A stretch of 64,000 bases of DNA from Candidatus Saccharimonadales bacterium (GTDB taxonomy: Bacteria; Patescibacteriota; Saccharimonadia; Saccharimonadales; Saccharimonadaceae), in NCBI GenBank assembly GCA_035317825.1, contig DATHGB010000020.1:1-64000 (forward strand). The letters are read 5' to 3'. The position numbers and the translations under genes were made by a program. Below, piece by piece: positions 1 to 64,000 of this stretch (positions within the stretch are counted from its first letter, which is position 1; the number at the start of each line of letters is the position of its first letter). The notes under the pieces are model-generated. The model saw nothing but the letters and a program-made list of their open reading frames with translations. It searched no databases and had not been told where the DNA came from.

Positions 1-128
1 AATTCATGGTGCAGCGGGCGCTAAAAAGTTTCCACGAAATCAGTGGTGAGATAGAGCGATGGAGAGAGATTTTGGCTGTTCCCTATCAAGAGTATTTATT
101 AGCTAAGTGAGGACTGGGACTTACACTG
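1..128 (+). repeat. P1: left-end repeat, recombination-site remnant
   Basis: The window opens inside a repeat whose second copy is P3. From 6 there is a 34-codon open frame ending at TGA 108-110, matching P3 codon for codon: shared residues include KSFH, GE, RW, IL and VPYQEY, with many differences at third codon positions. Five bases after the stop both copies carry GGGACTTACACT. The start ATGGTG sits where the tRNA-Phe type repeats have TTGGTG (antisense of a tRNA-like ACCA end). It is read as the end of a cassette boundary whose hairpin half lies outside the window. Confidence 0.6.
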
Positions 129-1288
129 CTATTCGTTAATCTGAATAAGGCAACGACTCGAGGTATACATAAGATTGCGATTATAGAGGCAATACACATC
201 GCAACAATGAACGGTGATTTCTCGCCGTAAAACGCAACTAGCAACCCGAAAGTAAACTGTCCTGCCGCGCTACCGCTATCACCTACGATGACATGCAGGG
301 CTGATCCTTGTTTGGTTTGGTTATCCTCTAACGCGTCAAACGCCAATGATTTAATTGCAGGGGAAGTACCCCGTGCAAAGAGACCTAGAGCAAAAGTTAA
401 AACATACAAAATCCACAAAGAATGTGCAAACAAAATCAACAGTATTGAAACAACCAGCCCTATTTCAGCAATTCCAACTGCTTTTAATCCCGACAATCGG
501 TGTGCGAGTATTCCTACTAGCCAGCGCCCGCTCATATATCCTAGGAAAGTAAAAGCCTGCAGAAGTATGCTATTTTCCAATGAATAACCTTTGGCAAGAA
601 ATAGAAGTGGAAGAAAGACAAACAGTTGCGAACTACAGAATGAATCTAGGAATTCAAGTGACAAGAAAAATTTGAACGGCCTATTATGTTTGATTGCCTG
701 TGCAGTAATTTTCGGTGCAATATTTGTTTTCACAGACTCTTGGCGTGACGCATAAAATAGAAAAATAATCGCAAACAGCGCAATTAAGGCGACGGCTGCT
801 TTCATCGCACCTAAAACAACTAATCCAGCAACGACAAGCGCAAAAGCAACCCTGACGATGTCAGCAACCATACTTAATCTTGCAATCATCTTGAATCTAT
901 TTCCACGAGTAGTCATATTCGCAGTGATTGCGTTGACACCCGAGAGAGCCGTTCCTGATGCTACGCCCATTACCCCATAGGCCAACATGAGCAGAGCAAT
1001 ATTCTGAATGCTAAGAGCGGCGAAAACAATACATGAAGCCACCATCACACCAACAGCCGCTAGCTGCAAGACATGACGTGTAGCCAATTTATGCAGCCAT
1101 CTCACGACGGTTACCGCACCGACAATCGTAAAGACAATAAAAGTAGCCCCAATATATCCGATCGCCTGAGCATCAATGAGTTTCTCGGCATACAGTACAG
1201 GCAAAAGCACAGAACAAAATACAGGAAAACCTTTGGAGAGCGCAGTTAAAATATAGAGGTCAAATGACCTTTTGGGATGTCGTTTCAT
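86..1288 (-). CDS. MFS transporter
   Basis: A 400-residue polytopic membrane protein with about twelve hydrophobic segments, the length and layout of the major facilitator superfamily (drug-efflux-like subfamily). The N-terminus is short and basic (MKRHPKRS), followed directly by the first membrane span. The substrate cannot be read from sequence. It is the only gene between repeats P1 and P2 and its 3' end runs into P1 (stop at 86-88, the P1 frame ends at 110 on the other strand), so it looks like a one-gene cassette. A TATGAT -10-like box lies 8 bases before the ATG and no Shine-Dalgarno sequence is evident. Confidence 0.85.
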   Translation of the reverse strand: MKRHPKRSFDLYILTALSKGFPVFCSVLLPVLYAEKLIDAQAIGYIGATFIVFTIVGAVTVVRWLHKLATRHVLQLAAVGVMVASCIVFAALSIQNIALLMLAYGVMGVASGTALSGVNAITANMTTRGNRFKMIARLSMVADIVRVAFALVVAGLVVLGAMKAAVALIALFAIIFLFYASRQESVKTNIAPKITAQAIKHNRPFKFFLSLEFLDSFCSSQLFVFLPLLFLAKGYSLENSILLQAFTFLGYMSGRWLVGILAHRLSGLKAVGIAEIGLVVSILLILFAHSLWILYVLTFALGLFARGTSPAIKSLAFDALEDNQTKQGSALHVIVGDSGSAAGQFTFGLLVAFYGEKSPFIVAMCIASIIAILCIPRVVALFRLTNSSVSPSPHLANKYS

Positions 1289-1327
1289 CAGCGTCCATCA
1301 TATCATAAGCAGAAGTTTTGACCATAA

Positions 1328-1418
1328 GGGATTCTAACCCCATTTACAGAGATACATATCGAAAAAAAACACACCTCTCGGTGTGCAGTATCTGTTATCT
1401 AAATTGGTGCTGGATTGC
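1328..1418 (+). repeat. P2: diverged tRNA-T-arm / hairpin repeat
   Basis: Same module order as R1-R10 with different bases. A T-arm-like stretch GGGATTCTAACCCC (1328-1341; antisense loop TTAGAAT) is followed by TTTACAGAG, a six-bp hairpin CACACC/GGTGTG with a TCTC loop (1370-1385), then GTATCTGTT and a TTGGTG at 1404-1409. The downstream peptide tail of R and P1/P3 is absent. The TTAGA loop core is also found in the tRNA-Gly next to the recombinase. Confidence 0.55.
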
Positions 1419-1427
1419 AGACGTATT

Positions 1428-1462
1428 TATAATTGTTAACACAGAGAATGTTAACAATTATA
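1428..1462. terminator. 13-bp palindrome hairpin
   Basis: TATAATTGTTAAC (1428-1440) and its exact reverse complement (1450-1462) are separated by nine bases. It lies between the start of the MFS gene and the end of the next gene on the same strand. There is no clear T-run, so it may be an operator rather than a terminator. Confidence 0.45.
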
Positions 1463-1595
1463 AATTAAGTAATGTAGCTAAAACTTTTAACTTGCGGTCA
1501 GGTTTAATCCATTAGACAATATACTAATGGATTTTGCTCAACAAGCTCAAGTCTGCTGCAATATCTATTTTCAATTGCCAGGCAGCAATGCCGCA

Positions 1596-2129
1596 TTATG
1601 TTGTCTCCACATCCATCTGGGCTAAAACCTTAAACAGCGCCTGTTCGATCAGCTCTGCTCTTGATATCCTCCCATTTGTAAGATATGATGGCGGATCTTT
1701 TTCAGTAAAGCCATGTTCTGCCTGCAAGAGGACACCAAGATCAGCATATTTACTTGGAATCTTATCCATCATTTCTTGTGGGTATTCTACTCCAAGATCT
1801 ATACCTACCATGCTCATACCACCAGGCTGTCTCTCGATCACCACCACCTCACAGCCTTTCCAATTTGCACCAGGAAATGGTTTTATCACACCACTCTCGC
1901 TCGTCACTAGATAACCAGATTTCTCGTCCACGAGACGACGGAGTTTTGTGTGTCTATTTTGCGCTCCTTCATATATTTCTTGAATGGATAGCGGCTGAGC
2001 CGCCACATCAGATTCTACATCAAAACCAATGGTTTCGATTTGAAGCCCTATTCGAGCAAACGCCCGCTTTACAGCAGTATGCTTTATCGGACTTTGACTA
2101 CTGACATATACATCTACGATTTCGCTCAT
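1596..2129 (-). CDS. yjjX: Inosine/xanthosine triphosphatase, YjjX-type
   Basis: 177 residues resembling the DUF84/YjjX family, which hydrolyses non-canonical purine nucleotides ITP and XTP to keep them out of RNA and DNA. Family-like features: an N-terminal VYVSSQSPIKHTAVKRAF segment (substrate loop with N/S-P-xK), then AQPLSIQEIYEGAQNR at about residues 43-60, and a TSESGV acidic segment near 75. The start has GGAG eight bases upstream. It shares the cassette between P2 and P3 with the SDR gene. House-cleaning enzymes of this class are frequent cargo of mobile arrays; the call rests on motif resemblance only. Confidence 0.75.
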   Translation of the reverse strand: MSEIVDVYVSSQSPIKHTAVKRAFARIGLQIETIGFDVESDVAAQPLSIQEIYEGAQNRHTKLRRLVDEKSGYLVTSESGVIKPFPGANWKGCEVVVIERQPGGMSMVGIDLGVEYPQEMMDKIPSKYADLGVLLQAEHGFTEKDPPSYLTNGRISRAELIEQALFKVLAQMDVETT

Positions 2130-2268
2130 CCTTGTTGCTCCGCTGCTCCTCTTAATTGTATAGGAAGGATGTTGTCACCTTCCTCATGTTAATAGTCTAC
2201 ACTGAAATGGATAAGCACATAAGAGGCCCTAACGGATTCAAAAGATGAAACTCAAAAGAAAAAGATAC

Positions 2269-2292
2269 GTATCTCTCAACGTATCTAATCTG
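2269..2292. other. Hairpin in intergenic gap
   Basis: The 260-bp gap between the YjjX and SDR genes contains AGATACG and CGTATCT arms separated by ten bases. Nothing else recognisable is seen in the gap. Confidence 0.3.
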
Positions 2293-2389
2293 TTATAAAC
2301 TCTTAGAATACATTATTAATAACTCTTCTTTGAGTATCCCGAAGCTATTAGGACCGCAACCTTCAGTTGAAACTATTATTTACTAAAAG

Positions 2390-3112
2390 CTATTTATCCT
2401 TGATATTGAAGCCTCCGTCAATCAATAAATCAGTCCCTGTGGCATATGAAGCATCGTCAGAAGCCAAGAATAAAACAGCCTGGGCAATTTCTTCAGGTTG
2501 TGCAATACGACTTAGAATTGTCTGTTTGCTAATTTTGTCAAAAATTTCAGGAGGCCAGCTCTTTGACATATCTGTTTTAACATAGCCAGGAGAAACACTA
2601 TTTATACGAACCGTTGGAAATTCCTTTGCTAGTGCTTGCGTCAGAGCAATAACTCCCGCCTTGCTAATGCCATAAGTCAGGCTTTTCATACTTGTGAGAC
2701 TATAGTGACCTTTAATTGAAGCGATGTTTACGATTGAACCGCCCCCACGTTCAACCATACCTGGAATGATTGCTTGAATACAGTGTAGTGTACCAAGGAC
2801 ATTCACCTTGTACTCTTTAAGGGCTTGCTCATCATCGGCATCTCGAACATCGGTATTTCGCGACCTACCAATCCCTGCGTTATTAACAAGAATGTCAATT
2901 ACGCCTAGTTTCGCAATCTCCGAATCAACGGCTTTTTTATCTGCGACATCGAAAAAGGTTTTTAATGAACCTTCAATTTCCTTATGTGTTTGGTTGAGCT
3001 CATCAGAGTCCGTACTTGCATGGACTATGACTCTGTAGCCTTTTGATGCCGCAAGCATAGCAACCGCTTTGCCTATACCTCGACTGGAACCGGTGATGAG
3101 AATTGTCTTCAT
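2390..3112 (-). CDS. SDR-family oxidoreductase (FabG-like)
   Basis: 240 residues, a classical short-chain dehydrogenase/reductase with a Rossmann fold binding NAD(P)H. Visible motifs: TGSSRGIG cofactor loop (residues 7-14), NNAG (77-80), catalytic Ser132, and YGISK (Tyr147, Lys151), and the usual C-terminal FLASDDASYATGTDLLIDGG. Closest in form to 3-oxoacyl-ACP reductase-like enzymes, but the substrate is not predictable. A TATAAT box lies six bases before the ATG (3119-3124), so the transcript is probably leaderless. Lies in the P2-P3 cassette with the YjjX gene. Confidence 0.9.
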   Translation of the reverse strand: MKTILITGSSRGIGKAVAMLAASKGYRVIVHASTDSDELNQTHKEIEGSLKTFFDVADKKAVDSEIAKLGVIDILVNNAGIGRSRNTDVRDADDEQALKEYKVNVLGTLHCIQAIIPGMVERGGGSIVNIASIKGHYSLTSMKSLTYGISKAGVIALTQALAKEFPTVRINSVSPGYVKTDMSKSWPPEIFDKISKQTILSRIAQPEEIAQAVLFLASDDASYATGTDLLIDGGFNIKDK

Positions 3113-3118
3113 ACCTTG

Positions 3119-3124
3119 ATTATA
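3119..3124 (-). promoter_or_regulatory. -10 box of a probably leaderless SDR transcript
   Basis: TATAAT on the minus strand followed by CAAGGT and then ATG. Transcription would begin at or next to the start codon. The same geometry recurs before several cassette genes. Confidence 0.5.
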
Positions 3125-3169
3125 CAGGAGAGGAAGAATCTAAGAGATATAAGGTAGAAATATAAAAAT

Positions 3170-3330
3170 AAAAGACATCTTATGACATCTTTTATATATA
3201 AATTCAATTGGTGCAGCAGATGGATAAAAGTTTTCACTTGATAAGAGGTGAGCTAGATCGTTGGCGGTTGATCCTTGAAGTTCCTTATCAAGAATATCTA
3301 CAACATAAGTAAGTGTCGGGACTTACACTC
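3170..3330 (+). repeat. P3: repeat copy with hairpin and peptide tail
   Basis: An imperfect hairpin (AAAAGA 3170-3175 with TCTTTT 3188-3193) is followed by TTGGTG at 3208 and an in-frame 34-codon tail ending TAA 3310-3312, aligned without gaps to P1. GGGACTTACACT at 3318-3329 follows five bases after the stop, as in P1. The remaining sequence to 3488 holds nothing I can identify. Confidence 0.6.
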
Positions 3331-3488
3331 TGTACGCTCAATAGTATGTATTTTGTCTGCGATACCATCATGCAGCGAGCTGATGAACCGTTTATGATTT
3401 AAAATGAGCTAGTGATCTGGCGAACTTGTTCAGCCTCTATAATTCTATTATACAATATCGGCCTATCGCGCTAGAAAGCTACCGTTGC

Positions 3489-4508
3489 CTAAGCCCTCTT
3501 TTTCTTACCGTTACTTTGCGTAGTTGTATTAGTATTATAATGCCTCTCAAACAAACCGATGCTCATTGTATCAGGCATAGCAATTCTATCGCCATTGTCA
3601 AAATCGAAAAGCTTATCCATATCTAGGGTATTGAACGCTTTGACCTGCGTATCTTTTGGCTGGGGTATTCGTAGTCGTGATTTATGAAGTGCAAGCATAT
3701 TATGAAGCAACATCCCCGACAAGTAGGTACTGGTAAACCTCTGTTCCCATCTTATAAACTTAAAGGTTCGTGAAAACTGCTTAATAACCTTGTCGGGTGT
3801 CTTTTCTGTTTTTGAACTAAGATACATAAATGTATCCTGCTTGTCTGCGCCAATAACCTTGCCGTCATCTATCTGGAATCCAAACTGAGTATCAAGCAGG
3901 GCTGCACCGTGCTTATAAACATTGTAGTCCTGATTATTTAATATATCTGAGCCAAGTCTGACCAGCATGTATACCGCATTAGCTATGCCTTTTTGCCACT
4001 CCTCATCACTAAGTGTTGAATACAGCTCCCTCGGACCGAGAAGTATTTTTGCTACTTCTTCGTCATGACTACCTTCAAAATACTCCCTCTTAATCAGCTT
4101 GTCGATTCTGTCTTTAAACTCTCGAAAACTCTGCATTTGCTCAACTCCAACCCATGGACAGTCAGGATTTTCAATATGAGCAAAGAACAATCTAAAGAAT
4201 GATTCTATAGCGTGGTAGCTATTGATAGCGAGCTCTCTTTTGGCATAGCCCTCTAACCACTTGCTATCTATATCCGAATCTTTCACTGTCAACTTGCCTA
4301 CGCTAAAGCCCTTATCTAAGTGCTCCTTCATCGGCTGCACGTCTGCAATGAAACTAGCTAGAACAACGGCTTTATTTACAAAGTAGTCCTCGTCATATTC
4401 ACCATAAAATTGCTTGTTAAGCTCAGCGATTGGATTATTTGGGTCGTCTAAAGATAGTGGGATAAAAGAGTCTTCATCCGCTTCGTTTGGAGGTGTCTTG
4501 TCTGCCAT
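3489..4508 (-). CDS. Hypothetical protein, last gene of unknown directon
   Basis: 339 residues, soluble, acidic N-terminus and a basic tail (NGKKKRA). No family recognised. The middle (about residues 85-130) is a helical stretch with SYHAIESFFRLFFAH, and near 200 there is YNVYKHG; such helices with a KHG element occur in HEPN-like abortive-infection proteins, but no RxxxxH motif is present, so this is only a hint. It is separated by 78 bases from the gene above, with TATTAT six bases before AUG, so it may have its own promoter. Function unknown. Confidence 0.7.
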   Translation of the reverse strand: MADKTPPNEADEDSFIPLSLDDPNNPIAELNKQFYGEYDEDYFVNKAVVLASFIADVQPMKEHLDKGFSVGKLTVKDSDIDSKWLEGYAKRELAINSYHAIESFFRLFFAHIENPDCPWVGVEQMQSFREFKDRIDKLIKREYFEGSHDEEVAKILLGPRELYSTLSDEEWQKGIANAVYMLVRLGSDILNNQDYNVYKHGAALLDTQFGFQIDDGKVIGADKQDTFMYLSSKTEKTPDKVIKQFSRTFKFIRWEQRFTSTYLSGMLLHNMLALHKSRLRIPQPKDTQVKAFNTLDMDKLFDFDNGDRIAMPDTMSIGLFERHYNTNTTTQSNGKKKRA

Positions 4509-4586
4509 ATACCTATAATAAGCCAGTTCTAACAGTACAGAAAGTTATAGCCGCCACAAAGCTAGATTTTGCCTTCTAATTGAACT

Positions 4587-5429
4587 TTATTTTTTATCTA
4601 TTTCGTAAATATTTGCTCTTGGCTTAAGATAGTAATCTCGTAATCCTAATTCCCAAATTATAAATAGTTTTGTTATGTCGGAGATAAAGATATTGTTGAT
4701 TTCAGCTTCCAGATGCGTCTCTTCCTCTACGTAATAGTCCGTTCGATCGCTTGCTTGATGAGCATGTGGGTGGCGTAGACTATCCAGATATGCAAGAGAT
4801 TCTATATTACCGGTATCATTATTCGGTCTTAACATTCCCATTTTATGGAGTATGCGAATTGCAAATAGATTTGACCGAGTCGACGGCATTCCGTATTCCT
4901 TAAGTAGCGCAACAGAATCAGGCATACTCATCTGTACCTTCTCATGTATAAGGTCGAGTAGACGCCAATATTGAGTGTACGCTTCGGTCAAAAGTTTTAG
5001 CTCTTGCAATTCATTTGCCCGTGACCAAATAAAGGCTGAATTAAAAAAACTTCTCAATTTGGCTTGTCCGATATTTAGACCGGAAATATCTTCTAAAAGT
5101 TGCATACCCATATTTCCAAACTTTTCCGAAACATGCGAATTTTCAGCAAGCAAATGTTCTTTTCTCTCGTTATGTCCACTTGTACCGTAGTTTATTTCTG
5201 TAGTTAAAATGTCGTAATCTTCAGAATAGACATGTTCAAAGCAAAACGAATACAAAATACGTATTTCTTTTGAGACACGTTCGTAAGAGTCTTCGCTTAG
5301 TCCATCCTTCAAATTTGCTACAAGACTATGTCCACCGACGCCATAAGTTGTAACCGCATTAAGTAACTTGAAGTTTGTAATATTAACGTTGACGCCTATA
5401 TCGGGTATATTAGATCGAAATTGTGCCAT
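4587..5429 (-). CDS. HEPN-domain protein, putative RNase
   Basis: 280 residues from the ATG at 5429, preferred to the upstream ATG at 5459 because AGGAG stands nine bases before it and the upstream gene stops only five bases away. The C-terminal half is helical and contains SLRHPHAH, an RHxxxH motif of the kind that forms the catalytic site of HEPN ribonucleases (the R-polar-xxx-H signature). HEPN proteins often act as toxins or anti-phage effectors that cut RNA. The N-terminal half is not recognised. Translationally coupled to the gene at 5434-5802. Confidence 0.7.
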   Translation of the reverse strand: MAQFRSNIPDIGVNVNITNFKLLNAVTTYGVGGHSLVANLKDGLSEDSYERVSKEIRILYSFCFEHVYSEDYDILTTEINYGTSGHNERKEHLLAENSHVSEKFGNMGMQLLEDISGLNIGQAKLRSFFNSAFIWSRANELQELKLLTEAYTQYWRLLDLIHEKVQMSMPDSVALLKEYGMPSTRSNLFAIRILHKMGMLRPNNDTGNIESLAYLDSLRHPHAHQASDRTDYYVEEETHLEAEINNIFISDITKLFIIWELGLRDYYLKPRANIYEIDKK

Positions 5430-5433
5430 GTTA

Positions 5434-5802
5434 TTACACTCCTGATCGTCCTCTACCAACGCTCACCCCAAAGAAGTGTGAGAGCATACTAGCAACCTCT
5501 TCAACGGCGTTTTTGTCGATTACTGCATATTGCTCTTTAGATTCTGCACTACCGTGAGTTTCTACTTCCTCTATTACATAGGTATCATTCATTTGCTTGT
5601 GTAACGTGAGACGATAATGTTCATTACCGCCAAAGCCTTTATATATGTGGAGAATGCTGTTTTCCATAAAACAATGCCAATGATTTTTGGACTCATCGTT
5701 GCCGGCACTTAACTTTTCGTAATCATCGTTACTGATTTCCCAATGTACGGGAATAGTTCGGACTTTTTCTAATGGTTTAAATTGGCGATCTAGGCTGCTC
5801 AT
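5434..5802 (-). CDS. Small hypothetical protein in the HEPN directon
   Basis: 122 residues, soluble, mixed alpha/beta composition, not recognised. Its ATG overlaps the stop of the 226-residue gene (ATGA, 5799-5802) and its stop is four bases from the HEPN gene start, so the three are probably translated together. The tight coupling suggests it forms a complex with or controls the HEPN protein; that is inference. Confidence 0.7.
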   Translation of the reverse strand: MSSLDRQFKPLEKVRTIPVHWEISNDDYEKLSAGNDESKNHWHCFMENSILHIYKGFGGNEHYRLTLHKQMNDTYVIEEVETHGSAESKEQYAVIDKNAVEEVASMLSHFFGVSVGRGRSGV

Positions 5803-6479
5803 TCTAATTCCCTTTTCTTAAGTGTGGCGACAACTTTATCAAATGTGCCTACACCATTCTTATTATCAAGATTTGCTCCTGAAATAGATACATTCTGCCA
5901 GCTATTTAGTTCTAAATAAGGGTAGCTGGCAAGATTAGGTACTGCTTCGATCCACTTATCTCTTGCGCGCATGATAATAATTGTCTTACCAAGCCGCATA
6001 GCCTCACGCACGAGGTGGAACTGATACTGTTGCGAAGGAACGTAATGCTTGTTATATGTGTAGGTCACGGAGTGGTATGGGAAGAATTCAATCATCATTA
6101 CCCCTTGAGCCAATTCATCACGAGTAACACCTGCTTTTTCGAGTGGCTTCAGCCTAGCCGTCCACCACTTGTAGCCTCCTGTTTCTTGAACCCTAGGTGA
6201 CAAATAAAGAAATCCAGAATTGGTACTATGATCCAAGTTGGCGCGGGCTTCATGAACCCAGTAAGGATTATCGAAGTTAGTTGTTGCGTCTGCTTCCTCA
6301 AACCCTGGATTAAGTAATAGGCAAACCACTTTTGCTGTTTTGATGTCTCCTCCGTAAGGTTCTGGAAAACCATCGAAACGAAGACCGTCTCGCTTATATT
6401 TCGGGTTGTTCAATGTCTCAATATCACAGGGTGCGACAAACGGAGCTTGTTTTGGCAAATCTAACCAAGGATTGTCCAT
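5799..6479 (-). CDS. Hypothetical protein, weak UDG-superfamily resemblance
   Basis: 226 residues. Segments VVCLLLNPGF (about residues 51-60), YLSPR, and MMIEFFPYHS (about 125-134) recall the loop pattern of uracil-DNA-glycosylase superfamily folds, where a GxxPG-like loop follows the first strand, but the canonical catalytic motifs are not clear. A nucleotide- or DNA-binding role is possible. It starts two bases after the upstream membrane gene ends and overlaps the following gene by four bases. Confidence 0.65.
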   Translation of the reverse strand: MDNPWLDLPKQAPFVAPCDIETLNNPKYKRDGLRFDGFPEPYGGDIKTAKVVCLLLNPGFEEADATTNFDNPYWVHEARANLDHSTNSGFLYLSPRVQETGGYKWWTARLKPLEKAGVTRDELAQGVMMIEFFPYHSVTYTYNKHYVPSQQYQFHLVREAMRLGKTIIIMRARDKWIEAVPNLASYPYLELNSWQNVSISGANLDNKNGVGTFDKVVATLKKRELE

Positions 6480-6481
6480 AT

Positions 6482-7354
6482 TTAGTTTGATCGCCCCTTA
6501 GGTGATTGTACAGCACGGAAATGTCGAGTATCAAGCAAAAACACATCTCCACGTAACTTATGCCACCTATCAATACATTCGAGAACTTCGGCCACAGCAT
6601 CCACGAGTAACCTCCTACCATCATTGTTAGCTAGCATAGGAAGCGTATATTCCGCCCTATATTTACCAATGTTTATATCGTTGAATGCAGCTACAGCAAA
6701 TTGCCCGGATTTCTTTGTTTTTGACATAAGCAAATACCGATTTTCAAACTTATTAACTTTGTTAAGCTCGCTTCCGTTTATTACTTTGTACTTATCATCG
6801 GGTTTACCATTTGCTTTGTAGTAACGCGGTTCGGTAGCGGTTTCAAGCTGTCTTATGGCGCCTATGAGTCGTATGAAGTTATTACGTTCTTCTACATTTA
6901 GATTATTGTATGTCAGCTCACTAGAGACTAGATCATTGATAGCCTTTTCGCTTTGCAACCAGTCTGTTGCCAGAAAGAATACCATTACACTATTCACTTC
7001 AACACTCTTGAGCATTTTTTCTGGTGTCATTTGTAGTAACTTGAGTACCTTATTTAATCCTGGCGTTGGTGTACCAATTACCAGCGGCGCTATGCGATTT
7101 AATAATGTAAGCAGTTCGCGATCGGCTTGCATCTTCACATAATCAGATAGGTCTTTATTTTTTTCCGCTTCTGCCTTCTCCCTTACTTGCTCATAAAGGA
7201 AGATGACTATCGGTATGATAACAAGACTGGCACTAACATTTACCAACAAGTCCGATAGCTTTCCGTCAAAAGTTAGCGATACCAAGAACAGCACTATGCC
7301 TGCCGCCAGAGGCAGTACGTATGGGTATTTGTTTATTACTAATTTTATATTCAT
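6482..7354 (-). CDS. Membrane protein with two N-terminal spans
   Basis: 290 residues. Two hydrophobic segments (about residues 11-29 and 36-54) are followed by a charged coiled region (YEQVREKAEAEKNKD) and a soluble, helical domain of about 220 residues on the cytoplasmic side. Two-helix anchors joined to a cytosolic sensor or effector domain are common in membrane-acting defence effectors, but no known domain is recognised. Second gene in the six-gene directon, 44 bases after the 571-residue gene. Confidence 0.65.
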   Translation of the reverse strand: MNIKLVINKYPYVLPLAAGIVLFLVSLTFDGKLSDLLVNVSASLVIIPIVIFLYEQVREKAEAEKNKDLSDYVKMQADRELLTLLNRIAPLVIGTPTPGLNKVLKLLQMTPEKMLKSVEVNSVMVFFLATDWLQSEKAINDLVSSELTYNNLNVEERNNFIRLIGAIRQLETATEPRYYKANGKPDDKYKVINGSELNKVNKFENRYLLMSKTKKSGQFAVAAFNDINIGKYRAEYTLPMLANNDGRRLLVDAVAEVLECIDRWHKLRGDVFLLDTRHFRAVQSPKGRSN

Positions 7355-7398
7355 CGTAATTCAATGCTAACACTAAAGATACGATTATCGCATCTGGT

Positions 7399-9114
7399 TT
7401 AATTTTTCTTATCTGACGGGTTTAGATTTAATCCGAAAGTTGTTCCTAAATTGTCACCAAGTTCTATTAAGTAATCAGTAACATCGCTGTGCTCTAAGTC
7501 TGTAGGGTGTTTGATAATGATTTCCATAGCTTCACTACTGAGGTCAACACTGCCGATATTTTCGCTGATTAAACGTATTGCTTCATCGGGTATTGATTTA
7601 GTCCTCAAGAACTCTGCTGCTCCTCGAAACTTACTACCTGCTGCATATGCTCCGACATCCATCATTGCTACTAGGCAATGCTCCATCTGCTCTTCAAGGT
7701 TATTCTTCTTAGCAATGTCGTAATGTTCTTTCAGTCGCATTATTGAAAGGCTTGCTCCCCGAATATTGCCCTCATCAATCGTTCGTTCTGCGAAAGTTTT
7801 TATTTCGTACATCAATGAGAAAAGGGTATTTCGATTATCGGTATCGCGCTCCGAGTCAACGCAATAAGGTGCAAGTTTGTCAGCGATCACATACAGGCAG
7901 TCGTAATGTATCAATGGATACATATCTGGTCTACTTCTTTCAAATGCATACCCAACACCTAAAACGGCGTTCATGAGGGCGCTGAACTCAGTTTCATACA
8001 TAATGTTCATGAGCATTTTTTCTTCAGGCTTACTCCCAGACAACATCCTCTCGCCAAGCCAGCCTAGACATCTGTCAATGTTGTCCGCCGTTTCCTTCAT
8101 TTTTTCCGTCTCAATACTGGTCTCGTTAATAATACCCTCACCAGCACTACGGATTGCCGACATGACACTTCTGAACACAGCTGGCTGCTTACCCATATAT
8201 TCATCTCCAACGTCTTGCCATAAGTCTATTAGAGGATTGAGCTCATTTACACTCTTCCTTTCAACCAATGCAGTCGCGATGCGATCAGTACTTTCAACTG
8301 CTTCAAGCAGAACACTCTGTAGTCCGTGTGCACCTGCTAGTTCTATGCAATTATCGATAATTGCTGAATAGTATTTAACGAGTTCATAAAGTATCTTGTG
8401 GTGCTTTGATTTCGTTACATCAATTATTACTTTCTCTAGAGATCGTAATGCGGCTTGCGAAGCCTGCAAGTCGTCTCTACGAACCGCTTGCATTAGATAA
8501 CTTTCTAACGGTAGCAGCGGATTTTCTTTATCAGCTATCTTAGTTTTTCTCCGATTGTAATCTTCAAGTTTCTTTTCGTATTCGGCATTTATTTCTTCGT
8601 CACTACGTTCGTCAGTATCATCAGCTGTAGCATTAAAGAACCTTATATGAATTGGAGGCGTGGGCATAGGAAGATAGGCGTCTTCAAAATAAGATTTGAT
8701 TGCATCGGGTGTTGTTTGCTTAGACAGAAAGTCCAATGCGTTTGATGGTATTAGATACTTGGTTTCTTGAATTATTGCCAAGGCCAAACCTATAAACGTC
8801 GAGATGACCAGCAATAGGTTAAGGATCGCAAACCATTCTGAATGTACAATAGCGTCTGAATGTGCATTAAACCAAAGATAGTTATGCCTGTCGAGTGATA
8901 GCAACAAGGTTGCTAGTGATGTCGACAAAATGCTAATAACGAGTAGGATGCTAGTGGTTACGAACGACACCCCTTTAATCATTCGCTGCGTGCTCTTGAA
9001 TGAGAGTAATGGCCTAAGCACTTGCATTAGGGCGATTAGTCCAGCAAAACCTATGCCAAACACTGTAACCTGTATAACGAATAACGAATTGTAGTAGCCG
9101 CTTAAGTCACTCAT
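7399..9114 (-). CDS. Large membrane protein, first gene of unknown directon
   Basis: 571 residues with three clear membrane segments in the first 130 residues (about 13-35, 45-70 and 90-117), then a large soluble helical region rich in repeated helices. Not recognised. It heads the directon of six genes that runs down to 3489. A TATGAT box is located eight bases before ATG and may be its promoter. A membrane protein at the head of an operon containing a HEPN protein would fit a signalling or abortive-infection system, but this is only contextual. Confidence 0.65.
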   Translation of the reverse strand: MSDLSGYYNSLFVIQVTVFGIGFAGLIALMQVLRPLLSFKSTQRMIKGVSFVTTSILLVISILSTSLATLLLSLDRHNYLWFNAHSDAIVHSEWFAILNLLLVISTFIGLALAIIQETKYLIPSNALDFLSKQTTPDAIKSYFEDAYLPMPTPPIHIRFFNATADDTDERSDEEINAEYEKKLEDYNRRKTKIADKENPLLPLESYLMQAVRRDDLQASQAALRSLEKVIIDVTKSKHHKILYELVKYYSAIIDNCIELAGAHGLQSVLLEAVESTDRIATALVERKSVNELNPLIDLWQDVGDEYMGKQPAVFRSVMSAIRSAGEGIINETSIETEKMKETADNIDRCLGWLGERMLSGSKPEEKMLMNIMYETEFSALMNAVLGVGYAFERSRPDMYPLIHYDCLYVIADKLAPYCVDSERDTDNRNTLFSLMYEIKTFAERTIDEGNIRGASLSIMRLKEHYDIAKKNNLEEQMEHCLVAMMDVGAYAAGSKFRGAAEFLRTKSIPDEAIRLISENIGSVDLSSEAMEIIIKHPTDLEHSDVTDYLIELGDNLGTTFGLNLNPSDKKN

Positions 9115-9182
9115 ATTCTCTCATCATAACATTCGTACCAATCACTTGCTACAACCCCAGTAATTGCCCCCCCGTCAGTCAA

Positions 9183-9401
9183 TTATTTCCCTACTGTGTC
9201 TCGTGCTTTTTTCGCCGATCGCCGCCCAACTTTTTGTCGTAAATGCGGCTCCTCTTCATCCTTGTCCCTAAAATTAAAATATATGACAATGAGACCCATA
9301 AGGAAACCGATAGCACCCATTGAGACTGTAAGGCCAATAGTAAGGATTAAGCAGATTAGTGCTGCTATAAATCGTTCTGTTTTCTTGTTCTTTTCATTCA
9401 T
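9183..9401 (-). CDS. Small membrane protein
   Basis: 72 residues: a short charged N-terminus, two closely spaced membrane segments (about 11-30 and 31-45, perhaps one hairpin) and a basic tail ending RRSAKKARDTVGK. No family recognised. It lies 68 bases upstream of the large membrane protein gene on the same strand. Confidence 0.5.
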   Translation of the reverse strand: MNEKNKKTERFIAALICLILTIGLTVSMGAIGFLMGLIVIYFNFRDKDEEEPHLRQKVGRRSAKKARDTVGK

Positions 9402-9454
9402 ATAAATATAATATTTTTAGCTTGGCTAGTATTTTTTTGGCCTCAAACATATCT

Positions 9455-9706
9455 TTATTTCTCTACTTTCCTCTTATTCATTATTTTAGTAGTAAATTTA
9501 TAAAACCAGATGGAAAAAGCTACAGTTATCGCAAAGGCGATAGCAATCAAGATAGTACTGTTATAGTTTCCATAATTCACGCCATCAGTACCCTTAACAT
9601 TTCCAAAGATAGCACTTCCAGCCGAGGCCAATAAGATAGTTACTACATTTATAACTGCCACGGACAAAACTGCATCGACTACGATTATTATTAGCTTACG
9701 AACCAT
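9455..9706 (-). CDS. Small two-span membrane protein
   Basis: 83 residues starting at ATG 9704-9706, chosen because AGGAG lies just upstream; the longer open frame to 9967 runs through a region of strong RNA structure. Two membrane segments (about residues 4-28 and 46-66) and a basic tail KIMNKRKVEK. Function unknown. Preceded by a structured leader. Confidence 0.55.
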   Translation of the reverse strand: MVRKLIIIVVDAVLSVAVINVVTILLASAGSAIFGNVKGTDGVNYGNYNSTILIAIAFAITVAFSIWFYKFTTKIMNKRKVEK

Positions 9707-9960
9707 AATGCTCCTGCTGCTACTTGCAGCGTTATTAGTAATTGTTTTCGTGGCAATCAAAAAGCCCGCCACGAGTGATGACCTTTCGGCCATCCATAAT
9801 CCTTTCGGACTACGACAACGGAAAGAAGTACTCATGACGAGCTGTTTCTTTCCGTTGATTTGATTGACCATGCCACCGCTAAAGCAATGGTTTAGGCCAT
9901 AGGCGACGAGTCGCTTGAGGATTACTATATAACAATCAGGGTAACTATTAAAGCACAAGC
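9707..9960 (-). ncRNA. Candidate structured leader or small RNA
   Basis: Upstream of the 83-residue membrane protein lie several perfect hairpins: a 12-bp stem at 9816-9827/9846-9857, a 7-bp stem TCGTGGC/GCCACGA at 9748-9754/9768-9774, two small hairpins with CCGAAAGG on the minus strand (at 9782-9789 and 9801-9808), and GCGACGAGTCGC near 9903-9914. The density of stems suggests an RNA leader or ncRNA. No known riboswitch class was matched by eye. Confidence 0.4.
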
Positions 9961-10113
9961 CGTTCACTATTCCCGCTACAGGCGGCGAAGTTATAGTGCA
10001 GAGGTCTTAATCTTTGAATTCGTTGTATATTTATCAACAATATATATTGACCGTGCAGGAATTTTTTTGGGCGTAAATCGCTGCTCTCCCTATCGAAAAC
10101 AACACCGTTACAC

Positions 10114-10142
10114 TTGACATATGACAAACATAAGCGTATAGT
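10114..10142 (+). promoter_or_regulatory. Promoter of the recombinase operon
   Basis: TTGACA (10114-10119), 17-base spacer, TATAGT (10137-10142): a near-consensus housekeeping promoter directed at the small ORF and recombinase. Confidence 0.7.
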
Positions 10143-10157
10143 TGGACATAGAACTAA

Positions 10158-10252
10158 GTCCCCAGAGTACTTCGGTACACCCATTGTTAATTTTTGTTTT
10201 ATGGGGACGAACAGCATAAGAATTCAATCAGTCCCCTCATTGTTCAATGAGG
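10158..10252 (+). promoter_or_regulatory. Leader with competing hairpins
   Basis: GTCCCC at 10158-10163 can pair with GGGGAC at 10203-10208, enclosing a GTAC-TTCG-GTAC hairpin. A second GTCCCC at 10231-10236 could compete for the same GGGGAC, and overlaps a stem CCTCATTG/CAATGAGG (10235-10242/10245-10252) just before the ribosome site of the small ORF. The arrangement permits two exclusive folds. Confidence 0.4.
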
Positions 10253-10271
10253 TAAGGAAGATAGGATTTTT

Positions 10272-10460
10272 ATGCCTTTTTCTTTACAGAATAATGAAAA
10301 GATTCTAGATTCAGGAACAGAAGAACGTATTCCTGAGATTAGTTTCAAACAAAAGCGAAAACAGGATGCCTTAGACCTTGCATTATTGGTCTACGATATG
10401 TACAAGGAAAGTCAGATGAGTGATAGGATTATGGAGATTAACAGGAGTGACAATGACTAA
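10272..10460 (+). CDS. Small ORF coupled to the recombinase
   Basis: 62 residues, charged and soluble, with a helical middle (RKQDALDLALLVYDMYKES). Its stop overlaps the recombinase start (ATG 10453), an arrangement typical of translational coupling, and both follow the promoter at 10114. It has AGGA five bases before ATG. It could be a directionality or regulatory factor of the recombinase; no family recognised. Confidence 0.5.
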   Translation: MPFSLQNNEKILDSGTEERIPEISFKQKRKQDALDLALLVYDMYKESQMSDRIMEINRSDND

Positions 10461-12009
10461 AAACATACTCGCAATAGCCAACTATCGTGTTTCAAGTGAC
10501 GAACAGCTACTCAATGACAGCCTTGCACGACAAAAAAGGTCTGTAGAGAAAGCTGCCGACGAACTTGGCGTTAAAATTGTACGCCATTGGTCTGGAAGCG
10601 TATCAAGTAAAAAATGGGCTAACTTGGATCGAGATGATCTTGAGCAAATGCTTACCGAATGTCGGCACAACCGTGCGATTAAATATGCCATTTTCGATGA
10701 ATTGGATCGTTTTATGCGTTCAATGCTTGAGTTAGCTCACTTTATCGTCGAATTCAAAAAGCTAGGAGTGGAGGTAAAGTTTGCCTCACAGCCTAATCTA
10801 AAAACAGATACTGCTTCCAATACCCTGATACTCATGCTTGAAGCCTTCAAAGCGGAAGGCAGTAACGAGGAAAGGCAAAGAAAGTCTATTGCAGGGCAGA
10901 TCAATGCCCTACGAGACGGCCGGTATCCATTTGCTCCTAAGCCAGGCTATATGGGTGGGCGAAAAACTGGTGTACCAGCAATACACCCGATCAAGGGACC
11001 CGCATTACAAAAAGTGTTATTAGACATTGTTAATAAACATGTTACGCCGTCGCAAGGTTTGATCGACTTGAATAATAGTGATTTCATGAAGGGTGGTCAT
11101 TCATTATATAAGATGGATAAGTTCCGTAAGATCGTAACTGATTCATTCTATGCAGGTGTAGTCGAAATAGATAAACAAGTGAAGTTTCGTAATGAAAATG
11201 GATTACATGATCCCTTAATCACTTTAGAACAGCATTATGAACTCGTAAGAATAATGGACAAGAAAAAGAAAGTCCAAGCTGGTCCAAGGAAGAATGGCAA
11301 TCCCGACTACCCATTGAGTAACTTAGTTACATGCAAACTTTGTGTCGGTAAATCAACGATACCAAGATATGCAGGATTCAAACATAGCAATGGGAAAAGT
11401 AAGACACTTGTTTATCACAAATATAGATGTCGGTCATGCAATAGATACATTCCAAGGGAAGAACTACATCCAAAAATTGAACTCCAATTCCAGAGCAATC
11501 CGATCACACAAGATGGCGAGCAAGATTTTGTCGAGGCATTAGACATAGTATGGAAGCGTAAAGAAGCTCAGGCAAGACAGGACGCGGTGCGATTGAATGA
11601 AAAAATCAAAGATGTAAAAAATGATATAAATAACCGTGCGATGGCGGCCATAGACCCATCCAATCTTTCCATTAAGTCGGAGATTTTGTCGAATGTCGCA
11701 AAGCTAAAAAGCGAACTGGAAACCCTAGAGGAAGAGTCATCTGGCTTGGTCATTAAAGCTGATAACGACAAGGAGCGTTTCTTGCAGTTTGCTTTCAGTT
11801 TTGTACGTAACATGGGCAATCGCTTTCTTGAAATATCTCATGAGAACAGAGTGAGGTGTAAACAAGTCGTTTTTCCAGCAGGATTTCAACTCGACGCAAA
11901 TAATAAAGTTTACACCCCCGAAATTAGCCCTCTTATCACCTTAGCCACAAACAAAAAAGACCTTCCAAAACTTGAAAAGTCTCTTATGGTGCGGGTTAAG
12001 AGACTCTAA
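10453..12009 (+). CDS. Large serine recombinase
   Basis: 518 residues from ATG 10453 (AGGAG seven bases upstream; the upstream in-frame ATG at 10420 lacks a site). N-terminal resolvase domain with nucleophile Ser in NYRVSSDEQ (residues 10-18) and FDELDRFMR near 85; a recombinase domain; a zinc ribbon with CKLC near 297 and CRSC about 35 residues later; then a coiled coil (about 370-430). Large serine recombinases join attP and attB without host factors. The last eight codons lie in the 3' end of the tRNA-Gly gene on the other strand, the usual mark of integration into a tRNA. It is the only site-specific recombinase in the window and a candidate for moving the neighbouring cassettes, which is unproven. 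Confidence 0.92.
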   Translation: MTKNILAIANYRVSSDEQLLNDSLARQKRSVEKAADELGVKIVRHWSGSVSSKKWANLDRDDLEQMLTECRHNRAIKYAIFDELDRFMRSMLELAHFIVEFKKLGVEVKFASQPNLKTDTASNTLILMLEAFKAEGSNEERQRKSIAGQINALRDGRYPFAPKPGYMGGRKTGVPAIHPIKGPALQKVLLDIVNKHVTPSQGLIDLNNSDFMKGGHSLYKMDKFRKIVTDSFYAGVVEIDKQVKFRNENGLHDPLITLEQHYELVRIMDKKKKVQAGPRKNGNPDYPLSNLVTCKLCVGKSTIPRYAGFKHSNGKSKTLVYHKYRCRSCNRYIPREELHPKIELQFQSNPITQDGEQDFVEALDIVWKRKEAQARQDAVRLNEKIKDVKNDINNRAMAAIDPSNLSIKSEILSNVAKLKSELETLEEESSGLVIKADNDKERFLQFAFSFVRNMGNRFLEISHENRVRCKQVVFPAGFQLDANNKVYTPEISPLITLATNKKDLPKLEKSLMVRVKRL

Positions 12010-12063
12010 CTCTCGACCTCATCCTTGGCAAGGATGCGCTCTAAACAACTGAGCTAAACCCGC
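11987..12063 (-). tRNA. tRNA-Gly(GCC), overlapping the recombinase 3' end
   Basis: Folds as a full cloverleaf: acceptor GCGGGTT/AACCCGC, anticodon loop TTGCCAA (GCC), T-stem GAGAG/CTCTT and an encoded CCA (11987-11989). The T-loop reads TTAGAGT rather than the near-universal TTCGAGT: position 56 is A. That base (12007 on the plus strand) creates the TAA stop of the recombinase. Loss of C56 removes the G19-C56 tertiary pair, so this copy may be weak or derived from the mobile element. Confidence 0.85.
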
Positions 12064-12077
12064 ATATTACTTCACAG

Positions 12078-12106
12078 ATTATAGGGGAGAAAGGGTGATA
12101 TTGCAA
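12078..12106 (-). promoter_or_regulatory. Promoter of tRNA-Gly
   Basis: On the minus strand TTGCAA (12101-12106), a 17-base spacer and TATAAT (12078-12083), 15 bases before the mature tRNA end. The intact promoter suggests the tRNA is still transcribed. Confidence 0.7.
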
Positions 12107-12176
12107 GGGGTTTTGAGTTCTATCGGTCGGCACTCCTAGACGGCGACCAACTATGGCCTCCCTATTTCCGATCAAA

Positions 12177-12272
12177 GAAAATTGGAACTGTATGTTTGAA
12201 GATTTGATAATCTTATCTGATCATTTGGATGAGTTAGATATCAAAGGAGTAATCCAAAACTCTATTGAGTAA
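12177..12272 (+). repeat. R0: partial repeat (modules D/E only)
   Basis: Begins GAAAATTGGAACTGT and keeps the in-frame tail (ENWNCMFEDL, then LDELDI) to TAA 12270-12272; the tRNA-like and hairpin modules are missing. It overlaps the 3' end of the peptidase E gene by ten bases. It marks the left end of the array. Confidence 0.6.
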
Positions 12273-12930
12273 GTTCCCCGTCAATAATCTTCACAGTGTT
12301 GTCACCAATTACGTATGTTGAATCGCCATCCACAACAATTGCTGCTTCATCGCTTAAGCCGTAAATAACTCCTTTATAATTCTTGGCGATTTCTAGTAAC
12401 ACTTCTTTGCGGTTATTGGGGAAAAGTTTAGAGTTAAGATGTGGTTTAATAGCCACATCAACTAAGCCAAGATACTCATTGATGTCATAGTCATTTTCTT
12501 CGCCATATATTTTGGCGTACGCTTCAGTTGAAACTCGATTGCACATAACCATCGAACCTGCACTACTGCCAACATATACTTTTGTCTCAAGTAATTCTGG
12601 AAGCAATTTGTCGAGACCTGCCTTTTTAATGACACTCATCAGGTAATCGGTATGACCGCCGATAACGAAAATCACATCAGCCAACTGGAGCCTTGTCTTA
12701 ACCGTTTCAAGATCAAGCGCGAGAAGGTTCACTAACTCTATACGGCCTTTGAAATTATCTTTTATTTTATTGAGATCATCCAAGACCCAACCATGGTCCC
12801 CATGCTCAACAGCGTATGCTTCGTTTATAACAGCAAAATTGATTTCGTTCTGAGGTTTTCCCGCAAGCTCGACGCATTTTGCAATAATTTCAGGCGTACA
12901 AAAGCCATTTGAGGTGAGAAGAAGCTTCAT
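12262..12930 (-). CDS. Peptidase E-like (family S51) protein
   Basis: 222 residues. VIFVIGGHTDYL (about residues 89-100) and GSSAGSMV (about 121-128, nucleophile Ser in the GxSAG elbow) are the S51 dipeptidase E / cyanophycinase pattern; class-I glutamine-amidotransferase-like fold. S51 enzymes cut Asp-X dipeptides, but many members have unknown substrates. Its ATG overlaps the stop of the phosphatase gene by four bases, so the two form one operon and one cassette. Confidence 0.8.
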   Translation of the reverse strand: MKLLLTSNGFCTPEIIAKCVELAGKPQNEINFAVINEAYAVEHGDHGWVLDDLNKIKDNFKGRIELVNLLALDLETVKTRLQLADVIFVIGGHTDYLMSVIKKAGLDKLLPELLETKVYVGSSAGSMVMCNRVSTEAYAKIYGEENDYDINEYLGLVDVAIKPHLNSKLFPNNRKEVLLEIAKNYKGVIYGLSDEAAIVVDGDSTYVIGDNTVKIIDGELTQ

Positions 12931-13706
12931 CCTAAGAATTCCACAAGCTCATTGTGTATTGTCCCGTTACTTGCGATTACACCTTCGGCTTCTTCTGAGA
13001 GAGTCTTTCCTTTCAGGTCAGTTACTTTGCCGCCCGCTTCCTCGATGAGTAGCTGACCGGGTAGATAATCCCACAAATGCAGCCCAACTCGGAAATGGAA
13101 ATCAGCAATACCTTCGGCAATATCACAGAGTAAGCGTCCAATACAAGCATTAATAACATGAACATTCCGAACGTTGAGAAGTGTCTTTTCGTACAAAGCA
13201 AGATTTTCTTTGCGAATTTCCATCTTAGAACTCATGTGGGTGTTGGCATACATCGATGCGAGCTTTAACTCACTTGAAACATGCAGTAATTCACCATTTT
13301 TTGTTGCTCCGTTACCTTTTTCGGCAATATAGAGCTGTTCAATAATCGGGAAATAAATGACACTTGCTATGGGTTGATTGTCTTGCAAGATAGCTATCAT
13401 CACACAAAAGTCTGGACTTCCTTTGAAGAAGTTACCAGTCCCATCTAAAGGATCGATCGTCCATGAGTATTCGCTACCTTCACCCTGGTGCACACCACTT
13501 TCTTCGGCAAGAATTGCATCTTGCGGGAAGTGCACTTTGATGCCGGCGATAATTGTCTGTTCAGCTTCTATATCGGCTTGAGTTACAAGATCGCGGGGGT
13601 TTTTATTGTTAGACTGTACGTCTTGACGAAAATATTTAAGTTCAATTCTTCCCGCTTGTTTGGCAAGCTGGACTGCGAGGTCGAGACGAGTGAAAGATGT
13701 TGTCAT
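12927..13706 (-). CDS. Inositol-monophosphatase-family phosphatase
   Basis: 259 residues with the Mg2+-binding motifs of the IMPase/CysQ/FBPase superfamily: AEESG (about residues 67-71), WTIDPLDGTGNF (about 81-92) and LWDYLPG near the C-terminus. Likely acts on inositol-1-phosphate, a nucleotide 3'-phosphate such as PAP, or a sugar phosphate; the sequence does not discriminate. TATACT lies seven bases before ATG (13714-13719), indicating a leaderless transcript. First gene of a two-gene cassette with the peptidase E gene. Confidence 0.88.
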   Translation of the reverse strand: MTTSFTRLDLAVQLAKQAGRIELKYFRQDVQSNNKNPRDLVTQADIEAEQTIIAGIKVHFPQDAILAEESGVHQGEGSEYSWTIDPLDGTGNFFKGSPDFCVMIAILQDNQPIASVIYFPIIEQLYIAEKGNGATKNGELLHVSSELKLASMYANTHMSSKMEIRKENLALYEKTLLNVRNVHVINACIGRLLCDIAEGIADFHFRVGLHLWDYLPGQLLIEEAGGKVTDLKGKTLSEEAEGVIASNGTIHNELVEFLG

Positions 13707-13768
13707 ACAGTCAAGTATAACGTAGAGCTAAGATCGTTAATCTATATTCTCTAATAATTCCATACAGA

Positions 13769-13982
13769 CCCTACCAGACTTGAACTAAAATAACAGAGAC
13801 GGTCAAAACAAAATGTCCCAGGACATAAATCCTGGAACATTTTGTATCTGTTGATAATTTTGGTGGACCTTACCAGACAAAACTGGAACTGTGTCTTCTA
13901 CGGTCTCCAGATTCTTTATGGACGTTTGGAGCAACTAGATATTGGAACCGTCATCAAAAAGCAACAGCGAGGCATTTATTAA
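13769..13982 (+). repeat. R1: composite cassette repeat
   Basis: The tRNA-Phe-like module has two changes (CCTACCAGACTTGAACT). Hairpin at 13810-13843 has a mismatch (TGTCCC against GGAACA). The tail reads NWNCVFYGLQILYGRLEQLDI in pieces and ends TAA 13980-13982. It is the most diverged full copy and the farthest from tRNA-Phe, as expected for the oldest insertion. Confidence 0.8.
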
Positions 13983-14053
13983 AATTTCCAAATGCCATCT
14001 TTAAGAATTCTGTTAATCTTAGGAATATCTAGCGATCGAAATGAACGCTTCTA

Positions 14054-14082
14054 TTGACTTATTTAATTATATCTGGTATAAT
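14054..14082 (+). promoter_or_regulatory. Promoter of the GC-rich cassette gene
   Basis: TTGACT (14054-14059), 17-base spacer, TATAAT (14077-14082). It is AT-rich like the host genome although the gene it drives is GC-rich. Transcription would give a leader of about 195 bases. Confidence 0.75.
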
Positions 14083-14152
14083 TAAATACGGTTCCTCGGA
14101 AACCTTATGGGAGTCTGAGTTGAACAGAACCTTGCTACTTACTAAATTGTGC

Positions 14153-14208
14153 CTTCCAGTTTGCCGTTCAGGGTAGCAATCTTGCTATGTTGAACGGCAA
14201 ACTGGAAG
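14153..14208 (+). promoter_or_regulatory. Long leader hairpin
   Basis: CTTCCAGTTTGCCGTTCA (14153-14170) pairs perfectly over 18 bp with 14191-14208, and the loop holds a further six-bp stem TAGCAA/TTGCTA. A second hairpin CCAGTTTCGCAACTGG follows at 14213-14228. The leader ends with the AGGAG of the downstream gene. A regulatory role is likely; the class is unknown. Confidence 0.55.
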
Positions 14209-14283
14209 AGAGTCCAGTTTCGCAACTGGCGGCAGAGAGATCGCTGGTATGGGGGAGCCCTAACATACGTCTAGGAGATGACC

Positions 14284-14784
14284 ATGTCAAACTCACAGAA
14301 CACCCGCACCACCAAGCGTCACTTCTACCCGAAGTTCCTGACCGGACAGCGCATCCTCGTGCTCGTCCTGGTCATGTTCATCGCGGCGGCAGCCGGCATC
14401 CTGCTGGCCCGTCCCGCGCCGAGCAGCACGCCGACGGCGACCGAGATCGCGCAAGCGGTCAACGGACCCGCCACGTTCCAACGGCCTGGTGTCATGGAGT
14501 ACGTCGTCAAGACGAACTCCTGCATCGTCGGAGGCACCGTGACGTCCGCCAACTGGCACGTCGGTGCCAAGACCGTGGGTGTCGACGCGGTGGACTGGAA
14601 GACCGTGGACTACACCGCGTTCACGTTCAAGGCAGACAACGGCCAGGTCTTCACCGTCTCCGACAACGACGCACTGTTCATGGATCCGGGTGAGAACCTG
14701 GGGCTCGAACTGGACTGCGATCCCGCCACGATGAACACGGCAAAGTCCTTCGGGATGATCGCCATCATCTTCGGCGGAAAGTAG
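14284..14784 (+). CDS. GC-rich single-span surface protein, actinobacterial-like
   Basis: 166 residues from ATG 14284 (AGGAG six bases upstream; the ATG at 14278 touches the AGGAG and is less likely). A basic N-terminus, one membrane span (about residues 19-40, ILVLVLVMFIAAAAGILLA) and an extracytoplasmic domain with two cysteines. Strong preference for G/C at third codon positions contrasts with the AT-rich neighbours and points to an actinobacterial donor. No family recognised. Alone in the R1-R2 cassette with its own promoter, structured leader and terminator. Confidence 0.75.
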   Translation: MSNSQNTRTTKRHFYPKFLTGQRILVLVLVMFIAAAAGILLARPAPSSTPTATEIAQAVNGPATFQRPGVMEYVVKTNSCIVGGTVTSANWHVGAKTVGVDAVDWKTVDYTAFTFKADNGQVFTVSDNDALFMDPGENLGLELDCDPATMNTAKSFGMIAIIFGGK

Positions 14785-14865
14785 CTCCGGCTGATCCTTC
14801 GGGATGAAGCCGTGAGTTGGCCCAACTAGTAAGACAGCAAGACGTCGGTGGACGACGTAAAGCCA

Positions 14866-14904
14866 CCCCCCTGATCATCGCGATCAGGGGGATTTTCCTT
14901 TTTT
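14866..14904 (+). terminator. Intrinsic terminator
   Basis: CCCCCTGATC (14867-14876) and GATCAGGGGG (14882-14891) form a ten-bp stem followed by a T-rich run. It ends the GC-rich gene's transcript. Confidence 0.85.
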
Positions 14905-14959
14905 GACTAAGATTGGTAAAGTCTCTATGTTTGCCCATCTATAATATTCGCTCTGTAGG

Positions 14960-15153
14960 CCCTCCCAGACTCGAACTAAAATAACAGAGATGACACAAAC
15001 CAAAATGTTCCAGGATTTATTTCCTGGAACATTTTGTATCTGTTGATAATTTTGGTGGGTCATACCAGGGAAAACTGGAACTGTATTTTTGATGGGCTTG
15101 TTGTTTTATGCGAGCGGATAGAAGGACTATATACTGGAGCGACTCTTAGATAA
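14960..15153 (+). repeat. R2: composite cassette repeat
   Basis: Exact tRNA-Phe-like 17-mer, perfect hairpin AAAATGTTCCAGGA/TCCTGGAACATTTT around 15002-15035 (loop changed to TTTATT-type), conserved block, tail NWNCIFDGLVVLCERIEGL ending TAA 15151-15153. Confidence 0.88.
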
Positions 15154-15242
15154 TGTAATCAATGCTGGACGCTATTTTTTAATAATTGCTTAGTCCAGCG
15201 CTTGATCTTAGCTTCATGCTTTTCTTTACTTCGGGCATATTC

Positions 15243-15440
15243 CTATAAAGACAATCCCGTTATGTATAGTGATTCGTAATAAGCGCGTATCTTTTCTGCT
15301 GCTTGCTTGGCGGACATTTTACCTAAAACATAGTCACCAGCAATCTTTTGAGATTCCTGTGAAACTTTTAGGCCTTCGAGTTTTTCGTTGGCGATAGCTT
15401 GTTCGACAATTTTTCTTCGTTTTTGCGTAGGTGAATTCAT
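15243..15440 (-). CDS. VbhA-like antitoxin
   Basis: 65 residues matching the VbhA antitoxin pattern: IVEQAIANEKLEGLKVS, then GKMSAKQAAEKIRAYY. VbhA proteins inhibit Fic AMP-transferases by inserting an (S/T)xxxE(G/N) helix into the active site. Here the EG is present but the position four before Glu is Asn, not Ser/Thr. No Fic gene is adjacent; the only Fic gene in view is in another cassette (18632-19780). It is 118 bases downstream of the NYN gene, past a terminator. Confidence 0.65.
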   Translation of the reverse strand: MNSPTQKRRKIVEQAIANEKLEGLKVSQESQKIAGDYVLGKMSAKQAAEKIRAYYESLYITGLSL

Positions 15441-15517
15441 ACTTATACTTTAGTCTACAGATGGCTTCCTGTATTGCTTTTCTTTGTCGGTTGTGCTATT
15501 ATTTAGATATCAAGACG

Positions 15518-15557
15518 AAAAGAGTTCCGAACGGTTAGTTGCCTAAGGAGCTCTTTT
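15518..15557 (-). terminator. Terminator of the NYN gene
   Basis: AAAAGAG (15518-15524) with CTCTTTT (15551-15557), extended by TCC/GGA, directly after the NYN stop codon on the minus strand. Confidence 0.7.
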
Positions 15558-15558
15558 C

Positions 15559-16077
15559 TTATTTCTTGGTCTTGGTACGAGCTATCTTTCGCTTCACGTC
15601 TTTATCATCAAGATATGCAAAGTATGACGCCCCTATTTGCTTGTAGAGTGACGACCGGAATTTCTTATTCGGAAAGAGAATTTTCTCCAGTTTTGACTCT
15701 TCAATAAGGTAGTCAATTAGCATCTTATAATCTCCGTCACCAGAAACAAGCACTATTTTGTCAAAATCTCGATCTTTATGGAGACGCTTCATGACTGAAA
15801 ATATGATATCGGAATCAACGTTTCCCTTCTTATTGCCAATCATTGCGGAATTATGCTGTCTGAAAACAAGAATAAAACCAGCATTCTGAATGTTTTCGTA
15901 AAGCTGTTCAATTTTTAAGCCTTCCTGTACATATCCAAGATAATAAAATGCCCTTTCGACCTTGTATTTCTCGCGAAGGTAAATTCGAAATTTATACAAA
16001 TCAACGCCCCAGGAAGGCTCGGCACTCGCCGTGCCAAGATGTAAATTTTGACCATCAATGTAACAATAATTTTTCAT
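15559..16077 (-). CDS. NYN-domain (LabA/PIN-like) nuclease
   Basis: 172 residues with the NYN fold pattern: IDGQNLHLG at residues 7-15 (first catalytic Asp), DVDSDIIFSVMKR near residue 88, and VLVSGDGDYKMLIDYL near 110 (SGDGD with paired Asp). NYN domains are metal-dependent RNases related to PIN domains. Length and motif order fit the LabA-like family. In a cassette array it could act as a toxin-like or defence RNase, but this is inference. TATAAT lies 11 bases before ATG. Confidence 0.82.
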   Translation of the reverse strand: MKNYCYIDGQNLHLGTASAEPSWGVDLYKFRIYLREKYKVERAFYYLGYVQEGLKIEQLYENIQNAGFILVFRQHNSAMIGNKKGNVDSDIIFSVMKRLHKDRDFDKIVLVSGDGDYKMLIDYLIEESKLEKILFPNKKFRSSLYKQIGASYFAYLDDKDVKRKIARTKTKK

Positions 16078-16245
16078 AAGGTGTTTTTATTATAACATTG
16101 TTGCATAAGCACTATTCTTTCCGTATGAGATATCCTGTAATTCTCTAAAAGTTTCGGGCGTTCTGTACTTCTACAGAATGGCTACGCTAAAACCCCATTT
16201 TACAAAGCTTTTTTGAAGTTGATCGAAACAATAATTCCGTACAAA

Positions 16246-16472
16246 CCCTCCCAGACTCGAACTAAATTACAGGGGCGATTTTACAAACTAAAAATCCGAG
16301 AACTTAATTCTCGGATTTTCGTATCTGTTGGATAATTTTGGTGGATCATGGCAGGGAGAACTGGAACTGTATATTCTCTGACCTTCAGATTCTTTGTGAT
16401 CGCTTGGAACAACTCAACACTGAGACTACGCTTGGAGAGGATGATTTATATATAACGAGCTGCCATTCATGA
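16246..16472 (+). repeat. R3: composite cassette repeat
   Basis: Exact tRNA-Phe-like 17-mer; hairpin AAAATCCGAGAA/TTCTCGGATTTT (16291-16302/16308-16319), a different stem from R2 with pairing preserved. The conserved block has an extra G. Its first 127 bp (16246-16372) are identical to R6. Tail ends TGA 16470-16472. Confidence 0.88.
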
Positions 16473-16473
16473 A

Positions 16474-16734
16474 CTATTTGTATAGCTGACTATGCGTACC
16501 AATATGTGTAAACATAGCTGTTTCATCATCTACCAGGTAGTAGATAGCTCTATAGTCACCAGTAACATCAATACCGTAGCTCCCTTTGTATGGAGTATTC
16601 AGCGCGTGGTTTCTTAATACGTAGTCAAGGGGATCTTTACTGAACCTCGTGATGCGTTCAACCATCTTTTCTTTTACCTTTGAAGAAAGCTTGCTAGCCA
16701 TTTTATCAAAGCGTTTATGAAAAACTACGTTCAT
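16474..16734 (-). CDS. RelE/YafQ-type mRNA interferase toxin
   Basis: 86 residues with the RelE/ParE-superfamily pattern: basic N-terminal helices, TPYKGSYGIDVTGDYRAIYYL in the strands, and a C-terminal IGTHSQLY, which is characteristic of the YafQ subgroup (IGTHSxLF). Such toxins cut mRNA in the ribosome. Its ATG overlaps the antitoxin stop by four bases, the usual antitoxin-first order. Toxin-antitoxin pairs are classical stabilisers of cassette arrays. Confidence 0.85.
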   Translation of the reverse strand: MNVVFHKRFDKMASKLSSKVKEKMVERITRFSKDPLDYVLRNHALNTPYKGSYGIDVTGDYRAIYYLVDDETAMFTHIGTHSQLYK

Positions 16735-17018
16735 AAGGAGTTAAGATGATCTGCTACTTCGTTAGGCTTAACAAAAACCTTCGATATGTTTTTATTTTGT
16801 TTGTAGTCGTCAATCGCTACGCTAAGCTCATGCTCGATTTCTGGTCGTAAACGAGGAAAAGCCGACACAGTTAACGAACGACTGCGGACGAACTCTTTCA
16901 GGCTTGCTGATATTACAGTGGTAAGCGGTACACCGATCTCATCGGCTAGGTCCTGAGCTTCACGCTTTAGGGCCTTACTAACCTTTATGTTGATGATAGC
17001 TTTATCTAATGTATTCAT
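16731..17018 (-). CDS. RelB/DinJ-type antitoxin
   Basis: 95 residues from ATG 17018. An N-terminal ribbon-helix-helix (AIINIKVSKALKREAQDLADEIG, then PLTTVISASLKEFV) of the RelB/DinJ family, which binds DNA as a dimer, and a C-terminal toxin-binding stretch. The longer frame starting with TTG at 17054 is rejected because that TTG is the -35 box. The promoter and operator directly precede the ATG, implying a leaderless, autoregulated transcript. Confidence 0.85.
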   Translation of the reverse strand: MNTLDKAIINIKVSKALKREAQDLADEIGVPLTTVISASLKEFVRSRSLTVSAFPRLRPEIEHELSVAIDDYKQNKNISKVFVKPNEVADHLNSL

Positions 17019-17023
17019 ATACC

Positions 17024-17054
17024 AAAGTATATACAATGGTATATACTTTGTCAA
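17024..17054 (-). promoter_or_regulatory. Toxin-antitoxin promoter with embedded operator
   Basis: Minus strand TTGACA (17049-17054), 17-base spacer, TATACT (17026-17031), then seven bases to ATG. The spacer is filled by a perfect palindrome AAAGTATATAC-AATG-GTATATACTTT (17024-17049), the probable binding site of the ribbon-helix-helix antitoxin. Confidence 0.8.
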
Positions 17055-17140
17055 GTATCAAATTCCTACAAAAATAATGGTAGTGGCTACCTAAAATCTA
17101 CTAGCCATATAGCTGTTTGCTTCCTGTGACTGCTGCCTCA

Positions 17141-17245
17141 TAGTCTCACAAAGATATGTGAGTACACACGAGACTACCTCTGTTTAATTTCATACGACTG
17201 TTTTATTGTATTTTTTAGAAAAACAGTCGTTTTTGTCGTATGAAA
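17141..17245. other. Nested inverted repeats upstream of the TA pair
   Basis: TAGTCTC/GAGACTA (17141-17147/17170-17176) encloses CTCACA/TGTGAG. Next to it TTTCATACGAC/GTCGTATGAAA (17188-17198/17235-17245) encloses GACTGTTTT/AAAACAGTC (17196-17204/17220-17228). No open frame is present. Could be a structured RNA or a fold-back DNA end. Confidence 0.4.
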
Positions 17246-17288
17246 AGTAAGTTATTATTAATAATTAAACTACCTACACTGAGTCTTC

Positions 17289-17488
17289 CCCTCCCAGACT
17301 CGAACTAAAATAACAGAGGCCACACAAAACGAAAAGTTCTAGAAAATAAATTCTAGAACTTTTCGTATCTGTTGATAATTTTGGTGGGCCATGCAAGGGA
17401 AAACTGGAACCGTATTTTTGAGGGTTTGATTGTTTTATACGAGCGAATAGAAGAATTAGATATTGAAGCGACTACTTGTACTCAATAA
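17289..17488 (+). repeat. R4: composite cassette repeat
   Basis: Exact 17-mer; hairpin AAAAGTTCTAGAA/TTCTAGAACTTTT (17332-17344/17351-17363), a stem shared with R10; tail NWNRIFEGLIVLYERIEEL to TAA 17486-17488. Confidence 0.88.
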
Positions 17489-17635
17489 TTTCGGATTATT
17501 ACCAATAAGACTACTATTTGGAAACTTTAGTAGAGGGAGATTTTGCAATCGTAATTTTTACTAGTTTACGAAATGTACTTGCTTTCATGTGACTATTATA
17601 CCACCTCACCCGCTTCTTCAATAAGGATTTTGAGT

Positions 17636-17776
17636 TTACTTTTGATCGCCACGCTTTTTACGCTTAATCAAGATCACTATGCCCCATACAATGGCTACGG
17701 GCACAATTATGTAAAGTGCATAAATTATGAATGGTAATATGAGAAAAAATATATTAACTACTTGGTCTTGGTTCAT
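17636..17776 (-). CDS. Small membrane protein
   Basis: 46 residues from ATG 17776, with GAGGAG six bases upstream. Mostly one or two hydrophobic helices (residues 9-36) and a basic tail KRKKRGDQK. AT-rich, unlike the GC-rich gene 86 bases upstream on the same strand. A partner or immunity role for the secreted protein is conceivable. The longer open frame to 18076 overlaps that gene out of frame and is rejected. Confidence 0.6.
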   Translation of the reverse strand: MNQDQVVNIFFLILPFIIYALYIIVPVAIVWGIVILIKRKKRGDQK

Positions 17777-17812
17777 CTGTTTCTCCTCTTTAATAATTTC
17801 GTGTTGCGGTGC

Positions 17813-17845
17813 GGGACGGCGGCGGAATCTCTCCGCCGCCGTCCC
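17813..17845 (-). terminator. GC-rich hairpin between two cassette genes
   Basis: GGGACGGCGGCGGA and its perfect reverse complement separated by five bases, just after the secreted-protein gene. No T-run follows on the minus strand, as in many actinobacterial hairpin terminators. Confidence 0.6.
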
Positions 17846-17862
17846 TCCTCCGTCAGGAGGTG

Positions 17863-18213
17863 TTACGGCTGCTCTTCCCGCTGGCACTTCCATCCGAAGA
17901 TGGTGTGCTCGTAGACGGTGGCGACCGATCCGGGCCACTTCGCGTTGCAGTAGGCCTGGATGTCCAGATCCCCACCGAACGTGACACCGGCCGGGATTGA
18001 CAGGTCGTAGCACGTCAGGGAGTACGGGTTGCCCCAGTCGATGGACGTGGCGCCCGTGCTTCCCTGGTAGCGGCACACGGACGTGGCTTCGACCGGGTAC
18101 AGCACGTAGTAGCCGGACTCGGCCGATGCCGGAGCAACGCCGATGATGCCGATGCCAGCCGCAAGGCCAAGCGTCGTCGTGAGGGCAAAGAGCCCTCGCT
18201 TAATGGTGTTCAT
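17863..18213 (-). CDS. Secreted Cys-containing protein, actinobacterial-like
   Basis: 116 residues. A signal peptide (basic N-terminus, hydrophobic core LTTTLGLAAGIGIIGVA, cleavage after ASA near residue 31) precedes a small mature domain of about 85 residues with four cysteines. Codon use is strongly GC-biased, unlike its surroundings, suggesting an actinobacterial origin. The GGAG before the start lies in a hairpin (CACAC...GTGTG). No family recognised. Might act on the host cell surface. Confidence 0.7.
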   Translation of the reverse strand: MNTIKRGLFALTTTLGLAAGIGIIGVAPASAESGYYVLYPVEATSVCRYQGSTGATSIDWGNPYSLTCYDLSIPAGVTFGGDLDIQAYCNAKWPGSVATVYEHTIFGWKCQREEQP

Positions 18214-18424
18214 TCTTCACACTCCATGGTGTGTGTCGGACGTGAACATAGGAGATTAATATCAGGGACTCATTCGGATCTGTCGAAGAGTGTGACAATA
18301 CAGACATGAATGGATTTCACATCTGCTCTCACCTCTAAAGATTATGTACAATAACGTCTTATATTGCAAGGTCGAGAGACTCCCAAAGACTAGACGAGAT
18401 GGAAATAGGCCAACTGCTCTCCCG

Positions 18425-18621
18425 CCCTCCCAGACTCAAACTAAAATAACAGAGACGGTGCAAAACAAAATGTTCCAGGAAATAAATCCTGGAACATTTT
18501 GTATCTGTTGATAATTTTGGTGGATCATGCCAGGGAAAACTGGAACTGTGTTTTTGATGGGTTGATTGTTTTATCTGGGCATATAGAAGAAATGGATATC
18601 GAGGTACTTATAGAAGTCTAG
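18425..18621 (+). repeat. R5: composite cassette repeat
   Basis: One change in the tRNA-like 17-mer (ACTCAAACT). Perfect hairpin AAAATGTTCCAGGA/TCCTGGAACATTTT (18467-18480/18487-18500). Tail NWNCVFDGLIVL ... IEEMDIE to TAG 18619-18621. Confidence 0.88.
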
Positions 18622-18631
18622 CCACTAGGTA

Positions 18632-19780
18632 TTAGTTATCACCATCAAATAGTGACAGATAATCTCCGTAAATCCATTTCTGTGCATACACATTTTCACC
18701 TTTCTTCATTGGTGAAAGGATACCTATGCCGACAAGTCGTTCAATAACTTTATAGCCGCCTCGCTCCGTGTAGCCTGTCCATTTTACAATATCTGCAATA
18801 CCAGCAATCGGAATTTTGTACAAGTTTTCAAGTACTTTAACAGTAGCTTCAGAAGCCGTACGATTAAGCATCTGAACCTTGGCCATGTCACGCTCTCGAA
18901 GTTTTGTAATTGCAGCACAGGTAGCAATGGCGGAGTTAGCAATCTCAATAACACCATCAAGAAAGAAATCAAGCCATTCTACCACTTCTCCATTATGATA
19001 ACCATCGAGCTTCTCATAGTATAGTTTCTGATGTTGCTTGAAATATGAAGATAGATAAAGAATAGGCATTTCTAGCAAACCTTTATACCAAAGGAACATT
19101 GTAATAAGCATACGACCAGTGCGTCCATTACCGTCATTAAATGGGTGAATTGTTTCAAACTGGGCATGTAAAAATCCCGCCTTAATAAGAGGTAAGAAGT
19201 CATCTTCTGCATGAATAAATTTCTCAAACTGGTCAAGAGCAGTTTTCATCTCATGAACTGGAGGCGGAACATATTTTGCATTATCTGGCCGAGTACCAGA
19301 AATCCAGTTCTGCTTAGTGCGAAATTCACCTGGATATGCAGGGTGGGTTACTCTAGCATTAGTCATCAATTTTTCGTGAAGTTCGCGAACAAATCGAAGG
19401 GTAATCGGAAACGTTTCGGCGCGTTTAAGCCCATAATTTAATGCATCAATATAATGCAGAATATCATCTACGTCAGCTGGCAAATTAATACTCGGCTCTA
19501 CATTTTCCCGCTCAATTGCATCCATCATGGTAGCATTCGTGCCTTCTATTTGGCTCGATGATGATGCATCCTTGCGGATAAACATTGTCAGAAACCAATC
19601 CTTATCAGGTAATAATTCAGTAATACCATCTAATTTACCGAGCAGTCGAACTGCTTCTGTATGTTTAGCAATTATCTTACGGTCTAGTCCCAAATCACCT
19701 CCTGGCGGAAAGTCATTAGGTATAAAAGCTTTATAACCTTCTTTTTGGTGTACGTATTGTCCAATTAAAATCTTGTTCAT
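18632..19780 (-). CDS. Fic-family protein, AMP-transferase type
   Basis: 382 residues from ATG 19780 (GGAG eight bases upstream; an upstream in-frame ATG at 19837 lacks one). Contains the Fic motif HPFNDGNGRTGR (catalytic His), and near the N-terminus SSQIEG, the (S/T)xxxE(G/N) inhibitory helix of class II Fic proteins, so activity is self-inhibited. The C-terminus looks like a winged helix. Fic enzymes transfer AMP or similar groups to protein hydroxyls. Only gene between R5 and R6. Confidence 0.92.
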   Translation of the reverse strand: MNKILIGQYVHQKEGYKAFIPNDFPPGGDLGLDRKIIAKHTEAVRLLGKLDGITELLPDKDWFLTMFIRKDASSSSQIEGTNATMMDAIERENVEPSINLPADVDDILHYIDALNYGLKRAETFPITLRFVRELHEKLMTNARVTHPAYPGEFRTKQNWISGTRPDNAKYVPPPVHEMKTALDQFEKFIHAEDDFLPLIKAGFLHAQFETIHPFNDGNGRTGRMLITMFLWYKGLLEMPILYLSSYFKQHQKLYYEKLDGYHNGEVVEWLDFFLDGVIEIANSAIATCAAITKLRERDMAKVQMLNRTASEATVKVLENLYKIPIAGIADIVKWTGYTERGGYKVIERLVGIGILSPMKKGENVYAQKWIYGDYLSLFDGDN

Positions 19781-19811
19781 ATCTTTATCTCCAATATGAA
19801 CATTATTGCAT

Positions 19812-19898
19812 AAATCGTTCACATGTGCAAGATACATATGAACGATTTGTTAGAAAAATACAGGACAAAAAGTTTATAATCAAACAGTCATTATAAAC
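19812..19898 (-). promoter_or_regulatory. Two palindromes upstream of fic
   Basis: AAATCGTTCA/TGAACGATTT (19812-19821/19839-19848) lies over a possible promoter (TTGCAC, 17 bases, AATAAT on the minus strand). A second palindrome GTTTATAAT/ATTATAAAC is at 19872-19880/19890-19898. Likely operator sites. Confidence 0.45.
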
Positions 19899-19934
19899 TT
19901 GAATATTTTCTCTGACTACTCGTACCAAGCCCCG

Positions 19935-20098
19935 CCCTCCCAGACTCGAACTAAATTACAGGGGCGATTTTACAAACTAAAAATCCGAGAACTTAATTCT
20001 CGGATTTTCGTATCTGTTGGATAATTTTGGTGGATCATGGCAGGGAGAACTGGAACTGTATTTTCTCTGCAACCCAGGTTTTATACGAACGCTTATAG
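19935..20098 (+). repeat. R6: composite cassette repeat, truncated tail
   Basis: The first 127 bp (19935-20061) are identical to R3, including the extra G and the CCGAGAA hairpin (19980-20008). The coding tail has an early TAG at 20096-20098 after NWNCIFSATQVLYERL. Confidence 0.88.
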
Positions 20099-20137
20099 AA
20101 ACTTAAGCGCTCTTGATGAATCGGAATCTCTGGTCTA

Positions 20138-20166
20138 TAGACAAATAGGGTATTTTATGTTACAAT
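20138..20166 (+). promoter_or_regulatory. Leaderless promoter
   Basis: TAGACA (20138-20143), 17-base spacer, TACAAT (20161-20166), then seven bases to ATG 20174. Confidence 0.6.
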
Positions 20167-20173
20167 AAAAGTC

Positions 20174-20896
20174 ATGTCCGAGAAATTGGAATTACTACAG
20201 CCCCGCTCAACTGAAGAGACACCCGATTCCGATGTGCTCCCTACTATTGAGTGTGCGCTAGGGGTTGGGCAACTTGTCGATGATATCGAGATTGATGCCC
20301 ATTATTTCGCAAGTCTTATGAGAGAGCACGGTATGAGCGATGAGACTATAAGCGATAGCGTCATCAAGGTGAGTGATGATCTCATAATCACAAGAAAAGA
20401 TAAAGATAAAGGAAATGAAATACTACAATACGGCGTATATACACACGACAAACAGACAGCTACAGTATGGCTTGGTAGTATAAAAGATGGCACTGATTAC
20501 GTTAAGGAAAAGCGTGATAGTGAAGACCCTCCTCGTCCGTATGACAGTAATAGGTTTGGTAGCCGCTGGGCATCCGAAGTTACCGTCCATGAAACCTCTC
20601 ACCGTATAGATCATGCTACTGGGGATGAGTGGCGCGAAGAAAAATACGAATATTATGCGCAATTTGCCCCCGAACGACGAGTTCTCAAAGCTATAAGGAA
20701 GTGTTTACACATGACCAAGAATACAGATTTAGGTAGGATCGCTAATGCACTTCGAGTGCGTGAAGTATACAAAAACCCTTCGCATGAGCAATACCAGAAT
20801 GCACCTGATGAATTACGAGCAGAAGAGCTAAGTGATAGAGAGTCAGCTAACTGGAAAGAGAATGACGACTTTCCTATACGCGTCAAGTTTAAATAG
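20174..20896 (+). CDS. Hypothetical protein with HExxH metallopeptidase-like motif
   Basis: 240 soluble residues. VHETSHRIDH near residue 140 is an HExxH zinc-binding signature, and a downstream YKNPSHEQYQNAPDELRAEE segment could provide the third ligand and the proline/acid context seen in several small peptidase families. The first 90 residues are acidic and not recognised. Only gene in the R6-R7 cassette, with a leaderless-type promoter. Peptidase assignment is tentative. Confidence 0.6.
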   Translation: MSEKLELLQPRSTEETPDSDVLPTIECALGVGQLVDDIEIDAHYFASLMREHGMSDETISDSVIKVSDDLIITRKDKDKGNEILQYGVYTHDKQTATVWLGSIKDGTDYVKEKRDSEDPPRPYDSNRFGSRWASEVTVHETSHRIDHATGDEWREEKYEYYAQFAPERRVLKAIRKCLHMTKNTDLGRIANALRVREVYKNPSHEQYQNAPDELRAEELSDRESANWKENDDFPIRVKFK

Positions 20897-20913
20897 CAGA
20901 TCGTCGACTCTCG

Positions 20914-21106
20914 CCCTCCCAGACTCGAACTAAAATAACAGAGGCCAAAAAAACGAAATGTTCCAGGAAATAAATCCTGGAACATTTTGTATCTGTTGAT
21001 AATTTTGGTGGGCCACACCAGGGAAAACTGGAACTGTGTTTTCCTAGATCTGCAAATTTTATGCGAACAGCTGGAAGAGTTCGATATTGAAAATGTTATA
21101 AGTTGA
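20914..21106 (+). repeat. R7: composite cassette repeat
   Basis: Exact 17-mer, hairpin AAATGTTCCAGGA/TCCTGGAACATTT (20956-20968/20975-20987), tail NWNCVFLDLQILCEQLEEF to TGA 21104-21106. Confidence 0.88.
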
Positions 21107-21120
21107 TAGTGATGACATAT

Positions 21121-21942
21121 TTAGTTACTCCGATCGTTAGGTTGTTTTAATGTTTTCTCTCTGGCAAAGCATTTTTCCAACTTGCCGTTAATATCACTGA
21201 AGTCTTTGTCGTATAAGCTACATCCATACCCTTGATCCGTACTACCAATCCACATTGTTATACCGAGAGAAGGGTGGGCGACGTGCTTACTAAGAATAAA
21301 TTGCGCCACTTTATTAAGCTTACTAATTACTTCTTGCTTATCATCAGGACCAAGGCTTTGCGGTACATTTAAACGGAGATTGACACCATATATGAATTTA
21401 TTATTATACTTCTTGATTGCGTCCCCTAAGCTCGGTACATTGCCTCTCACAGGATTGTCTTCTAATGATGAGATTCCTGCATCGACATCAAAATCAGGCA
21501 CAGGCTGATAAACTGTTTCTAGAAATGCTTCAGCTTCAGGTCGACCTTCGTATGCCCATATGGTAGCTGTATATGTATCAAAATAGACACCCGTGTTTCG
21601 ACTTCTTCCTACCTCAAAAGTTAAGTTGTTATCGTTCGCAGGGTGGGCAGTACCAACTCTTTGTCCCGGATCACCTATCGAAACACCCTTATCTTCTAAA
21701 TATTTAACTTTAAATTCTTGGCCGTACTTATCTTGTAGGTATTTTCCCATACCGGCTGTATCGATCGCCACACCTCCCCAAAATATAAGAAACGGTATTA
21801 CAATAATGAGAGCTAGCCCCGCTCCAATAACTAGTGCGCGTTTATATGATTTGTGTTTCTTTGGGGGAACCATGTTACTGTTTTGGACTTGCTGTTTTAT
21901 TGCAACTGGCATATCTTCCCCGTTTCTTGATAGTAATGGCAT
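21121..21942 (-). CDS. Single-span membrane protein of unknown function
   Basis: 273 residues: a cytoplasmic basic segment of about 35 residues, one membrane span (about 37-58), and an extracytoplasmic domain of about 210 residues with two cysteines near the end. A second ATG at 21912 has a better ribosome site (GGGGA) and may be the true start. Shares the R7-R8 cassette with a divergent, similarly built protein. Confidence 0.6.
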   Translation of the reverse strand: MPLLSRNGEDMPVAIKQQVQNSNMVPPKKHKSYKRALVIGAGLALIIVIPFLIFWGGVAIDTAGMGKYLQDKYGQEFKVKYLEDKGVSIGDPGQRVGTAHPANDNNLTFEVGRSRNTGVYFDTYTATIWAYEGRPEAEAFLETVYQPVPDFDVDAGISSLEDNPVRGNVPSLGDAIKKYNNKFIYGVNLRLNVPQSLGPDDKQEVISKLNKVAQFILSKHVAHPSLGITMWIGSTDQGYGCSLYDKDFSDINGKLEKCFAREKTLKQPNDRSN

Positions 21943-22055
21943 CTTTGACTCACTTTAAATATAGGTGAGATTTTTACAATAAGCAATATAAACTACCTGT
22001 ATATTTCCGACTTGGTAACGTACAATAATCCAAAGAAGTATAAGGAAAAACAGAC

Positions 22056-22979
22056 ATGCAACCAAACAACCCTGATTCTGACCAACCGACTGAAGATCCA
22101 TCTCAAAACGGTTCATCTATGAACCGGACGATTCAGCCCCTATCGTCTGAAGACGATATTCGTAAAGCAGTTGAAGCAGCACGTATAGTGTCACCTACTT
22201 CAAACCAGACCGTAAATCAGACAGGTGCACCGACTCCTGCAAGTAACGCCGAACCAACAAACACTTACGAACAAAGCACCCTCATTACTGAGCCAATACA
22301 CCGACCGCCACAGGTAGTGCCACCACAGTTCCATGCAGCCTCGTCACAACCACTACCTCAGAATAATAAAAACAGCAAAGCTATTTTTATCGTCGTGGGG
22401 CTTATCATAGTCGCTGCACTTGCTATCGGTGCCTATTTTTTCCTTTTTAGCGGCAAAATAGCAGTGGGCGATTTAGTTCAAGAGACCCTCCAGCAGACCA
22501 CATACAAGCGACCAAAGCAGTGGCATCCGGTAGGTACGGACGGAGCAGGCTGGGGAGATTTAAAGGCTGAAAACGGTAAATCATTGGCCTTCGTAGCCGT
22601 TAAAGAGTTGCAACAAACACCGCTTCCTGCTGGCGCATCTGATGCGATGTACGAGCAACTACGAACACAACTTGCGAGTCAAGCATCCGTCACTTCGATA
22701 CAATCTACATTTCAAAAAGGCGTCGAATTCTGCACATCCGCTATGACATTTAAAGCTGAGCCGGACACGAGACAAACCAAAGCTACTATTGGTTTGTCTA
22801 TTATGACGGGGTCGTGTAAAAGAAAAGATGGTGATTTTACTCTGAAAATTCGTATTGTTGCAGGTTTCTCCGATAGTCAGATTAGAGCAATCGCTCTTGG
22901 TGCAAGGAACGTAGACTGGGACAAAAATAGTGAAGCATTCCAGGCTATTCTAGATAGCGTGGGCCAAGTAAATAATTGA
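22056..22979 (+). CDS. Single-span membrane protein with disordered N-terminus
   Basis: 307 residues: a long Pro/Ser/Thr/Gln-rich cytoplasmic tail (1-105), one span (about 109-132, AIFIVVGLIIVAALAIGAYF) and an extracytoplasmic domain of about 170 residues with two cysteines. AAGGA precedes the ATG. Same topology as the divergent gene at 21121-21942, so the two may make a pair at the cell surface. No family recognised. Confidence 0.65.
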   Translation: MQPNNPDSDQPTEDPSQNGSSMNRTIQPLSSEDDIRKAVEAARIVSPTSNQTVNQTGAPTPASNAEPTNTYEQSTLITEPIHRPPQVVPPQFHAASSQPLPQNNKNSKAIFIVVGLIIVAALAIGAYFFLFSGKIAVGDLVQETLQQTTYKRPKQWHPVGTDGAGWGDLKAENGKSLAFVAVKELQQTPLPAGASDAMYEQLRTQLASQASVTSIQSTFQKGVEFCTSAMTFKAEPDTRQTKATIGLSIMTGSCKRKDGDFTLKIRIVAGFSDSQIRAIALGARNVDWDKNSEAFQAILDSVGQVNN

Positions 22980-23039
22980 TAGTACGGATCTCCTTAGCTG
23001 TAGATTCGGAAATATTTTTATATCGTATAATTTTTTAGA

Positions 23040-23236
23040 CCCTCCCAGACTCGAACTAAAATAACAGAGGCGGCACAAAACAAAATGTTCCAGGAAATAA
23101 ATCCTGAAGCATTTCGTATCTGTTGATAATTTTGGTAGGCCACACCAGGGAAAACTGGAACTGTGTTTTCGATGATTTAACGCTTTTATACGAGCGGCTA
23201 GAGGAGTTGGATACTGAAGGCAACCCTCCAGATTGA
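23040..23236 (+). repeat. R8: composite cassette repeat
   Basis: Exact 17-mer. The hairpin 5' arm is AAAATGTTCCAGGA (23082-23095), but its 3' arm has two changes (TCCTGAAGCATTT) so pairing is weakened. Tail NWNCVFDDLTLLYERLEEL to TGA 23234-23236. Confidence 0.86.
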
Positions 23237-23260
23237 ATTAGATATGTTATAATATATTTA

Positions 23261-23968
23261 ATGACTAAAAAACAAATCACAATTCCAGCTACTGGATACT
23301 CAATACAATCCGACTGGCATGAGGGTATCGACAACAAAAATATTCTACTGACATTTGTCGGCTTTGGCTCAAGCAAAAAAAGTAATAGCGACTTTGTTGC
23401 AAAGGTTGTTTCTGACACCGGCATGAGCGCGCTTGTTGTTGACCTATCAGGTCATGGCGAAAGCCCATTTGACGTAAATGAGACAATGCCAGCACAACAC
23501 GTGCTCGAAGCTACCAAAGCATACGACTGGATCAAGGCAAATTATCCAGAAAGTGCCGTTCACGTTATGGGCACGAGTTATGGTGGGTTCGTTGCATCGT
23601 ACCTTAGTAGGTTCCGTGCGATTCACAAGCTTATTTTACGTACACCAGCAATTTATGAACCAAAAGATTTTTATACAGAACATCAATATATTGATAAAAT
23701 CTTTGTCCGTGAGTACCGCCGGAACACCGAGGCTTTAAAGAAGCATCCGCTCTTTTTACAGAAGCCGCTGGCGACTATGTCAACGTTGCTTATTGTTCAC
23801 GGAGAAGACAAAAGCGTACCCCACGAGACAACTGATGTGTATGAAGCTAATTTTGCAAACGAAACCTACGTTGCGAAAGGATTTGCTCATCCATTCCGTG
23901 ATCCGTCTAACCCAGCAGAAGGCGTTGTTAAGTATTACGAGATTGTCGCAAACTGGCTCAATAAGTAG
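23261..23968 (+). CDS. Alpha/beta hydrolase
   Basis: 235 residues with the serine-hydrolase pattern: LSGHGES near residue 63, nucleophile elbow GTSYGG near 105, IVHGEDKSVP (Asp) near 185, and a late His in GFAHPF near 210. Substrate unknown; likely an esterase or peptidase-like enzyme of the dienelactone/prolyl-oligopeptidase-like group. TATAAT (23248-23253) is seven bases before ATG, indicating a leaderless transcript. First of three genes in the R8-R9 cassette. Confidence 0.88.
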   Translation: MTKKQITIPATGYSIQSDWHEGIDNKNILLTFVGFGSSKKSNSDFVAKVVSDTGMSALVVDLSGHGESPFDVNETMPAQHVLEATKAYDWIKANYPESAVHVMGTSYGGFVASYLSRFRAIHKLILRTPAIYEPKDFYTEHQYIDKIFVREYRRNTEALKKHPLFLQKPLATMSTLLIVHGEDKSVPHETTDVYEANFANETYVAKGFAHPFRDPSNPAEGVVKYYEIVANWLNK

Positions 23969-24107
23969 TTAGATAAATTTGTTACAATAGAACATTATTG
24001 CTTATATACATAATATGTGTTAATATTATCAAGTTGCCCATTGAGCTTATTTCAGTGGCGGAGTGGAAAAATCTGTCTGCATACCCCTCATCTAGGGAGA
24101 AAAAACA

Positions 24108-25325
24108 GTGACTCACACATGGGGTCAGTACAACGACTCTGATACAGAGCAAGGTCTCAACCAGTACGAAAGTGACGGGCTCCTGCTGCGCACACCGCAC
24201 GACATCCAGGGCATGAACATGTCCGATCTCAGGGATGTCGCAAGGGAGTGCAGCGCACTGCTCGACAACACGTACAAGGGGAACTACCCGCAAAGTGCCA
24301 AAGACGTCAACGTACTGGCAACCAGTATGAGCAACGGCGAAACGCGCATGTTCGCGTTGCTGTCTGATGGGAAGATTATTGCCATCGCCAGCCTGGTTCA
24401 CCGTCGCAATAGCATGCGCGGAAGCCTGAACTTCGTCGAGCTCAGCAAAGCCGCGAAGCTGCAAAGCGACGTAGCAAACACAGTCTCGGTGCGCCACCTA
24501 TCGAAATACCGCCTACCTTGGGCCATGAGCAATTTGCCAGAAGTTGACTTCCTATACGGCTCTCCGCGAGCTGCATCGGAAGGCAAAGACGGCGCTCCCG
24601 GTGGAAGGCAGGCGCAAAGCGTATGGTGGGGCGGCCGACGACACGGCATCAACCTACCACTGCTTGCGACAAACGTTGGCTGGAACTTCCGCGTAGGCGG
24701 CATCGAACCCCTTACCGGGTTCGTTGTACCGACAAACGCAACGAAGTGGGCCATCGCTGTTGACAAACTACCGGTGTTTGTACCGAACGAAGCCGTGAAG
24801 CAAGCCATCTACACCCTCCTTGTCGAGGGAACGGATGGGTTCGTGACACCGCAACTTGTCGTCACTCCCGACGAACGACACGCTGTGCCGTTCACGCTTC
24901 GGGAGGCTCGACAGCCGTCTGCCGACATCGTGACTAAGTACTACGTCACGGAACAGGCCGAACACTTGACAGAACGATCGATGGTCGAGGTTGATGCGCA
25001 TCTATACGATACCATCAGCCAAAAAGTAATCATCGAGAGTGATGTCGCAACTACGTCAAGGGGTGCGCAGATCATGCGCAGCCTGTTGGCGCAGGGATGG
25101 GCTTTCGCCGGATGGCAACCTTCCGAGGTTGTCTATGGCGGCATCTGCCCGATGCTTGCACGGGTTAATCCTCGTCAGCTCGGTGAGCTCATCCAGCCGG
25201 TGCACTACACCCAGTATTTTGACCAGGGCGGCCTCGGCCATACTCGGCAAGTATTGGATGAACTGTATCAGACGATGTACAGCAACGCGTCCGATCGCCT
25301 CACCACCGACTCCTCCCCTAGCTAG
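24108..25325 (+). CDS. GC-rich protein with GNAT-like region
   Basis: 405 residues starting at GTG 24108, with AGGGAG about ten bases upstream. The segment MFALLSDGKIIAIASLVHRR near residue 80 and the following strands resemble a GNAT acetyltransferase core, but the acetyl-CoA loop is not clear. Codon use is GC-rich, unlike the hydrolase upstream. It is followed 16 bases later by an ATP-grasp-like gene, so the pair may be a small biosynthetic or modification module of foreign origin. Confidence 0.6.
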   Translation: MTHTWGQYNDSDTEQGLNQYESDGLLLRTPHDIQGMNMSDLRDVARECSALLDNTYKGNYPQSAKDVNVLATSMSNGETRMFALLSDGKIIAIASLVHRRNSMRGSLNFVELSKAAKLQSDVANTVSVRHLSKYRLPWAMSNLPEVDFLYGSPRAASEGKDGAPGGRQAQSVWWGGRRHGINLPLLATNVGWNFRVGGIEPLTGFVVPTNATKWAIAVDKLPVFVPNEAVKQAIYTLLVEGTDGFVTPQLVVTPDERHAVPFTLREARQPSADIVTKYYVTEQAEHLTERSMVEVDAHLYDTISQKVIIESDVATTSRGAQIMRSLLAQGWAFAGWQPSEVVYGGICPMLARVNPRQLGELIQPVHYTQYFDQGGLGHTRQVLDELYQTMYSNASDRLTTDSSPS

Positions 25326-25341
25326 GAAAGCAGGAAAAACC

Positions 25342-26403
25342 ATGGCTGACGTCATTTTGTTGGACAACCCGGTGCTGAAGTACCGGAAGAACAGCAGCGT
25401 TCCTGTCAGTGTCGGAGCCGTCGCAAGGCGGATCGCCGGACTTCTGGGCGGAGAAATGCGAGAGACGGAAGGTACGGGCAACAAGGCGTACCACGTGCCC
25501 TTCGCGGCCGTTCACGCCGAGCTTGCCACGGCTAGGGGAATCGCCGGAACAGGCGACCTCTACGGAGGCGTCGTTCGAGAGCACCAGCACGCCGACAAGG
25601 CAATCCTGCACTTGTTGCCGAGCGTAGGTGCAGCACACCCGACGTGGTACTCGCCACGCTTCGCCGAATGTGTTCGCGATGTCGTCCTGCCAGGCTACAC
25701 CGCTTTCACGTACGAGGACGTCGTCGATGCCTTCAACCTCATGCGAGGTGACGGGTTCTCGGTGCGTCTCAAGGATCCGGCCAACACCGGCGGCCTTGGC
25801 CAGCATCTCGTTCATAGTAGCGAGCAGCTGGCTGCAACCATGGCGGACTACACGGGCAAGTTGTCCAAGACCGGCATCGTGCTGGAAGCAGACCTGCATG
25901 GGCATGCAACTGTCACGATTGGCTACATCGATATTGCCGGAGTCATCTACACCTGGTACGGCCGGCCGTACGACGTCGACCACGAGGGCATGACACGATT
26001 CGGCGGCAACGAATTGACTGTCGTTCGCGGCAGCCTGAGGGAGCTGCGTGAACATAGCGTAAACCCCTATGATCGCCTCGCTATCGACCAGGCCAAGTGC
26101 GTGTTCGATGCGTACAGCCTGCTCGGCACGACGGTCTCGCGAGCCACTCTGGACGCCGTCCAGGGAACAGCCTGCGACGGCACGTTCATGTCGGGCATCA
26201 CCGATCCGTCGCTGCGACCTAGCGCTTCGTCCGCTGCGGAAATCCGCGCAATCGAAGCACTCGTAGCGAACCCCGGTGCAGCTATGGCCAAAACCCGGCT
26301 GCACTATGACTACGAGAAGCGCGCCGCAAGGACGCCCTCCCAGGAGCTGTTCGTGAGCCATTCGCGCATGGACATTCTCGTGGAGCTTGTGGATGTCGCC
26401 TAA
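25342..26403 (+). CDS. DUF3182/ATP-grasp-like protein
   Basis: 353 residues from ATG 25342 (AGGA upstream, and the preceding gene ends at 25325; the frame open from 25039 overlaps that gene and is rejected). Features: REHQHADKAILHLL near residue 80, LPGYTAFTYEDVVDAF, and VRLKDPANTGGLGQHLV, a Gly-rich loop with upstream Lys as in ATP-grasp ligases. The pattern recalls the DUF3182 family, from memory only. GC-rich, in an operon with the GNAT-like gene. Confidence 0.6.
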   Translation: MADVILLDNPVLKYRKNSSVPVSVGAVARRIAGLLGGEMRETEGTGNKAYHVPFAAVHAELATARGIAGTGDLYGGVVREHQHADKAILHLLPSVGAAHPTWYSPRFAECVRDVVLPGYTAFTYEDVVDAFNLMRGDGFSVRLKDPANTGGLGQHLVHSSEQLAATMADYTGKLSKTGIVLEADLHGHATVTIGYIDIAGVIYTWYGRPYDVDHEGMTRFGGNELTVVRGSLRELREHSVNPYDRLAIDQAKCVFDAYSLLGTTVSRATLDAVQGTACDGTFMSGITDPSLRPSASSAAEIRAIEALVANPGAAMAKTRLHYDYEKRAARTPSQELFVSHSRMDILVELVDVA

Positions 26404-26495
26404 CAGCGGCTTCATAACAAACCGAGTGACGCAATTTATGTCACTCAAACTCGGATCGCCCAGCTGGCTCTTAGAGCCAAGACAGGGTGATCCCG

Positions 26496-26545
26496 CCCCC
26501 GATCACGCAATCGCCGAAAGGCATGCGAGGATCGGGGGTGTCTTC
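26496..26545 (+). terminator. Terminator of the GC-rich operon
   Basis: CCCCCGATC (26496-26504) pairs with GATCGGGGG (26530-26538), followed by TGTCTTCATTTG. Two smaller hairpins (GAGTGAC/GTCACTC near 26424-26446 and GGCTC/GAGCC near 26466) precede it. Confidence 0.65.
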
Positions 26546-26568
26546 ATTTGAGCTCAAATCATTTTCAG

Positions 26569-26792
26569 CCCTCCCAGACTCGAACTAAAACAACAGAGGC
26601 AGCATACAACAAAAAGTTCCAAGAAATAAATCCTGGAACTTTTCGTATCTGTTGATAATCTTGGTGGGTCATGCCAGGGAAAACTGGAACTATATCTTTG
26701 AAGATTTACAGACTTTTTGTGAGCGATTGGAGGAACTCGACCTCGAAATGATCATCGAGATTGATCAAAAAGATTTTACTCTTTCTCATTAA
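26569..26792 (+). repeat. R9: composite cassette repeat
   Basis: Exact 17-mer, hairpin AAAAAGTTCCAAGA/TCCTGGAACTTTT with the ATG/CAT pair replaced by AAG/CTT, tail NWNYIFEDL ... RLEELDLE to TAA 26790-26792, overlapping the 3' end of the next gene on the other strand. Confidence 0.87.
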
Positions 26793-27930
26793 AATAGTAG
26801 TGCCAAGCAGGCAGCTCTAAGCCAAAAAACTTCTCCGGTGAATCATCATAAAGCGCCTTAACCTCGCCAACTTTCATCCACTTAGCATCTTTTGCTTCGC
26901 TTAGCTGAGCAGTCGGCTCTTCGTCCGGCTCAACCTCACACACGAATACAAAACCAATCCAGGGTTTACCATTTTTGAGCTGCTGGGTACAACAATACGG
27001 GCGAAATCCAATAATACTATCACCTCTCTCGGTGTCGAGCAGCGGAGTACGCTCATCTTGCCTAATAGTCTTGAGAGTTAAATTTGCCTCTTCTTTAATC
27101 TCTCGCGCAAGAGTATCGTGTACATCTTCGAATGGCTTATCCAATACTCCAGCCGGGAATTCTAGCGTTCCTGAATATACAGGATCGGCATGCGGTTTCC
27201 AGCGGGTCTGTATGAGCAACTCTTTTTCGCCATTCTGTACGCGCTCAATAATTGCACCGCAGTATGGAATTGCCATGGAAAACGTTTGACGAGCTCGGCG
27301 CTTGCCAATGAAGCGAACCAAATTATGAACACCTATTGCTTGGTCTTTATAAGTTTCACCGAGGTCATCTAATAAATTAACGTCAAAGTAGCGCGTAAAT
27401 GCACGAGCAGTTTCGACACTAAAATAGCGCTTCGCCGTCTTATCAATCTGGAAATAATCATCTTCCAGCTTTTCACCGGTATTGTATTCAGGATCGTGAA
27501 CTGAGTTTGCGAAGAATGCGAATACCCCGCCTGGCTTCAGTACCCGCTGAATCTCTCCTATTAAGCGCACCGTTGTTTCATAGTCAAAGTAATGGAGAGA
27601 CAGATGGGCGTAAACAACATCAAACGAAGCATCCTCAAATTGTAGCTCTTCGCGTAAATCAACTCTTTGAATGGTAGTTCGCTGTTTTACTTCCTCGGGT
27701 AAAATAGCAAACCGTTCTTTCAGCGTCTCTTCTTTTAGGTCGGTACTAGTTACGTTGTAGCCGTTTTCAGCAAAAAAACGACTATCCTGACCCAGACCAG
27801 CTCCCAAGTCTAAGATATTACCTTTGGCCGGGAAATAGGCGATCGCTGTTTCGGCAAAAATGGAGGGCTTATCAATCCAATCCTTTGTTTTGTAATTGTT
27901 GTGCAAGTCAGACCAAACGTTATTATTCAT
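26776..27930 (-). CDS. Methyltransferase-Nudix fusion protein
   Basis: 384 residues from ATG 27930; TATACT is six bases upstream, so the longer start at 27948 would lie in the promoter. N-terminal class I SAM-dependent methyltransferase (ILDLGAGLGQDS near residue 38; FDVVYAHLSLHYF near 100) joined to a C-terminal Nudix hydrolase with GVLDKPFEDVH and AREIKEEANL, a Nudix box with Ala instead of the last Gly. The fusion suggests sequential action on a nucleotide-type substrate. Only gene between R9 and R10. Confidence 0.85.
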   Translation of the reverse strand: MNNNVWSDLHNNYKTKDWIDKPSIFAETAIAYFPAKGNILDLGAGLGQDSRFFAENGYNVTSTDLKEETLKERFAILPEEVKQRTTIQRVDLREELQFEDASFDVVYAHLSLHYFDYETTVRLIGEIQRVLKPGGVFAFFANSVHDPEYNTGEKLEDDYFQIDKTAKRYFSVETARAFTRYFDVNLLDDLGETYKDQAIGVHNLVRFIGKRRARQTFSMAIPYCGAIIERVQNGEKELLIQTRWKPHADPVYSGTLEFPAGVLDKPFEDVHDTLAREIKEEANLTLKTIRQDERTPLLDTERGDSIIGFRPYCCTQQLKNGKPWIGFVFVCEVEPDEEPTAQLSEAKDAKWMKVGEVKALYDDSPEKFFGLELPAWHYYFNEKE

Positions 27931-27996
27931 GTTCCAAGTATATAACATCTTATCTGTTGGACAGTATGTAGCGATTTAGTAAGCGATAACCTTACG

Positions 27997-28089
27997 CCCT
28001 CCCAGACTCGAACTAAAATAACGGGGGCGATACAAAACAAAAAGTTCTAGAAAATAAATTCTAGAACTTTCCGTATCTGTTGATAATTT
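27997..28089 (+). repeat. R10: target-proximal repeat joined to tRNA-Phe
   Basis: Contains the 17-mer, hairpin AAAAAGTTCTAGAA/TTCTAGAACTTT and the conserved GTATCTGTTGATAATTTTGG block, and then runs directly into the CCA end of the real tRNA-Phe. Modules D/E of the other repeats are replaced by the tRNA body, which fixes the recombination boundary near the tRNA 3' end. Confidence 0.88.
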
Positions 28090-28165
28090 TGGTGGCTCCT
28101 CCCAGACTCGAACTGGGGACACAGGGCTCTTCAAGCCCCTGCTCTACCAACTGAGCTAAAGAGCC
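28090..28165 (-). tRNA. tRNA-Phe(GAA), array target
   Basis: Complete cloverleaf: acceptor GGCTCTT/AGGAGCC, anticodon loop TTGAAGA (GAA), T-arm CCCAG TTCGAGT CTGGG, encoded CCA at 28090-28092. Its 3' half is the source of the 17-bp module in every repeat, so it is the insertion site of the array and remains intact. Confidence 0.95.
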
Positions 28166-28214
28166 GCGCGGTAACTCTGACTATTTTACTAAAGTTCCCT
28201 GCTTTTCACAAGGG

Positions 28215-28964
28215 TTACTTGTTCATTAACTTGCTTATAGCACCAGTGAGTTCTGAGGGTAATACGACAAGAGTTTTTTGACTTGGTTCAACAGCGATCT
28301 TTTCAAGTGTCTGAAGCGTACGAATATTGATCCCGCCTGGAACGCTGGAAAGAATAGCTGCGGCATCCGCTACAGCACGTGAAGCGGCTTTTTCGCCCTC
28401 GGCCGTAATGATGACTGCACGACGTTCACGCTCGGCCTCGGCCTGTTTCGCCATAGCTCGCTTCATATCTTGCGGTAGTTCGATATTCTGAATCTTGACG
28501 TTTTCAACGTCAATTCCCCATTTGTCAGTCTCGGCGTCAACAATCTCTTTTATTTTTTGGCTAATCTGTTCGCGGTTCGACAATAATTCGTCCAAATCGG
28601 CATTACCCGTTACGTCACGTAGGGCCGCTTGGGCAAATTGACTCGTCGCATAAACATAGTTCGTTGTTTCAAGTACCGCTCGGCTTGCTTCGATAACACG
28701 CAGATATACGACGGCATCCACGCCAACCGTCACGTTATCTTTCGTAATGATCTCTTGTTTTGGCACGTCAATCGGAGTTGAACGAACATCCACTTTGATT
28801 AAACGCTGGAAAATTGGTACGACAACGCGAAGTCCGGGCTGGCGAATGCCGGTATATTTACCGAGCGTCAACACGACACCACGCTCATACTGATTGATAA
28901 TCTTAATACCACTTAGGATAAAAAGAATAACGACAATTACTAAAAAGATAACAAACGGTTCCAT
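28215..28964 (-). CDS. SPFH/band-7 (slipin-like) membrane protein
   Basis: 249 residues: one N-terminal membrane segment (about 4-20), then the SPFH domain (INQYERGVVLTLGKYTG, PIDVPKQEIITKDNVTVGVDAVVYLRV) and a coiled region (KAMAKQAEAERERRA). Slipin-type proteins form ring-like oligomers on the inner membrane face and organise microdomains or proteases. It starts two bases after the D-Ala-D-Ala ligase gene ends and is in the same operon. Confidence 0.92.
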   Translation of the reverse strand: MEPFVIFLVIVVILFILSGIKIINQYERGVVLTLGKYTGIRQPGLRVVVPIFQRLIKVDVRSTPIDVPKQEIITKDNVTVGVDAVVYLRVIEASRAVLETTNYVYATSQFAQAALRDVTGNADLDELLSNREQISQKIKEIVDAETDKWGIDVENVKIQNIELPQDMKRAMAKQAEAERERRAVIITAEGEKAASRAVADAAAILSSVPGGINIRTLQTLEKIAVEPSQKTLVVLPSELTGAISKLMNK

Positions 28965-28966
28965 AA

Positions 28967-30019
28967 CTAAGCCTCCTCTACTTCTTTTTGCTGATCGACT
29001 GGTTCAAGTGCAAGTGCAATGAGACGCTCAATAAGCTGGGAATACGAAATGCCTTCTTCGCGCCATAATTTTGGATACATACTAATATTTGTAAATCCCG
29101 GAAGAGTGTTGAGTTCGTTGACGTAGATCGTTCCGTCATCAGTCAAAAAGAAATCGACACGGGTAAGCCCGCGGCATCCAAGTATCTTGTAGGCGTCGCC
29201 TGCAATTTTTTGAATCTTTTGTTTTGTTTCATCCGGCATTTCAGCTGGAATAATAATTTCGGTACTACTTGATGCCGAATATTTCTCGTCATAGCTATAA
29301 AAGTCAGCCGCTTTTATTTCACCAATACCGCTCACTTGATGACGAGGAGGATTGCCGAGCACGGATACTTCAAGTTCTCGGCCTACAATACCTCGTTCAA
29401 TCAATGCGACATTGTCGTGTTTGTGCGCTTCTTCAATCGCTTTGACAAGCTCAGCTTCGCTATATACTTTGCTCACGCCAACGGAGCTGCCTGCTTTTGC
29501 TGGCTTTATAAACATTGGACTGCCAAGTTTCATACTCAGATGATTAAAATCAGGAAGTTCGTCACCATCATGATGAACCTCGTAAGGAGTGACGTGGATA
29601 CCAAACCCTGAAAGTATTTCTTTGGTGGCGACCTTATCCATACAAATCGCGCTTGAAGTCATGTCACAGCCTACTATCGGGATATGAAGAAGCTGCGCTA
29701 ATCCTTGAACGCTGCCATCTTCACCATTTTTACCATGAAGGATCGGTAAAATAACATCGGGTTTTACTATCTTGCTACTAGGAAACGTAACGAAACTCCC
29801 CGCGCCAAGTACTGGTGCGAGTTGTGGTGCACCATGCGTATTGATTTCGTCGCTGATCCTATCGACTAGCCACCACTTACCTTGCCGGTCGATATATCCA
29901 AAAAGAATATTGTATTTTGTATCGTCAATAGCGGCATAGACATTGCGCACTGAAGAGATCGAGACCTCGTGCTCGGACGATTCACCGCCGAATAATAGAA
30001 GGACTGTAGTTCGTTCCAT
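28967..30019 (-). CDS. ddl: D-alanine--D-alanine ligase
   Basis: 350 residues, ATP-grasp ligase that makes the D-Ala-D-Ala dipeptide for peptidoglycan. N-terminal LLLFGGESSEHEVSISS and HGKNGEDGSVQGL are diagnostic, with KPAKAGSSVGVSKV (ATP loop) and LTRVDFFLTDDGTIYVNELNTLPGFT (metal ligands) later. Divergent from rarA across 34 bp; the -10 box TATAGA is six bases before the ATG. Confidence 0.96.
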   Translation of the reverse strand: MERTTVLLLFGGESSEHEVSISSVRNVYAAIDDTKYNILFGYIDRQGKWWLVDRISDEINTHGAPQLAPVLGAGSFVTFPSSKIVKPDVILPILHGKNGEDGSVQGLAQLLHIPIVGCDMTSSAICMDKVATKEILSGFGIHVTPYEVHHDGDELPDFNHLSMKLGSPMFIKPAKAGSSVGVSKVYSEAELVKAIEEAHKHDNVALIERGIVGRELEVSVLGNPPRHQVSGIGEIKAADFYSYDEKYSASSSTEIIIPAEMPDETKQKIQKIAGDAYKILGCRGLTRVDFFLTDDGTIYVNELNTLPGFTNISMYPKLWREEGISYSQLIERLIALALEPVDQQKEVEEA

Positions 30020-30025
30020 GTTGTA

Positions 30026-30047
30026 TCTATAGCATACAAGGTATAAT
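30026..30047. promoter_or_regulatory. Divergent -10 boxes of ddl and rarA
   Basis: TATAGA on the minus strand (30026-30031) and TATAAT on the plus strand (30042-30047) are each six bases from their start codons, implying leaderless transcripts on both sides. Confidence 0.55.
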
Positions 30048-30053
30048 TAAAGT

Positions 30054-31226
30054 ATGCAACGAGTTCCTTTGGCAGAAAGAATGCGTCCGACGACGCTAGA
30101 TGAGGTGATTGGCCAGACTCACCTACTTGGAGATGGTGAAATTTTACGGCAGATTGTCCGTAAGAAAGAACCGGTCAGCCTGATTTTATGGGGCCCGCCG
30201 GGAAGTGGCAAAACAACACTCGCTCGTATTATCGCCCACGAAGTTGAGGCTGAATTTATTGAACTCTCGGCTGTAACAAGCGGCAAAAAAGACGTTGAAA
30301 GGGTGGTTGAGCATGCCAGGCAGAACTGGAATCTGCAGATCCGTACCGTGTTATTCGTGGATGAAATTCACCGCTTTAATAAAGCACAGCAGGACGCTTT
30401 TTTGCCCCATGTCGAATCAGGTCTCATCACCCTTATTGGTGCCACGACCGAGAATCCAAGTTTTGAAGTTATCAATCCTCTGCTTTCGCGTAGCCGCGTC
30501 CTTGTTTTAGAACCACTTGCAAAAAACGAGATCATTACCATCTTAAAACGAGCACTCAAGGATCAAAAAGTAACTAAAAACGTGACGACAAAGGCTCTGG
30601 ATTACCTGGCAGAATTATCGGGTGGCGATGCTCGTGTTGCGCTCGGCAACCTTGAACTCGCCCTTTCGATGGATGAAAAAGTGACACCCGAAATCGTAAA
30701 AGTTGCCGCTCAAAAACGCGTGCCGGGTTACGACAAAAAAGGCGAGATGCACTATAACGTCATCAGCGCGTTCATTAAAAGTATGCGCGGTAGCAATGTT
30801 GATGCGACACTTTATTATTTAGCACGTATGATCGATGCTGGCGAAGACCCGAAATTCATCGCTAGGCGCATGCTCATTTTTGCAAGTGAAGATATTGGAC
30901 TTGCCGGTAATGGTGCGCTCGGGATGGCGCTAAATGCCTTCCAGGCCGTAGAACGTATAGGCATGCCTGAAAGTAGCTACGTTTTATTTCACACAGCAAC
31001 AGCACTTGCCAAGTCTGCAAAGTCACGCCAGACCACTGACGCCATGCAGCGCGCGCAGCAACTCGCAAAACAGTATCCGGACGCCGCCGTGCCCTTGCAT
31101 TTACGTAACGCGCCTACCAAATTAATGAAAGATCTAGGATATAGCAAAGATTATAAATGGCAAGCTGATTTCAAACACAATAAAGGGTTTTTACCTGATG
31201 AGCTTGAGAATGAAAAGATATTTTAG
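30054..31226 (+). CDS. rarA: Replication-associated recombination protein A
   Basis: 390 residues, AAA+ ATPase of the RarA/MgsA/WRNIP1 family that acts at stalled replication forks. GPPGSGKTT (Walker A, about residues 46-54), LFVDEIHRF (Walker B, about 100), [10 protein letters not shown] (sensor 1), and the C-terminal tetramerisation region ([24 protein letters not shown]). Full length. Its last codons overlap the 3' end of the GH13 gene by four bases. Confidence 0.96.
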
Positions 31227-32821
31227 CTACTGCGGCGAATAACTAGCCCTTGGTGAGGTAAGAGGGTAATTCCTTCGTCTGCCGATTCAACCGTGGCGTG
31301 GGTCGAATAAATAATCTCGCCTTCTACATCCTCATTACATTCTACGGATTCGCTCGACATATTAAGTAAAACGAGTAACGTATCATTACTATCTTGACGA
31401 ATATAGCCAAAAATAGAATCGTTACTACTTTGCCACTCAACATAACTTCCTCTCAGCAACGTTGACGAGCGCCGAAGTTCAAGCAAGCTTCGATACATGT
31501 TAAATAGTGAATGAACATCATCTAACTCTGCAGTTGCGTTAATGGTAGCAAAGTCGTCAGCAACGGGCAGCCATGGCATCGTGGGACTAAACCCTGCGTA
31601 CTGCTTGTCCGACCATTGCATTGGCGTCCGTTCTGGGTCGCGCCCTAGCCCCAGTCCGGGAGCTAGTATTTCGAGCGGATCCTGCACTATTTCGGACGGA
31701 ATAACGGTATTTTTCATGCCTAGTTCATCTCCGTAATAGATGACAGGAATACCCGGTAATGTCAGTTGTAATAACGTTACAAGCTTTGCCTGATGAGGAC
31801 CAAATCGGCTTGCCATCCGCGGCTTATCATGATTACTAAAACAGTAAAATGGCCTAAGCTCACTTCCAAGTATGTTCTGAAAATCGCCGATAAAGCGTCG
31901 GAATTCCTGAGCACCATACGGTATGCTCATTCCCTCAAAATTAAACGGAGCGGCAACGACAGGATTAACCGCATAAAAAGATGAGTACTGTTCGTGACTA
32001 TCCAGGCTCTCATCTAGATAATCTTCAAACAAGATAATCCTATCTGTATAACGTTCGACTACGGCTGCAATTTCTCTTAGGTATTTAAACAGATTGACAC
32101 CGTATCTGTTGTATCGCTGGTGTTGGGAATAATATGGGTCATCACCTTCTTGAAATGACTCATTCAAAGGGTTATCTTGAAATCCCGGATCTTTAGATAT
32201 CCAACGAACAGCATCGGCACGGATTCCGTCCACCCCAAGCGACAGCCAGAAAATCAGGACATCAGTCATCGCTTTACGGACACTTGGATTTTCCCAATTA
32301 AGATCTGGTTGTTTTGTCAAAAAACTATGCAGATAGTACTGACCTGTGGCTTCGTCAAATTGCCAAGCCGATCCTCCAAAGACACTCAACCAGTTATTTG
32401 GCGGTGAACCGTTAGCTTTTGGATCACGCCACACATACCAATCTCTTTTTTCGTTATCACGCGAAGATTTTGACGCAATAAACCAGGGATGTTCATCAGA
32501 AGTATGATTGGGTACAAAATCAATCATGACTTTTATATCGCGCTCATGCGCCTCGGTAATGAGCCTTTTAAAATCCTCAAGATCACCGAAAAGCGGGTCG
32601 ACACTATAGTAGTCCGAGATATCATAGCCAAAATCAGCCATCGGCGAACGATAAAAAGGCGAGAGCCATATCGCATCAATTCCAAGTGAATTCGGCGTAC
32701 CTTTGATGTAATCGAGTTTTTCGATAATACCGGCTAGGTCGCCGATACCATCACCGTTTGAGTCTTTAAAACTCCGGGGATAGATTTGATAAATACCATT
32801 TACATTCTGCCACCGAGCCAT
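31223..32821 (-). CDS. GH13 alpha-glucosidase-type enzyme
   Basis: 532 residues of the alpha-amylase family, oligo-1,6-glucosidase/alpha-glucosidase type. Conserved regions: GYDISDYYSVDPLFG, DFVPNHTS (region I), GVDGIRADAVRW (region II, nucleophile Asp), ILFEDY region III, FSNHDKPR (region IV, transition-state Asp) and IPVIYYGDELGM. No signal peptide, so cytoplasmic. First of a block of five sugar-related genes to 38473, suggesting alpha-glucan or trehalose turnover. Confidence 0.94.
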   Translation of the reverse strand: MARWQNVNGIYQIYPRSFKDSNGDGIGDLAGIIEKLDYIKGTPNSLGIDAIWLSPFYRSPMADFGYDISDYYSVDPLFGDLEDFKRLITEAHERDIKVMIDFVPNHTSDEHPWFIASKSSRDNEKRDWYVWRDPKANGSPPNNWLSVFGGSAWQFDEATGQYYLHSFLTKQPDLNWENPSVRKAMTDVLIFWLSLGVDGIRADAVRWISKDPGFQDNPLNESFQEGDDPYYSQHQRYNRYGVNLFKYLREIAAVVERYTDRIILFEDYLDESLDSHEQYSSFYAVNPVVAAPFNFEGMSIPYGAQEFRRFIGDFQNILGSELRPFYCFSNHDKPRMASRFGPHQAKLVTLLQLTLPGIPVIYYGDELGMKNTVIPSEIVQDPLEILAPGLGLGRDPERTPMQWSDKQYAGFSPTMPWLPVADDFATINATAELDDVHSLFNMYRSLLELRRSSTLLRGSYVEWQSSNDSIFGYIRQDSNDTLLVLLNMSSESVECNEDVEGEIIYSTHATVESADEGITLLPHQGLVIRRSS

Positions 32822-32836
32822 GTGTTTATTGTAACA

Positions 32837-34030
32837 CTATAGTTCGTTCGTAAGTTCTGATAAGGATTTTCGCACCCGTCGAATGTGTGATTTAATAAAT
32901 TTTTGCGTCTTTGCGATTTGCAAAGGGTCTTTTTTACTAAGAAGCTTACGAAACGCTGCTTCGTAGTGGTCCACCATTAAATCCGTACTAAACTTATTAA
33001 CTACATGCTCCCTACAATCAGCACGCTTAATAGTATCGACCTTGCCTACGGCCTCAACCATTTCGGCAATACTGTGTACGACAAATCCTGTTTTTCCATC
33101 AATGATAATTTCCGGGGCTGCACCACGGTGAAGCGAGATAACAGGAGTACCACAGGCCATTGCCTCAACGGTGGTTTGTCCAAATGGCTCTTCCCATTGC
33201 ACTGGCGTTAGAACAGCTTTGGCTTTCTGGTAATATTTAGGCAACTGATCCTGATCCATTCTTCCAAGGTACAGAATACGATCATCAAGTTCTGGTTTAA
33301 TATATTGGTCAAAATATCCTTCACACCCCAAGGCCACGGGACCAATAATAAGCAGGCGATGATTTGATTCTTTGGCGACTTGGATTGCCTCTTTTACGCC
33401 TTTTTCTTCGGTGATACGCCCAGTAAATAGTAGATAATCTTCGTGCGTTTCAGAAAATTCAAAAAGGCTCGTATCTGTTCCGTTATAGACCGTCTCTAAG
33501 TAAGGTAAGTCTGGGGCATCGCGTCTTTGATTTTTAGATATTGAAATAAATTGCTGATTTGGACTAGCAAAAAGCTCAAAAAGCTCGCGATACCAAGGAT
33601 AAATAGGATCATTCAGAGTGTAAACTGTTGGAATATTAGGATGTTCGATAGCAGTCGAAAGAGCCGATTCAGGATGATGAAAATATAACAGATCAAACTC
33701 TCCAGATTCAGCACGTTTATACATTTCCGTGGTCATGTATCGATCCCACAACCCATGTACATCATGGGCTAGGTGTTCTCTGTTACTTAGAAGTGCATTA
33801 AATTCAGCTTGGTTACGCACAAGTGGCCTAAGATTCATCGTTTCAACAGTTACATTCTTACCGTGAACTTCTGTACCAATAGGGCCAAATACTGTTACGT
33901 GGTGGCCTCGTTCGCCAAGACCTCTTGCAACAGCAGCTGCTAGATCGATTGGCGCATAGATTATATCGCTTGGACGTGGTATTGGAATAAATGCCCTTAC
34001 CATCAACGCGATTTTCATCGGCATACTCAT
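32837..34030 (-). CDS. Glycosyltransferase family 4
   Basis: 397 residues from ATG 34030 (AAGAAG upstream; further upstream starts at 34084 lack a site). GT-B fold of family 4: a first-domain GRGLGERGHHVTVFG pattern, LLFTGRITEEKG at the domain joint, and EEPFGQTTVEAMACGTPVI with the ExxxxxxxE donor-binding motif. Acceptor unknown; the sugar context suggests glucan or cell-surface glycan synthesis. Confidence 0.92.
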   Translation of the reverse strand: MSMPMKIALMVRAFIPIPRPSDIIYAPIDLAAAVARGLGERGHHVTVFGPIGTEVHGKNVTVETMNLRPLVRNQAEFNALLSNREHLAHDVHGLWDRYMTTEMYKRAESGEFDLLYFHHPESALSTAIEHPNIPTVYTLNDPIYPWYRELFELFASPNQQFISISKNQRRDAPDLPYLETVYNGTDTSLFEFSETHEDYLLFTGRITEEKGVKEAIQVAKESNHRLLIIGPVALGCEGYFDQYIKPELDDRILYLGRMDQDQLPKYYQKAKAVLTPVQWEEPFGQTTVEAMACGTPVISLHRGAAPEIIIDGKTGFVVHSIAEMVEAVGKVDTIKRADCREHVVNKFSTDLMVDHYEAAFRKLLSKKDPLQIAKTQKFIKSHIRRVRKSLSELTNEL

Positions 34031-34087
34031 ATAGTTACTTCTTATTTTAGCACATTTACCTGTGCCCGTCATCGTCGTGATCACGCT

Positions 34088-35287
34088 CTATGTAATATTT
34101 TTAGCTATTTTTGTCCGTCTTATTACTTCTTCATATCTGTTAATATATTCCTTCGTGATTTTACTAGCCGAAAAACGCGCTACGACAGAAGCCCGGCATG
34201 CTTCTGGATCAATTTCATGTATTCTATCCATATATTCAGCAAATTCTTCTTCGTTATTTGCAAGAAAACCATTAACGCCATGGATGATTATTTCTGGAAT
34301 TGCACCTTTGTTCATTGCGACGACAGGGGTGCCGCACGCAAGAGCTTCAATAATAGCCATGCCGAATGGCTCTTCCCAGTCAATCGGAAAAAGTAGTGCC
34401 TTCGCCTGTGAAATAAATTTCAATTTCTTTTGCCCGCTAAGATTACCTTCGTAGGTAATTTGTTGATTATCCACATAAGGCATTACTTTATCCCGGTAGT
34501 ATTGAAAATCAACAAAATTATTAAATTTACTGTTTGGATTAGCTAGTTCTAAAAGGAGTTTTTCACTTGACTCAATACCCGCTACAGTTCCCGCCATCCG
34601 AAGACGATATCCTTTTCGCGCACATAATTTGGCCGCTGTATGCTGACCTTTTAGTGCCGAGAGTCGAGCGAGAGTTATAAAATAATCTTTCTTGTCTTTT
34701 ATATATGGGTACATCTCGGGATCGATGGCATTATACACTTTGTCTAATGTCTGATGGTGAACTTGTTTTGGCAATAAACGCGTCATCGCTTCGGATATCG
34801 CAACGATATACATATTTCCCATATCGCCGAGTAACTCTAGATATGTACGTCTTTCAGGGATGCCTTGCTCGCTCATACTCTTAGAGTTAGTTGGGGGTAC
34901 ATGAAGAGTATGGAGTACCGGGGGGATACCGGCTAGCTGCGTTGCCAATGCCCAGAATTGAGGGCCGATTAGCTCATTATGGTCATGCACAATGTCAAAT
35001 GCGCCATCTTTACGGATTTCGTTAAGTGCAAATTGCATGTGGGCTAAAACGATAGGGAGTGCCTCGGTATACGGTCGGTGAATGTTTTCAATTTGCTCAG
35101 TTTTATATAGGCTATGTGTTTTAACACCATGCATTTTTCGTGCGCCATTTCCAAATATTTCTACCTCTACATTCTGTCTGAGTAATTCATCGACGAGTGT
35201 CTGCAAGACTAGCTCGATACCCCCAAAGCCCTTAACAGGAAGTGCGATCCAAGGTGGTGCAATTATCGCAACGCGCAGCCGGGACAT
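34088..35287 (-). CDS. Glycosyltransferase family 4
   Basis: 399 residues from ATG 35287 (AAGGGG upstream; ATG 35326 is an alternative). N-terminal PWIALPVKGFGGIELVLQTL is typical of GT4 enzymes, DIVHDHNE in the acceptor domain, and EEPFGMAIIEALACGTPVV gives the donor-site ExxxxxxxE motif. Similar in layout to its downstream neighbour at 32837-34030, possibly an old duplication. Divergent from the debranching-type gene. Confidence 0.92.
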   Translation of the reverse strand: MSRLRVAIIAPPWIALPVKGFGGIELVLQTLVDELLRQNVEVEIFGNGARKMHGVKTHSLYKTEQIENIHRPYTEALPIVLAHMQFALNEIRKDGAFDIVHDHNELIGPQFWALATQLAGIPPVLHTLHVPPTNSKSMSEQGIPERRTYLELLGDMGNMYIVAISEAMTRLLPKQVHHQTLDKVYNAIDPEMYPYIKDKKDYFITLARLSALKGQHTAAKLCARKGYRLRMAGTVAGIESSEKLLLELANPNSKFNNFVDFQYYRDKVMPYVDNQQITYEGNLSGQKKLKFISQAKALLFPIDWEEPFGMAIIEALACGTPVVAMNKGAIPEIIIHGVNGFLANNEEEFAEYMDRIHEIDPEACRASVVARFSASKITKEYINRYEEVIRRTKIAKNIT

Positions 35288-35376
35288 ATTAGATGGCCCC
35301 TTGATTGTAGCGCCCATAAACAGCATACCGCATAGTTAAATTCATTGTACCACAAGCCAAATGCTATACTAAAGCC

Positions 35377-36948
35377 ATGAAGATTGGTAGCCAGATCCCG
35401 ATTGAAATACCTGCGGATCTTTCCGATTACATTTTTTCGGGTGAGCATGTTGTCAATATCGAGTATTTCGTCAGTACACCCCCAACTAGGGCGCCCTCTG
35501 GATTGCAAGAATTATACCGCTTAGCACAGGCCAAGGTAAATAATAAACTTTACGAATTTAATCCTCCGCTTGCCTCTCTCGCCCTTAAATCGGATGATAT
35601 CGCTTCGCACGAACTTCATCTGTATGAAGCTCTGTTTGGACGGGATTCGTTACGCGTTGGCATGGATCTTTTATCGATGTTTCCACAACTTACCCGTGCA
35701 ACCCTTTTAGCACTTGCCTCTTACCAAGGAACGGAAACATATGCACGCCGCGAGGAAGAGCCGGGGCGAATTCCTCATGAAATACGAGATGCTCATGATC
35801 CAATAGCCCAAAAACAAACTGAAGAATTTGGCTGGGAGTGGCCTTACTACGGTTCGGTGGATGCAACACCTGAATTTATTCGTACGCTTGCCGCATACCA
35901 TAACCGAACTGCCAAGAATGAAAACTTTTTAAACCAAAAATTTACAGATAAAAACGGGGTCTCACGTACTATGGCCGACGCCTTTACGGGTGCGGCTGAT
36001 TGGATTATACGCCGGACGAGTAAAAATCCAGAGGGGCTACTCGAATCAAAAGCAGCAATTCCACATGGACTCGAGAATCAAGCATGGAAAGATTCGTGGG
36101 ATGCTTATTTTGATCATAGCGGACGCCAAGCGAACCACAAACAGGGCGTTGCATCCATTGAGGTGCAGCGGCTCGCATATGACGCCCTTCTGGATGCTGC
36201 ACATCTTTACGACACAGTCTTGAATCAGCCTGACAAAGCCAAAGAAGCACGAATTAGCGCCGAACAATTGCAACGATCAATATTCACACATTTTTGGACT
36301 CTTCAGCGCGGAGGATTTTTCGTACTAGGTACCGACCGCGATGACACAGGTACCCTTCGTCAGCTTGATGTTCGTACTTCAAATATGGGGCATCTGCTTC
36401 ATTCTCGCCTGCTTGCGGGCGATGATCCACAAAAAGTTACCTACCGCGAAGCAATTGTTCGGCAGCTCTTCTCGCCTGAAATGCTTACCCCTAGCGGAAT
36501 TCGCACACTCGCATCGGATGAACCTCGCTTTCGGCCAGGAGCATATCACAATGGCAGTGTCTGGCTTTGGGACACACATTTTATCGCCAAAGGGTTACGG
36601 CGTCACGGCTACAACCACCTTGCCGATACATTAGGTGAACGATTATTCCGGGTTATTGATGCCACTCATGCGTTTCCTGAATTTGTACGTGGAGATGGGT
36701 CGCCAGCACCAATGCTCAATAATAGGATTGTTGATGTGTGGGATAGTACCTATGAGCGTATGAACCGTATCGAACAACCGCCCCAACAAATTCAAGCTTG
36801 GTCGGTGGCAGCTATCCTAGCGATTAAACACTACAATCGTATGGCAGCTCAAAGACCTAAATCTAACCCAAGCGACTTTGAACAAGCTATTTTACGACAA
36901 ATTAGCGAGTACGATCTTCATTTAACAGAGCCGCTAGAACTCCATTAG
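35377..36948 (+). CDS. Amylo-alpha-1,6-glucosidase-like glycosidase
   Basis: 523 residues, an (alpha/alpha)6-barrel glycosidase resembling the C-terminal domain of glycogen debranching enzymes: EALFGRDSLRVGMDLL (about residues 85-100), GWEWPYYGSVDATPEFI, RTSNMGHLL and RPGAYHNGSVWLWDTHFIA. No signal peptide. TATACT is six bases before ATG, so the transcript is probably leaderless. Its 3' end overlaps the trehalase gene on the other strand by 47 bp. Confidence 0.85.
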   Translation: MKIGSQIPIEIPADLSDYIFSGEHVVNIEYFVSTPPTRAPSGLQELYRLAQAKVNNKLYEFNPPLASLALKSDDIASHELHLYEALFGRDSLRVGMDLLSMFPQLTRATLLALASYQGTETYARREEEPGRIPHEIRDAHDPIAQKQTEEFGWEWPYYGSVDATPEFIRTLAAYHNRTAKNENFLNQKFTDKNGVSRTMADAFTGAADWIIRRTSKNPEGLLESKAAIPHGLENQAWKDSWDAYFDHSGRQANHKQGVASIEVQRLAYDALLDAAHLYDTVLNQPDKAKEARISAEQLQRSIFTHFWTLQRGGFFVLGTDRDDTGTLRQLDVRTSNMGHLLHSRLLAGDDPQKVTYREAIVRQLFSPEMLTPSGIRTLASDEPRFRPGAYHNGSVWLWDTHFIAKGLRRHGYNHLADTLGERLFRVIDATHAFPEFVRGDGSPAPMLNNRIVDVWDSTYERMNRIEQPPQQIQAWSVAAILAIKHYNRMAAQRPKSNPSDFEQAILRQISEYDLHLTEPLELH

Positions 36949-38473
36949 TCCAACCAAATCCATCTTGCAAAGGATATTCCCCGCCTCCTCCCTGGCCTTG
37001 GCTTGCAACATCATATTTCTCAACTAGCTTGCCACTTTCATTAAAAATCTTCGTATTTGAAGCAATCCAGCGTTCTTTTATTGTTTCAGCTAGATGATGG
37101 TATCCGTAGTTTCGTAAGCCTTCAATTGCCACCCATTGAAGCGGTGCCCAACCATTTGGCGAATCCCATTGCTGCCCTGTTGCTTCGAGTGTCGTTGTCA
37201 GTCCACCTGCTTTTAGGAAATGCGTCTTCAGTTTTTCTGCCACGGCCGCAGCCTGTTTTGCCGTAGCGATTTTAGCATATAACGGAAAAACGCCGGCAAG
37301 CGTCAAATGCCCTGTCTCTTCTTGATGATGGAAGTTATAGTCAACAAAGAATTGCTGCTCATCACTCCAGCAATAGTCATTAATCGAACGCATGCGACGT
37401 TCGGCAGCGGTCTGAAATTTACGTGCAAGAATTGGCTGGAACAACAGCCGGTATGCTTCAGCGATCGTCTCTTCTAGTTGATACAGAAGACAATTTAAAT
37501 CAACAGGTATAATATCTGCCGTATGAATAGTACGGATATCCTTAGGGTCGCTAAACCAACGTGAACTAAAATCCCATCCTGATTCGGCACCTGCCCTTAG
37601 ATGCAGATACAGTCTGTCAGCCTGTCGTTCTGGCGATAGATCAGCCGTTTCAACATCCTCGCGTAGTGATTCCGGTCGGGGTGTCGTTTTGTTATCGTAA
37701 TAACGATTCAGCAGTGTGCCATTTGGCATTTCAACGACGCGCGCAAATGCTTTATGCTCGTATTTATCCAGCGTACGACGGCCCTTCATCCAGAATCTAT
37801 ATTCAAGCAGCATGTACGGCAAGTATTCGACGTAGGTACGGCTTCGGCCTTTATGGCGTGCTAAAAGTTTCACCATTTGTGAAAAAAACGGAGGCTGCGA
37901 CCGGCTTAGAAAGTACGTACGATTGGCTGTCGGAATGAACCCGAATTTACGAATCATATACGCATAGTTTTTGATCATACCTTCGATCATATCCCAGCGG
38001 TTATCGGCCGCCAGACCTAACATAATGAAGTAACTATCCCAGTAGAACTGCTCTGAAAAACGTCCGCCAGGTACGATATACGCGTGTGGTAACGCGATTA
38101 GCGAGCCTCTGTTGCGTCGGTTCTTTCGTTCTAACACGCTCCAAAGTTCTGCAATATGTTCGCGCACATTCATATTCGGATCAGTATGATATGCGGTTTG
38201 GTATCCGCTAAACTCGTAAAAATGACGCGATACAAAATCACGAAGGTCAAATTCTGGATCGCTTTTCGCTAGCAAATATTCCTGCTGGATTTGCTTCATA
38301 CGGCGGCGAGGAATTAAATCAACGAAAGTTTTACCGTCCCCATACACTTGTTCTTTTTGAACGTCACTGAATAAATCACCCAGTGCTTCGTCTGGACTTT
38401 TAGATAATGGGACTAGTGCGCCAGCAGTAGCGACCAAAGCGGATTTTAACTTATCTTCTCGTGGTATTTTCAT
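36902..38473 (-). CDS. Alpha,alpha-trehalase (GH37)
   Basis: 523 residues. Both trehalase signatures are present: PGGRFSEQFYWDSYF (about residue 132) and QWDSPNGWAPLQW (about 437), plus AESGWDFSSRW with the catalytic Asp and LVEKYDV near the end. Hydrolyses trehalose to two glucoses. There is no secretion signal, so a cytoplasmic form. In the same sugar block as GH13 and GT4 genes. Confidence 0.95.
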   Translation of the reverse strand: MKIPREDKLKSALVATAGALVPLSKSPDEALGDLFSDVQKEQVYGDGKTFVDLIPRRRMKQIQQEYLLAKSDPEFDLRDFVSRHFYEFSGYQTAYHTDPNMNVREHIAELWSVLERKNRRNRGSLIALPHAYIVPGGRFSEQFYWDSYFIMLGLAADNRWDMIEGMIKNYAYMIRKFGFIPTANRTYFLSRSQPPFFSQMVKLLARHKGRSRTYVEYLPYMLLEYRFWMKGRRTLDKYEHKAFARVVEMPNGTLLNRYYDNKTTPRPESLREDVETADLSPERQADRLYLHLRAGAESGWDFSSRWFSDPKDIRTIHTADIIPVDLNCLLYQLEETIAEAYRLLFQPILARKFQTAAERRMRSINDYCWSDEQQFFVDYNFHHQEETGHLTLAGVFPLYAKIATAKQAAAVAEKLKTHFLKAGGLTTTLEATGQQWDSPNGWAPLQWVAIEGLRNYGYHHLAETIKERWIASNTKIFNESGKLVEKYDVASQGQGGGGEYPLQDGFGWTNGVLAALLNEDRTR

Positions 38474-38568
38474 ATTTTTAACCTGGTTATACTATAGTGG
38501 TTGTGCTTGTTAGAAGCAAGGTGTTCAAAATAAATGTTACGCTTTTTTTGTGTACCATTTAGACGCAG

Positions 38569-38613
38569 GCATTACTCAAAAAGAGCTACTCGCTAGCTCT
38601 TTTTGAGTAATGC
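38569..38613 (-). terminator. Intrinsic terminator of typA
   Basis: A near-perfect stem of about 18 bp (GCATTACTCAAAAAGAGCTA with its complement to 38613) follows the typA stop; T-runs are inside the stem. Confidence 0.75.
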
Positions 38614-38620
38614 AGAGTTA

Positions 38621-40444
38621 TTAGTTTTTGTTAGCGCGTTTTCGCAAGTTTGGATCAAGGTGACGTTTACGTAATCGTAATGATTTTGGCGTTACTTCCA
38701 AAAGTTCGTCATCTTCCAAAAAGTCGATACACTGTTCAAGGCTAAGGTCAGTAAATGGTGTTAGCTGAACCGTTCCGTCGCTTGAAGACGTACGCATGTT
38801 CGTTAGCTGTTTGCCACGGCAAACGTTAACGTCTAGGTCATCGCCACGAGTGTTTTGGCCAACGATCATTCCTTGGTATACGGTAGTACCTGGACCAACG
38901 AATAACGTTCCACGGGATTCAGCGTTATCGAGTGCGTAGGCAGTCGTAGAACCAGCTTCGGTTGCCATTAGCGCACCGCTTCTGGTTTTTTGTAGTTTGG
39001 CGCCAAGTGGTTCGTAACCATGTGGCAAGCTGTTCATAATGACCGTACCTTTTGTAGCGGTCAAAAGAAGATTCCTTAGGCCAATCATAGCGCGAGTTGG
39101 TAACACGTACGTCGTACGTGATGTTCCACTACTTGTTTGCGTTTGATTAAGCATGGCAGCGCGGCGCGTTCCTAGTTCTTGGCTAACAGCACCGAGGAAT
39201 TCAGGACCAACTTCGACGAGTAGTTCTTCGACAGGTTCTTTTATGACACCGTCTTCTTCGATTGTCACAACCTGAGGACGACCCACTTCAAATTCATAGC
39301 CTTCACGGCGAAGTGTTTCGATAAGTACGGAAAGGTGGAGTTCACCACGACCAGATACGACAAATCCGATGTTTTCGTCACGTACACGAAGGCTGACGTT
39401 TGTTTCAAGTTCTTTCTTTAGGCGGTCACCAATTTGACGAGAGGTATTAAATTCACCTTCTTTACCCTTTAACGGGCTGGTGTTTGGGCCTAGGTACATG
39501 CTAAGTGTTGGCGCTTCGATGTCAATCACTGGAAGTGCTTCTGGGTTTTCTTTGTCAGCAATCGTTTCACCAATGTGCGCATCGGCAATACCCGTTAACG
39601 CAACGATATCTCCGGCAATCGCACCGTCAATTTCTTCACGGTTAAGTCCGCGATAACCAAAAATCTTGTCGATTTTGGAGTTAATCTGTGTGCCGTCACG
39701 TTTGATTAGCGTAACTTGCTGGTTTTTCGTTACGTTTCCGCGGGAAACACGACCGATTGCATACTTACCAAGGAATGAATCGTATTGAAGTGACGTTACA
39801 AGAAGTTGTAATGGTTTTTCTGTATCAACGGTTGGAGCAGGAATATCATTGATAATTGCATCGAAAATAGGCGTAAGATCAGCGTGTTCTGAGGTGTTAT
39901 CAGGTAGTTCCACCCATGCTTTTCCTTCGCGGCCGATTGCATAGTACACAGGATAGTGCAGCTGGCTATCGTCGATTGCAAGTTCTAGGAATAGATCAGA
40001 GATCTCATCAACGACTTCATCAATACGACGTGAAGGCTTATCGATTTTGTTAACCACAACAACAGGCTTTAGACCAAGTTCAAGCGCTTTTGAAAGAACG
40101 AACTTCGTCTGCGGCATCGGACCTTCTTGGGCGTCAACGATCAGAAGGACTCCGTCAGCCATGTTAAGCGTACGTTCAACTTCACCACTAAAGTCGGCGT
40201 GACCTGGTGTGTCGATAATGTTAATTTTGTAATCGTCGTGATAGATAGATGTTTGTTTGGCGGTAATCGTAATGCCACGTTCGTGTTCTTGATCACCACT
40301 GTCCATGATCAATTCCTGGCTCATTTCAGCCTGGTTATCACGAAAAGTATTACTTTGCTTTAAAAGCCCATCAACCAGAGTAGTCTTGCCATGGTCGACG
40401 TGAGCGATAATTGCGATATTGCGGATGTGTTTTGTATCAATCAT
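38621..40444 (-). CDS. typA: Translational GTPase TypA/BipA
   Basis: 607 residues, full length. G1 AHVDHGKTTL (residues 14-23), switch region DQEHERGITITAK, G3 DTPGHADF, G4 NKID, then EF-G-like domains and the TypA-specific C-terminus. Ribosome-associated GTPase involved in 50S assembly and stress or cold growth. Monocistronic with its own terminator. Confidence 0.97.
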   Translation of the reverse strand: MIDTKHIRNIAIIAHVDHGKTTLVDGLLKQSNTFRDNQAEMSQELIMDSGDQEHERGITITAKQTSIYHDDYKINIIDTPGHADFSGEVERTLNMADGVLLIVDAQEGPMPQTKFVLSKALELGLKPVVVVNKIDKPSRRIDEVVDEISDLFLELAIDDSQLHYPVYYAIGREGKAWVELPDNTSEHADLTPIFDAIINDIPAPTVDTEKPLQLLVTSLQYDSFLGKYAIGRVSRGNVTKNQQVTLIKRDGTQINSKIDKIFGYRGLNREEIDGAIAGDIVALTGIADAHIGETIADKENPEALPVIDIEAPTLSMYLGPNTSPLKGKEGEFNTSRQIGDRLKKELETNVSLRVRDENIGFVVSGRGELHLSVLIETLRREGYEFEVGRPQVVTIEEDGVIKEPVEELLVEVGPEFLGAVSQELGTRRAAMLNQTQTSSGTSRTTYVLPTRAMIGLRNLLLTATKGTVIMNSLPHGYEPLGAKLQKTRSGALMATEAGSTTAYALDNAESRGTLFVGPGTTVYQGMIVGQNTRGDDLDVNVCRGKQLTNMRTSSSDGTVQLTPFTDLSLEQCIDFLEDDELLEVTPKSLRLRKRHLDPNLRKRANKN

Positions 40445-40540
40445 AAAAATAGACCCCTAATAATGGTGGGGCTTCCCTTTAGATCAATATTAGCATAAGT
40501 TGCGATATTTTTCAATAGGTGATCTAGTATAGTAACCGAG

Positions 40541-40762
40541 CTAAACCCAGCTACCGCCCTGACGCACTTTATCCGTCACAGGAATTGGTACTCCGCCCTT
40601 GATTGCCCATTCGATCTGGGGGTCAATTTCTATGCTCATCGTATCTTCGTTAGACAGAACGACGCCGTCACCGACTTTCAGACCAAAACCAATGTATCTC
40701 CGCCTACTGTCACAGGGTAGTAAACATTGGTAGAGCAACGCTAGCTGAGACAGGGTAACCAT
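40541..40762 (-). pseudogene. Possible gene fragment
   Basis: The 474-bp gap between typA and the MarR gene holds one 73-codon frame. Its second half (IGFGLKVGDGVVLSNEDTM, IEIDPQIEW) reads like real protein, whereas the first half does not; another frame just upstream gives YYPVTVGGDTLVLV. This fits a frameshifted remnant, but chance cannot be excluded. Nothing else is seen in the gap. Confidence 0.25.
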
Positions 40763-40918
40763 CGTACCTGAAATCTGTTGCCAGTTATACAGACGGCGAG
40801 CCGCCCGACCCTGTCTCCTTTACTTAATTCACTTATTCATAAGCGTGTTGCTATTATTTATAGCGGATATAACTCTCTGTCGGCCAAAAGCCCTCTACAA
40901 AGGTTATCCATAAAGAAA

Positions 40919-41356
40919 TTATGCGTTTACTGGAGAAGGTTGCAGGATCAATGATAGTAGCGATTTTAGCTCGACATTTTGAGTTATCGTTAGCTGTTTG
41001 AACTCGGGTAGTTCGTACTGTACGAGCGCTTCTAAAAGTTCCTTACGGAGCTTTTCACCCTTTAACGTTAAGCTGATCATTTTAACGCGGCGGTCTTCGG
41101 GTTTTTCTTCTCGGGCTATATACCCCTGAGAAAGAAGGCGGTCGACAATACCAGTTACATTTGATGCGTCGCAAAAAAGCATACAAGAAATAGTATTCAT
41201 CGGAATCGGTTCACGGGGCGTCATAGAACACAGCGTATACAGTTGCATCACCGTTAAATCATGAGTTTCGGCGAGCTTCATAAGCCCATGTTTCGCCCTA
41301 AATGCTACTTGCAGAAGCATCCAGTATAGATTTTCCGATTCCTTATTTTCTTTCAT
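40919..41356 (-). CDS. MarR-family transcriptional regulator
   Basis: 145 residues with a winged helix-turn-helix: MNTISCMLFCDASNVTGIVDRLLSQGYIAREEKPEDRRV is split over helices and wing, with the DRR of the wing tip typical of MarR. Represses drug or oxidative-stress genes and is released by small ligands. Divergent from an MFS pump, with a palindrome between them. Confidence 0.93.
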   Translation of the reverse strand: MKENKESENLYWMLLQVAFRAKHGLMKLAETHDLTVMQLYTLCSMTPREPIPMNTISCMLFCDASNVTGIVDRLLSQGYIAREEKPEDRRVKMISLTLKGEKLRKELLEALVQYELPEFKQLTITQNVELKSLLSLILQPSPVNA

Positions 41357-41395
41357 AACTATATTTTACCTTATATTTTCTATTTTGCAAAGTAC

Positions 41396-41434
41396 TTGAC
41401 TAGTTCAACTATCTTGAATTAAAATAGTTGAAGT
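41396..41434 (+). promoter_or_regulatory. MFS promoter with MarR-type operator
   Basis: TTGACT (41396-41401) is followed by an inverted repeat AGTTCAACTAT (41402-41412) / ATAGTTGAAGT (41424-41434, one mismatch), and overlaps the likely -10 TTAAAAT. A MarR dimer bound here would block the pump gene. Confidence 0.65.
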
Positions 41435-41467
41435 AACAAACTAATTTATATTCAAGAAAGGATATAC

Positions 41468-42895
41468 ATGAAACATCCTTCACGCTGGATAGTACTCGCC
41501 TTACTTGCCCTTGCGCAATTCATGGTAGTCCTCGACTCTGCTATTGCAAACGTCGCCCTACCCGCTATCCAAAAAACACTCGGTTTCGATACCGCCACCC
41601 TTCAATGGGTCATTACTGCGTACGCCCTTACCTTTGGAGGATTCCTCTTACTTGGCGGACGTGCAGCCGACCTCTTTGGAAGGCGACGTGTTCTTGTAAC
41701 GGGCATCATTGGGTTTACCATTGTGTCGTTCTTTATAGGAATAGCCCAATCACCCGTTGAACTTATTGCTCTTAGGGCCTTACAGGGAATGACCGCTGCT
41801 CTTATGTCTCCTAGTGCGCTGTCGATCGTCCTGACGACATTCCGCGAAGGGAAAGCGCGCAACACGGCGCTAGGCGTATGGACAGCTGTTGCTGCTGGTG
41901 GAGCTGCTGCGGGACTCGTAATTGGTGGATTACTTACCGAATATCTTAACTGGCGCTGGAACTTCTTTATTAATGTACCTGTCGGAATATTAACCGTTCT
42001 AGGAATCCTAAGGTTCGTTCCGAAGCACGCAAGCACTGTATCTCACCGTCATCTAGACCTTCGTGGAGCAGCTCTCGTCACTGGTGGGCTAATGTCGCTC
42101 GTCTACGGACTGACCGAAGCACCACATTGGGGTTGGGCAAGCCTAGGAACCATCGGACTATTATCACTTGCGGTCGCGCTAATCGCCGGATTCATCTGGA
42201 ACGAATCTAAAGTTTCGCACCCTCTTGTACCACTATCGATCTTTAAAATCCGTAACGTAGCAGGTGCAAATGCTCTGAGTATGCCTGTAATGGCTGGCAT
42301 GATGGGAATGTTCTTCCTACTGTCCTACTACATTCAGTCTGTCATGCAGTACAATCCTGTTCAAACGGGCCTCGCCTTCCTCCCCTTCCCTATAATCCTA
42401 GGCGTGATATCTAATATTGTTCCTCGATTTGTTCCGAAGTATGGCTTTAAACCGTTCTTAATCGCCGGTACGACACTTCTATTTACAGGATTAGTATGGT
42501 TAAGCCAATTAACGCTTGAGAGTGTGTACACCACTGGTATTTTACCTGCAATCATCTTAATGGCTGCGGGCATGGGAATGAGTTTCGTCGCCGTATCGAT
42601 TGCCGGAACATCAGGTGTACCCGCGAATGAGGCTGGGCTCGCATCAGGACTCCTAAACACATCGCAGCAGATGGGTGGAGCGCTTGGACTTGCGATTCTT
42701 GCTGGAGTTTCAGCATCAGCTACGCAAGCTGCGGCACATTTGGGTCCAATAGCAGCATTAGTTCAGGGTGATAAAACGGCGTTTGCAGTCGCAAGTAGTT
42801 TTACACTTATCGCGCTCGTGCTCGCCATCACAGTTATACGTACGCCAAAAACCTCTACTTCTTCAGCTCAAGCTGAGCCAGTTGTCCTTCACTAA
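41468..42895 (+). CDS. MFS drug:H+ antiporter (DHA2, 14-span)
   Basis: 475 residues. MVVLDSAIANVALPAIQ in helix 1 and the LGGRAADLFGRRRVL motif A are typical of the DHA2/EmrB-type family with 14 spans. Exports hydrophobic drugs. AAGGA seven bases before ATG. Regulated most likely by the divergent MarR protein. Confidence 0.93.
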   Translation: MKHPSRWIVLALLALAQFMVVLDSAIANVALPAIQKTLGFDTATLQWVITAYALTFGGFLLLGGRAADLFGRRRVLVTGIIGFTIVSFFIGIAQSPVELIALRALQGMTAALMSPSALSIVLTTFREGKARNTALGVWTAVAAGGAAAGLVIGGLLTEYLNWRWNFFINVPVGILTVLGILRFVPKHASTVSHRHLDLRGAALVTGGLMSLVYGLTEAPHWGWASLGTIGLLSLAVALIAGFIWNESKVSHPLVPLSIFKIRNVAGANALSMPVMAGMMGMFFLLSYYIQSVMQYNPVQTGLAFLPFPIILGVISNIVPRFVPKYGFKPFLIAGTTLLFTGLVWLSQLTLESVYTTGILPAIILMAAGMGMSFVAVSIAGTSGVPANEAGLASGLLNTSQQMGGALGLAILAGVSASATQAAAHLGPIAALVQGDKTAFAVASSFTLIALVLAITVIRTPKTSTSSAQAEPVVLH

Positions 42896-42896
42896 G

Positions 42897-44102
42897 TTAT
42901 TCTTCCACCAATACAACATGAGTGTCCCGTTTCTTGGCCGACATATAGAGAGCAACGGCCAAAATGATCAATAACGCCCAGGCAACCAAGAAGTATTCCA
43001 TCTTACCGTTCGTGCTCAGGTATCCAATGATTGGCGCGAGAAATACATAGGGTAGGGTTTTAAAAAAGGAAGCAACAGACAATACGGTCGCACGTTGGTT
43101 TTCAGGAGCACGGTTATTCAATACTTCGCTTATGAATGGCTGTAGCACATGTTCGCCGGCATACAGCGCAAGGATCACGACATAACCCCACAACCCAATG
43201 TTAGCCACAGATAGTAACAAGCTCGAGGCAGCAATCAGCCCGATTGAAGCCAAGACTCTCTTCTCGCTCAGGCTGTCCGCGTTTTTATGCATATACGCCA
43301 ACAGACCGACCGTAATCAGGCTGCTACTCGCAACAGCGACCGAACCCCAAAACGGATCGAAATGAAAACGGTCGAGAAGAATAAGGCGGAGTAGCCCGTA
43401 ACCAGTCGCGTAGAAAAGCCCTTGCACTGTGATGATAAATGGCACATACAGCCACAACTTGGGCAGCCTAAACTGTGCGAAACCTGTCTTGATATCGTGC
43501 AGATAGTCTTTGAGTTCTGGTAAAAATTTCTGACGGGCTTTTCTGACTCGCTCATCTTTGACTGACCAGATCAGTAGCGCCGCAGCAATAAAGACAAGTC
43601 CGTTCAACACCCATGGTATGCGTGGATTAATAGTATGCATCCACCCACCCATAACAAGAGTAACCACTGAGCCGATCAATGCCACCTGGGAGCCACGCAT
43701 CACCAGTTTTCGCCAGTCGGCCGACGTTCGTTTAAACTTCAGCTTTTCAAAGAATAGTGCTTCATCCGCACCAGATACGAGCGAAACACCGACCATCATT
43801 ACTGCCTGACCCACAAAGAGTGGCAGGAAGTCGCTACCCGCTGCTTGTATTAGCATTCCACTGCCAGCGAGTATTTGCCCGAGTCGCACAACCTTATCAC
43901 GACCGAACTTATCAGCTAGTGCACCTGATGGAACTTCTGCGAGCAAACCGATTGCAAACGCCATTCCATCCAGGATACCGACTTGCTGGTCGGTAATGAA
44001 GATGCGATAAAAATAGAGCCATACTGCACCAACGAACCACATGCTCGTTAATGTTCGGTAGGCTATGTACTTTCGCGAGAGCCATTGTTGTGAATCCGTC
44101 AT
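42897..44102 (-). CDS. MFS transporter
   Basis: 401 residues, about 12 membrane spans, with a motif-A-like GALADKFGRDKVV between helices 2 and 3. Stop is one base from that of the convergent DHA2 pump. TATAAT is 11 bases before ATG. Substrate unknown. Confidence 0.88.
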   Translation of the reverse strand: MTDSQQWLSRKYIAYRTLTSMWFVGAVWLYFYRIFITDQQVGILDGMAFAIGLLAEVPSGALADKFGRDKVVRLGQILAGSGMLIQAAGSDFLPLFVGQAVMMVGVSLVSGADEALFFEKLKFKRTSADWRKLVMRGSQVALIGSVVTLVMGGWMHTINPRIPWVLNGLVFIAAALLIWSVKDERVRKARQKFLPELKDYLHDIKTGFAQFRLPKLWLYVPFIITVQGLFYATGYGLLRLILLDRFHFDPFWGSVAVASSSLITVGLLAYMHKNADSLSEKRVLASIGLIAASSLLLSVANIGLWGYVVILALYAGEHVLQPFISEVLNNRAPENQRATVLSVASFFKTLPYVFLAPIIGYLSTNGKMEYFLVAWALLIILAVALYMSAKKRDTHVVLVEE

Positions 44103-44204
44103 TAATTAATGTAATTATACAATAACAAACTAGTCTTCACGGGACATTATGAACGGATGTCGCATTATTCAAGTATTCAAGCGAATCTCCTGTCACATAT
44201 TAAC

Positions 44205-44396
44205 TCAACGCATAACAACTCTTTCCTTAGGAGTCGTTAAAGAGTTGTCCGTCTCGTCGTTCGTCGTTTGGAAGTAACGATGGAGCGTTAATTGATCTCG
44301 CGACGTTAGCTCGCTGGACTGGCCAGAATTAGTATGCCAGGTGTGCTTGAGCTGACGATGAATTTGTAGGTAACGCTGGGTAGATAGTCGGGGCAT
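44205..44396 (-). CDS. Small ORF, doubtful
   Basis: 63 residues, rich in Thr, Arg and His (QIHRQLKHTWHTN). No ribosome site or family. It sits in a 364-bp gap that otherwise contains the hairpin ACAACTCTTT/AAAGAGTTGT (44215-44224/44239-44248), which overlaps its 3' end. It may be chance. Confidence 0.25.
   Translation of the reverse strand: MPRLSTQRYLQIHRQLKHTWHTNSGQSSELTSRDQLTLHRYFQTTNDETDNSLTTPKERVVMR
44215..44248. terminator. Hairpin in the 44.1-44.5 kb gap
   Basis: A perfect ten-bp stem with a 14-base loop. It could end transcription from the endonuclease-like gene, whose stop is 220 bp away. No other feature is seen in the gap. Confidence 0.4.
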
Positions 44397-44466
44397 TAAT
44401 CATCTAGGTTACCCCCGGAAGTCAATGACGGAGTGTCATTTAGCGAACCAGCAGGACTTTGGAAAC

Positions 44467-45354
44467 TTAAAGCTGATACACCCCTTCTTTGCCGTATTTC
44501 ATTCGAAGCCGTTCGACCTCTCGATGCCAACGCTGTCTTATATCATCCAGTTCTTGTAGCCCGAATCCAGCGCTGCTCATTCCACGCTGAGCGAGATCAG
44601 ATTCCTTTTTCTTAAGCTCCTGCTCAAGATGATCCTTGATGTCGTCAAAATCCAGATCATATGCACGATCACTAGCGGCCTTCTTCGTATCAAGTGCTAG
44701 AAATCGCTTCTCCATCTGGCTACGATAGGCATTACTAGCCGCCATCGCTGCCGAGCCGGGAAGAGACTGCGCCGACCGAAATCGCATGCGGAGTTCATCA
44801 CGTAATGCCTCTCTCTGCTTCTGATAGTCCTCGTCGGTAACAATCTCAACGTTGTGTTCCGTACGGGGGACACTCATCCTCGTAAGACTCGTCTTAACTT
44901 CACCCAGATCAGATTTTACATCTGGCAGAAGTATTTCCGGGAAATTGTCTCGTATCTGCGGATGCCTGGCTAACAGCGCCGTGAGGTGAGTAGCTCCCCA
45001 ATACAAGCATTCGATACCAGTCTCCTTAGATTTCCTTTGAAGATGTGCAACCACGGTAAAATGAGCATCTTGAGGAATCACTAGAATCCAGCGAGTAATC
45101 TCTAGCTCCTGTTCTTTAATCGTGTTTTGTACTCGCGACAACGTCTGATCAATCTTAGAGATATAATGCTTTGCGTCACGATGCTTGGGTTCCGGGAAAT
45201 ACATTTGATATGCAGTCGTTCCGTCAAGGCCATCTAAACCTCCGTCACCTCCAGAACCTTCGACCGCCATGAAGCCAGGTAACTCCAGTGCAATCAGTTG
45301 AGATGTAAAGTCCTCGAAGTCATCCGAAGTGATGAAAGCTAATTCCTGTTTCAT
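44467..45354 (-). CDS. Restriction-endonuclease-like (PD-(D/E)XK) protein
   Basis: 295 residues. The N-terminal 130 residues fit a Mrr/PD-(D/E)XK-type nuclease core: ITSDDFEDFTSQLIAL, then GSGGDGGLDGLDGTTAYQMYFPEPK, where GGDGGLDG carries the metal-binding Asp and the following strand normally carries QxK (here QMY, so Lys is displaced to PEPK). The C-terminal half is a charged coiled coil. It overlaps the secreted-protein gene by four bases. Possible defence or DNA-processing role. Confidence 0.65.
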   Translation of the reverse strand: MKQELAFITSDDFEDFTSQLIALELPGFMAVEGSGGDGGLDGLDGTTAYQMYFPEPKHRDAKHYISKIDQTLSRVQNTIKEQELEITRWILVIPQDAHFTVVAHLQRKSKETGIECLYWGATHLTALLARHPQIRDNFPEILLPDVKSDLGEVKTSLTRMSVPRTEHNVEIVTDEDYQKQREALRDELRMRFRSAQSLPGSAAMAASNAYRSQMEKRFLALDTKKAASDRAYDLDFDDIKDHLEQELKKKESDLAQRGMSSAGFGLQELDDIRQRWHREVERLRMKYGKEGVYQL

Positions 45355-45944
45355 TCGCAGCCAATACCATTACCATCGCGGTCAAGCCCGTAGATATCTG
45401 AGCCAATCACCTGGACTGGGCCTGAAACGTACGCCGGTCCGTTGCCACTACCACCCGCACAATCAACATCACTAGCAATCGGAACGCATCCAGTGTAGTT
45501 CGGATCGCAGCTCGAAGATGGAGCGCGTGGAGCTGGTGCGACATACGGTTGTTTTGTGCCAATAGACATTACTTCACTGACAGCCAGTGTGGTGACTTCC
45601 TCTTTCAAGAGAATCCTAGCGGTCTCTTTGCCGTCTACTAGAGTGAGCTTGTAAGTCTTGGTCTTCACACCATTCTGTCCGGCGGTCGTGACTGCAGATG
45701 TGTCGACATCTCGCGCAGCATCGTTTTGGGTCGTCTTCTCGAAAACGACTGACTCAGTCTCTTGGACTTCTTTGTAAGTTGTTACCGGAGCTGCAACGGG
45801 TGCTGGGGTCGCAGCCGGCGCTGGAGACTGGCCTTGATTCGCCATCGCATTGATTGTTCCCATAGAGAGGAGGAAGGCCGTAGACACAGTGGCTACCTTT
45901 CCAACATTAGATAGTCCGTTGAACCATGCCTTTACATTCTTCAC
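45351..45944 (-). CDS. Secreted G5/Excalibur-domain protein
   Basis: 197 residues: signal peptide (hydrophobic core about residues 14-34), a Pro/Ala linker, a G5-like domain (ARDVDTSAVTTAGQNGVKTK ... GKETARILLKEEVT), then a C-terminal Excalibur calcium-binding motif (GLDRDGNGIGCE) with four further cysteines. Such proteins bind cell walls or are linked to extracellular nucleases. Unusually it is translationally coupled to a nuclease-like cytoplasmic gene. Confidence 0.85.
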   Translation of the reverse strand: MKNVKAWFNGLSNVGKVATVSTAFLLSMGTINAMANQGQSPAPAATPAPVAAPVTTYKEVQETESVVFEKTTQNDAARDVDTSAVTTAGQNGVKTKTYKLTLVDGKETARILLKEEVTTLAVSEVMSIGTKQPYVAPAPRAPSSSCDPNYTGCVPIASDVDCAGGSGNGPAYVSGPVQVIGSDIYGLDRDGNGIGCE

Positions 45945-46155
45945 TTTTTCTCTCCTGATTACTTATTTTCAGTATGCTCTCAGGAAGAAGATTGTGCAAT
46001 ATACAACTGCATCGGTACATGCAACAGGGGTGAACAATTTAGGGTAAAACATGTGCCGATGCTAGATACCTACCCGGCCTAAAACCACTATTACAGAGGT
46101 AGGGATGAGCACTCAGTCCTTCTTCAAATACAACGAGATGTACCGATCCAACCAA

Positions 46156-46186
46156 AAACGACCCCTGTTATAGAGGTCGTTTTTGT
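46156..46186 (-). terminator. Terminator after tRNA-Ala
   Basis: AAAAACGACC (46156-46165) / GGTCGTTTTT (46177-46186), 16 bases downstream of the tRNA-Ala 3' end on the minus strand; functional in either direction. Confidence 0.8.
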
Positions 46187-46201
46187 GGTTTAAAATTCAA
46201 C

Positions 46202-46278
46202 TGGTGGAGCATATCGGATTCGAACCGATCACCTCTTCACTGCCAGCGAAGCGCTCTAACCAAATGAGCTAATGCCCC
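46202..46278 (-). tRNA. tRNA-Ala(GGC)
   Basis: Cloverleaf with acceptor GGGGCAT/ATGCTCC containing the G3-U70 pair that specifies alanine, anticodon loop CTGGCAG (GGC), T-loop TTCGAAT and encoded CCA (46202-46204). Confidence 0.95.
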
Positions 46279-46304
46279 TTAATGGAACATTACCTATGGT
46301 AGCA

Positions 46305-46370
46305 AAAATCCACCTTTGTTTCCAGAGGTGGATTTTCTAGCTGCTACGCGCCCACCCGGGGCGCTTTTTG
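46305..46370. terminator. Two hairpins upstream of the RRM gene
   Basis: AAAATCCACCT/AGGTGGATTTT (46305-46336), then GCGCCC/GGGCGC followed by TTTTTG (46348-46370). The 338-bp gap from tRNA-Ala to the RRM gene shows nothing else certain. Confidence 0.6.
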
Positions 46371-46616
46371 TTTTGAAAATGTTTGTTTTTCGCCTGCAAA
46401 GGTCGCCCCTTAGGCGTACCAGCTTGGCTAATATTATGCTCCTCTTGATTCGGTTTTTCAAGCTTATGCTAGTATTGTTTTAAAAATTATGCTTAAATAG
46501 CATTGTTCAGAAGCATACGCGACGCAAGTGTTTCCCTCTTACGGGATACTCTTTCATAAAAAGTTCGCCGCATGGTCGATCTGACGTTACAAGTAAATGA
46601 AAAGAGTATCTATTAC

Positions 46617-46961
46617 ATGGCACAGCAAAATCTATTCATCGGAAGCCTAGCTTACGCTACTACCGATGATACTTTGAAAGCTCACTTTGCCACAATTGGT
46701 CCTGTTGCAAGCGCTCGCGTGATCACTGATCGCGATAGCGGACGTAGCAAAGGCTTTGGATTTGTTGAATTCGAAAACGATGAAGACAACCAAAAAGCTG
46801 TTGATCAACTTGATGGTAAAGAGCTTGACGGCCGCGCTATTAGCGTTGGTCTAGCTCGTCCCCGCGAAGAACGCCCAAAGCGTGACTTCGGTGGTGGCAA
46901 CGACCGCGGTGGTGACCGTGGCGGCAACGGCGGCGGTTCATTCCGTCAACGTAGCTGGTAA
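46617..46961 (+). CDS. RNA-binding protein, RRM domain
   Basis: 114 residues from ATG 46617 (the upstream ATG at 46572 is not supported). One RRM with RNP2 LFIGSL (residues 5-10) and RNP1 KGFGFVEF (about 45-52), followed by a Gly/Arg-rich tail (GGGNDRGGDRGG). The design matches bacterial cold-shock-related Rbp proteins that bind RNA. A long AT-rich leader precedes it. Confidence 0.93.
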   Translation: MAQQNLFIGSLAYATTDDTLKAHFATIGPVASARVITDRDSGRSKGFGFVEFENDEDNQKAVDQLDGKELDGRAISVGLARPREERPKRDFGGGNDRGGDRGGNGGGSFRQRSW

Positions 46962-46976
46962 TCACACCAACCACTC

Positions 46977-47004
46977 AAATACCCCGCTTCACCGCGGGGT
47001 ATTT
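46977..47004. terminator. Bidirectional terminator
   Basis: AAATACCCCGC (46977-46987) / GCGGGGTATTT (46994-47004) between the convergent RRM and ABC transporter genes. Confidence 0.88.
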
Positions 47005-47005
47005 G

Positions 47006-48814
47006 TTATGTGTGGAGTTGGCTTTCGAACATCGTGTAGTACGCGCCACGTTTTGCGACAAGTTCTTTATGCGTGCCAGATTCTATTAGCTTACCGTCCT
47101 GAAGCATATAGATAACATCTGCCCTTTCGACTGTTGTTAATCGGTGGCTAATCGTTACTACTGTGCGTTTTTTGTCGGCAAATAAATGCTTGAATATGCG
47201 TGATTCAGCTAAGGCATCAATAGCCGAAGTAGGTTCATCTAAAATAATAATGGGGCTGTCGCGATAGAAGTTACGTGCCAATGCCAACCTTTGCCATTGG
47301 CCTCCGGATAGATCCGTGCCATTATTCCCTTCATCGTCTTCCATCCACGGATTCACAAATGAATCTAATTTCTTAGGTAGTTTATTAAGGAAAGTTCGTG
47401 CCTCTGCTCGATCAAGCGCGTGTTCTAGACGTTCCTGGCTATATGGTTTACTGGTGTCCCCGAGATAAATGTTGTCGCGTGCTGAAGCAAAGCCGTATGA
47501 AAGATATTCTTGTTGCAAAACGCCGAGCAGATTGTGCCACGAAGTAATATCAATGTCTTTCAAGTTCGTACCTCCGATCATAACCGATCCACCCGTAGGA
47601 TCATACAGCCCGGTAAGGATTTTGATAAGAGTCGACTTACCTGCGCCATTTTCGCCCACGATTGCTATATGCTGATGAGGTTGAATCGTAATCGAAATGC
47701 CGTGAAGCACTTCTTTCTCTGCATGGGGATATTTAAATCGTATATTACGAAGCTCGATCGGAAGAGAAGCTCCTGTTAGCTTTTTACCTTTAATTGTGCG
47801 GCTAGGAAGTGCCATAAATTCCTGATAGTCAAATAGATTAGCGATATCTTCGTCAACTCCGCTGATCGCGGATACAAAGCCGCTTGCTCCCCCGAGAGCT
47901 CTTGATACAACTTGCTGGACATAAATAAATTGTCCGATCGGTTGTTCGCGTGCAATAATTTGAGTTACGATCCATAAAAGTGCGATAACTTCTGCTATCG
48001 CTTCAAGTGCATCCGCCCCTAGTTTTTTAAAAATAGATGCTCGCTCAAAATCAATTCGTGCTTTTTCATCTTTATCTCGTAGTTGCATGCGAAGATCCAG
48101 CAAATAGCGAACGACTCCGTATAGTCGTAGTTCAGCTATGTGCTTTGGCTGAAGTAGACTCCATTCAATCATATTTTGAGACCTGCGAACATTCACATTC
48201 TCGTTCCAGTGTTTGGTAGACCGGCGCGATAACCTAAATTGTATCCAAATACCCGGAATAACCGCAACTACCACAATCAACCCAAGCCACCAACTCACCA
48301 AAATAAGAGCTCCGAGCCCTGCAATCATTGCAATAAACTGCGTTAAAATCCTCGCTAAGCTATCGAAGACATACGGAAAGAAGCGAGCGAACTGTGACGC
48401 ACGGTCATATAAATCAGCTGTTTCTTTATCGTCATAGCGCCAGAAATCGAGTGTGAGAAACTTTTCATACATTCGGTCACTCATACCAGCTTCAACACGG
48501 TAGCGCATTAACTGCGTCACATACCTTTCAATACTTCCCCAAGCAGTCATTATAATTCCAAGGGAGGCTGTAACAATCACATAAATCATTGCTTGTTCAC
48601 CAGCATGAGGATTACCTGCATACGCTTCGGCAAGTGCAGTCGTTGTAAGCGCCGCAAAATATGTTGTCACGATCGGAAGAACAGCCGTAATAATCGACCC
48701 GATTAGCTGAACAATGACCGCAAGTGGAGCAGCCTTATAGGTTGTTTTCGCAACACCAGCAATAGCAGTAGCATACTGCCGTGTTGTCAGCTTTCGTTTC
48801 TCCTTCTTTGCCAT
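47006..48814 (-). CDS. ABC transporter, fused permease-ATPase
   Basis: 602 residues: six membrane spans in the first 330 residues, then an ATPase with GENGAGKST (Walker A), LSGGQ (signature), IIILDEPTSAID (Walker B) and ISHRL (switch His). A half-transporter exporter acting as a dimer; substrate unknown (lipid or peptide class). AGGTGA precedes ATG. Followed upstream by unrelated membrane genes on the same strand. Confidence 0.95.
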   Translation of the reverse strand: MAKKEKRKLTTRQYATAIAGVAKTTYKAAPLAVIVQLIGSIITAVLPIVTTYFAALTTTALAEAYAGNPHAGEQAMIYVIVTASLGIIMTAWGSIERYVTQLMRYRVEAGMSDRMYEKFLTLDFWRYDDKETADLYDRASQFARFFPYVFDSLARILTQFIAMIAGLGALILVSWWLGLIVVVAVIPGIWIQFRLSRRSTKHWNENVNVRRSQNMIEWSLLQPKHIAELRLYGVVRYLLDLRMQLRDKDEKARIDFERASIFKKLGADALEAIAEVIALLWIVTQIIAREQPIGQFIYVQQVVSRALGGASGFVSAISGVDEDIANLFDYQEFMALPSRTIKGKKLTGASLPIELRNIRFKYPHAEKEVLHGISITIQPHQHIAIVGENGAGKSTLIKILTGLYDPTGGSVMIGGTNLKDIDITSWHNLLGVLQQEYLSYGFASARDNIYLGDTSKPYSQERLEHALDRAEARTFLNKLPKKLDSFVNPWMEDDEGNNGTDLSGGQWQRLALARNFYRDSPIIILDEPTSAIDALAESRIFKHLFADKKRTVVTISHRLTTVERADVIYMLQDGKLIESGTHKELVAKRGAYYTMFESQLHT

Positions 48815-48836
48815 TCACCTATATTGTACTCCGATC

Positions 48837-49199
48837 TTAAAAGAACGGAAGAGGTGAAAACACCCACGGCGCGTCAATATGAAACACTGTCGCGAGAATT
48901 CCAAATACATTCAACAGCCACGTCGTAGTAATAACGATTAGCCCCGTAAATAGCAGCACGGCCAGACGTAGAAACATCGGTTGTCTTTTAAGCCAGGCTT
49001 GCCACTTATCGTATTCGCCTTTTGCCCTATCTAAAATTCGCTGTGCCCATTCAAATTCGGTCGCAAGGATAGCGAGCCCTGCAAACACAATCAGCCAGCC
49101 AGGGCCTGGATACGGAATTGCGACGATACCGATCACTACCACGATTCCACCGGCAATACCGATAAAAGTTCGTTTCAGGTGTCGGGTTGCTTTCTGCAT
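48837..49199 (-). CDS. PGPGW-motif membrane protein (TIGR02611-like)
   Basis: 120 residues with about three membrane segments and the signature PYPGPGWLIVFAGLAILATE. This family is known mostly from Actinobacteria and has no assigned function. It lies between ABC transporter genes on the same strand and may be cotranscribed. Confidence 0.85.
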   Translation of the reverse strand: MQKATRHLKRTFIGIAGGIVVVIGIVAIPYPGPGWLIVFAGLAILATEFEWAQRILDRAKGEYDKWQAWLKRQPMFLRLAVLLFTGLIVITTTWLLNVFGILATVFHIDAPWVFSPLPFF

Positions 49200-49208
49200 G
49201 CTCTTATC

Positions 49209-49949
49209 TTACTTGGTTTTTCGTTTAAGCGTTAGGCCGCCAGCTAAAATTGCACCGGCCATAAATCCAATCACGATCCACAAATCACGCCACATATCGC
49301 CGGTAATATCCGCGTTTTTAACAACTGCTGTCAGCGCGTCAATCACATACGTTAACGGCAAGAAATACGCGATTGTTTCAAGCAAATCAGGCATATTTGC
49401 CAGCGGAACGAATAGGCCACCGATTAGTAATTGTGGCAATACGAACGCCGGCATGAACTGGACTGCTTGAAATTCACTTTTGGCAAATGCGCTTACGAAT
49501 AAACCAAGTGCCGTGCCTAGCAGTGCGTCGGCAAGCGCGACCACGATCAAGAACCAGTCCGGACCCATAATTTCTAAGTTGAATACGTACAGGAGCAACG
49601 TACTGGCAAGAAGTGCTTGGATAATAGCTAGGACTCCAAATGCTATCATGTACCCGATAATGAAGTCGAATTTACCAAGCGGCGTCGTCATAAGGCGTTC
49701 CATGGTACCTGTCACGCGTTCACGAAGTGTCGTAATCGAAGTGATGATAAACATAATAATGAACGGGAAGACACCCAGCAGTGCAGGCGCAAAATGATTA
49801 AACGTGTCAATCGTATCCGTAAACATCCAGCGAAGAAGGGCAAGAAGCAAACAAGGAACCAGAAAGATCAAAGCGATCGTACGCGGATCATGTGATAGCT
49901 GTTGAAGAATCCGAGCGGCAGTCGCGAATGTCGTTTTTACGTGATACAT
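49209..49949 (-). CDS. ABC-2 type permease
   Basis: 246 residues, about six membrane spans, with TLRERVTGTMERLMTTPL, the characteristic loop of ABC-2 permeases (DrrB/NodJ-like). Its start overlaps the stop of the ATPase gene by one base, so the two form a transporter, probably for drugs or surface polymers. Confidence 0.92.
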   Translation of the reverse strand: MYHVKTTFATAARILQQLSHDPRTIALIFLVPCLLLALLRWMFTDTIDTFNHFAPALLGVFPFIIMFIITSITTLRERVTGTMERLMTTPLGKFDFIIGYMIAFGVLAIIQALLASTLLLYVFNLEIMGPDWFLIVVALADALLGTALGLFVSAFAKSEFQAVQFMPAFVLPQLLIGGLFVPLANMPDLLETIAYFLPLTYVIDALTAVVKNADITGDMWRDLWIVIGFMAGAILAGGLTLKRKTK

Positions 49950-50668
49950 TACTTTCCACTCCCAGCTATCGCCTTGATAAACGCCGCCTCGACCGAATTT
50001 GTTCCAGTCGTTTTCAGAAGCTGCTCTTTACTGTCCGACCACAAAAGCTTGCCCTCGCGCATAAGAAGCAGCTGGTCGCAGCGTTCGGCCTCATCCATAA
50101 CATGGCTTGAAACAAGCAGGGTTTTACCTTGTTTCGCTAGTTCCGCGAAAAGCTGCCATAATTCCCTTCGCAAAATAGGATCGAGCCCAACGGTTGGCTC
50201 ATCCATAACCAGTACGTCTGGGTTGCCCAAAAGAGCAATCGCAAGTGAAACGCGGGCACGCTCACCTCCTGATAATGTTTCGACAAGCTGCCCTTTTTTA
50301 CTTTCAAGATGTACGGCATTCATAACTTCGTCAATTTGTGATTTTTTCGCTTTTGCAAGCGTGGCAAAATAACGCAGGTTTTGTCCAACCGTCAGATCAG
50401 TATATACGGCTGGACTTTGCGTAACATAGCCAATGCGAGGACGGAGTGTTTTACTTCCTGCTGGCTGTCCAAAAACCGTAAGGTTTCCACTTGAGAGTTT
50501 TTGCACCCCGACGATCGATCGCATGAGTGTCGTCTTGCCAGATCCGCTAGGCCCAATAAGTCCCGTGAGCCTACCTGCATGAACGGTAAAATTAAGATTA
50601 GCCAAAATAGCGCGGCCAGCTTTTTCAACGATTACGCTACTACCGACAAGACTTGGGTTTTGTTCCAT
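49949..50668 (-). CDS. ABC transporter ATP-binding protein
   Basis: 239 residues with GPSGSGKTT (Walker A, about 37-45), LSGGERARV (signature), DVLVMDEPTVGLDP (Walker B) and SSHVMDEAERCD (switch His). Cognate permease is at 49209-49949. Confidence 0.95.
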   Translation of the reverse strand: MEQNPSLVGSSVIVEKAGRAILANLNFTVHAGRLTGLIGPSGSGKTTLMRSIVGVQKLSSGNLTVFGQPAGSKTLRPRIGYVTQSPAVYTDLTVGQNLRYFATLAKAKKSQIDEVMNAVHLESKKGQLVETLSGGERARVSLAIALLGNPDVLVMDEPTVGLDPILRRELWQLFAELAKQGKTLLVSSHVMDEAERCDQLLLMREGKLLWSDSKEQLLKTTGTNSVEAAFIKAIAGSGK

Positions 50669-50680
50669 ATCTTTATAGTA

Positions 50681-51379
50681 CTACTTTTGGTGTGCACGCG
50701 GTACGACAACTAGCGTAAGTACGATCGCTAGAATCACTGCAAACCCACACATAATCGAAGGAATACCGGCGATCGTAGACGGATCAATAATAGTTGCAGC
50801 CGTCGTAGGAACAATGAATGCAAGATACCCGATAGCAAGCGCACGGAGTGCTTGTTTTTTAGACTTAGACTTCACTGTCATACTTGCTTTCCATGAGTAC
50901 ACTACGCTAAGCGCTAAGAAGCCGTAATAGTATGCAGCATACAATTTGACTGCCCACGGAGCTATCGAAAAGATAACATAGTTACCAAGACATTCCTGAC
51001 CTGTCATACCATGGCCAGAGAATAAGAAGAAGCATGCGAATGCGATCCCTGTAGCGTACGCCAGACCGACAAGAAGCGGCTGTTTTTGACCAGCCAAACG
51101 CGTCGCTAAATGAAGTCCTAGCGGTGGTAGAAACGTAATCGCTACGTAGCCAATACGCGCCCAGGTTAGGCTGTCGACTCCCCAGGCGGTTTCACAGACG
51201 TTATATTCTGCAAGTTGAAAAAGTGCCAGTCCTAAAAGAATCAGAACCGCTAAACGCGAAATAGGTGTCAGCTTATAACGCCCTATGACGTATAGCGCAA
51301 AGACGACTTCAATAATAAACGTCGCCAACATAATTGGAGGTGAGAAGCAGTAGAGTCTGTCGGTTTTAAGTACACGCAC
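50681..51379 (-). CDS. Seven-span membrane protein
   Basis: 232 residues with about seven membrane segments and short loops, reminiscent of the 7TM sensor modules attached to histidine kinases but without a kinase. Four or five Cys residues lie in loops. Function unknown. It begins the operon of the ABC pair, from which its stop is 12 bases away. Confidence 0.75.
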   Translation of the reverse strand: MRVLKTDRLYCFSPPIMLATFIIEVVFALYVIGRYKLTPISRLAVLILLGLALFQLAEYNVCETAWGVDSLTWARIGYVAITFLPPLGLHLATRLAGQKQPLLVGLAYATGIAFACFFLFSGHGMTGQECLGNYVIFSIAPWAVKLYAAYYYGFLALSVVYSWKASMTVKSKSKKQALRALAIGYLAFIVPTTAATIIDPSTIAGIPSIMCGFAVILAIVLTLVVVPRAHQK

Positions 51380-51455
51380 TTTCTCAACTATACCATAAGC
51401 ATAAAATGCACCGCGTATTTTCGAAGGATCATGCTCATTCTGCTATCATAAAAGA

Positions 51456-51865
51456 ATGAAAAGCTCGCTCGAACATCCCGCGCTCAATCTAAAAAACGAC
51501 AAACCCCTAGTTTATACCGCGATGTCAAAACATCTGTTCTACTATCGGATGTTTATTTCCGTATTCGTCCTAGACATGGTGGTGTTCCGTTAAACCCTTT
51601 TATGGTTTTTGACTTCTTTTTACTAGATGCGGTTGATCGCGATCTTGTGCGTGAAGGAAATAATAACCTCGTAAAACGATGTGATGAGATTTGGGTATTT
51701 GGTGCAGTCAGTAATGGCGTGTTGGCTGAAATTCAAATTGCAAAAGAACAAGATAAACCCGTCCGTTATTTCGCGATAGAAAAGCGACATAAAATCGTTG
51801 GGACAACTAAAGATAAAGTCAAGATGGAAGACGAAGTGGCTTCTATGAAAGATCTCCTAGCCTAG
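51456..51865 (+). pseudogene. Frameshifted small gene
   Basis: A frame from ATG 51456 (MKSSLEHPALNLKND..., then AMSKHLFYYRMFISVFVL) stops at 51591-51593. A second frame continues as RHGGVPLNPFMVFDFFLLD, with DEIWVFG and a C-terminal helix, to 51865. The switch must fall near 51560-51575. Together they read as one protein of about 135 residues of a deoxyribosyltransferase-like (Rossmann) type. It is either a pseudogene, a sequencing error or a frameshifted gene. The last four bases overlap ogt. Confidence 0.65.
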
Positions 51866-52338
51866 TTGCCAGCTTCAAGTTCAAGAAGATATTTTTTACT
51901 TTCAACTCCGCCCGCATAGCCGCTAATGCCGCCACTGGTCGTACTAACCCGCTGACACGGCACAATGATACAAAGCGGATTACTACCAACCGCCGTACCG
52001 ACGGCCCGAACTGCTTTTGGCCGTCCCACTTTTTCAGCAACCTCCTTATAGCTTAGCCTCTGATTATAAGGAATTTCCGAAATCACCTTCCAGACAAGGT
52101 TTTGAAATTCCGTACCGCTCCTTTTCGTTTTTACATCGAAAGTTTTACGAGTTCCTGCAAAATATTCGTTTATCTGACGAGTAACACTTTCAAATTTAGA
52201 AGAATCTCTAACCCAATCAGCGCCTGGTTCTGGAACTTTTTTGTACGCTTTCCAGTAAACACCCGTGATATTCTCGCCATCACCCGTCAGTAATAATTCG
52301 CCTGTAGGCACGACTGATTCCGTATAGTATACCGGCAT
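51862..52338 (-). CDS. ogt: Methylated-DNA--protein-cysteine methyltransferase
   Basis: 158 residues of the Ogt/AGT family, which removes O6-alkyl groups from guanine by suicidal transfer to Cys. The C-terminal core has YKEVAEKVGRPKAVRAVGTA and IIVPCQRV. The active-site Cys is present, but the following His of the usual PCHRV is Gln. Downstream of rdgB and a DUF1653 gene in what looks like a repair operon. Confidence 0.9.
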   Translation of the reverse strand: MPVYYTESVVPTGELLLTGDGENITGVYWKAYKKVPEPGADWVRDSSKFESVTRQINEYFAGTRKTFDVKTKRSGTEFQNLVWKVISEIPYNQRLSYKEVAEKVGRPKAVRAVGTAVGSNPLCIIVPCQRVSTTSGGISGYAGGVESKKYLLELEAGN

Positions 52339-52584
52339 CTAGTCCTCGACTTTCTTAAATCGTGGTATCTTTTTACCATCAGCCTCCACATCTTCAATAA
52401 ACATGTTGTATGGCCGCACCCACACTTCAGGCTTACCCGTGTCATTATAGAGGCGTCTGTAAACAACAAACCATTCTAAGGTTTCACTATTACAGGCAAG
52501 ATCAATAACCTCATATGGATCGCCTTTGTAGTGTCTGTATTTACCTCGTATCAATTCTGGCTTGGAAGTAAACTGATCACGCAT
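52339..52584 (-). CDS. DUF1653 domain protein
   Basis: 81 residues with the DUF1653 pattern: GKYRHYKGDPYEVIDLACNSETLEW, then YRRLYND and VWVRPYNMFIEDV. Function of the family is unknown. Overlaps rdgB by one base. Confidence 0.88.
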   Translation of the reverse strand: MRDQFTSKPELIRGKYRHYKGDPYEVIDLACNSETLEWFVVYRRLYNDTGKPEVWVRPYNMFIEDVEADGKKIPRFKKVED

Positions 52585-53207
52585 TAAACTTCTTTTTTCA
52601 GTATTTCAAATAACTTTTTAAATGCTGTTTCGCGGTGAGGTAACACGCGCTCATCGGGTGAGAATTCTTCAAATTTCCAAAGAGGCATCTCGGGTTGGCC
52701 ATCAGCAATAAACAACCTTCGAAAGGGCACTCCCTCTCGTCTTGTTGCCTCGGGCAAGGGTTTTTCGAGTATCCGGCCCGGCAATTCACCAGTTACAATA
52801 CGTATGTCGCTACCATTAATCGAATACGCTACCGCGCTTTTGAACCGTGCTGTTCTTTTTTCTTTCGCAATGCCATACAGGCGTCCGAGAGCGTAGCCAA
52901 ATACTTCATCATCAGACATTTTATACCCTAGCCAGCGCCGTGTGTGGATACCTGGTTCACCGCCAAGTGCGTCAATTTCAATTCCGGTATCATCACCAAT
53001 AATAATGAGGTTTTTTGCTGCTGGCTGATCAAGATATGCTTCGACTTTTAAGCGCGCGTTGGTTTCATAGTCATTACCCGTCTCTTCTACGTCTACGGGT
53101 GTGAGGCCCGCTTCTGACGGGCTAAGGATTTCCATGCCAAAATTTGAAGCGAAATTTCGAACTTCATTTATTTTTCCAGGGTTTTCCGTTGCAAAAACTA
53201 TTTTCAT
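52584..53207 (-). CDS. rdgB: Non-canonical purine NTP pyrophosphatase RdgB/HAM1
   Basis: 207 residues. FATENPGKINEV (residues 4-15) is the HAM1 substrate loop and DDTGIEIDALGGEPGIHTRRW the active-site region. Hydrolyses dITP/XTP. A second, unrelated-family NTPase (YjjX-type) is present in the island at 1596-2129. Overlaps the ligA stop by four bases. Confidence 0.93.
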   Translation of the reverse strand: MKIVFATENPGKINEVRNFASNFGMEILSPSEAGLTPVDVEETGNDYETNARLKVEAYLDQPAAKNLIIIGDDTGIEIDALGGEPGIHTRRWLGYKMSDDEVFGYALGRLYGIAKEKRTARFKSAVAYSINGSDIRIVTGELPGRILEKPLPEATRREGVPFRRLFIADGQPEMPLWKFEEFSPDERVLPHRETAFKKLFEILKKEV

Positions 53208-55243
53208 TTTTCACCTATCACTTTCAAGAATTCTTCTTCGTTTATTACTTTCGTGCCGTAACCCTCAGCTTTTTTGAGTTTGCTTGCTCCTACGTTTGCT
53301 CCCGCGACAAGATAATGCGTATCCTTAGCAACGCTTGTCTGGAATGTTCCCCCAAGAGCACGGATTCTATCAGCTGCAACGTCACGGCCCATCGATTCAA
53401 GCGTTCCGGTTACTACGAAATTCTGCCCGACCAGTTTACCTGTTTTTTGTTCATAATGCGGTTGAACGCCTAGTTTTTTAAATTTCTTAAGAAGTTGGAT
53501 ATTATCCTCATCGGCGAACCACGCGGCAACACTCTCGGCTACTACTTCGCCTACTCCTTCGACGTCTTTTAGATCATCGATCGTCGCATGTTGGATGTTG
53601 TCAAGCGACCCGAAGCGATTTACGAGATCAATTGCCGTCTGCGTCCCGACATGACGAATCCCCAGGCCATATACGAACCGCTCTAACGGCGGCGTCTTTT
53701 TAGCAGTGATCGCATCCGCTAATTTCCGGGCGGAAATTTCAGCGAAACGGTCAAGCTCGAGTAGTTGTTCTTTTGTGATCGTATAAATATCCGCTAGATC
53801 ATGTACGAGTCCCGCATCAACAAGAGCAACAACGTTTTTTTCACCCATGCCATCAATATCAAGTGCTCCTTTAGAAGCAAAGTGTTGCAAGGCCCGTTTC
53901 AGCAGTAGCGGGCCACTTGCCCCTTTCACCCGGTATACCGCTTCGCCTTCTGGCCGAATAAATTCTAGTTCAGGATACTGACGATATAGTTCGGCTGGAT
54001 AATCAAAGGGTTTCGTATGCTTAGGCCTAAGTTCTAAAAGTACCGATTCGACCTGAGGAATAATATCCCCGGCCTTGAAAATAACAACCGTATCGCCAAC
54101 ACGAATGTCTTTTCTGGCAATTTCGTCGGCGTTATGTAGGCTGGCGTGCTGAACGGTCGTACCTGCAATCTGAACAGGATTAAAGACCGCCACGGGTGTT
54201 GCAGCACCCGTACGTCCAATACTAATCACGATGTCACGCACGATTGTCGTGGCTTGTTCGGCAGCATATTTATATGCCACGGCTCCGCGCGGACTTTTAC
54301 CAACGGTTCCAAGCTCGGCAAATTGCGCACGATCATTTACTTTAATAACTGCTCCATCGGTATTAAACGGTAAGTCATGCCGTTTCTGATCCACTTCATC
54401 AATAAAATGCATCAGTTTATCAATATCCGTGAAGGTACGCGATTGATGGCTTGTCATTACGCCAAGCTCACTCATCATTTCATATGACTGCTCATTTGTT
54501 TTTACTTCGCCCGCGTTATCACGCAAAAGATCATATCCGACGAATTGCAGCGGACGCTCCGCGACAAGTTTTGGATCAAGTTGACGAATTGTACCTGCGG
54601 CTAAATTACGGGGATTTTTAAACTCGGGAAGATCTTGTTTTTTACGGGCAACGTTCAATCTATCGAAATCTTTTTTGAACATGACAATCTCGCCGCGAAT
54701 TTCCGTACGACCCTTTAAAAGATACGGGAACTCTTTGCTTTCACGCAGCCTGAGAGGGACGTTGTTAATAGTGCGGACATTCATCGTGACGTCCTCACCT
54801 ATACGGCTGTCTCCCCTAGTGACGGCAGTCGTCAGTATTCCGTCCTGATAAATCAAAGAACAAGCCAATCCGTCCATTTTGATATCACAGAAAAATTCAT
54901 GCTTGCTGCCAGGCAGTAATTTATCCATTCGCACAACCCACGCCTCGACTTCTTTACGGTTAAAGACATCGTTCAGGCTAATCATTGGCACTTTATGGGT
55001 CACCTTGACGAATTTATCCAGGGCCACGCCGGCAACGCGCTGTGACGGGCTATCAGCCGTGATTAGTTCCGGATAAAGCTCTTCCAGTTCGGTTAGTTCG
55101 TGCTTTAGACTATCAGCTGCCGCTTCACTCATCGTTGAATCATTCAAGACATGGTAGTGATAACGATAATCGTTAATGAGCTGGCGTAGCTTCTCTATAC
55201 GTTCACGCGCCTGTGATTTGCTAAGCTGGGGCTGCGTCATCAT
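53204..55243 (-). CDS. ligA: NAD-dependent DNA ligase, zinc finger absent
   Basis: About 679 residues from ATG 55243 or 55240 (GGAAGG upstream; the longer frame to 55291 runs into the previous gene). Catalytic Lys in CDIKMDGLA, OB fold, HhH domain and C-terminal BRCT domain are present. The region between OB and HhH, where the four Zn-binding cysteines normally lie, reads PAELYRQYPELEFI and VKGASGPLLLK with no cysteine. Length is normal, so the finger fold may persist without metal. Confidence 0.95.
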   Translation of the reverse strand: MMTQPQLSKSQARERIEKLRQLINDYRYHYHVLNDSTMSEAAADSLKHELTELEELYPELITADSPSQRVAGVALDKFVKVTHKVPMISLNDVFNRKEVEAWVVRMDKLLPGSKHEFFCDIKMDGLACSLIYQDGILTTAVTRGDSRIGEDVTMNVRTINNVPLRLRESKEFPYLLKGRTEIRGEIVMFKKDFDRLNVARKKQDLPEFKNPRNLAAGTIRQLDPKLVAERPLQFVGYDLLRDNAGEVKTNEQSYEMMSELGVMTSHQSRTFTDIDKLMHFIDEVDQKRHDLPFNTDGAVIKVNDRAQFAELGTVGKSPRGAVAYKYAAEQATTIVRDIVISIGRTGAATPVAVFNPVQIAGTTVQHASLHNADEIARKDIRVGDTVVIFKAGDIIPQVESVLLELRPKHTKPFDYPAELYRQYPELEFIRPEGEAVYRVKGASGPLLLKRALQHFASKGALDIDGMGEKNVVALVDAGLVHDLADIYTITKEQLLELDRFAEISARKLADAITAKKTPPLERFVYGLGIRHVGTQTAIDLVNRFGSLDNIQHATIDDLKDVEGVGEVVAESVAAWFADEDNIQLLKKFKKLGVQPHYEQKTGKLVGQNFVVTGTLESMGRDVAADRIRALGGTFQTSVAKDTHYLVAGANVGASKLKKAEGYGTKVINEEEFLKVIGEK

Positions 55244-56357
55244 CAACGACCTTCCGATACAGCAAATACACATAGCTAGCCATCCAGACAACCGATAGTG
55301 AACTCATAATGAGTAACGAAAGAGGCACGATTGGCATCCAGGAAATAGCCGGCACGACTGTTTTGATCCATCCGTCCAACAGGATGATCGGTATCATTAC
55401 AACCATCCATACGGAGCCGACAAAGATTACGCCCCATAGAAGTCGTAGTAAAATCCTAATGCGTCTTCCGATTACAAGATCACCTGCGATCCGCAGCGCT
55501 TTTACCGGATACATTCCTGGTAATGTCACCACGACTAGCGCCATAAACGTACTTGTCATCCAATAGAGTGAAAGTGCAATCAGCAGTAAGGCAAAGGCCC
55601 AGAATACCATTGACTCAACGCCCCCTTCCAAAAGACCCGTATTCAACGCGGCAGCAAGTGCGATAACAACGACGGCCACGGGCAATAGCTGAAGGACAGT
55701 CACTAAACTAACTAAGAACGTAGGAATAATAGGCGAACCAGAGCTATACACACCATCGCGCAATCTTGGCTTTTGCCCAGCAAGAATCGCACGTAAAAGC
55801 CAGACAGTCGTTAACCACGTAAAAAGAAGTGCAAGAATTGTTAAGACAATCTGCTGGATACCCATGTTGGTAGCCTGCGCGGAATTAAGGCCTCCCGTGA
55901 CGCTTGCCGCCAAAAGTAAGCCAGCCTTTGTCAGCCCGTCTAAACTACCCGATAGCAGCTCCTTATTATCCGTTTCGAGTGATGAACTTAGCTGTAAATA
56001 CGTCTGCTGGGATGCAAGGCCAACGAACAATGCGCTAAGGATACCGTAAATAATAACGATACCAATAAATAATTTTTTCTGTGAGCCAAGGGTCTTTAGC
56101 ACGTAATACGTGAACGAAAAATATCCTGGCATCTTCAATGGCCGTACATAGTCGCGACGCCTAGTTCGCCTAAAACTCCGGTGCGGTCTGCGCGCAAGAA
56201 AATCCTGCGTACGAAACTTAAGTTTTGCAAACGTTGTCTTGAATGTCGAGCCTGCACTACGAGGTTGAATTTTCTTCGTTTCCGTAACTACTTTTTCTTT
56301 TTTATTTTTTGGGGTAGTTTTACGTTTCACGGTTTCAGTTTTTTTAGCAGCAGGCAT
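55221..56357 (-). CDS. Polytopic membrane protein, Lys-rich N-terminus
   Basis: 378 residues: 80 basic, disordered residues with many Lys/Thr/Arg, then about six membrane segments in long helices. No family recognised. Its 3' end overlaps the start of ligA by about 20 bases, so the two are cotranscribed. The basic tail could bind nucleic acid or ribosomes. Confidence 0.75.
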   Translation of the reverse strand: MPAAKKTETVKRKTTPKNKKEKVVTETKKIQPRSAGSTFKTTFAKLKFRTQDFLARRPHRSFRRTRRRDYVRPLKMPGYFSFTYYVLKTLGSQKKLFIGIVIIYGILSALFVGLASQQTYLQLSSSLETDNKELLSGSLDGLTKAGLLLAASVTGGLNSAQATNMGIQQIVLTILALLFTWLTTVWLLRAILAGQKPRLRDGVYSSGSPIIPTFLVSLVTVLQLLPVAVVVIALAAALNTGLLEGGVESMVFWAFALLLIALSLYWMTSTFMALVVVTLPGMYPVKALRIAGDLVIGRRIRILLRLLWGVIFVGSVWMVVMIPIILLDGWIKTVVPAISWMPIVPLSLLIMSSLSVVWMASYVYLLYRKVVDDDAAPA

Positions 56358-56371
56358 AATGTAGAATCTCG

Positions 56372-57250
56372 TTAAAATTTATTGGCGTTATTACGGAGGC
56401 GGGCAATACGCATTTCAAGCGGCGGATGCGTGCTAAATAAGTTATTGAAAAAACCTTTCTTGAGCGGATTATTGAAAAAGAGATGTGCCGTAGCGCCATG
56501 CTGTTGTTTCATTGGTTGCCCGTACTGCTGTAATTTCCCGAGAGCGCTTGCTAGGCCCTCTGAGTCACGGGTTGTCATAACTCCGCTGGCGTCAGCGAGA
56601 TATTCACGCTGCCTGCTTACGGCCATCTGAATAATCGCCGCAATGATAGGGGCGAGAATAATAAGGACCACTCCGACTATCAGAACAATAGGACTTGTAT
56701 TGTTTTCTCGCCTGTCACCTCCGAAAAAGAACATCCTCATCGCGATATCGGATAAAAGCGCGATAGCGCTCACAAGGCCAAAAGCAATCATGCTTACGCG
56801 GATATCGTAGTTGCGTACGTGACCAAGCTCGTGTGCCATGACCGCTTCTAGTTCGCGGTCATTCATGATATCCATAATGCCAGTGGTTGCCGCGACAATT
56901 GCGTGTTTCGGATCGCGGCCAGTCGCAAAGGCGTTAGGGGCCGGATCATCAATCATGTAGACCTTTGGCGTAGGAATACCCGTGGTAATTGCCAGGTTTT
57001 CAACAATTCGGTACAATCTTGGATTATCCTTTTTTTGAATCTCTTTCGCGCCAGTCATCGCTATGGCTAGTTTGCTTGCGGCATAATACTGGATTAAAGC
57101 ATATACGAATGAAACACCTATTACCCAATAGGTAATATTAGCGTCTCCATAGTACATGCTAACGAGCCAGCCAATTGCACCGATAATGCCAACAAACGCT
57201 GCCATGATGAACAGCGTGTTACGTTTGTTGGCGGCGATGGCACTATACAT
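56372..57250 (-). CDS. htpX: M48 metalloprotease HtpX
   Basis: 292 residues with two N-terminal membrane spans, MAHELGHVRNYD (zinc HExxH, about residue 132), two more spans, and YLADASGVMTT with the third ligand. Inner-membrane protease for quality control. Next to lemA, a common pairing. Confidence 0.95.
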   Translation of the reverse strand: MYSAIAANKRNTLFIMAAFVGIIGAIGWLVSMYYGDANITYWVIGVSFVYALIQYYAASKLAIAMTGAKEIQKKDNPRLYRIVENLAITTGIPTPKVYMIDDPAPNAFATGRDPKHAIVAATTGIMDIMNDRELEAVMAHELGHVRNYDIRVSMIAFGLVSAIALLSDIAMRMFFFGGDRRENNTSPIVLIVGVVLIILAPIIAAIIQMAVSRQREYLADASGVMTTRDSEGLASALGKLQQYGQPMKQQHGATAHLFFNNPLKKGFFNNLFSTHPPLEMRIARLRNNANKF

Positions 57251-57290
57251 TTAAGTAAAACTCCTATGAATCAACGTCTGGTAGAATAAA

Positions 57291-57854
57291 TTAGAATTTG
57301 ACGTCAACAGGTTTGTCGACCGTTGCCATGTCTTCGACTTCAAAGAATTCACGTTCTTTAAAACCAAGCATTCCAGCGAAAACATTGTTTGGGAAAACCT
57401 GTATCTTAGTATTTAGATCACGAACCCCACCGTTATAAAAGCGGCGTGATGCTTGGATTTTGTCTTCGGTGTCGACTAGTTCTTGTTGTAGCTGCAAGAA
57501 GTTCTGGTTAGCTTTTAGGTCCGGGTACGCTTCGGCAACCGCAAACAAGCTTTTTAGCGCTCCTTCGAACATGTTTTCAGCTTCAGCTGTTTCTTTAACG
57601 CCCTTAGCATTTAATGCGTTCGCTCGCGCCTCGGTGACTTTTTCAAATACGCCAGATTCGTGCGCCGCATAGCCCTTCACGCTGTTAACAAGATTCGGGA
57701 TCAGATCAAGACGTCGCTTAAGCTGAACGGTAATGTCACTCCATGCCTCATCAACACGTATTTTTAGTGTTACAAGTCCGTTATATGTTGCCCATAGGAA
57801 TATCCCAAGCACCACAATAACCCCTATAACGATCCACAGCCATAAAAATTCCAT
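57291..57854 (-). CDS. lemA: LemA-family protein
   Basis: 187 residues: one N-terminal span (residues 4-24) then a helical domain with VDEAWSDITVQLKRRLDLIPNLVNSVKGYAAHE split over helices and FNNGVRDLN-like RRFYNGGVRDLN, the LemA hallmark. Function is unclear; often adjacent to htpX, as here (40 bases). Confidence 0.95.
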   Translation of the reverse strand: MEFLWLWIVIGVIVVLGIFLWATYNGLVTLKIRVDEAWSDITVQLKRRLDLIPNLVNSVKGYAAHESGVFEKVTEARANALNAKGVKETAEAENMFEGALKSLFAVAEAYPDLKANQNFLQLQQELVDTEDKIQASRRFYNGGVRDLNTKIQVFPNNVFAGMLGFKEREFFEVEDMATVDKPVDVKF

Positions 57855-57981
57855 TCTTATAATCCCCTTATAGTCTCAAGTAATATGTGCCTTCATTATA
57901 GCATTTTTATAAGAAAAATTCGATAGGCCGTATTTGTTATTTCGCTTACACCCGGGGGACACCGTACTCGTTTAGCAAACT

Positions 57982-58905
57982 CTATATGCCCTGTCTTTCA
58001 AGCCTATAAACCTGATCAGGAATAGCAACCCGGTCATTTCTGATACGCTGAATGAAGATCAACGAATCAAGCAAGGGTGCTTCGCTTATTTCAAAACGCC
58101 CATCGGTCAACTCGGCAATCTCTTTCCAGTGTTTTTCGCCAAACATTTCACGCACCTGGCGGATGGTCATATAATCCGAATCAAAATATAGGTATGGCCG
58201 CGGTTGCACCTCGCAAAATAACTGCCAGTTTGAAGCTTTATAGCTTGATCCATGAAAAGCAAGGTTCTGGTCTACGGCCGTCGTGAGCAACTCTACTTGG
58301 GGATGGTTTTGGCGCAGATCAAGACGCACTCTGGAAAGGAGGGCGGAGATGCTATTTTTTGGGGCCTGATCAAATACATACACCCTGGAAATATCCATAA
58401 CGGCGGCTTGTGGCACGCCTACCCTCTGTAAGATAATCTGCGCAAGGTTTTCCCACTGAAGCGGAGAAACGGTACATGCCGCTAGCGGCAACCCGGTCTT
58501 GGGGTGAAACAATGCATAAGCCATAGAGTCTTGCCGATACGACCTCAGGTAATGCAGGTGGCCGAATATAGCCTCAGCCGTATCTGAATCCAACGGACCA
58601 AACACTAACTCGGACACGCGATCAATGCCTGTTGGCCAATCACCGCCATCTGACTCAAACTCACGCATGTCTTCTCGCAACTTTATGGCCATGCTATGGA
58701 CTTCTTCCTTTAAGCCCACTAGCGATATGCTATCGTCAGCTTTAGCAATTCTCGGTATCTGCATCAATGAAAGTACTGTTAGCGCACGTCCTGGCACTTT
58801 CACATCATGAGCAATCTGATCTATGATTCCAGCAAAAACATCGTCAAGAGATCTGCATGCAGATATAGTCGTCGTAGATGAACTTAACTGCTTCGTTAAT
58901 GTCAT
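57982..58905 (-). CDS. Hypothetical protein with GNAT-like middle
   Basis: 307 residues, soluble. The central part (MAYALFHPKTGLPLAACTVSP, DISRVYVFDQAPKNSISALL, then a helix and VELLTTAVDQN) has the strand-helix pattern of GNAT-fold acyltransferases of the Mom-like type. No CoA loop confirmed. The 350-bp gap upstream contains two tRNA genes. Confidence 0.55.
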   Translation of the reverse strand: MTLTKQLSSSTTTISACRSLDDVFAGIIDQIAHDVKVPGRALTVLSLMQIPRIAKADDSISLVGLKEEVHSMAIKLREDMREFESDGGDWPTGIDRVSELVFGPLDSDTAEAIFGHLHYLRSYRQDSMAYALFHPKTGLPLAACTVSPLQWENLAQIILQRVGVPQAAVMDISRVYVFDQAPKNSISALLSRVRLDLRQNHPQVELLTTAVDQNLAFHGSSYKASNWQLFCEVQPRPYLYFDSDYMTIRQVREMFGEKHWKEIAELTDGRFEISEAPLLDSLIFIQRIRNDRVAIPDQVYRLERQGI

Positions 58906-59013
58906 GCGTACACTTTCATCATCGTATTTTACGGATAAACCAGAAATATAAACAAACTAACCATCTTGGGCTTACCGCTCAAAACTTCAAAACATAATTC
59001 CAAATAAAACACT

Positions 59014-59101
59014 TGGTGCGCAGAGCGGGACTTGAACCCGCACGACCGTAATGGCCAAGAGATTTTAAGTCTCTCGTGTCTACCAATTCCACCATCCGCG
59101 C
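59014..59101 (-). tRNA. tRNA-Leu(UAA)
   Basis: Class II tRNA with long variable arm: acceptor GCGCGGA/TCTGCGC, anticodon loop CTTAAAA (TAA), encoded CCA (59014-59016). Confidence 0.95.
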
Positions 59102-59114
59102 TTAATTTTTAAAT

Positions 59115-59188
59115 TGGAGGCACGTATGGGAGTCGAACCCATTTAAAAGCTTTTGCAGAGCTCCACGTAACCGTTCCGTCAACGCGCC
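59115..59188 (-). tRNA. tRNA-Cys(GCA)
   Basis: Acceptor GGCGCGT/ACGTGCC, discriminator U, anticodon loop CTGCAAA (GCA), T-loop TTCGACT, encoded CCA (59115-59117). Upstream of the tRNA-Leu by 13 bases. Confidence 0.94.
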
Positions 59189-59299
59189 GTCTAGGATATT
59201 ATACCAAACAATGCAAGGAAAGTAGGCAACCCTTCTAAAAGTTAGTCTTTTTATTATTAATTGACATCCAAAGAATAAAAGAGTTTACTAAAAATATCT

Positions 59300-59635
59300 A
59301 TGAACGAACAATTATCTCGGCAGACAAACACGAGTGAATCGCTAGACAATGTGTACGGCGAGTACGTAACGCGTCCTCGTGAACTAACTGCAAGCAGCAT
59401 AGGAGCCGAAGCCGTCTCGATATTTATTTCTAATCTCGATGCTACTTTGAACAGCCAAGTTGTCATGAGCGCAAACTCCAAAAAAAAGACAGCGCTTGAA
59501 AAACTAGGCCAAGACAGAGATGGCCATACGCTCGCACCCATACCTCAACCTACTGGCGACGCGGCAAGAGCACATGCCGTACGTCAGCCTAGAAAAATAG
59601 CACCTCCAGGTCAAAGGAATCCTCAAAAATCTTAG
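59300..59635 (+). CDS. Small hypothetical protein
   Basis: 111 residues, hydrophilic and probably mostly disordered, Pro-rich near the C-terminus. No family recognised. Possible start ATG 59300 has no strong ribosome site. It is followed by a good terminator, which supports it being expressed. Confidence 0.5.
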   Translation: MNEQLSRQTNTSESLDNVYGEYVTRPRELTASSIGAEAVSIFISNLDATLNSQVVMSANSKKKTALEKLGQDRDGHTLAPIPQPTGDAARAHAVRQPRKIAPPGQRNPQKS

Positions 59636-59638
59636 TCC

Positions 59639-59673
59639 AAATAAAAATGAGACGTATAGTCTCATTTTTATTT
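59639..59673. terminator. Bidirectional terminator
   Basis: AAATAAAAATGAGAC/GTCTCATTTTTATTT (59639-59653/59659-59673) between a plus-strand gene and the 3' end of tRNA-Leu(GAG). Confidence 0.85.
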
Positions 59674-59759
59674 GGTGCGCGAAAGAGGACTTGAACCTCC
59701 ACGCCCCGAAGGGCACCAGCCCCTCAAGCTGACGCGTCTACCAATTCCGCCATTCGCGC
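59673..59759 (-). tRNA. tRNA-Leu(GAG)
   Basis: Class II tRNA with long variable arm (TGCCCTTCGGGGCG): acceptor GCGCGAA/TTCGCGC, anticodon loop TTGAGGG (GAG), encoded CCA (59673-59675). Confidence 0.95.
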
Positions 59760-59793
59760 ATAAGGGATGTTAACCTGGACAATTATAGCGAAA

Positions 59794-61587
59794 TTAAGGG
59801 GTTTTGTAAACTGATTTCTCGTTCACGCTCCAGTAAAGAATGTTGGCATAACGATCAGCTGCAGATACCAGTTTAGACGAATCATTTAATGATTGGACAT
59901 GTTTGCTTGAAATATACTGCGCAACGGGCTGATATAGGCCGATTGCAGGAACATCCTTTAGCCATTCCCTTGCAAACGTTTTGTATTTTGCGTTTCGAAG
60001 TTCAGAAGACAGGCTCGACCTCGCACTTGCAAGTGCCGTATCTGCCGTCTTGTTGTCGTAGTTTGAAAAATTATATCCTGAAGTACCTGTTTGTGAAGAG
60101 TGCCAATACGCATATACATCCGGGTCTGCGCCGATAAGAAGTTCGTAAAGCAGCACGTCGTAGCTGCGATTTTGAAGCGTACTTTGAAAATTCTTTGATG
60201 AATCACTGGTATCTATCACTTCTGTCTCAACGGTAACGCCCAATTTTCGCCATTGACCCGACAAAACCTCAAGAACTTTTTCATATTCATCGTTTTTAGT
60301 CGTCGTTACTTTAAGTGATAGCTTTTGGCCATCCTTTTGACGTGTTCCATTTGTCAATTTCCATCCTGCCCCATCGAGTAACGCGGCTGCATTCTGTAGA
60401 TTTGGAGGAGCTGCGTGAGGAACGTCTGACCCCGTCAGCTGACCATTGACAAACGGGAGATCTAGCGCCGGAACATTCCCAGGCAAGCTGCTACGAATGG
60501 CACGGGTATCCGTCGCTTGCTGTAAAGCCTGACGTACCACTGCGTCTTTCAAGACCGGGTTAGTGACATTGAATAACGCATAAACGCCGCTATTCACAGG
60601 GTGCGGCATAACTTGGTAATTATGTTTATCGACACGAGCAGCGTTAATTGCCGAAACGTCCGCCGCGGCACTTACCTCACCAGCCTTAAGCGCACGCATA
60701 ATCGCATCTTGGCTGTCATACGCATGAACTTCAAAACGATTCAGTTTGGGCGCGCCTCCATAATAATTTTCCGAGGCAATCATATTCACTACTTTGTGCT
60801 CCGAACCTGATGTCTGTAATAGCCGGAAGCTAAACGGCCCGCTGCCTACAGGCGCTCGGCTAAACGTATTTTCACGTATGGCTCCGGCGGGAACATCTTT
60901 TAAAAGGTGTTGTGGCAAGACAGAAAAAGTTAAAGCGTATGGAAAAGCCACATACGTAGCGGGCAGCTGGAATACGACGGTTGTATCATTTAACGCATGT
61001 GCGTTTACTTCTTGCCAGTTAACCCGAAGGGGCGAACGGGTTTCAGGATTTTTAATAAGATTAACGGTAAACGCAACATCCTGTGCCGTTAGCTGTGTTC
61101 CATCATGCCACATTACATTTGGACGTAATTTAACCGTGTACGTCGTCCCTGTTGGATCAATTTGTATACTTTCGGCTAGATCTCCTCGTAAATGCCCTGT
61201 TTCATCATAGGAATAAAGCGAGGAAAACATCAGGTGGCTTGCTGCAATTTCAGCATTCGAAGCAGCGTATAAAGGGTTGAGGGTGTCTATGGGGCCCAGA
61301 GAAGCTTCCGCGTATGTGCCACCTACATCCGCTGCTTTTACCATATAGCTTTGCTGAAACCACATCAGCTGTAAACCTACAGCCGCAACCATACAGCCAA
61401 CCAAAACGAGCCAGCCAATAATTTGGCGGCGAACACTTCGAATATTGTCGAGCCTTTTGATAATAAACTTATGGGCATGACGTGTCGTCGCGCCCTCGGC
61501 TTTTTTCATGCGCTTCGACATTTTTTTACTATCAAAATTCAACTTTTGAAATTGTCGCCACCCACGTTCACGTTGTTCGTCTGCCAC
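59794..61587 (-). CDS. Membrane-anchored peptide-binding ABC protein (SBP family 5)
   Basis: 597 residues. A basic cytoplasmic N-terminus of about 55 residues, one span (about 56-77), then a solute-binding domain with DTLNPLYA, DLAESIQIDPTGTTYTVKLRPNVMWHDGTQLTAQDVAFT (split) and GDPDVYAYWHSSQ-like GADPDVYAYWHSS, as in OppA/DppA. Usually lipoproteins; here an uncleaved anchor replaces the lipobox. Peptide scavenging fits a host-dependent lifestyle. Confidence 0.9.
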   Translation of the reverse strand: MADEQRERGWRQFQKLNFDSKKMSKRMKKAEGATTRHAHKFIIKRLDNIRSVRRQIIGWLVLVGCMVAAVGLQLMWFQQSYMVKAADVGGTYAEASLGPIDTLNPLYAASNAEIAASHLMFSSLYSYDETGHLRGDLAESIQIDPTGTTYTVKLRPNVMWHDGTQLTAQDVAFTVNLIKNPETRSPLRVNWQEVNAHALNDTTVVFQLPATYVAFPYALTFSVLPQHLLKDVPAGAIRENTFSRAPVGSGPFSFRLLQTSGSEHKVVNMIASENYYGGAPKLNRFEVHAYDSQDAIMRALKAGEVSAAADVSAINAARVDKHNYQVMPHPVNSGVYALFNVTNPVLKDAVVRQALQQATDTRAIRSSLPGNVPALDLPFVNGQLTGSDVPHAAPPNLQNAAALLDGAGWKLTNGTRQKDGQKLSLKVTTTKNDEYEKVLEVLSGQWRKLGVTVETEVIDTSDSSKNFQSTLQNRSYDVLLYELLIGADPDVYAYWHSSQTGTSGYNFSNYDNKTADTALASARSSLSSELRNAKYKTFAREWLKDVPAIGLYQPVAQYISSKHVQSLNDSSKLVSAADRYANILYWSVNEKSVYKTP

Positions 61588-61601
61588 GCTGCGTATGCCC
61601 C

Positions 61602-61838
61602 CTATAGCTTAAAGGCTGGTAGTAGAAGTCCAACCAAAATTGAAAGGACAAAAACAACCGACATAACGATAGTTGCTTCGAATAAGTTCTTATCAAGACC
61701 GCGTCGTGTTGTATAAAGTTCGCCCGAACTACCAAATCCAGCACCTAAGCTTGCGCCACGTTGCTGTAATAAAATAGCAAGCAGCATTAAAATAGCCGAT
61801 CCGATGGTCACAACTTGTAAAATGCTATCAATATTCAT
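61602..61838 (-). CDS. secG: Preprotein translocase subunit SecG
   Basis: 78 residues with two membrane helices and LAILLQQRGASLGAGFGSSG, the SecG pattern (Q-rich/Gly loop between helices). Part of the SecYEG channel. Upstream ATG overlaps the neighbouring stop by one base. Confidence 0.92.
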   Translation of the reverse strand: MNIDSILQVVTIGSAILMLLAILLQQRGASLGAGFGSSGELYTTRRGLDKNLFEATIVMSVVFVLSILVGLLLPAFKL

Positions 61839-62230
61839 TATCTTTTCTCCTGCTGATGCGCGTACTGTAAATCTAATGCGCTGCTTACTATATAGTTTAC
61901 CAGACTAAGGACTATTCCCGTAAGAACCGAGTTCCAGAACATCATATTCAGACCAGGGGCAAGTTTGATAGAAACGTACACCATAAGGCCATTGACGACA
62001 ATAGTAAAAAGTCCGAGTGTCAAAAGAATTGCAGGTAACGATAAGATGATGACAATCGGCCGAAGAATACTGTTAATAACGGAGAAGATAAGTCCAGCGC
62101 CCAAAAATACCCAGGCGTTAGCGGTCAAATCCGCATCACTGTACCCAGTACCGAAAATACGGACAGCAATCCATAATCCAATTGAATTCAATATCCATCG
62201 GACGATAAATACAAAAAATTGTCGTTTCAT
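61838..62230 (-). CDS. Phage-holin-4/YvlD-like membrane protein
   Basis: 130 residues, four membrane spans, with SVINSILRPIVIILSLPAIL, the typical PF04020 signature (NxxLRPxxxxLxLPxxxLTLG). Family function is unknown despite the holin name. Cotranscribed with secG. Confidence 0.88.
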   Translation of the reverse strand: MKRQFFVFIVRWILNSIGLWIAVRIFGTGYSDADLTANAWVFLGAGLIFSVINSILRPIVIILSLPAILLTLGLFTIVVNGLMVYVSIKLAPGLNMMFWNSVLTGIVLSLVNYIVSSALDLQYAHQQEKR

Positions 62231-62255
62231 AAGCTAATTCCACTATACGGATATT

Positions 62256-63464
62256 TTAAAGATCTGTCGAGAGTCGGGCAGTTAAATTAGTATGGCCTTT
62301 GCCTGTAACCAAAATATCGTCCTCGATCCGCACGCCAATTCCTTCTTCGGGAATATAAATGCCTGGTTCTACCGTGAGTACCATACCTGGACGAAGGTAT
62401 TTTGGCTGCCCTAGACTGTCGTGTACGTCAATTCCCAGACCATGGCTCACGGCATGAGGAAAGTATTTCCGGTAATTCTTTTCGTCGTCGCGACTTTTCA
62501 TGAGCGCTAAACTAAGTAAAGCATCCGTCATAATAGCGTCAACTTTTTGTTGGTACTCTTCAACTAAAAGGTCCGGCTTAATAAGTCGAATGATCTTTTG
62601 CTGAGCCGCTTGAACAGCTTGGTGTACTGCCATCTGCCGTTTTGTTGGTTCGCCAAGTGCATAGGTACGGGTAATATCAGCCGCATACCCTGACATCCTT
62701 GCTCCTATATCCAGCAGTAACAGACTACGTTTTTTAAGCCTGGAATTATTATCAATATAATGAAGCGTGCAGGCATTGCTGCCAAACGCAACTATTGGAT
62801 CGTACGCATGCCCAGCGGCACCTTGTTTTTTGAATACGTAGCTAAATTCAGCTTCTACCTCATATTCGTACGTGAATTGATCCAAATTATTCCTGACGTT
62901 TTCGAACGCGCTGATAGTCAGATTAATAGCCTGCTTCATGGCCGCGATTTCTTCTGGCTGTTTGATCGCGCGTAGGCTCGCAAGCTCTTTACGACAGTCA
63001 GATACCGAATTAAATGTCCGCTCTAACAGTTCATGCAGTTTTTTAGCAGCGGGATTAAGCGTGAAATCCAAATATTCCGCATACGGCTGCTCTCCTATCG
63101 TATGAACGACACTGTGTTTTTTAGCAAGCGTACGCAACATCATGAGCGCGTCATCACGGGAAATGACTGCGTCAACCCCGCTCGCCTTAATGGCATCTTC
63201 GACCGACAGGCTTCCATCAAAAATTACCCTGCTGTCACTCAAAGACGGGGCGACAAGCCAACTTTTGCCTCTAGTTCCATCAATTATCACCCACCAGTCA
63301 GGAACTTCAATACCCGTAAGCCACCAAAAGTTCGCCTCTTGCTCGAATTTGAATGCCGTATCATTGCCACGTTGCATACCCGCATATGCCGAGGCGACAA
63401 TCAATCCGCCTTTTAATTGACTCGCTATCGAATCTCGGTTAGCCTTGAAAAAATCAGTCGTCAT
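62256..63464 (-). CDS. pepP: M24-family Xaa-Pro aminopeptidase
   Basis: 402 residues: a creatinase-type N-terminal domain, then the pita-bread catalytic domain with metal ligands in LLLDIGARMSGYAADITRT (two Asp), HAVSHGLGIDVHD (His), VEPGIYIPEEGIG (Glu) and RIEDDILVT (Glu). Removes N-terminal residues before proline. The gene name is by family only. Confidence 0.92.
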   Translation of the reverse strand: MTTDFFKANRDSIASQLKGGLIVASAYAGMQRGNDTAFKFEQEANFWWLTGIEVPDWWVIIDGTRGKSWLVAPSLSDSRVIFDGSLSVEDAIKASGVDAVISRDDALMMLRTLAKKHSVVHTIGEQPYAEYLDFTLNPAAKKLHELLERTFNSVSDCRKELASLRAIKQPEEIAAMKQAINLTISAFENVRNNLDQFTYEYEVEAEFSYVFKKQGAAGHAYDPIVAFGSNACTLHYIDNNSRLKKRSLLLLDIGARMSGYAADITRTYALGEPTKRQMAVHQAVQAAQQKIIRLIKPDLLVEEYQQKVDAIMTDALLSLALMKSRDDEKNYRKYFPHAVSHGLGIDVHDSLGQPKYLRPGMVLTVEPGIYIPEEGIGVRIEDDILVTGKGHTNLTARLSTDL

Positions 63465-63478
63465 AATACCAGTATAAT

Positions 63479-63847
63479 CTAACAGATGCCTGCTTGAGGT
63501 TCTCTTCCCGTTGCAGCCGTATCTATATGATACTTTACCGTACTGTCAGCAGTACTTACCGCATCTACGCAATAATTTGCCGAATTCCCCGAATCATACG
63601 TTACGGTCACATTGTCGCTGGACGTAAAAGTTGACGGGATACTCGTTGGATAGCCGTTATTAAAATTACGCGCCGCTTCCATAGCGCCAGATAAACTCCT
63701 AAGATCACTTTTTACTTCAGTTTCAGCTGTCGATTTACGCCAGTTCCCTACGGAAACAATCACAACGGTGACGAGTATCGCGATCACCGAAATAATGACG
63801 ATGATCTCGACAAGTGTAAAACCTTTGTTTTTATGCATAGTGCCCAC
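63479..63847 (-). CDS. Type IV prepilin-like protein
   Basis: 122 residues: MGTMHKNKG before FTLVEIIVIISVIAILV is a prepilin peptidase site (G^F, E5) and pilin helix. The mature part is small with two cysteines. Saccharibacteria use type IV pili for twitching and host attachment, so a pilus subunit role is plausible. Confidence 0.92.
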   Translation of the reverse strand: MGTMHKNKGFTLVEIIVIISVIAILVTVVIVSVGNWRKSTAETEVKSDLRSLSGAMEAARNFNNGYPTSIPSTFTSSDNVTVTYDSGNSANYCVDAVSTADSTVKYHIDTAATGREPQAGIC

Positions 63848-63868
63848 GAGGCGACTATAGCATAGGCA

Positions 63869-64000
63869 TTATGAGGATGGCAAATACTTCGAAAGCAGTT
63901 TCGCCTTGGCCGAACCTATTGCTTCGGATAACTGTTCGGGGGTTGCACTTTGAACCGCCCGCAAGCTTCCGAATGTACGAATAAGCTTTTTACGTGTCGC
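63869..64000 (-). CDS. uvrC: UvrC C-terminal end (partial)
   Basis: The last 43 codons of a gene that enters from the right: RKKLIRTFGSLRAVQSA, then EQLSEAIGSAKAKLLSKYL, the helix-hairpin-helix DNA-binding end of excinuclease subunit C. The rest is outside the window. Confidence 0.8.
   Translation of the reverse strand, partial: ATRKKLIRTFGSLRAVQSATPEQLSEAIGSAKAKLLSKYLPSS

Follow-up and report, generated by a model that had tools for sequence, protein, structure and literature searches.

A large serine recombinase gene ending inside tRNA-Gly at a tRNA-anchored cassette array in a Saccharimonadaceae genome

The window analysed here comprises 64,000 nucleotides of one contig (DATHGB010000020.1, assembly GCA_035317825.1) from a Candidatus Saccharimonadales bacterium of the family Saccharimonadaceae. 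A large serine recombinase gene, rec1, with a possible start at GTG 10420 or ATG 10453, runs into the 3' end of a tRNA-Gly(GCC) gene encoded on the other strand, and the two genes overlap by exactly 23 nt (11987-12009). The last recombinase codons encode MV and then, inside the tRNA antisense, RVKRL followed by the stop codon. The T-loop, TTAGAGT, occupies 12003-12009 in antisense and carries A at position 56. A sequence-only reading of this DNA had described this arrangement, and its description stands: the ARAGORN tRNA and the open reading frame coordinates agree, and by exact sequence a C at position 56 would turn the TAA into GAA. The genome holds no second tRNA-Gly(GCC), its Gly-TCC and Gly-CCC tRNAs being separate, which leaves the A56 copy as its sole GCC isoacceptor. 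The features of the locus are collected in the table.

Table. Features of the recombinase element, the two arrays and their anchoring tRNA genes (coordinates within the window)
Feature	Position	Strand	Remarks
T1 tail junction opening the preceding cassette	6-107	+	MFS gene 86-1288
T3-type tail junction	1405-1509	+	opens cassette with DUF84 NTPase and SDR genes
Left end of element, T1 tail LVQQMDKSFHLIRGELDRWRLILEVPYQEYLQHK, then stop	3208-3312	+	core TGGTGC at 3209-3214; in the recombinase's frame
rec1 element, about 8.8 kb	3209-11986	+	at tRNA-Gly 3' end
62-aa open reading frame	10272-10460	+	overlaps rec1 start; conserved in rec1 elements (includes DALDLALLIYDMYK)
Large serine recombinase rec1	10453-12009	+	518 aa as integrated; Pfam Resolvase, phrog_95
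Terminator-like hairpin and T-run for tRNA transcript	11955-11985	-	within 3' coding sequence of recombinase
Right end of element, core TGGTGC at tRNA CCA end	11987-11992		putative crossover region; core recurs at most tail junctions
tRNA-Gly(GCC), U19-A56 type	11987-12063	-	ARAGORN; sole GCC isoacceptor in genome
rec1 stop codon TAA	12007-12009	+	T12007 is the complement of A56
Leftmost T2 tail of tRNA-Phe array	12174-12245	+	core not preserved
Ten repeats separating gene cassettes	13754-28105	+	terminator hairpin, TGGTGG core, T2 tail in nine; last abuts tRNA-Phe
tRNA-Phe(GAA), anchor of second array	28090-28165	-	ARAGORN

The N-terminal catalytic domain of rec1 was recognized by Pfam Resolvase (residues 8-156, E 5.9e-18, 65.8 bits), and the integrase family phrog_95 aligns with residues 4-440. 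Although the latter alignment spans most of the protein, the Pfam Recombinase and zinc-ribbon domains were undetected in rec1; in a second recombinase family, rec2, Recombinase scored above the cut-off and the zinc ribbon remained below threshold. On the strength of its Resolvase domain and phrog_95 match, rec1 is a probable large serine integrase. Searches with rec1 returned no match among PDB sequences, and only distant serine integrases matched among phages. The 62-aa reading frame overlapping the recombinase start could encode an accessory or directionality factor. The remaining genes of the element, on the minus strand at 3489-9114, had no Pfam matches, and the five of them compared with PADLOC yielded nothing beyond a weak match to a 4TM effector. 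Terminator-like hairpins directly behind the tRNA, inside the recombinase coding sequence, were also found at other rec1 loci. The element would thereby restore a terminator to the tRNA behind which insertion occurs.

The opposite end of the element carries a counterpart to the recombinase 3' end. From position 3208 the sequence reads TTG GTG CAG, that is, the core TGGTGC leading into a 34-codon frame, here termed the T1 tail; T2 (LVDHARENWNC..) and T3 (WCSIVDAFQTS..) tails were recognized at other junctions. T1 and T3 share their frame at the core with rec1 and rec2, respectively. A T1 tail lies upstream of rec1 at all 11 loci where a tail is within reach, and a T3 tail lies upstream of rec2 at 8 of 8, so that tail type equals recombinase type in 19 of 19 cases (Fisher p 1.3e-5), with the matching tails placed 2.7-10.9 kb upstream of the recombinases. 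Among codons with a single change, the synonymous fraction was 0.58 for T1, 0.53 for T2 and 0.54 for T3, against 0.20-0.21 under neutrality; judged by these substitutions, all three tails are under protein-level constraint. The 24 nt preceding the core hold only about 0.1 bit per position for T1, and the left half-site is thus nearly free, a junction of which one half is almost unconserved and which differs in this from the usual att sites of serine integrases. A putative circle joining both ends of the element would encode a recombinase of 545 aa, compared with 518 aa in the integrated form. Neither a circular form nor a recombinase-tail fusion was found in searches of rec1 and rec2 against viral contigs and of rec1 against plasmids, and no chromosomal rec1 is followed by its own tail among the loci examined.

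The tails could alternatively be independent small proteins or leader peptides that open cassettes and are unrelated to the recombinase C-terminus. Many cassettes free of a recombinase do carry them, and their first codon, NTG, is a possible start codon. However, conserved sequence is absent upstream at the position of a ribosome-binding site, and neither the shared frame nor the 19 of 19 agreement with the recombinase in cis would be anticipated from such proteins. We consider this explanation unlikely, and favor the reading of the tails as displaced C-termini of the recombinases.

The element is one member of a longer series. In the window, the order towards tRNA-Gly is T1 at 6, T3 at 1405, T1 at 3208, rec1 and the tRNA itself. 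The end of contig C21 (locus L218) shares 145 identical bases with positions 1-145 of the window, at a tail junction, which indicates that the assembly breaks off within the array and that the two contigs can be joined at this point; contig C21 holds four more tails and continues the tRNA-Gly array. Among 393 genomes of the order, 70 contain T1 tails, and a single contig often bears more than one; arrays of T1 and T3 tails ending at tRNA-Gly were recorded at L219, L220, L222, L224 and L226-L228. On the other side of tRNA-Gly, a T2 array extends from 12174 to tRNA-Phe at 28090, and in several relatives that lack the array these two tRNA genes lie about 0.1-1 kb apart. The T2 cassettes carry genes for a peptidase S51, an inositol monophosphatase, a NYN protein, a YafQ-like toxin, a Fic protein, an alpha/beta hydrolase, a DUF3182 protein and a methyltransferase-NUDIX protein. 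Three cassettes of the tRNA-Phe array (14000-15000, 17600-18400 and 24000-26500) have a G+C content of 52-61%, compared with about 38-45% around them, which suggests that their genes were acquired from other organisms. Tails are conserved even in cassettes without a recombinase. From the genomes compared, tRNA-anchored cassette arrays are widespread in Saccharibacteria. Searches of the open-access literature yielded no account of arrays of this kind from Saccharibacteria, although this is not proof of novelty.

The behavior of the recombinases at their target tRNAs was compared across the order. Relatives of the recombinase were found in 41 of 393 genomes, mostly draft assemblies, and 34 loci were read, some of them sharing one genome. 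Where intact, and apart from the exceptions given below, these recombinases continue in frame into the antisense strand of a tRNA gene at its 3' end, mostly Gly(GCC) and also Arg, Lys, Glu, Leu and Ala. Because the 23-nt overlap with tRNA-Gly recurs in many genomes, the arrangement seen in the window is not a chance one. For rec2, read-through is clear at tRNA-Gly and tRNA-Asn, and one tRNA-Ser(GCT) overlaps the match. The exceptions are contig ends, broken genes and four loci (L140, L145, L152 and L266) at which a second element, inserted precisely at TGGTG, separates the recombinase from the tRNA; two further loci (L156 and L123) resemble tmRNA ends by eye, for which ARAGORN gave no confirmation. 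The frame at the core is constant for each type, always NTG GTG for rec1 at tRNA-Gly and always TGG TGC for rec2. The position of the stop codon varies with the tRNA. In A56-type tRNA-Gly, rec1 stops at the TAA of the T-loop; in the sole U56 case (L097/L144) it reads on for 20 residues, which bears out the earlier claim that base 56 sets the stop. The extension of rec2 into the antisense measures 3, 21, 27 or 28 residues. Across these loci, the recombinase stop is whatever the tRNA antisense supplies. At L264 (8939-9262), the antisense of tRNA-Gly is entered by a rec2 fragment, shortly followed by a T3 tail; this may be what is left of an earlier insertion.

Mere compaction or gene decay beside a tRNA, without a mobile element, would be in keeping with the small and compact genomes of Saccharibacteria. 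Nevertheless, we regard it as very improbable, given that one recombinase family abuts different tRNAs, always on the 3' side and at the CCA end, that matching tails are found kilobases upstream, and that further elements have been inserted exactly at the core (L145, L152 and L266). An insertion at the core by a mobile element remains our preferred reading, with the crossover apparently placed at the CCA end (TGGTG). Two other placements of the site were considered and ruled out. A duplication of the tRNA-Gly 3' end as an att repeat would leave a second copy, which is absent from the genome, where only the 6-nt core TGGTGC at 3209 corresponds to it. A crossover in the T-loop is at odds with the junction homology, which stops at TGGTGC, and with the tRNA stem variants, which follow the host.

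The sequence-only reading had treated A56 as a mutated base that may have been delivered by the element at a cost to the tRNA. Comparison of the tRNA across relatives refutes this view, by the very test which that reading had proposed, namely whether the uninterrupted tRNA-Gly of related strains also has A56. Base 19 was located by its position after G18, since gaps in the D-loop misplace it in the MAFFT alignment. Among 29 distinct tRNA-Gly(GCC) sequences, the 19-56 pair was U-A in 15, G-C in 8 and A-U in 6, with no mismatches. A tRNA-Gly(GCC) pattern in which positions 19 and 56 were left free matched in 35 of 101 genomes of the family, and all full-length sequences read from the family have T19 together with A56. 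In a phylum-wide pattern search combined with ARAGORN, U19-A56 was found in Saccharimonadaceae and several other families, A19-U56 in further families within the order and class plus a few outside, and G19-C56 mostly outside the class. U19-A56 is common to dozens of genera, irrespective of the presence of a recombinase. In 19 genomes, A56 was found at loci (19 in all) with no recombinase in about 1.4 kb downstream of tRNA-Gly, the best recombinase match in each being only the tRNA antisense itself. In the same genome as rec1, tRNA-Pro(TGG) likewise departs from G19-C56, carrying A19-U56. A sequencing error or a local mutation was ruled out as the source of A56 by its conservation over genera. 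By these comparisons, A56 is an old and inherited trait of the lineage and not damage by the recombinase; it is compensated because U19 restores a Watson-Crick 19-56 pair, and no cost to the tRNA is visible. With the crossover evidence at the CCA end, the T-loop would belong to the host side of the junction. That the element delivered a mutated T-loop base to give its recombinase a stop, at the expense of the tRNA, can be dismissed with near certainty: the stop does depend on base 56 and the affected tRNA-Gly(GCC) is the only one in the genome, but A56 is fixed with U19 over dozens of genera with or without the recombinase, the two bases pair, and recombinases at U56 tRNA-Gly or at other tRNAs end elsewhere. 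The tRNA-Gly sequences also offer a clean natural case of three-state covariation of the 19-56 tertiary pair.

Taken together, the explanation we favor, with a probability of roughly 80%, combines an inherited A56 with insertion at the CCA end and an exchange of tails, within a cassette array. The element of 8.8 kb, with the recombinase gene at one end, would have inserted at the CCA end of tRNA-Gly through the core TGGTGC. The recombinase frame crosses the junction into the tRNA antisense and continues up to the first stop, for which an A56-type tRNA-Gly supplies the TAA of its T-loop, behind RVKRL; rec1 would end on A56 because the element inserts at the CCA end. The 34-aa tail, taken as the native C-terminus, lies at the opposite end of the element. 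Accounting for both ends, the circular element is predicted to carry the recombinase gene at full length, and on integration tRNA antisense would take the place of the tail, a replacement that may act as a switch. The element is one unit of the tRNA-anchored array, with new units probably entering beside the tRNA. Against this explanation stand the negative searches for a circular form or fusion, the lack of a chromosomal rec1 followed by its own tail and the nearly unconserved left half of the junction; moreover, the exchange of tails alone does not explain why tails are kept in cassettes free of recombinases.

Integrons use a tyrosine integrase and attC hairpins. The arrays described here resemble them in being arrays of small-gene cassettes that share a recombination site, some without a recombinase; they differ from the definition of an integron (IntI tyrosine integrase, attI/attC) in that the recombinase is of the serine type, a tRNA serves as the anchor and every junction bears a protein-coding tail. 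Like rec1, the large serine integrases of phages A118 and TP901-1 have an N-terminal resolvase domain and about 500 aa (22-26% identity), whereas the targets of rec1 are tRNA genes at the CCA end. An integrase gene that gains a new 3' end has precedents: in the Myxococcus phage Mx8, attP lies inside the int gene, so that integration gives it a new 3' end (PMC6070905), and in archaeal SSV integrases attP likewise lies inside the integrase gene (PMC4383910). The rec1 system may be similar, in that the reading frame crosses the core at the tRNA-bound recombinase and a matching tail lies at the other end. However, those enzymes are tyrosine integrases, whereas rec1 is a serine recombinase whose new 3' end comes from the tRNA CCA end and whose tail is shared by arrays of cassettes. 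The Islander study reserves the term integrase for the tyrosine enzymes, its examples of this kind included (PMC4383910). Islands of the Islander type share with this element a position beside an intact tRNA 3' end and tandem units; they differ in having a displaced tRNA fragment, of which nothing beyond the 6-nt core is present here, and a tyrosine rather than a serine integrase.

A broader proposal, which we hold tentatively and with somewhat more doubt than confidence, is that Saccharibacteria practice an integron-like capture of cassettes, in which several large serine recombinases act and tRNA CCA ends serve as the anchor. Specificity would reside in a single half-site, on the tail-coding side or in the tRNA, with the other half unconstrained, so that tandem growth could proceed without limit, and the cassette-borne tail would switch the enzyme between a tailed and a tRNA-capped form. 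If our reading is correct, serine integrases do target tRNA genes, contrary to the 2014 Islander paper, in which they were not known to do so (PMC4383910). A rule for reading such genes would also follow: RVKRL or GFEPTT.. after TGGTG would be tRNA antisense, and the real tail would be found at the other end of the element. Furthermore, epibiotic bacteria with very small genomes would own a general platform for capturing genes, whose integrase has a switch built into its C-terminus.
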